In this document: positions 1 to 22,464 of the stretch, in pieces
How positions within the stretch are numbered: position 1 is the stretch's first letter
How the letters are laid out: every line of letters starts with the position of its first letter
IMG/VR virus record: IMGVR_UViG_3300021373_001484
Location: 1-22,464 of that record
DNA from: a virus
Direction: 5' to 3' (one strand)
DNA length: 22,464 bases
Notes under the pieces: generated by a model
Told to the model about the DNA's origin: nothing
Database searches by the model: none
The model's input: the letters and a program-made list of their open reading frames with translations, nothing else
Made by a program: the position numbers and the translations under genes

Positions 1-1
1 T

Positions 2-3000
2 ACTATAAAACTTACCGGAGGTGGCGGCTCAGGAGCTACAGCAATAGCCAAACTAGGAGTAAACGGAACAGTAGCAAGTGTAGAAGTTACAAATAAAGGA
101 AGCGGCTACATTACAGCACCTACATTAACACTTACAGGAAGCATATCAGAAACAGGTAAAAATGCAAAACTTAGTGCTATATTAGGTGATGGATTAACAC
201 GTGGAATAACAAATGTTGTAAAATTTGATAGAGTTAGCAGAGATTATTCTTTTACGTCAATTAACGAAACAGAAACATTTGCTGGAACAGGATCAAAGTA
301 CATATTTGAACTTACTTGGCCTATGGATTTAAAAAATACAAATGTAACTGTGACTGTAGACAACATAGAACTTTTAAGAAGCGAATATACATACAGAAAT
401 GTAGAAAATACAGAAAAAAGCTATACCAGATATCACGGACAAATTACTTTGTCTGAACCTGTAGCTGTCAACACAAATATAGTTATTGCATATAAAAAAG
501 CAGTAAATTTATTGACTGCCCAAGATAGGATAAACATTGCATATGACCCTCAAACAGGACAATTTGCAAAAGATTTAGGTCAATTAATGGATGGTGTTGA
601 TTACGGTGGTGTTCAAGTTAAGAGCTTTGACTTTGGTGGACCTACTGGCTGGGATACAGGTCCGTGGTTTACAAGTGAATACGATACATATGATACTACC
701 TATGAAGATGAAGTTTTTAAATTAGATGGAAGCACAATTACACTTACTTTGAACAAACCTTTAGAAAGTGGTGTCACATATAATCTTTATAAAAATGGCG
801 TTAGATTAGATGATCCAGATTGGGTAGACGATAGCACTCAATTTACAAACCCTAATGCAATCATGCGTTCCATAATAGGTGACGGAACACAAACAGTGAT
901 TGAATTAGATGAGCTTGGCATTCAAACAGCTGCAGATGATGAAATTGTAATACGTAAATCAACTAGTGACGGTAGTTTCCTTCCTATACCAGGTAGCTAC
1001 GATACACTAATTGAAGGCGGCCAACTAGATTACACAACTGCCCAGGGTATACTAGCAGAAGAAATTAACATTGACGGTGACGGATTTGCAACGCCTACAA
1101 ACAGTGGCGGCCCTGATGAACAATTACCTGGTAGAGTTTTTGACACAGTAGATATAAAAGTTTATGAAAGACCAACTAGTGGGTCGAGTCAAATACATAG
1201 CCGTAATTACGTAGGTGACGGTGTTACTACAGAATTTGGAATAGGAACAGATCCTATTTTAGATAAGAATATATTTGTAAAAATTGACAACGTCATTCAA
1301 ACTGACTATACTATAGATAACACTACAGACAAAGTAAAATTTACAACGGCACCCTCTGCAAATTCAAACATAAACATTATAACACTTGATTATAGTGGAT
1401 CCAATATTTTAGACTTAGACGAGTTTGTAGCTGATGGAAGCAGTGCTGATTTTCTAACAAATATTACATACACAAACAATTTAAGTAGCTTAGTCACAAT
1501 AGACGGAAAGCGTGTAGAGCATGTAATTACAAAAAGCAATGCAACATATGCAGCAGAAAATAGAATTGTTATTAGATTCTCTGAACCACCAGTTGCAGAT
1601 GCAGTGGTTAAGTATGCGATATTTGAAGGCGATATACAAAACTTTAGTGCAGTTACTATAGATGAATTTGATGCTGACGGAAGCACTACTGTATTTGACT
1701 TAACACAGACTCCGTTCACACAAAAACCTTATGAATGGTTTACTATTGTGCAAGTCAATGATACTATATTAAATGCTGGATATTCACAAAAATATATTAT
1801 GACTGATAGTAAGGAATACCAGCTTAAATTATGGCAAGTTCCGACCGGAAGTCTACGATCAGGCCAATTAAGAATTTATCTAAATGGTCAAGAACTTACT
1901 TACATACAGGACTGGACATTTACAAGTGCAGGACAATTCAATCCTGCATTAGATGATGATGAACAATTAGGTAGTGCAATATTGCTAAATGCAAACGTAG
2001 GTTCTGCAGGCGATATTTTAAGAGTCTATGTTGTTGGTCAAGAAGATAGCACAGCCAGCGGCGGCGATTATAGATACGGATATTATGATAACGATAACAA
2101 TTTTGTAGAAGATACTAGTAGGTTATACATTTATTCAACACTAAACGAGAATGATAAAGTAAAAATATATCAGTTTAGTAACCATGATAGTCAAGGCATA
2201 GAAAGACAGAGTTTAGATGTAGTTGAACGCACTTTGCTGTCACCGGGCGTAAATGCAGGTAGACAAGTGTTTACACTTGACGGCAGTACAGCAAACTTAA
2301 ATCTTAATCCGCCTCTTACAATAGGTAAAAACTATGCTGTATATTTAAATAATGTTAGAATTGATGATTTTAATTACAACACACCACAGCAAGTTAACAA
2401 TAATGCAATAATACAAACAATAGTAGGTGCAGAGCAAACAGTTTTAGATTTACAAGTGTTAGGAATTGCAACAGCAACAGATGATGTTATTGAATTAGTT
2501 GAACTTGGTGGTTCTATAACACCTGATGACGGCACAGCTGATTGGTACGAACTAAGACAGCTCAGAGCGGGTTATGTCAACTTACAAAGTCCAGCAGTTG
2601 ATGATCAATACGTTTGGGTAGTTAAGAATGGTAAACTATTAGATCCTTCTGTAGATTATGTTATAACACCAAACAAAATGCGTATTAAATTGACAGATAC
2701 TCTCAGCGAGAATGACACTATAGAAACATTCCATTTTGCTAAAGAAAGTTTAAAAAATAAGTTTGGATGGCGCCAGTTTAAAGATATTTTAAACAGAGAT
2801 ATTTATAAAAGACTAGACGGAACACAGAATTACAGACTGGTTGAACCGCTAAATTATAATGACAAGGTAATTGTTGTTGAAAACAGCACCAATCTACCAG
2901 ATCCAATTCCAGGATCTAGGTACCCAGGAGTAATATTTATAGATAAGGAACGTATAGAATATTTCAGAAAAAGTGGAAATGTGCTTACACAACTTAGAAG

Positions 3001-3490
3001 AGGAACTCTTGGTACAGGAGTGAAAGACACTTATCCTGTGGGAACAGAATTTTACGATCAGAGTCAAACTTCGTCGATGCCGTACAAAGATGAAATAATA
3101 ACATCTACATTTACTGCTGACGGAACTAGTAACACATATGAACTTGACTTTACACCTAATAGTGTAAATGAATTTGAAGTTTTTGTAGCAGGTCGCAGAC
3201 TTAGAAAAACAACACTAGAATCATACCAGTTAGATACAACTTTAAGAACAACATATGCAACATCAACTGAAGTAATAAGCCAAGATAGTCCTGAAGGTGA
3301 TGTTACATTACCGGCAGAATTTAGCATTTCAGGCAGTAGCTTGACATTGCTTGAAACACCAGGAGAGAATCAAAAAGTAATAATAGTGCGTAAACAAGGT
3401 AGACTTTGGAATGATACAGGAACAGCGTTAAGTAATGCTGATAGCGATATTAGTAGATTCTTGAGATCCACAACAGTTGACTTACCCTGA
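2..3490 (+). CDS. Large modular virion (tail/baseplate or fibre-type) structural protein, 5'-truncated
   Basis: The reading frame is open to the left edge, so the methionine at 323 is internal; 1162 residues are visible. The first visible residues contain a TGGGGSGATA / VTNKGSGYITAPT motif common in marine phage structural proteins. Most of the rest is a string of beta-rich modules of the type 'DGs-x-f-x-l ... vyvnG-x-l ... Y-x-i ... v-x-i', for example near nt 713-985, 1213-1400, 1420-1640, 2266-2535 and 3112-3400. A C-terminal segment (nt 2764-3085) with 'GWRQFKDILNRD', 'PGVIFIDKERIEYF' and 'RRGTLGTG' recalls large structural proteins of T4-like cyanophages and pelagiphages. No enzyme motif was seen. 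A particle role is inferred from composition and from the fibre genes downstream; the exact virion position is unknown. Confidence 0.8.
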   Translation, partial: TIKLTGGGGSGATAIAKLGVNGTVASVEVTNKGSGYITAPTLTLTGSISETGKNAKLSAILGDGLTRGITNVVKFDRVSRDYSFTSINETETFAGTGSKYIFELTWPMDLKNTNVTVTVDNIELLRSEYTYRNVENTEKSYTRYHGQITLSEPVAVNTNIVIAYKKAVNLLTAQDRINIAYDPQTGQFAKDLGQLMDGVDYGGVQVKSFDFGGPTGWDTGPWFTSEYDTYDTTYEDEVFKLDGSTITLTLNKPLESGVTYNLYKNGVRLDDPDWVDDSTQFTNPNAIMRSIIGDGTQTVIELDELGIQTAADDEIVIRKSTSDGSFLPIPGSYDTLIEGGQLDYTTAQGILAEEINIDGDGFATPTNSGGPDEQLPGRVFDTVDIKVYERPTSGSSQIHSRNYVGDGVTTEFGIGTDPILDKNIFVKIDNVIQTDYTIDNTTDKVKFTTAPSANSNINIITLDYSGSNILDLDEFVADGSSADFLTNITYTNNLSSLVTIDGKRVEHVITKSNATYAAENRIVIRFSEPPVADAVVKYAIFEGDIQNFSAVTIDEFDADGSTTVFDLTQTPFTQKPYEWFTIVQVNDTILNAGYSQKYIMTDSKEYQLKLWQVPTGSLRSGQLRIYLNGQELTYIQDWTFTSAGQFNPALDDDEQLGSAILLNANVGSAGDILRVYVVGQEDSTASGGDYRYGYYDNDNNFVEDTSRLYIYSTLNENDKVKIYQFSNHDSQGIERQSLDVVERTLLSPGVNAGRQVFTLDGSTANLNLNPPLTIGKNYAVYLNNVRIDDFNYNTPQQVNNNAIIQTIVGAEQTVLDLQVLGIATATDDVIELVELGGSITPDDGTADWYELRQLRAGYVNLQSPAVDDQYVWVVKNGKLLDPSVDYVITPNKMRIKLTDTLSENDTIETFHFAKESLKNKFGWRQFKDILNRDIYKRLDGTQNYRLVEPLNYNDKVIVVENSTNLPDPIPGSRYPGVIFIDKERIEYFRKSGNVLTQLRRGTLGTGVKDTYPVGTEFYDQSQTSSMPYKDEIITSTFTADGTSNTYELDFTPNSVNEFEVFVAGRRLRKTTLESYQLDTTLRTTYATSTEVISQDSPEGDVTLPAEFSISGSSLTLLETPGENQKVIIVRKQGRLWNDTGTALSNADSDISRFLRSTTVDLP
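713..985 (+). repeat. Internal protein duplication, copy 1 (partner 2266-2535)
   Basis: This stretch of the large structural gene encodes a module starting FKLDGSTITLTLNKPL, continuing with NLYKNGVRLDD and NPNAIMRSIIGDGTQT, and ending LGIQTAADDEIVI. A second copy with the same order of motifs begins near nt 2266. The two are clearly homologous at protein level but diverged at DNA level, so this is an old intragenic duplication rather than a recent direct repeat. Confidence 0.75.
2266..2535 (+). repeat. Internal protein duplication, copy 2 (partner 713-985)
   Basis: This module encodes FTLDGSTANLNLNPPL, AVYLNNVRIDD, NNNAIIQTIVGAEQT and LGIATATDDVIEL. Each of these matches a motif in the same order in the copy near nt 713-985. 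About 1.3 kb of other repeat-type modules separates the copies within the same protein. Confidence 0.75.
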
Positions 3491-3496
3491 TAAATA
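3489..3496 (+). promoter_or_regulatory. T4-type late promoter motif (GATAAATA)
   Basis: GATAAATA overlaps the TGA stop of the preceding structural gene and lies about 18 nt before the start of the next gene. T4 and cyanomyovirus late promoters consist essentially of a TATAAATA or NATAAATA -10 element without a -35. The same element recurs before 8122 and 9678, which makes chance less likely. Confidence 0.6.
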
Positions 3497-3514
3497 ACAC
3501 AGTAGGACATAAAA

Positions 3515-4129
3515 ATGAATGATAATCTAAAAGAAAAAAATGGTATACTAATTAAAGGTCATATAAAGATATTTGATCCTGAGACTAAAGAAGTATACAT
3601 TGATAAAAATAATGCTATTCATTACGAAAACATGAGTATAGCGTTAGCCGACAGTGTCGGAAATAGAGGAAATGGCTGGATTTACGAAATGAGTTTTGGT
3701 AATGGCGGCACAAGTGTGGATCCTACAGGTATTATCACTTATCTAACTCCTAATTCTACAGGAACAAATGCAAGTTTGTATAATCAAACTTATACTAAAA
3801 TTGTAGATGACAATAGTGTAAACAACACTGATCCAGTAAGAAATAAAATTGAAACACGTCACGTAAGTGGTACAAATTACACCGACGTTCTAATAACTTG
3901 TTTGTTAGATTACGGTGAACCAAGTGGGCAGGATGCATTTGATACTGCAACAGATCAAAACAGTTTATATGTATTTGATGAACTAGGACTTAAAGGTTAT
4001 AATGCAAGCGGCACAGGAAATTTATTAACACACGTTGTATTCCATCCTGTACAGAAAAGTTTGAATAGGTTAATTCAAATTGATTATACTGTCAGAATCC
4101 AAAGTCTTGCTGGCACGGTTGGAGAATAA
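3515..4129 (+). CDS. Conserved T4-like marine phage virion-associated protein, function unknown
   Basis: This 204-residue protein starts at ATG 3515, about 7 nt after an AGGA, and a GATAAATA late motif lies just upstream. Recognisable motifs are the N-terminal 'IFDPETKEVYIDKNNAIHYENMS', split here as IFDPETKEVYIDKNN then AIHYENMS, a central MSFGNGGTS, a 'LLDYGEPSGQ' segment and the C-terminal HVVFHPVQKSLNRLIQIDYTV. From memory, this pattern belongs to a protein found beside fibre genes in T4-like cyanophages and related marine phages, with no assigned biochemical role. No signal peptide or membrane segment is visible. Its place between the large structural gene and three fibre genes, behind a late promoter, makes a particle component or tail-assembly factor likely. 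Confidence 0.7.
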   Translation: MNDNLKEKNGILIKGHIKIFDPETKEVYIDKNNAIHYENMSIALADSVGNRGNGWIYEMSFGNGGTSVDPTGIITYLTPNSTGTNASLYNQTYTKIVDDNSVNNTDPVRNKIETRHVSGTNYTDVLITCLLDYGEPSGQDAFDTATDQNSLYVFDELGLKGYNASGTGNLLTHVVFHPVQKSLNRLIQIDYTVRIQSLAGTVGE

Positions 4130-4132
4130 TAA

Positions 4133-6148
4133 ATGGCATATACAATAGCATATACTGACCAAGCTAACAAAGGTACAATAACTGTTGAAGATAATACTAT
4201 CAATACAGAGACATCATTAGGACTACCTGGTAGAAACACAACAGCATATGGTACAACTATTGCTACAAATTTTTTGCATTTGTTAGAAAATTTTGCAAGT
4301 GCTACAGAACCTTCAACACCTGTTGAAGGACAGTTATGGTATGACACAACACCCGGCGTAGAACAATTAAAGGTATATGATGGAACAAATTGGGTAGCAA
4401 GTGGCGGACTAAAAAAAGCAACTACTGCACCGCAAGCAGGGCAAAGTTTAATCGGAGATCTTTGGGTAGATACTGATAACCAACAATTATATTTGTTTAG
4501 TGGTTCAGGATGGGTATTAGTAGGTCCTAACTTTAGTGATGGATTAGTCACAGGTGCCACACCTGTAAGTATAATAGGAACAGATGATGTTACATATAAT
4601 GTTTTACAAATTGAAGTAGATGCCAAACCAGTTGCACTTATAACAACCCAAAGTTTTACACCAAAAGTTGTTATTCCAGGATTTAGCACACTTAATCCGG
4701 GATTCAATCTAAGTGCGAATAACATTACAGGTAGCGGCGTACCTAAATTTTATGGCACCGCAGAAAAAGCCGAGGGGTTAATTGTAAGTGGAAATACTAT
4801 CGCTGCTGGAAACTTTTTAAGAGGAGATGTAACAAGTACAACAGCATTTCCTATTAATGTCCAAAACAACACAGGAATAAACTACGGCATTAATGCTGAA
4901 ATGAATATTGGTGTTGAAGGAAATGCAGGTGTATTCCAACATAACATTGCTGGCTCATCAATGGACTTCAAAGTAAAAAATGACGGCATACTTAAAAATG
5001 TTTTAAGAATAGACAGTGATTTAAAAATTGGTATTAACAATGTTGCTCCAGATCAAGAATTAGATGTCACAGGCAACATACAAGCAAGCGGACTTATCAA
5101 CACAACATCAACTGTAAATAGTACAACATTCTCTAATGGTAGCATTAGGACTGCAGGTGGATTAGGTGTTGCACAAGATACAAATATAGGTGGGCAACTT
5201 AATGTAACCGGACTCACAACTACTAGAAATATAGTACCTAACGAAAACAATACAAAAGATATTGGTAGTACAACCTTAAAATATGCAAGAATGTATGCAA
5301 CAACTTTTATAGGCAATGTTACAGGTAACGTAAGTGGTACAGTTTCGGGTAGAGCAGGAAGTTCAGATAGATTAACAAGTGCAACAACATTTAGATTTGC
5401 TGGAGATATAACAGCTGATGACACTGTATTTGATGGACAGACAGGCGGCACACTAAAAGTATTTAACACAAGTATCAGTAACGACATTGTTGCTGGTAAA
5501 CCTAATGTGTTGTCTTCTCAAGCAGATGATGAATTATTAATAAACAGAACATCCGGCGACACTGGACTAAAAAAAATTAATAGAATAAATTTGTTTAGTG
5601 CAATACAGGGGTTAACACCAACAGGAACTGTAGTTCCTTTTGCCGGAGGCGCCGCGCCTATAGGTTGGTTATTATGTGACGGCACAGAAGTTTTAATAAG
5701 TGCTTACGGACAATTATATGATGTAATTGGCACTACATATAAAGCATCGCCTACTTCGGGATATTTTGCCCTACCGGATTTACGTGGTAGATTTTTATTA
5801 GGTGCTGATAATATGGGCGGAACAAGTGCTGATGTTGTTACATCAGGCTCTGCAGATGTAATTGGTGCAAAAGATGGTGCAGAACAAATTACAATAACAA
5901 CTGAAAACTTGCCTGAACACGAACACGATCTTAGAGGTGATAGCGGCGACCAATATTATGCGATTAGAGATGTAAGTGGCACACCAAATGATAATGAAGC
6001 AATTATTTATGATGCACCAACAGGAACAGGTGCTGGTCAAGCATATCCTGCAAGTGGTGGTATATTGACAGAAGATAGCGTAGGGCAACCAATAAGTGTT
6101 ATGAATCCGTTTATGACAATGAATTTCATAATTTATACTGGAGGGTAA
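4133..6148 (+). CDS. Tail fibre-like protein with phage tail-collar domain
   Basis: This 671-residue protein starts at ATG 4133 with GGAG at 4121-4124, 3 nt after the previous stop. Residues 1 to about 215 form the N-terminal module shared with the next two genes, with motifs NFLHLLENFA, GQLWYDT, LKVYDGTNW, GDLWVDT and WVLVGP. The middle is repetitive and shaft-like (LDVTGNIQASG, IGSTTLKYARMYATTF). Around residues 497-560 lies a phage tail-collar type domain: VVPFAGGAAPIGWLLCDG, then GYFALPDLRGRFLLGAD. The C-terminus MNPFMTMNFIIYTGG is typical of collar-domain fibres. Such proteins are trimeric adhesins at the phage tail. Whether it is a short or a side fibre cannot be told. No late promoter precedes it, so it is probably co-transcribed with 3515. 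Confidence 0.85.
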   Translation: MAYTIAYTDQANKGTITVEDNTINTETSLGLPGRNTTAYGTTIATNFLHLLENFASATEPSTPVEGQLWYDTTPGVEQLKVYDGTNWVASGGLKKATTAPQAGQSLIGDLWVDTDNQQLYLFSGSGWVLVGPNFSDGLVTGATPVSIIGTDDVTYNVLQIEVDAKPVALITTQSFTPKVVIPGFSTLNPGFNLSANNITGSGVPKFYGTAEKAEGLIVSGNTIAAGNFLRGDVTSTTAFPINVQNNTGINYGINAEMNIGVEGNAGVFQHNIAGSSMDFKVKNDGILKNVLRIDSDLKIGINNVAPDQELDVTGNIQASGLINTTSTVNSTTFSNGSIRTAGGLGVAQDTNIGGQLNVTGLTTTRNIVPNENNTKDIGSTTLKYARMYATTFIGNVTGNVSGTVSGRAGSSDRLTSATTFRFAGDITADDTVFDGQTGGTLKVFNTSISNDIVAGKPNVLSSQADDELLINRTSGDTGLKKINRINLFSAIQGLTPTGTVVPFAGGAAPIGWLLCDGTEVLISAYGQLYDVIGTTYKASPTSGYFALPDLRGRFLLGADNMGGTSADVVTSGSADVIGAKDGAEQITITTENLPEHEHDLRGDSGDQYYAIRDVSGTPNDNEAIIYDAPTGTGAGQAYPASGGILTEDSVGQPISVMNPFMTMNFIIYTGG

Positions 6149-6153
6149 GAGTA

Positions 6154-8085
6154 GTGAGTTATAGACTAAACAGAACAGATGGTGAATTACTAGTAGACTT
6201 AACTGACGGAATACTTGATTTAACTACTACTGACTTAACTTTAATCGGAAAAAATTACAAAGGCTTTGGTGAATTCCTTAATGAAAACTTTATTGCTTTA
6301 TTAGAAAATTTTGCATCAACATCTCAACCTACAAATCCTATGGTAGGTCAACTATGGTATGATAAACAAGATGCAAGGTTAAAAGTATATGATGGTACAG
6401 TCTTTAGACCTGCTACAGGTAGTGTTGTAAGCAGCACAAGACCTACCAATTTGAATGTAGGCGATATTTGGATTGATAACGAAGAAAATAAATTATATAT
6501 TTGGGATGGAAGTGATTTAACATTGGTCGGTCCTGAATATAGTGCAGGACAAGGCAAAACAGGATTTGAAGTTACAAGCCAATTAGATGCAACTGATGTA
6601 CAACGAACTATACTAAAACTATTTTTAGGCGGCACACTTGTAGGTATATTTTCACCAGAAACATTTTATATTTTACCTGAATATGCTATAGCAGGGTATC
6701 CACAAGTTGCAGGTGATTCACAAAATAGACAATTATTAGAAAAAGGATTCAATGTAGTAAACAGTGAATTTTTTTATAGAGGTACAGCAACTAGTGCTAA
6801 AGGACTTGTTGATGATGCAGGTATTGTTAGGTCTGCTGAAAACTTTATACCTACAGATGCAAACGGTGCAACTACAGGTAGTTTAAAAATTAAAAACAGT
6901 GCAGGACTAAGTGTAGGAGTCGGCGAAACAGAATATGCAATTTTAAAAATTGCCGGAACCACAGCAACATTAGAAACACAACAAAGTAACGGAGACCTTG
7001 CATTTAAGGTAAGATCAGGTAGTAGTTTCTTACCTGCGATGTATGTAGACACTAGTGAAAAATATATAGGCATTTGGAAATCCAATCCAGCATACAGCTT
7101 AGATGTAACTGGAGATGGAAGATTTACAAGCAACCTTACAGTTGGCGGTAACTTATTAGTAGAAGGAACAACTACACATTTAAACACAACAACATTAAGA
7201 GTTGAAGACAAAAATATAGAACTAGGCATACTAGATGACAGTACAGAAGCAACTGATGCACAGATAGATGGCGGCGGCATAATAGTAAGAAGTTTAAATG
7301 GAAGTAAAGATTGGACTTGGCAAGCAAGTACAAGTGCTTGGACAAGTAATCAAGATATAAACATTCAGTCTGGAGTTGATAATCCAGATCCAGCTTTAAT
7401 GGTAGACGGTGTGGATATTTTGACTAAGACAACACTTGGTAGCACAGTTAATAATGCGTTAGGACTTACTAGAGTAGGGACACTATCTGAACTCACTGTT
7501 GATGATATAAATATAAACTCGGCAACAATTACTAGAATAAACGGCACTGGACTTAATATTGTAGCTGGAGGAGACATTACTGTTGATAGTCAAAATATTA
7601 CAGGACTAGCAGAACCTTCTGCTGCTACAGATGCCGCAACAAAAAATTATGTTGATGTACAATTATATAGTAAAGATGTAATTATAAGTTTAGACGTAAC
7701 TGGATTGACTGACCCAGATCCAATTGGATCAGTAGACGGACCAAAAAATAGTATTGCTACATTGTTACAAAATATGCAATCAGCAAGTCAATATGAAACT
7801 GGAACTACTGCATATGTAATGGCAACTTCATATACTGGATCAACAGTATCTGGTATCACTGTTGACATCACAACTAGCCCGGATACATCTGGGGTGCTTA
7901 CTAAGTCTTCTATTGCAGTTGATAAAGACAATGTAAGCAGTTCTGAAACAGTAATTCAAGATATTAGTCAAAGTAATGATGCAAGCGGTGTTGCTACACT
8001 AACAGCTATAAGATATCTTTATGAATATACAGTATCTGCAAACACTTGGACATTTGTACGCAGGACTCTACAGACAGTAACATAA
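6154..8085 (+). CDS. Tail fibre-like protein, second of three with a shared N-terminal module
   Basis: The 643-residue protein begins with GTG 6154; GGAGGG at 6140-6145 sits 8 nt upstream and supports this non-ATG start. Residues 1 to about 215 are homologous to the N-termini of the flanking fibre genes (NENFIALLENFA, GQLWYD, LKVYDGT, GDIWIDN, LVGPEYSAG). The central part has fibre-type motifs YSLDVTGDGRFTSNLTVGG and LRVEDKNIELGILDDS, followed by KDWTWQAST and ATDAATKNYVD. The C-terminal quarter, rich in Ser and Thr, ends FVRRTLQTVT and has neither a collar nor an ADLAEKY domain, so the tip differs from both neighbours. It is probably another adhesin or fibre segment. It is 5 nt from the upstream stop and has no promoter of its own. 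Confidence 0.8.
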   Translation: MSYRLNRTDGELLVDLTDGILDLTTTDLTLIGKNYKGFGEFLNENFIALLENFASTSQPTNPMVGQLWYDKQDARLKVYDGTVFRPATGSVVSSTRPTNLNVGDIWIDNEENKLYIWDGSDLTLVGPEYSAGQGKTGFEVTSQLDATDVQRTILKLFLGGTLVGIFSPETFYILPEYAIAGYPQVAGDSQNRQLLEKGFNVVNSEFFYRGTATSAKGLVDDAGIVRSAENFIPTDANGATTGSLKIKNSAGLSVGVGETEYAILKIAGTTATLETQQSNGDLAFKVRSGSSFLPAMYVDTSEKYIGIWKSNPAYSLDVTGDGRFTSNLTVGGNLLVEGTTTHLNTTTLRVEDKNIELGILDDSTEATDAQIDGGGIIVRSLNGSKDWTWQASTSAWTSNQDINIQSGVDNPDPALMVDGVDILTKTTLGSTVNNALGLTRVGTLSELTVDDININSATITRINGTGLNIVAGGDITVDSQNITGLAEPSAATDAATKNYVDVQLYSKDVIISLDVTGLTDPDPIGSVDGPKNSIATLLQNMQSASQYETGTTAYVMATSYTGSTVSGITVDITTSPDTSGVLTKSSIAVDKDNVSSSETVIQDISQSNDASGVATLTAIRYLYEYTVSANTWTFVRRTLQTVT

Positions 8086-8095
8086 TGACAAAAGC

Positions 8096-8103
8096 GATAA
8101 ATA
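8096..8103 (+). promoter_or_regulatory. T4-type late promoter motif (GATAAATA)
   Basis: GATAAATA lies in the 36-nt gap between the second and third fibre genes, about 18 nt before ATG 8122. Element and spacing to the gene match those before 3515. No -35 element is visible, as expected for T4-type late promoters. Confidence 0.6.
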
Positions 8104-8121
8104 AACATATAGGGGTAATAC

Positions 8122-9639
8122 ATGTCATATACAATTAATAGATATAACAATGTTCAGCTAACAGTTGTAGAAGATGGAACTATAGATCAGACTACAGACT
8201 TAAAACTAGTAGGTAAAAACTATGCTGGATATGGAGAAATACAAAACGAGAACTTTGTATTTTTACTTGAAAATTTTGCTGGTGCAGCGCAACCGCCAAA
8301 AGCACTAAGTGGTCAAATTTGGTTCGATACTAGTAATAGTAAATTAAAATTTTATGATGGAACAAAATGGAGAACTACTGGTGGAGCTGAAGTAAGTGCA
8401 ACTACCCCTGCTGGACTTGCTTTAGGTGATTTTTGGTGGGACACAGGAAATGAACAACTATATGCATACAACGGCACATCATTTGTATTAGTAGGACCAC
8501 AAGGTGTGGGCGATACAGTCACACAATTCCAAAGTACTAACATTAGAGATAACGGCGGAACTTCTAGACCAGTTATAAAATCTATTATTAACGATGAAGT
8601 TATCCATATTATTAGTGCCCAAGAATTTACAATCGGCACAGAAGATGCATCTGACTATCCTGGATTTGATGTTGTAAGACAAGGGTTAACCCTTAAAAAT
8701 ACTATTAACTCAACAGGTGGTGTTACATCAACAGGACATAGATTCTGGGGTACAGCTTCAAATGCATTAAAATTAAACGGTATAGACGCAAGTAATTATG
8801 TTGTGTCTACTCCTGGATCAGCAACAGAATTTACTACAGTAGTTGAATTTTCAGATTTAGGATTAACTGTAGGTAACACAAATGACTTAGCAATTAAGAT
8901 TGTAGACGACAATAAAGGATTAATTGCAAACGAGCAAGGAACACAAACATACTTCCAAGTTCAAAACTCAAGTGCTGCACAGAAGATGCCTTTGAGATTA
9001 ACAGCGGAAGCAATATTACCAGGATACAGTAATGTAGCTACTTGGACAGGTGTTGAAACTGTAAATATTGGTTCAGCATCAGCAGGCTTTAGCACAGTGT
9101 ATGCAACTACTTTTAGCGGAACTGCAACAAATTCACAAAAATTAGAAGTTGGCGGAGTTTCAAGAAGCGCAAGTACAAGTGCTACAGCAAATACCGTTGC
9201 AGGTAGAGATGGTGCAGGTGATTTGACTGCAAATGTGTTTAGAGGAACAGCAACATCTGCACAGTTTGCTGACTTAGCTGAAAAATATACATCTGATAAA
9301 GATTACGAGCCAGGTACAGTATTAGTATTTGGTGGAGAAGCAGAAGTTACAGAATGTAAAATATTCTGCGATCAAAGATTAGCAGGTGTTGTATCAACAA
9401 ATCCAGCACATTTGATGAACGAAGGAATTGACGGAGTAGCGATTGCACTTAAAGGTCGTGTACCATGTAAAGTAGAAGGTGTAGTAAGAAAAGGTGACAT
9501 TTTAGTTACTGGGCCAGTACCTGGAACAGCAACAGCACTCAAATCTGATAGTGCTATGCCTAGCCCTTATTGTGTAGTAGGAAAAAGTTTAGAGGACAGC
9601 GACGATGCTGGAGTCAAGATGATTGAAGTTGCAGTATAA
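8122..9639 (+). CDS. Tail fibre-like protein with 'ADLAEKY' C-terminal domain
   Basis: The 505-residue protein starts at ATG 8122 with AGGGG at 8111-8115. Residues 1 to about 215 are the same module as in the two preceding fibres (NENFVFLLENFA, GQIWFDT, LKFYDGTKW, GDFWWDT, FVLVGPQ). A shaft segment follows, with INIGSA-like VNIGSASAGFSTVYATTF. From about residue 382 a compact domain starts FADLAEKYTSDKDYEPGT and continues VLVFGG, RLAGVVSTNPAHLMN, VALKGRVP-type and GDILVTGPVPGTA motifs. This C-terminal domain is frequent in marine phage fibres. It resembles self-cleaving intramolecular chaperone or G2-type peptidase domains, but I cannot confirm autoproteolysis from sequence alone. It is preceded by its own late promoter motif. 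Confidence 0.8.
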   Translation: MSYTINRYNNVQLTVVEDGTIDQTTDLKLVGKNYAGYGEIQNENFVFLLENFAGAAQPPKALSGQIWFDTSNSKLKFYDGTKWRTTGGAEVSATTPAGLALGDFWWDTGNEQLYAYNGTSFVLVGPQGVGDTVTQFQSTNIRDNGGTSRPVIKSIINDEVIHIISAQEFTIGTEDASDYPGFDVVRQGLTLKNTINSTGGVTSTGHRFWGTASNALKLNGIDASNYVVSTPGSATEFTTVVEFSDLGLTVGNTNDLAIKIVDDNKGLIANEQGTQTYFQVQNSSAAQKMPLRLTAEAILPGYSNVATWTGVETVNIGSASAGFSTVYATTFSGTATNSQKLEVGGVSRSASTSATANTVAGRDGAGDLTANVFRGTATSAQFADLAEKYTSDKDYEPGTVLVFGGEAEVTECKIFCDQRLAGVVSTNPAHLMNEGIDGVAIALKGRVPCKVEGVVRKGDILVTGPVPGTATALKSDSAMPSPYCVVGKSLEDSDDAGVKMIEVAV

Positions 9640-9644
9640 ACACG

Positions 9645-9652
9645 CATAAATA
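9645..9652 (+). promoter_or_regulatory. T4-type late promoter motif (CATAAATA)
   Basis: CATAAATA lies in the 38-nt gap before ATG 9678, about 25 nt upstream of the start. It fits the NATAAATA consensus of cyanomyovirus late promoters and matches the elements before 3515 and 8122 at seven of eight positions. Confidence 0.55.
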
Positions 9653-9677
9653 CATGCAGAGCTAAAGGAAAGATATT

Positions 9678-10619
9678 ATGGCAGTAAGCGTAGGCGACAG
9701 TATTACAGCAGCACAATATAATGGTTTGCAAAGCAGAGTTGCAACTATTATGGGTACTGGCTCAGGAACCAACGGATATGGACAAAGTTTAGCCAGTTCG
9801 CAGGTTAGTGCCGGCTCGGTAATTACAGCTGCTCAATTTGATAACTTACGTACAGATATAAACAAAGCAAATAATCATCAAAGTGGTGCAAATGCGTCTA
9901 TAGGTGATATTGCAGTAGGACAGATTATAGGAGCCGATGCTAGTGGCACCAGTTTAGGTGCGTTAAATGTAACTACAGAAGGTTTTAACGATTATGATGT
10001 AGCAGTTGGTGTAATTGAAACAAATAAATTATTGATTGATGCAGGAAATAGTTCTGTTGAAGCTGCAACAAGTAGTCAAAGAACAACTCCGTGGGGCGGT
10101 GGCGGCGGAGGCACAGTAGATCATATCTTCACAGTAACTTTTGCTAGTGCAGATGCACGTAGACACTTTTTTAACTCCGGCGGCGAAATAAGATTTAGTG
10201 CAACTAGAACTGGCGGCAGTGGTTCTAAGGATACTGATTGGACAAACATGTTGACTGCTATGGGAACAATCAAAATGAATTATACCACCACAACCGCAAC
10301 TGGAACAGGTACTGCACAGTCAATAGGAAATGGAGATTTAACCGGAACCTATCAAACAATTTTCGAAAAGAGTGGTTCTGGACTATATGCAGAGAACCTT
10401 TACAGGATTAGAGCTAGACAAGATAGCACATCAGTTTTAAGATTTGAAATTCAGTTCCAAGACAATGATGAAGGAGACGACCAGGGCGGAGCAGGTTCAA
10501 CAGGACCTGTAGATGAAAACGTTACTGGAACACTTACAAGCACTATACAACAGCTTAGAGCAACAGGATCTAACGTGTCAGTTACAACTCCTACATATAC
10601 AAATACAAGCAACTTATAA
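9678..10619 (+). CDS. Conserved virion structural protein of T4-like marine phages (fibre-associated)
   Basis: This 313-residue protein starts at ATG 9678 with AAAGGAA ending 7 nt upstream. The N-terminus has a duplicated motif, VGDSITAAQYNGL (about residues 5-17) and AGSVITAAQFDNL (about 47-59). A WGGGGGG linker lies near residues 139-145. Beyond it is a beta-rich domain with FTVTFASADARRHFFNSGG, EIRFSATRTGGSGS, MGTIKMNYT, YAENLYRIRA and the terminal VDENVTGTLTSTIQQLRATG. I recognise this layout from cyanophage and pelagiphage virion proteins encoded beside fibre genes. Its role is not established; distal fibre or tail decoration fits the context and the late promoter. It is the last gene of the virion block. 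Confidence 0.75.
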   Translation: MAVSVGDSITAAQYNGLQSRVATIMGTGSGTNGYGQSLASSQVSAGSVITAAQFDNLRTDINKANNHQSGANASIGDIAVGQIIGADASGTSLGALNVTTEGFNDYDVAVGVIETNKLLIDAGNSSVEAATSSQRTTPWGGGGGGTVDHIFTVTFASADARRHFFNSGGEIRFSATRTGGSGSKDTDWTNMLTAMGTIKMNYTTTTATGTGTAQSIGNGDLTGTYQTIFEKSGSGLYAENLYRIRARQDSTSVLRFEIQFQDNDEGDDQGGAGSTGPVDENVTGTLTSTIQQLRATGSNVSVTTPTYTNTSNL

Positions 10620-10630
10620 TCAAATAATAC

Positions 10631-10659
10631 TTGACAAACTAGCCGTTTTAGTATATACT
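10631..10659 (+). promoter_or_regulatory. Near-consensus sigma-70 promoter for the accessory cassette
   Basis: TTGACA at 10631-10636 is followed by a 17-bp spacer and TATACT at 10654-10659, one mismatch from the TATAAT consensus. It lies in the 65-bp gap between the virion block and ATG 10685, so a transcript would begin near 10666. This is the host-type (early) promoter architecture, unlike the NATAAATA late elements upstream. All following genes are oriented away from it with almost no gaps. Confidence 0.75.
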
Positions 10660-10671
10660 ATAACAGTATAC
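10650..10671. promoter_or_regulatory. Possible operator: palindrome over the -10 plus downstream half-site
   Basis: AGTATATACT (10650-10659) is a perfect 10-bp palindrome covering the -10 hexamer. AGTATAC (10665-10671) repeats its half-site over the predicted start of transcription. This could bind a repressor or simply reflect AT-rich promoter sequence. No regulator gene is present in the window. Confidence 0.25.
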
Positions 10672-10684
10672 ACAAGGAGATCCT

Positions 10685-11032
10685 ATGGACGAACGACTAG
10701 AAAAAGCTCTAGAATTTTCTAATTTTTTAGAAACACAAAATAATCAAAAGCGTATTTTTCTCAAACAATATAAAGATAATCTTATTCATTATGCTTACGG
10801 ACATAAGTTTACTGCATCTACACAATTAATAAATTTATTGTCTGTTCTTATAGAAACTGATCAAGAACAGATAGTTATCTTAGATGACAATGAAACTCCG
10901 GTAACAATCGACAATCCTGAAGAATTTATGAGAGATGTCGTAGGTGTGTATATATTTGCTAGTAGGAAATATGCTAAAGACTATGATGATATAAAAAAGA
11001 ATCGGTCTGTTGAAGGTTTAATACATATATGA
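10685..11032 (+). CDS. Small conserved phage protein, function unknown
   Basis: This 115-residue protein starts at ATG 10685; AAGGAG at 10674-10679 with 5-nt spacing is one of the best ribosome sites in the window. The N-terminal half is charged and helical (MDERLEKALEFSNFLETQNN then QKRIFLKQYKDN). A QIVILDDNETPVTIDNPEEF stretch follows, then a C-terminal helix. No Cys pairs, signal peptide or membrane segment was found. I recall similar short proteins beginning MDERLEKALEFSNF beside fibre genes in T4-like marine phages, always without assigned function. It is the first gene after the sigma-70 promoter and overlaps the next gene by ATGA, so it is probably made early and is translationally coupled. 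The overlapping frame at 10513-10722 is a shadow. Confidence 0.75.
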   Translation: MDERLEKALEFSNFLETQNNQKRIFLKQYKDNLIHYAYGHKFTASTQLINLLSVLIETDQEQIVILDDNETPVTIDNPEEFMRDVVGVYIFASRKYAKDYDDIKKNRSVEGLIHI

Positions 11033-11877
11033 CAAACGGAGTAGTATTATTTGCTTTTAACAATTCAGATATAGATTATATAAAACAAGCGATATATTGT
11101 GCAAAGCGAGTAAAAAAATATCTAGGACTGCCAGTACAGCTTATAACAGACTCTGCTGGCTATATGGAGGATACTTATCCTTTCTATAACAAATATATCG
11201 ATCAAGTTACATTTTCACCTTCTCCAAAAAGCACAACAAAAAAATTTTATGACGGTATACATACTAATTATAAATTAGAATGGAAAAATGGCGCACGTGA
11301 CAGTGCTTTTGATCTTTCCATTTTTGATAAAACACTTGTTATCGATACAGATTTATTAATTAGTAACGACAAACTTTTAAAGTGTTTTGATTTTCCTGAT
11401 GATTTTATGATTGCAAAGGATTATAATCTAGTCAATCAAAATAAATTACATCCTGATTTAGATAGAATAAGCGATACTACAATACCTATGTATTGGGCAA
11501 CTATATTATATTTTACAAAAAGTAAAACATCTGAAACAATATTTAATTTTGTTCAACATATCAAAGAAAATTATAATTATTATAGATTAATTTATAGGAT
11601 TACACAAAGACAGTTCAGGAATGATTATGCCTTCAGTATAGCAATTCATACAATGCGAGGATTTGTAGAAGATTGCAACTGGCCAAGTGCTATTCCTAGT
11701 GATATGTGGGTTTCTTCTGATAGAGATATTCTATTAGATGTAAACGATAATACAATTAAATTATTAACGCATAAAGACAATGATTATACTGCTGTAAAAA
11801 TAAAAGATGCTACAACGCATGTAATGAATAAATTTAGTTTGAACTCTTTTATAGACAAGGAGTTTACAAATGAGTAA
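11029..11877 (+). CDS. Putative GT-A-type glycosyltransferase (DTD motif)
   Basis: The 282-residue protein starts at ATG 11029, overlapping the previous gene by 4 nt. The N-terminus VVLFAFNNSDIDYIKQA with a following IYCAKRVKKYLGLPVQLIT is the first strand and helix of a nucleotide-sugar binding fold. The motif TLVIDTDLLISND holds D106-x-D108, the metal and nucleotide-sugar ligand of GT-A enzymes. The C-terminal half has no recognised acceptor-domain motif. It is a paralogue of the next gene: both begin NGVxLxAxNNxDxxYxKQA and have a DxD after a VI/VFD strand. Donor and acceptor are unknown. It could be an inactive relative, but the acidic motif is intact. No membrane segment is seen, so it probably acts in the cytoplasm. 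Confidence 0.65.
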   Translation: MTNGVVLFAFNNSDIDYIKQAIYCAKRVKKYLGLPVQLITDSAGYMEDTYPFYNKYIDQVTFSPSPKSTTKKFYDGIHTNYKLEWKNGARDSAFDLSIFDKTLVIDTDLLISNDKLLKCFDFPDDFMIAKDYNLVNQNKLHPDLDRISDTTIPMYWATILYFTKSKTSETIFNFVQHIKENYNYYRLIYRITQRQFRNDYAFSIAIHTMRGFVEDCNWPSAIPSDMWVSSDRDILLDVNDNTIKLLTHKDNDYTAVKIKDATTHVMNKFSLNSFIDKEFTNE

Positions 11878-12676
11878 CGGTGTTTGTTTAGTAGCACAAA
11901 ATAATGCTGATACAAATTATGTAAAACAGGCATATGCATTAGCATTAAGTATACTTGCTTATTCGCCTAGTACAAACATAAGTTTAGTTACTAACGACGA
12001 AGTTCCTTATGATGTATTTGATAAAATTATTCCAATACCATGGAGTGATATGTCCTACAATAACTGGAAGATTGAAAACCGCTGGAAAGTTTATCATGTG
12101 ACTCCGTACAGAAATACAATAGTATTTGATGTAGATATGCTAGTGCTTGAAAATATTGATTATATTTGGAATCATTATCACGATCTTGTTTTTACTAGTA
12201 ATGTAAAAACATATAGAAATGAATTAGTAACAAATAGATATTATAGAAAAACATTTGATGCTAACAACTTGCCTAATGTTTATACAGGAATGTACCAATT
12301 TTCAAAGTGTAATAACACCCATGCATTTTTTGTATTGTTAGATTTAATAATGAGGCACTGGAAAATTTTTTATAAAAAGTACGCACCTAACAAATTTCAA
12401 GATTGGTGTAGTGTTGATGTTTGTGCAGCAATAGCTTTAAAAATATTAGACAATCAAGGAGACACGTTGCATAACGATAGCTTACTGTCTTTTACACATA
12501 TGAAACCTTATGTGCAAAATTTAACTTCTACACCTACAAACTGGACCGATATTCTTCCTGTAGATTTAGATAATACTGTTATTATAAATGGTTACAAACA
12601 ATCAGGAATTTTACATTATGTAGAAGACGAATTTTTGACAAATGATGTGTTAAAATGGTTAGAGGAAAGAGTATAA
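11870..12676 (+). CDS. Putative GT-A-type glycosyltransferase (DVD motif), paralogue of previous gene
   Basis: The 268-residue protein starts at ATG 11870, with AAGGAG at 11857-11862 inside the end of the previous gene (8-nt overlap). MSNGVCLVAQNNADTNYVKQ followed by a helix and ISLVTND forms the Rossmann-like start. NTIVFDVDMLVLEN carries D87-V-D89, the expected metal and nucleotide-sugar site. The segment after it, with NVYTGMYQFSK and a Trp-rich helix near KFQDWCSVDVCAA, resembles the acceptor half of GT8-like proteins. Tandem duplication with the 11029 gene is likely, but the two are diverged enough to have different specificities. Substrate is unknown. The cassette context suggests glycan building or glycosylation of a phage or host component. 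Confidence 0.65.
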   Translation: MSNGVCLVAQNNADTNYVKQAYALALSILAYSPSTNISLVTNDEVPYDVFDKIIPIPWSDMSYNNWKIENRWKVYHVTPYRNTIVFDVDMLVLENIDYIWNHYHDLVFTSNVKTYRNELVTNRYYRKTFDANNLPNVYTGMYQFSKCNNTHAFFVLLDLIMRHWKIFYKKYAPNKFQDWCSVDVCAAIALKILDNQGDTLHNDSLLSFTHMKPYVQNLTSTPTNWTDILPVDLDNTVIINGYKQSGILHYVEDEFLTNDVLKWLEERV

Positions 12677-13230
12677 TGTTTTACATATATTTTGACATAG
12701 ACAGCAAACATATTTTAGGCATCACCAACGAACTAAACAACTCTAATGAAAATTATATAATCAAATCTTACGAGGATGTAGAAAAATTCCTTACAGGCGA
12801 ATTAAATTTTAATGAATACAAACTACAAGAAGATGTTAGAGTAAAAGGAACTTTCCATATTGTTTCTAAAGATTACGAACCTACAATAGATTACGAAAAT
12901 CCTTATGTAACAATAAGTAGAACACCAAAACATCAAGAAAACAGTATACAATTTTTAAAAAGTAATTCAAATTTTATTGTTAATAATTTTTTAGATAACG
13001 AAACATGCAAAGAACTTAACAGCGGAACAGATTACATAAAAGAATATTATATTGTAAAAAGCAGTAATAGATTTGTTTTATTAGATAGTTTTCAGATTAA
13101 CTTAAAGGAATTTTCTACACAAAAACAACTAGTGATAAGTACAAACATTACAGACGAAGATTTTTATATTCTTACGTATAACAGTCATATAGAACATGTA
13201 TATAACGGAGAACAAATTGAAGATTATTGA
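12676..13230 (+). CDS. Unknown 184-residue protein in accessory cassette
   Basis: I chose ATG 12676 over the in-frame ATG 12655: AGAGGAAAG at 12661-12669 is well placed for 12676, and the preceding gene's TAA shares one base with it (TAATG). The protein begins MFYIYFDIDSKHILGITNE, a short beta hairpin of the kind used by small phage proteins. A lysine- and asparagine-rich middle and acidic C-terminus (YNGEQIEDY) follow. There is one Cys and no signal peptide, membrane helix or catalytic motif that I recognise. It lies between the two glycosyltransferase-like genes and the first protein of a second DxD family, and its coupled start suggests co-expression. I cannot assign a function. Confidence 0.65.
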   Translation: MFYIYFDIDSKHILGITNELNNSNENYIIKSYEDVEKFLTGELNFNEYKLQEDVRVKGTFHIVSKDYEPTIDYENPYVTISRTPKHQENSIQFLKSNSNFIVNNFLDNETCKELNSGTDYIKEYYIVKSSNRFVLLDSFQINLKEFSTQKQLVISTNITDEDFYILTYNSHIEHVYNGEQIEDY

Positions 13231-14134
13231 TTACGATATTATCTACCTGTCATATGATGAGCCTAATGCTGAAAAGAATTATGCAGATTTACTTACAAAA
13301 GTTCCGTGGGCAAAGCGTGTGCATGGTGTAGAAGGTTCAGATGCTGCACACAAAGCCTGTGCAAAATTAAGCGAAACAGATAGATTTATTACTGTTGACG
13401 GTGATAATCAAATTAATCCAGCATTTATATTGCAAGAAATAGATTTTGAACAACATGCCGATTTGGAACACAGTGTAATTAGCTGGTGTGGCAAAAATAT
13501 TATTAATGGACTTATGTACGGCAACGGCGGGCTTAAATGCTGGCCTAAAGAATATGTGTTAAACATGCGTACACATGAAAATGCTGATCCAGATAATTTA
13601 CAAGCTCAAGTAGACTTTTGCTGGGATTTAAAGTACATACAACAGAATAGTTGTTATAGCAATGTGTACAATAATGAAACACCGCAACAGGCCTGGAGAG
13701 CAGGTTTCCGTGAAGGTGTCAAAATGGCACTTGATCAAGGTGTAAAACCTACACAAGAAGATTTTCTTAAAGGCCATTGGAAAAACTTACATAGACTATG
13801 GATATGGCTCATGGTAGGTGCAGATGTTGAAAACGGTCTTTGGGCTATATATGGTGCTCGCGAAGGTCTGTATAAAACAATGTGTTCTGATTGGGACTAT
13901 GTACAAGTACGTGACTTTGAATACCTTAACGAAATGTGGGAACAAGATGTAAGTCATATTAAACCGATATATTTGCACGATGAAGTAAGCGATATAGGTG
14001 AAAAGATAAAACAAGAGTTAGATATACCTATAGCACTTAACCCTTTAGATGCTGAACAAAGTAAATTTTTTAAAACAGTATATCAAAACCCTAGCCGTAA
14101 CCCTCAGCAACAATTTGTGATTGATCCAGAATGA
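13217..14134 (+). CDS. Putative GT-A-like protein, second family (DGD motif)
   Basis: I place the start at TTG 13217, since CGGAG ends 6 nt upstream; ATG 13196 would add seven residues and lengthen the overlap with the previous gene to 35 nt. The protein (305 residues) begins MKIIDYDIIYLSYDEPNAEK, continues VPWAKRVHGVEGSDAAH and has FITVDGDNQI with D61-G-D63, a DxD-like site at the end of a hydrophobic strand. LMYGNGGLKCWPKE and AWRAGFREGVKMAL motifs follow. All of these recur in the gene at 15353, so the two are paralogues. The fold is probably a nucleotide-sugar transferase type, but activity is inferred only. It overlaps the following radical SAM gene by ATGA. Confidence 0.6.
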   Translation: MKIIDYDIIYLSYDEPNAEKNYADLLTKVPWAKRVHGVEGSDAAHKACAKLSETDRFITVDGDNQINPAFILQEIDFEQHADLEHSVISWCGKNIINGLMYGNGGLKCWPKEYVLNMRTHENADPDNLQAQVDFCWDLKYIQQNSCYSNVYNNETPQQAWRAGFREGVKMALDQGVKPTQEDFLKGHWKNLHRLWIWLMVGADVENGLWAIYGAREGLYKTMCSDWDYVQVRDFEYLNEMWEQDVSHIKPIYLHDEVSDIGEKIKQELDIPIALNPLDAEQSKFFKTVYQNPSRNPQQQFVIDPE

Positions 14135-15369
14135 AAAAAGATACAATATGTGCAATACCGTGGATGCATTTAAATTTTGAACCTAATGGAAAAGTTGTTC
14201 CTTGTTGTTTGACATCTACACATAATTATTTTGCAGGTGACCTAAATACAGATTCTATTGAAGAAATTTGGAATAGTGATAATATGAAGTCACTTCGTTT
14301 ACAAATGATTAATGGAGAGCAACCTAAAATATGCAGTACTTGTTTTAATAAAGAAAGTGTAACAGGACTAAGCGGACGTATACATCATAATAAAGCGTTT
14401 CCTCAAGTGCTTGAGCGTATTCCAGAAATTACTGACGAAACTGGCCATGTTTCAGAAATGAATTTACTTTACTGGGATTTTAGATTTAGCAACTTGTGTA
14501 ATCTTAAATGTAGAAGTTGTGGACCAAGGTACAGCAGTGCTTGGGTACCAGATGCAAAAAAATTAGGACTAATTTCAGATCAAGACAAAGTATGGAACAT
14601 TGATTCTGTCGATGATGCAAATAATTTTGATTTTCTTACTGAACAAATTGGTGTAGTTGAAAAGATTTATTTTGCTGGAGGCGAGCCGTTGATGATGGAC
14701 GAGCATTGGCAAATACTTGAGCTGTTAGATAAAAACAAAAGACATGATGTAAAGATATGTTATAATACAAATTGTACTACATTTACATACAAAAATAAAG
14801 ATGTATTTGATTACTGGAAGAATTGGAATGCTGACAAGTTAGAAATATGGCCCAGCATAGATGAAATAGGTTCCAGAGCAGAACTTATACGTTCTGGAAC
14901 TGTTTGGAATAGGGTAGAAAATAACTTAAAAAGATTAACAACCTTAGATAATACATTGATAAAACCTGGCATAACAGTAGGTGCTTGGAACGTATTCAGA
15001 CTTCCTGAAATAATAACACATCTAGTAGACATTGGTGTTATTAACAGTAAAAGACATTATCAAAACTTTTTCCTTAATTTAATAGAAATGCCATTACATT
15101 ATAATATAACTATACTACCAGATAAATTTAAAAACAAGACTAGGAAACGTCTTATAAAATTTATAGGCAGTTTTAATAAAAAGCATAATACAGATATTAG
15201 AGAGCATTTTACTCAGATACTATCTGAGCTATCAAAAGATCATAATCCCAAGGCCGCACATAGGTTTGTAACAATGACAGCAAAAGTAGATAGTGTAAGA
15301 AAAGAACAGTTTTATGATGTTGTTCCTGAATTAAAAATGCTACAAAAGGCATATGCACCAGATGTATGA
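14131..15369 (+). CDS. Twitch-domain radical SAM protein (1st of six radical SAM genes)
   Basis: This 412-residue protein starts at ATG 14131, overlapping the upstream stop by 4 nt. Residues 1-80 are an N-terminal twitch/SPASM-like segment: C7 in CAIPWMHLNFEPNG, C25-C26 in VVPCCLTS, IEEIWNSDNMKSLRLQM, and C68/C71 in ICSTCFNKE, likely ligands of an auxiliary 4Fe-4S cluster. The core carries C123-x3-C127-x2-C130 (LCNLKCRSCGP), the SAM-binding cluster site, and GGEP at 183-186, the SAM amino-group contact. All essential motifs are intact, so S-adenosylmethionine cleavage is likely. The substrate is unknown. NCBI-type naming would be 'twitch domain-containing radical SAM protein'. It sits between two paralogous DxD proteins. 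Confidence 0.85.
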   Translation: MKKDTICAIPWMHLNFEPNGKVVPCCLTSTHNYFAGDLNTDSIEEIWNSDNMKSLRLQMINGEQPKICSTCFNKESVTGLSGRIHHNKAFPQVLERIPEITDETGHVSEMNLLYWDFRFSNLCNLKCRSCGPRYSSAWVPDAKKLGLISDQDKVWNIDSVDDANNFDFLTEQIGVVEKIYFAGGEPLMMDEHWQILELLDKNKRHDVKICYNTNCTTFTYKNKDVFDYWKNWNADKLEIWPSIDEIGSRAELIRSGTVWNRVENNLKRLTTLDNTLIKPGITVGAWNVFRLPEIITHLVDIGVINSKRHYQNFFLNLIEMPLHYNITILPDKFKNKTRKRLIKFIGSFNKKHNTDIREHFTQILSELSKDHNPKAAHRFVTMTAKVDSVRKEQFYDVVPELKMLQKAYAPDV

Positions 15370-16033
15370 TATAGCATTTATAAGTTACAATGAAGTTGAA
15401 GCAGATAAAAATTGGAAAATATTAAAAGATAATTTTCCTTATGCAAAACGCACGAATGGCGTGAAAGGAATACATCAGGCTCATATTGAAGCAGCAAAAA
15501 AAGCCTGTACTAGAATGTTTTATATTGTTGATGCAGATGCTGTTATTATAAATAATTTTGATTTTAGTTATGTACCTCCAAAATACGAATTAGATCATGT
15601 GCATGTTTGGCGAAGCCAAAATCCAATCAACGACTTAGTATATGGATACGGTGGTGTAAAACTATTTCCAAGAACCGAAACTATAAACATGGATACTAAT
15701 AAACCTGATATGACTACAAGTATTAGTGATAAGTTTAAATTAATGCAGGATATATCAAATATAACAGCATTTAATGTAGATGAATTTAGTACATGGCGCA
15801 GTGCATTTAGAGAATGTGCTAAACTTGCAAGCAAAACAATAGATAGACAAAACGAGGAGGAAACTAATGCAAGACTTAAAACTTGGACAACCGTGGGACA
15901 CGATAGACCATTTGGCAAATATGCTTTGGCAGGCGCTGCCGCTGGTATGGAGTTTGGCCTTTCTAGCGGGGCTGACCTTCGGTTAATAAACGACTTTAAC
16001 TGGCTTAAGGAGAAATACAATGCAGATTGCTGA
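15353..16033 (+). CDS. Putative GT-A-like protein, second family (DAD motif), paralogue of the 13217 gene
   Basis: A 226-residue protein from ATG 15353; ATG 15362 (MYDIAFIS) is an equally possible start, and the AAAAGG at 15344-15349 does not decide between them. Shared with the 13217 gene are YDIAFISYNE, PYAKRTNGVKGIHQAH, FYIVDADAVI (D60-A-D62), YGYGGVKLFP, WRSAFRECAKLA and a C-terminal VGHD..GKYALAGAAAG segment matching VGADVENGLWAIYGAREG. It is shorter by about 80 residues, mainly at the C-terminus. The DxD site is intact; a nucleotide-sugar transferase role is inferred. Its last part is overlapped in another frame by a small ORF with a strong ribosome site (15867-15986). The gene overlaps both neighbours. 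Confidence 0.6.
   Translation: MHQMYDIAFISYNEVEADKNWKILKDNFPYAKRTNGVKGIHQAHIEAAKKACTRMFYIVDADAVIINNFDFSYVPPKYELDHVHVWRSQNPINDLVYGYGGVKLFPRTETINMDTNKPDMTTSISDKFKLMQDISNITAFNVDEFSTWRSAFRECAKLASKTIDRQNEEETNARLKTWTTVGHDRPFGKYALAGAAAGMEFGLSSGADLRLINDFNWLKEKYNADC
15855..15860 (+). promoter_or_regulatory. Strong internal Shine-Dalgarno (AGGAGG)
   Basis: A full AGGAGG lies inside the 15353 gene, 6 nt before an out-of-frame ATG at 15867. No annotated gene start in the window has so complete an anti-16S match. In the main frame it encodes consecutive glutamates (NEEET), so coincidence through GAG codons is the alternative. Confidence 0.4.
15867..15986 (+). CDS. Candidate nested small membrane protein, 39 residues, out of frame
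   Basis: ATG 15867 opens a 39-codon frame, +1 relative to the host gene at 15353, ending at TAA 15984-15986. The peptide begins MQDLKLGQPWDTIDHLANM and ends LWQALPLVWSLAFLAGLTFG. The second half is one uninterrupted hydrophobic stretch of about 20 residues without charge, a plausible single membrane span with a cytoplasmic-type N-terminus. AGGAGG with 6-nt spacing precedes the start. Lysis accessory or membrane-targeting peptides would look like this, but there is no homology evidence. The main frame is constrained here too, as it matches the 13217 paralogue, so this would be an overprinted gene or a chance ORF. Confidence 0.35.
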   Translation: MQDLKLGQPWDTIDHLANMLWQALPLVWSLAFLAGLTFG

Positions 16034-16787
16034 AATACTAGATAGATTAGAATTACTATACCCGGACAACTCTATCTTTAGTGATCTAAGAAAAACCTTA
16101 TTAAGTCAAGATAAGTTTGCATTGTTTAGAATTATACAAGGATTTACAGGCAGTCAATTAATTGAAGGTATGCGTAAGTATAAAGACGATGACAGTTTTA
16201 ATGCAGACTGTTTTAGTCGAGGACAACTAGAAAGCAAACTATGGTTGTTAACCGAATTAGGAAAACTTAATGTAGAACTAGGCACAGTGTTCTTATGTGC
16301 AGGATGGTATGCTACACTTGCTACAATGTTATTTGAAAGTGACATCAAAATAGATAAAGTTAGATCTTTCGACATTGATGAGTCATGTGTAGACATTGCT
16401 GAAACATTCAATAAGCCGTGGTTTGTAGATGAATGGCGTTTTAAAAGTATTACACAAAATATTATGGATATTAATTACAATCAACATGTTTGGCAGTATT
16501 GGAGTAATGCTAATAATAGAATGAGCTACCCTATTACTGATAGTCCAGATACTATTATAAACACAAGTTGTGAACACATTGAAAACTTTCAAGAATGGTA
16601 TGATCTAATACCAGATGGCAAGTTAGTTGTATTGCAAAGCAATAATTATTATGAAATTGAAGAACACGTTAATTGTGTCAGAAGTATAGAAGAGTTTGCA
16701 GTAAAAGCACCTATGGATAATATTTTATACAGTGGCGAATTAGATCTGCCCAAGTACAAGAGGTTTATGTTAATTGGATTTAAGTAA
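16020..16787 (+). CDS. Class I SAM-dependent methyltransferase
   Basis: This 255-residue protein starts at ATG 16020 with AAGGAG just upstream inside the end of the previous gene (14-nt overlap). A Rossmann-type methyltransferase is indicated by TVFLCAGWYATLATML (about residues 89-104), in the place of the glycine-rich SAM loop; SFDIDESCVDIAETFN (116-131), with the acidic residue that binds the SAM ribose; and DTIINTSCEHIENFQEWYDL (177-196), the strand 4 region, then GKLVVLQSNNY. The glycine loop is shortened to LCAGWYA, as in several phage and environmental relatives. The acceptor is unknown. Next to radical SAM and sugar-transfer genes, methylation of a sugar, acid or peptide in the same pathway is the natural inference. 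Confidence 0.75.
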   Translation: MQIAEILDRLELLYPDNSIFSDLRKTLLSQDKFALFRIIQGFTGSQLIEGMRKYKDDDSFNADCFSRGQLESKLWLLTELGKLNVELGTVFLCAGWYATLATMLFESDIKIDKVRSFDIDESCVDIAETFNKPWFVDEWRFKSITQNIMDINYNQHVWQYWSNANNRMSYPITDSPDTIINTSCEHIENFQEWYDLIPDGKLVVLQSNNYYEIEEHVNCVRSIEEFAVKAPMDNILYSGELDLPKYKRFMLIGFK

Positions 16788-16998
16788 TTTAACATTAAGA
16801 GAAATGCAAACTGAAAGTGCAAGAGCACTGAGCACTATACAAGCGACTAATAATAACATACACCAATTTAACAAACAAGCACACCACAATAGTGAAAATT
16901 GGTATAAGGCTGTAATAGAGTGGTATGTAGAACAATATGGCGACTTACCTAGTCGTACAGGGCCTGGCAAAGAAATAAAGTTAGTATTAGATGTATAA
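16774..16998 (+). CDS. Small 74-residue helical protein, function unknown
   Basis: The frame begins with TTG 16774 (AAGAGG at 16758-16763, 10 nt upstream) and overlaps the methyltransferase end by 14 nt; ATG 16804 is an alternative without good ribosome site. The protein is mostly amphipathic helix (LTLREMQTESARALSTIQAT), with a NSENWYKAVIEWYVEQYGDL segment and a polar tail (SRTGPGKEIKLVLDV). It has no Cys. It overlaps the following radical SAM/SPASM gene by 8 nt, so it is very probably translated with it. It could be an accessory or recognition subunit for that enzyme, or a peptide substrate; neither is shown by the sequence. Confidence 0.6.
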   Translation: MDLSNLTLREMQTESARALSTIQATNNNIHQFNKQAHHNSENWYKAVIEWYVEQYGDLPSRTGPGKEIKLVLDV

Positions 16999-18055
16999 TT
17001 ATCAAGATATAAAAACAATACACCTTGAGGTAACACAAAACTGTCAAGCAAGTTGTCCTATGTGCGATCGTAATATGAATGGAGAAGGTATTAATCCTCA
17101 TATAAATTTAGATGAACTATCACTGCAAGACTGTAAAGACATATTTACTATTGCATTTATAAAACAATTAGACACAATGTATATGTGTGGTAACTTAGGT
17201 GATCCTATTGTTGCTCGAGACACACTAGAAATATTCAAATACTTTAGACAACACAATCCTAACATGTGGTTAAGCATGAATACAAATGGAGGCGCAAAGA
17301 ATGAAGAATGGTGGAGAGATTTGGCAACAACTTTTGGTCGCATGGGTGCTGTTATCTTTAGCGTGGACGGTCTTAGGGATACTAATCACATTTATCGGCA
17401 GGGTGTTGTTTGGGACAATGTAGAACGTAACATGCGAGCATTTATAGATGCTGGAGGCAGAGCACGTTGGGATTATCTAATATTCGAACATAACCAGCAC
17501 CAAGTTGACGAAGCTGAAGCACTTGCAAATGCATGGGGATGCGAAAAATTTATGAAAAAGAAAACAGGAAGATTCATTGACACAAATTCAAATAAAAAAG
17601 AAAAGCATCAGGCCAAAGACCGCAAAGGCAAAGATACAGCCGAGCTCAAAAAGCCAGACGCAAAGTACCAGAACAAAGCACTTACCAAGCAAGAGGCTAT
17701 CCTCAAGAAATACGGTAGCATGGACGCATATTATGACGCGGCTCCTATTATTTGTAAAGTTAAAAAAGAAAACAGTTTGTTTATTACAGCAGAAGGACTA
17801 GCATTACCCTGTTGTTGGACAGCTGGACGTATGTACAAGTGGTGGCATAAAGATCCTAAAGTAGAACAGATATGGGACTTTGTTGATAAAAAGGCATTAG
17901 ATGCTCGTAACGGATTAAGCAAAGTTTTTGATACAGGAATATTTGATCGTATACAAGAAAGTTGGGCAAAGCCTAGTTGCAGAGATGGTAAATTAAAAGT
18001 CTGTGCTACAAAGTGTGGATCCGAGTTCGATCCCTTTGCAGAGCAGTTTAAATAA
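16991..18055 (+). CDS. Radical SAM protein with C-terminal SPASM-like domain (2nd of six)
   Basis: The 354-residue protein starts at ATG 16991. The core comes first: EVTQNCQASCPMCDRN gives C18-x3-C22-x2-C25 for the SAM cluster. Instead of a GGE motif it has MCGNLGDP (residues 65-72). FSVDGLRDTNHIYRQG (123-138) is shared with the gene at 21353. The C-terminal part has C255, C274-C275 (LALPCCWTAG), C330, C338 and C342 (KVCATKCG), the spacing expected of a SPASM-type auxiliary cluster. Between core and SPASM lies a Lys-rich insert (about 199-240) with higher GC and different codon choice. SPASM enzymes usually act on peptides or proteins, but this branch is uncharacterised. It overlaps the 74-residue gene upstream. 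Confidence 0.85.
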   Translation: MYNYQDIKTIHLEVTQNCQASCPMCDRNMNGEGINPHINLDELSLQDCKDIFTIAFIKQLDTMYMCGNLGDPIVARDTLEIFKYFRQHNPNMWLSMNTNGGAKNEEWWRDLATTFGRMGAVIFSVDGLRDTNHIYRQGVVWDNVERNMRAFIDAGGRARWDYLIFEHNQHQVDEAEALANAWGCEKFMKKKTGRFIDTNSNKKEKHQAKDRKGKDTAELKKPDAKYQNKALTKQEAILKKYGSMDAYYDAAPIICKVKKENSLFITAEGLALPCCWTAGRMYKWWHKDPKVEQIWDFVDKKALDARNGLSKVFDTGIFDRIQESWAKPSCRDGKLKVCATKCGSEFDPFAEQFK

Positions 18056-18062
18056 GTACATT

Positions 18063-19472
18063 ATGAGCGATAATACATTACCATCAGAAACTTTCTGTGC
18101 GTTACCATGGATGCATCTAAGCAGTAGACCAGACGGAAAAATGCGTACCTGCTGTACATCAAATGCAAGTAGTGTACAAGATCCTGATTCAAATAAAAAA
18201 GTAGGCGGCGGAGAAGTAGGCATTGTAAAAAACGATGACGGCGTCCCTGCTAACTTCAATCACACCACACTTGAAGAAGCATGGAATAGTGGTTATATGC
18301 GTAACGTTCGTAAAATGATGTTGCGTGGAGAAAAGCCTGCTAGTTGTCTTAAATGCTACAAGGAAGAAGAAGCAGGACATTTAAGTAAACGCAACTGGGA
18401 AACACAATACTGGGGAAATAGATATAATTTACAAGAACTAGTAGATGAAACTAAGGTAGATGGTAGTATTCCTCCTAAGATACGCTATATAGACCTTAGA
18501 TTAGGAAGTAAGTGCCAACTAGCATGTGTTATGTGTTCACCACACGACTCAACAGGATGGATCAAGGACTGGCAAGCAATTACACCACAAATGAAAAACG
18601 AAAAACTTGCTAATACAAGTCAATGGACAAACAAAGGTCGTAATGACGGAGCAAGTTATAACTGGCATAAAAATAATCCACGTTTCTGGGCTGACCTAAT
18701 GGATCAAATTCCGCATATGTATCAATTGTATTTTGCAGGCGGCGAAAGTTTAATTATTGACGAACACTATGAATTATTAGAAGAATGTATTAAACGTGGT
18801 CACGCCAAAAATATGGAACTACGTTATAATTCAAATGCTGTAGAATGGCGTGATGATTTATTTGATTTATGGGCACAGTTTAAGCGTGTGCGTTTCCATT
18901 ACAGTATTGATGCGTATGGAGAACAAAATGACTACATACGGTATCCCAGCACTTGGAAACACCAAGAACGTGTATTCCATATGTTAGATGATACAGCGCC
19001 ACAAGTAGAAGTTACAACAGCAACTACTGTTATGGCACTGAATGTAGCCTACATACCTGAGTTTGTGCAATGGAAGGTACAGCAAGGCTTTAAAAAATTA
19101 AACAAATGGCCTTTAGGAGCAGGTGGGATAAACATGCATTTTGCATATTGGCCACCTCAGTTAAATGTAAAAGTATTACCTGCACATATTAAAAAAGAAA
19201 TAACAGACAAATATGAAAATGAATTTTATCCTTGGATGGAAGAAAATTGGCAACTGTTTACCGGTGTAGAAGAAGCAGGTATTACAAAGGAAAAATGGCT
19301 TAATGCACCTTATGGTATGAAGCGATACAAAGGTATTATTAACTTTATGAACAGTGAAGATTGGAGTGCAAGACTTCCTGAGACAAAAGAATACCTCAAC
19401 CTTATAAATGAACGCAGAGGTTGGACAGAAAAATTTCCACAAGTATTTCCAATACTAAAGGATATATTATGA
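18063..19472 (+). CDS. Twitch-domain radical SAM protein (3rd of six)
   Basis: ATG 18063 is chosen because it gives MSDNTLPSETFCALPWMHL, matching the N-termini of the sister proteins; a GTG at 18003 would run 60 nt into the previous gene. The protein has 469 residues. The N-terminal auxiliary segment has C12, C30-C31 (RTCCTS), LEEAWNSGYMRNVRKMML and C95/C98 (SCLKCYKEE). The core cluster is C151-x3-C155-x2-C158 (KCQLACVMCSP) and GGE is at 226-228 (LYFAGGESL). FHYSIDAYGEQNDYIRYPS matches the FSIDSFEDEDEYIRY segment of the gene at 20035. It is the longest radical SAM protein here, with extra sequence between the Cys motif and GGE. Its start has no clear Shine-Dalgarno, the only such weak site with a positive gap in the cassette. 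Confidence 0.85.
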   Translation: MSDNTLPSETFCALPWMHLSSRPDGKMRTCCTSNASSVQDPDSNKKVGGGEVGIVKNDDGVPANFNHTTLEEAWNSGYMRNVRKMMLRGEKPASCLKCYKEEEAGHLSKRNWETQYWGNRYNLQELVDETKVDGSIPPKIRYIDLRLGSKCQLACVMCSPHDSTGWIKDWQAITPQMKNEKLANTSQWTNKGRNDGASYNWHKNNPRFWADLMDQIPHMYQLYFAGGESLIIDEHYELLEECIKRGHAKNMELRYNSNAVEWRDDLFDLWAQFKRVRFHYSIDAYGEQNDYIRYPSTWKHQERVFHMLDDTAPQVEVTTATTVMALNVAYIPEFVQWKVQQGFKKLNKWPLGAGGINMHFAYWPPQLNVKVLPAHIKKEITDKYENEFYPWMEENWQLFTGVEEAGITKEKWLNAPYGMKRYKGIINFMNSEDWSARLPETKEYLNLINERRGWTEKFPQVFPILKDIL

Positions 19473-20038
19473 AAATATCAGTATTTGGTTGCAGTCATTC
19501 GGGAATAGGTCCAAGAAAATGGAATCAAACATGGCCATATTTTTTACATAAATTTACAGGGCTAGAAATTAGTAATTTTGCAATTGGAGGCAGTAGCACA
19601 CAATTTCAATATGAAATTTTTAATGATAATATAGGTAATTTTGATAAGTTTATATTTCAGTTTACTGTGCCTTACAGGTTGACAAAACAGATAGGTCCTA
19701 TCAATCAGAAAAAATTTGGTACGTATACTTATTTCCCTAGTATGACAGCTAATAATTTAGAACGCAGTACAGCAGGAAAATTCAACGAAGAATATAAAGA
19801 ATGGATAAAAAATGATGATGGAGAAATACTTAATGAATACAAAAATATTTGCAAAGAAGTAAGTAATCATGAAAAATGTTTATTTTCGTTTTATATGATG
19901 AGACATAAGTCAAATGTACAAGATATAGAAATAATGCAAAATAATTTTCCAAAACTTATTACAGATACTGGAATTCATCTTCAAATGAAAGAAAATAAAA
20001 AAATTGCAACCTATATAAAGGAAAAATGTAAACTATGA
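19469..20038 (+). CDS. SGNH/GDSL-like hydrolase (putative esterase or acetylhydrolase)
   Basis: I use ATG 19469, which overlaps the previous stop as ATGA and has AAAGGA 6 nt upstream, giving 189 residues. MKISVFGCSHS carries the block I strand and nucleophile loop, with Ser at position 9 or 11 and Cys in place of the usual Asp of GDS. NFAIGGSST (about 36-44) matches block II with its oxyanion glycine. Near the C-terminus, TDTGIHLQMKENKKIATYI (D166, H170) matches the block V acid and histidine. The block III Asn is not obvious. Members remove acyl groups, often acetyl, from sugars, or cleave lipids. Here, deacylation of a glycan or host surface polymer is possible. It is wedged between radical SAM genes. 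Confidence 0.6.
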   Translation: MKISVFGCSHSGIGPRKWNQTWPYFLHKFTGLEISNFAIGGSSTQFQYEIFNDNIGNFDKFIFQFTVPYRLTKQIGPINQKKFGTYTYFPSMTANNLERSTAGKFNEEYKEWIKNDDGEILNEYKNICKEVSNHEKCLFSFYMMRHKSNVQDIEIMQNNFPKLITDTGIHLQMKENKKIATYIKEKCKL

Positions 20039-21360
20039 ATATAGATGATAAAAACTTTTGTGTTGTTCCTTTTGTACAGTTGAACACTAGAGGTAAAGGT
20101 GATGCTAGGGTTTGTTGTAGTATTACGGGTATTGAAAGAGGCATACCTAAAGATCTATTGTTAGATGAACTAAATGACGAAAACTATAACGCTGAAACAC
20201 CTGTATACAATTTACAAAATGATGCTATTGCAGATTTGTGGAATAGCAAATTCATGCGTGACTTTAGAATGAAAATGCTTCGAGGAGAGCATATACCTGC
20301 ATGTGAGTTTTGTCACCGAATGGAAGCAAGCGGATTGACATCCAAGCGTATAGGTAAAAATGCAAGATTTAAAGAAAAGACACTACCTCTATTACAAAAA
20401 TATTATGAACGTAATGGATATGTAGATGTAATGCCACAGTGGTGGGAAATACGCTTGTCAACAAAATGTAATTTAAGTTGTATCATGTGTACTCCAGGTC
20501 TAAGTTCTATGATGTATAAAGAATATTCAAAATGGGAAAAAGAAGGAAACTTACATCATATGATGCAGGGTGCTTTGAATATTGCTAAAGAAAGCGGCGA
20601 AGAATATCTCAGTAGTAGTAAGTATTTCAAAGAACAAATTATGGATAATCTAGAACATTGTTTGTTTATGGAGTTTAGAGGAGGAGAAGTATTTGCTGAT
20701 AAACCTAGTGTACGATTTATTGACAGTATTGGAAATACTGAATATGCAAAAAATATTCAATTAGATATTAGCACTAATGCCACATTAATTACATCTGAAG
20801 TTGTAGAGGTTTTAAATAAGTTTGCTGGAGGAACACTGAGATTTAGTATTGATAGTTTTGAAGATGAAGATGAATATATTAGGTATCATACTGAATGGCA
20901 AAGTGTTATAGACAGCATGACTAATTCAAGAAAACTACACAAAGGTTGGCGATTCCTTACACAAACTACTGTGCAATCGTTAAACTGTCTTAGTATGGAT
21001 AAGTTGATTACTTTCTTTGATGATTACATAAAGCAAAATGATTCACAGAGATTTTATTTAGGCTTTACTACTGTCCGAGGTAAGGACTTTCTACGACATG
21101 AGATGGTTAGCTTAGAAGATAGAAAAATACAAATTGAAAAGTTAGAAAATATACGAAGCACTTTGCATATTTTTAATAAACATAAAAAGAAACAACATTA
21201 TAATGATGCATTAGATATGCTGACATCGGTTCTAAGTATGCCAGAGTATAATAGTGATTATTTAAATAAAAGATCAATTGAATACTTCCAAACATTAACA
21301 AAATTACGTGGCATCGATTATTTTGATAAATTCCCTCAGTTAAGGAAGATAAATGTATAG
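20035..21360 (+). CDS. Twitch-domain radical SAM protein (4th of six)
   Basis: The 441-residue protein starts at ATG 20035, overlapping the hydrolase stop by 4 nt, with AAAGGAA 11 nt upstream. The N-terminal auxiliary segment has C9 (FCVVPFVQLN), C27-C28 (RVCCSI), IADLWNSKFMRDFRMKML and C90/C93 (ACEFCHRME). The core cluster site is C145-x3-C149-x2-C152 (KCNLSCIMCTP), followed after a long insert by GGE at 216-218 (FRGGEVF). ISTNATLI and RFSIDSFEDEDEYIRY follow, as in the 18063 protein. All residues needed for SAM cleavage are present. The C-terminal 100 residues are helical and Lys-rich without Cys motifs. Substrate is unknown. Confidence 0.85.
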   Translation: MNIDDKNFCVVPFVQLNTRGKGDARVCCSITGIERGIPKDLLLDELNDENYNAETPVYNLQNDAIADLWNSKFMRDFRMKMLRGEHIPACEFCHRMEASGLTSKRIGKNARFKEKTLPLLQKYYERNGYVDVMPQWWEIRLSTKCNLSCIMCTPGLSSMMYKEYSKWEKEGNLHHMMQGALNIAKESGEEYLSSSKYFKEQIMDNLEHCLFMEFRGGEVFADKPSVRFIDSIGNTEYAKNIQLDISTNATLITSEVVEVLNKFAGGTLRFSIDSFEDEDEYIRYHTEWQSVIDSMTNSRKLHKGWRFLTQTTVQSLNCLSMDKLITFFDDYIKQNDSQRFYLGFTTVRGKDFLRHEMVSLEDRKIQIEKLENIRSTLHIFNKHKKKQHYNDALDMLTSVLSMPEYNSDYLNKRSIEYFQTLTKLRGIDYFDKFPQLRKINV

Positions 21361-22273
21361 AGTAGAGTACCCTAGATGTTTAAATCTTAGAGAAATGTAT
21401 GTAGCTGCTGATGGGCAATGCATGCCTTGTTGCGATTTATCATTAGGACAAGGCAAAGCAACAACTACACAAGGAGATTTGAATTTTGGCTCTTGGGAAC
21501 TATTTTTTAAAAAAGAATGGCATTTAGGTTACAATGACATAGACTCAATAAAAGCAGATATGAGATCCTGGATTGGAGACATCCAACAATATAAATTAAG
21601 TCCTATTAAAAAATGTTTTAAAACTTGTAATGTGAAGTGGGAGCATAAACGGAGTTACTATCATTTAGAATTAAGTACACGATGTACTTTGAGATGTCCT
21701 AAATGTCCTAGAACACGTTGGTCAGAAGTTAGTCCTAATAATATATTTAAAAAAATGGATATGAAATACGAACAAGTAGAAGCTCTTGTAAAAGATAAAA
21801 GCAACAAATACTTTTTACTACAAGGAACTTTGGGAGATCCTGTCTTTCATCCAAGGATATTTGATATTATAAAAATGATTTCTCAACATAAAAAATTTTT
21901 TATAATGTCTACTGCATCTCCCTCTAGAACTGTTGAGTGGTGGAAAGAATTTTATAGTTGCTATGATGATAACCATCTTAATATAGTTAAATTTGGAGTA
22001 GACGGCTTAGCCGATACTGCTCATATGTATAGAAAAGGAACAGAGTTTGATAAAGTTTGGAAAGCAATGAAACTAGGCGCCAAATTAGGAAAAAAAATAG
22101 AATGGCAATTTATTCCGTTTAGATTTAACGAACATCAAATCAAAGAAGCTGAAAAAATGGCCGAAGATAACAACATACAATTTAAACTGTTTAAAAGCAA
22201 TCGCTGGGATAATGATGAAGATCCTTTGCGTCCTATTAACGAAAAATTATATGTACAACAAAGAGGTTATTGA
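21353..22273 (+). CDS. Radical SAM protein with N-terminal twitch segment, GTLGDP type (5th of six)
   Basis: The 306-residue protein starts at ATG 21353 with AAGGAA at 21342-21347 and an 8-nt overlap with the upstream gene. The N-terminal segment has C9, C23, C26-C27 (CMPCCDLS) and C88/C92 (CFKTCNVKW), a likely auxiliary cluster. The core has C111-x3-C115-x2-C118 (RCTLRCPKCPR) and GTLGDP at 158-163 in place of GGE. FGVDGLADTAHMYRKG and FRFNEHQIKEAEKMA correspond to FSVDGLRDTNHIYRQG and FEHNQHQVDEAEALA of the gene at 16991, so these two form a subfamily. This one carries its auxiliary Cys module at the N-terminus and ends shortly after the core, whereas the 16991 protein has it at the C-terminus. 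Confidence 0.85.
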   Translation: MYRVEYPRCLNLREMYVAADGQCMPCCDLSLGQGKATTTQGDLNFGSWELFFKKEWHLGYNDIDSIKADMRSWIGDIQQYKLSPIKKCFKTCNVKWEHKRSYYHLELSTRCTLRCPKCPRTRWSEVSPNNIFKKMDMKYEQVEALVKDKSNKYFLLQGTLGDPVFHPRIFDIIKMISQHKKFFIMSTASPSRTVEWWKEFYSCYDDNHLNIVKFGVDGLADTAHMYRKGTEFDKVWKAMKLGAKLGKKIEWQFIPFRFNEHQIKEAEKMAEDNNIQFKLFKSNRWDNDEDPLRPINEKLYVQQRGY

Positions 22274-22464
22274 TGACAGACACTAAATGCCCTATACCTT
22301 GGATGAGCCAAAGCTATCGAGCTAACGGAGATATCAGAGTTTGTTGTCAAGCACAGCACGGCCCAACTGGAGGCATACTTAAAGACGAAGATGGTAATGT
22401 AATTAATGCTAGGAATAGCGATCTTAATGAAATAAGAAATGCGCCTATCGACAAAGATATACGC
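22273..22464 (+). CDS. Twitch-domain radical SAM protein, N-terminal fragment (6th of six, cut by window edge)
   Basis: ATG 22273 shares one base with the upstream TGA (TGATG), and 64 codons are visible before the right edge without a stop. The visible part begins MTDTKCPIPWMSQSYRANGD and continues IRVCCQAQHGPTGG. This matches the opening C-x-x-PW ... G-x-hydrophobic-x-x-CC motif of the twitch radical SAM proteins at 14131, 18063 and 20035 (here C6 and C24-C25). The NARNSDLNEIRNAPIDKDIR end corresponds to their 'eiWns..mr' region. The radical SAM core itself lies outside the window, so the assignment rests on the N-terminus alone. Confidence 0.7.
   Translation, partial: MTDTKCPIPWMSQSYRANGDIRVCCQAQHGPTGGILKDEDGNVINARNSDLNEIRNAPIDKDIR

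Follow-up and report, generated by a model that had tools for sequence, protein, structure and literature searches.

In bacteriophage T4, early promoters of the host type (−35/−10) are accompanied by a late class (gp55, TATAAATA), and the fibre chaperone 57A is made early. A study of T4-like cyanophages treated sigma-70 promoters as the early class and TATAAAT as the late one (PMC3037559). A promoter may also be part of an RNA structure. According to PMC3014915, the ribosome site of T4 gene e and I-TevI is hidden by a hairpin whose 5′ part includes a late promoter, and only RNA started at this inner promoter is translated well; soc and 49 are mentioned there alongside the leader hairpins of e and I-TevI. 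As to fibre chaperones, gp27 of the Alteromonas phage V22, which contains DUF4376 and is encoded directly behind the fibre gene, is described as experimentally shown to act in this way (PMC7289586, PMC10579305).

Here we analyzed a stretch of 22,464 nt of an IMG/VR virus record (IMGVR_UViG_3300021373_001484, positions 1 to 22,464; hereafter the window), in which a block of fibre genes is followed on the same strand by a cassette of other genes. Our main reading, to which we give a probability of about 0.7, is that a conserved promoter of the host sigma-70 type heads an operon of overlapping genes, the first of which probably encodes a DUF4376-type chaperone, and that this operon is transcribed before the late genes; a less certain layer of control by a hairpin is added to it. 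The host sigma-70-type polymerase would transcribe the operon ahead of the switch to a gp55-like late sigma factor, from a putative early promoter placed directly behind the late fibre genes.

A conserved sigma-70-type promoter in front of the cassette

The junction between the fibre block and the cassette contains the following features:

10631–10636, + strand: −35 element TTGACA (from the sequence; TTGAC is kept in the family)
10654–10659, + strand: −10 element TATACT (from the sequence; 17-bp spacer to −35)
10666, + strand: expected RNA start of the sigma-70-type promoter (from the geometry, 7 nt past −10)
10674–10679, + strand: Shine-Dalgarno sequence AAGGAG (from the sequence)
10685–11032, + strand: 115-aa gene at the head of the cassette, with a DUF4376-like predicted fold, probable fibre chaperone (from the model and the neighbourhood)

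The promoter TTGACA-17-TATACT, which had been proposed in front of the cassette, was confirmed exactly at 10631–10659. It matches the sigma-70 hexamer consensus at 11 of 12 positions with 17 bp between the hexamers, and its −10 element ends 25 nt before the start codon (ATG 10685). Such a site would be used early, by the host enzyme, with a start near 10666.

The motif alone is weak evidence, because an equal site is also present within an ORF. By chance, 0.07 occurrences of TTGACW-N17-TATAMT would be expected in the window, and two were observed; the second TTGACA-17-TATACT lies at 1284–1312 (+ strand), inside ORF 2–3490, and is probably a chance match. We therefore rejected motif statistics alone as proof. 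A looser promoter scan of positions 1–20000 gave fewer sites than in shuffled sequences (67 vs 89), and ATAAATA is likewise rarer over the whole window than in shuffles (8 vs 15.9). Judged in this way, the evidence for both motifs lies in their placement and conservation, not in their number.

Relatives of the 115-aa protein were found in 539 stretches of viral contigs, of which 80 were kept. In the 81 upstream regions (these 80 and the window) the 17-bp spacer and TATAMT were present without exception, and TTGACW in 78. Among 30 representatives with less than 80% identity both hexamers were nearly invariant and the spacer was far more variable, except that all of them (30/30) have a T two bases ahead of the −10 hexamer. 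This T is followed by A in 22 and by G in 8, a pattern that does not stand out at the other sigma-70 sites listed.

Two further scans widened the set to 116 distinct upstream regions with 81 representatives below 80% identity (L303, whose upstream DNA is missing, was dropped from this comparison). The best-scoring site contained TTGAC in 105 of the 116 regions, TATAMT in 101 and a 17-bp spacer in 107. Nine regions failed the promoter filter. Six of them (L213, L222, L226, L251, L332, L333) have no recognisable promoter site upstream of the 115-aa gene, and L338 has TTGACA with a 15-bp spacer. The other two, L254 and L255, were mis-scored in this count, their promoters being too near the ATG for the filter: upstream of position 3001 they carry TTGACC-17-TATACT/TATAAT ending 6–7 nt before the ATG, and their transcripts would be leaderless or nearly so. 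On these comparisons, it is conservation that decides that the promoter site is real.

Two promoter classes in the window and in related genomes

All genes of the window lie on one strand. The fibre block upstream of the cassette contains elements of another class:

3489–3496, + strand: late-type promoter element GATAAATA before ORF 3515–4129 (motif scan; relatives likewise)
8096–8103, + strand: late-type promoter element GATAAATA before ORF 8122–9639 (motif scan and relatives)
9645–9652, + strand: late-type promoter element CATAAATA before ORF 9678–10619 (motif scan)
9678–10619, + strand: last fibre/virion gene of the late block (distant homologue of PA5oct gp360, 26% identity)

These elements begin 26–33 nt ahead of ORFs 3515, 8122 and 9678, and (G/C)ATAAATA is present in every gap of the fibre block longer than 5 nt. 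ORFs 4133 and 6154 begin 4–6 nt past the preceding stop codon and lack a late element. Thus, the original prediction that the genes up to 10619 are preceded by late elements holds for three of the five ORFs starting between 3515 and 9678, and not for these two. In five relatives (G001, G002, G003, G005, G006) a gene of 193–205 aa at the place matching ORF 3515 has the same late element. As to the last gene of the block, its homologue gp360 is marked ESI-MS/MS in the PA5oct record, like other genes of that virion block. The promoter class changes at the junction of the fibre block and the cassette, as had been predicted for 10620–10684, and the sigma-70 site found there is kept across a large group of phages.

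In 12 long contigs of relatives, some of them near-duplicates, the pattern TTGAC-N17..19-TATAMT was matched 100 times, compared with 11 matches for the reversed pattern. Seven contigs were examined in full, with genes called by simple scripts of our own, as in the gene-order counts of the loci. On the virion strand the 115-aa gene is the only one with a sigma-70 motif at −90 to −8, and this is so in all seven; three more virion-strand sites lie outside this interval, 5–6 nt before a gene (G001, G003, G006). Late elements were found in the block preceding the 115-aa gene in six of the seven contigs (G011 is cut). On the virion strand of the seven contigs, 81 genes are preceded by a gap of 25 nt or more, and 23 of them have ATAAATA at −60 to −8; the element is found on the other strand too, before 34 of 147 genes.

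A late sigma factor gene was identified in the relative G004, not in the 22-kb window itself; the protein is gp55-like (phrog_12791, E 9.8e-79; phrog_234, E 7.8e-22). This gene is one of those preceded by a sigma-70 motif on the other strand of G004, together with genes for an SbcD-like protein, GTP cyclohydrolase I and a DUF2201 protein; G002 and G001 have motifs on that strand as well, before an AAA ATPase gene and a small regulator-like gene, respectively. Among 78 loci of the late-sigma gene (two of 80 were dropped for short upstream DNA) the promoter has a 17-bp spacer in 77 and TTGACA or TTGACT in all; in eight of the 80 loci, three of them among the 42 representatives, the assigned start was wrong by one codon. 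Since a late sigma factor must precede late transcription, its sigma-70 promoter class should work early. From the promoter class shared with this gene, expression of the cassette before late transcription would be the best reading.

Some further features of the sigma-70 sites should be mentioned. At the late-sigma promoters (L123–L202), ATTTAG stands directly before TTGAC in 39 of 42 representatives in otherwise variable surroundings, and the leaders are less structured than their shuffles (mean z −0.58). Another sigma-70 site followed by a leader hairpin (L097:9283–9325, from G004) precedes a gene of 227–229 aa, the GTP cyclohydrolase I gene in G004. The hairpin exists in two versions, GACATCCTCGTC in G001, G003, G004 and G005 and GGCAATCCACTGCC in G002, G006 and G011, each followed by TCGGAG. 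It had no Rfam match in the stretches scanned and is possibly a small leader regulator. At the gathering score, no Rfam family was detected in the window and four stretches of relatives.

The cassette and its first gene

Downstream of the 115-aa gene the cassette continues as follows:

11029–11877, + strand: conserved gene of about 282 aa, overlapping the 115-aa gene by 4 nt (ORFs and gene order; no profile match)
11870–12676, + strand: conserved gene of about 270 aa, glycogenin-like glycosyltransferase (profile match)
12676–13230, + strand: cassette gene of about 190 aa (ORFs and gene order)
13196–14134, + strand: cassette gene of about 300 aa (ORFs and gene order)
14131–15369, + strand: radical SAM/SPASM protein (domain match)

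The cassette had been regarded as accessory. In this group that description does not apply to its first genes, which are conserved in order and overlap. A second gene of 265–300 aa overlaps the first by 1–23 nt in all 77 representatives whose locus reaches it, a third gene of 255–300 aa is present in 72, and most representatives reaching further have a gene of about 190 aa and then one of about 300 aa. The protein of the third gene matches glycogenin in a profile comparison (E 7e-5); for the product of about 282 aa the PDB gave no match at E ≤ 1. Behind the glycosyltransferase-like genes a putative run of radical SAM/SPASM-type proteins extends over 14131–22464 of the window, up to the ORFs at 21353 and 22270; a Pfam scan of ORFs starting before 21353 revealed radical SAM and/or SPASM domains in those at 14131, 16991, 18003 and 20035.

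Sequence searches with the 115-aa protein in Pfam, PHROGs and PDB gave nothing usable, and no relatives were found in 50,697 phage records. Its AlphaFold model (pLDDT 90.8) has helices and strands in the order H-E-E-H-E-E-H. A fold search with this model in the PDB gave no match at E ≤ 0.001. The best match in BFVD was an unnamed phage protein (E 4.5e-5), and DUF4376 is named in 16 of the 50 best BFVD matches listed, each of them weak (E 0.006–0.4, TMq 0.40–0.68). V22 gp27, modelled as a yardstick, has the same order of helices and strands in its DUF4376 part and shares with the 115-aa model 29 of the 50 best fold matches listed for each. At the level of sequence, Pfam PF14301 (DUF4376) was matched in none of nine contigs at E ≤ 1 and was not among the 25 families listed, out of 41, for the 46 members; an hhalign comparison of the 115-aa profile with six relatives of V22 gp27 was not significant (E 0.16). 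As modelled, the protein is thus DUF4376-like and not a member of the Pfam family.

Its position is constant. The upstream ORF belongs to one blastp cluster in 77 of the 80 representatives having such an ORF, and 37–72 nt separate it from the ATG of the 115-aa gene (80 representatives). From this position and the predicted fold, a fibre chaperone appears to be the likeliest function of the 115-aa protein. In this way a small gene found in 539 stretches of viral contigs is tied to the DUF4376 fibre-chaperone fold.

These data bear on the function of the cassette as a whole. It had been proposed that the early promoter argues against a simple late role in virion assembly and that the target of the cassette as a whole is the host or precursor pools early in infection. 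The first part is not supported: since position and fold point to a fibre chaperone, the early promoter does not oppose virion assembly, and promoter class alone should not serve as an argument against a virion role. The second part, for the cassette as a whole, we regard as rather doubtful. The promoter class speaks for it, as do the glycosyltransferase-like and radical SAM proteins encoded downstream, and early action of the cassette on precursors would be possible; yet in fold and position the first gene resembles that of a fibre chaperone, and an early promoter does not fix the site at which a product acts.

A predicted hairpin over the −10 region and the ribosome site

The promoter of the window overlaps a further element:

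10651–10659 with 10665–10673, + strand: imperfect dyad, left arm including the −10 element (8 pairs, one A.C mismatch)

As a hairpin this dyad can exist only in RNA started upstream; the hairpin is significant in the family, not in the window. It was tested in 72 of the 81 representatives, the nine failing the promoter filter being left out. On average, opening of the Shine-Dalgarno sequence cost 4.15 kcal/mol in read-through RNA vs 1.75 in RNA from the own promoter. When 5′ arms were exchanged among representatives, the cost was 2.78 (sd 0.14), and the own value was reached in none of 10000 permutations; when the arms of the five nearest relatives were put in its place, the own arm proved better in 46 of 72 cases (p = 3.5e-4). 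The region −18..+3 behaved similarly, with 9.27 in read-through RNA, 3.31 in own RNA and 6.52 after exchange (0/10000), and here the own arm was superior to those of the five nearest relatives in 53 of 72 (p = 5e-8). The late-sigma promoters, used as a control, showed no effect of arm exchange (the Shine-Dalgarno test covered 41 of 42 representatives). Their leaders are also costlier to open in the longer RNA (3.63 vs 2.13 for −18..+3), so that the difference between read-through and own RNA is owed partly to the longer RNA alone.

The hairpin surpassed its own shuffles at p ≤ 0.05 in 34 of 72 representatives, compared with two of 42 late-sigma controls, and in the remaining 38 it was no better than they were. 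The hairpin of the window is ordinary (z 0.03, p 0.43 against its own shuffles) and has no own-arm advantage, with 33 of 71 foreign arms doing equally well. A gapless, position-by-position comparison of relatives revealed no excess of covariation over slid controls (both-sides fraction 0.094 vs 0.030–0.100; kept fraction 0.34 vs 0.29–0.44). In 16 of the 72 representatives the stem is stronger than 95% of the exchanged ones. All 16 stems overlap the Shine-Dalgarno sequence, 12 of them take in part of the −10 hexamer with the 5′ arm, and their loops measure 4–21 nt; L206, L209 and L319 are examples of such leaders.

We tentatively propose, at somewhat less than even odds, that the hairpin acts as an inverted form of the T4 gene e switch, with a host-type promoter in its 5′ arm, and that it permits translation of early RNA but not of late read-through RNA, which would gate the chain of overlapping genes. 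In many relatives the predicted 3′ arm reaches the Shine-Dalgarno sequence and the 5′ arm is the −10 region. RNA from the promoter's own start would lack the 5′ arm and leave the ribosome site open, while late read-through RNA from the fibre promoters would carry the whole hairpin and be poorly translated; the element at 9645–9652 is a likely source of such RNA. Because the next genes overlap start-to-stop, late damping could extend to the whole operon.

Two other functions of the structure were considered, both as alternatives to this proposed gate. The first is a translational operator worked by a protein or a small molecule and unrelated to read-through, which we consider unlikely. It finds support in the six representatives that have no recognisable promoter (L213, L222, L226, L251, L332, L333): in each of them the start region is still predicted to fold (−7.4 to −18.0 kcal/mol, a range computed without shuffle control), an observation for which a gate acting purely on read-through does not account. 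However, 12 of the 16 strongest 5′ arms include part of the −10 element and thus lie upstream of the expected start, so that the promoter's own RNA cannot form the structure, and the arm sequences differ widely. The second is a DNA operator at the −10 dyad, through which a phage repressor would shut the promoter at the late switch. The dyad covers the −10 element and the start, the classic place for an operator, and own arms fit better also in a strand-symmetric score (the value was reached in 0 of 200 exchanges). An operator would have a fixed half-site spacing, whereas the loops of the 16 strongest stems vary as described above and all these stems lie at the Shine-Dalgarno sequence; moreover, internal G.T mismatches are raised (21, exchange mean 12.9) and A.C mismatches are not (7, mean 7.0), which points to RNA, although the G.T/A.C ratio itself is not decisive. 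The DNA operator is therefore quite improbable in our view. Finally, the sigma-70-like site might be idle and the cassette expressed late only, from RNA that reads through from 9645 or from a point further upstream. In favour of this, no terminator-like site is among those listed by the scan between 9645 and 10685, the genes share one strand and an equal motif lies within the ORF at 1284. We nevertheless regard it as very improbable, because an idle site would decay, whereas here both hexamers and their 17-bp distance persist in spite of drift in the spacer and flanks, and ATAAATA occurs within 100 nt upstream of the 115-aa gene in only one of 116 regions.

Comparison with known systems

The phage group described here has the same two promoter classes as T4 and, like T4, its genomes encode a gp55-like late sigma factor and carry ATAAATA late elements. 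The difference is that here the sigma-70 promoter, known from sequence alone, is embedded on the late strand right behind the fibre genes. For a gene placed within a late block, this class of site offers a clue to timing that can be read directly from the DNA.

The best matches of the late sigma factor in the phage collection are of the type of the Pseudomonas phages PA5oct and Paride (Arenbergviridae, Wroclawvirus; 44.6–46.1% identity). In both phages the homologue of the 9678–10619 gene ends the virion block; in the 12.7-kb stretches compared, the genes that come next are read from the opposite strand and the block is not followed by such a cassette. These cultured Arenbergviridae (L349, Paride; L350, PA5oct), with a related virion block and no cassette, offer a natural comparison for the junction.

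The 115-aa gene resembles those of the DUF4376 chaperones V22 gp27 and A5 gp9, as far as the sources describe them, in lying directly downstream of a fibre gene. Unlike V22 gp27, the 115-aa protein is stand-alone, without the N-terminal part and without a Pfam DUF4376 match, and its gene has an early-type promoter of its own.

As to the hairpin, literature searches yielded T4 reviews and, among the results listed, no reverse case in which the hairpin of an early promoter silences late read-through. In T4 gene e and I-TevI, according to the account cited above, the silenced long RNA is early and the inner promoter is late, whereas the present group has an inner promoter of the sigma-70 type, and its long RNA is predicted to be late. 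If the proposed gate is true, these marine phages, a widespread and uncultured group, also apply the T4 rule that a promoter within a hairpin frees the message, but with early and late exchanged.
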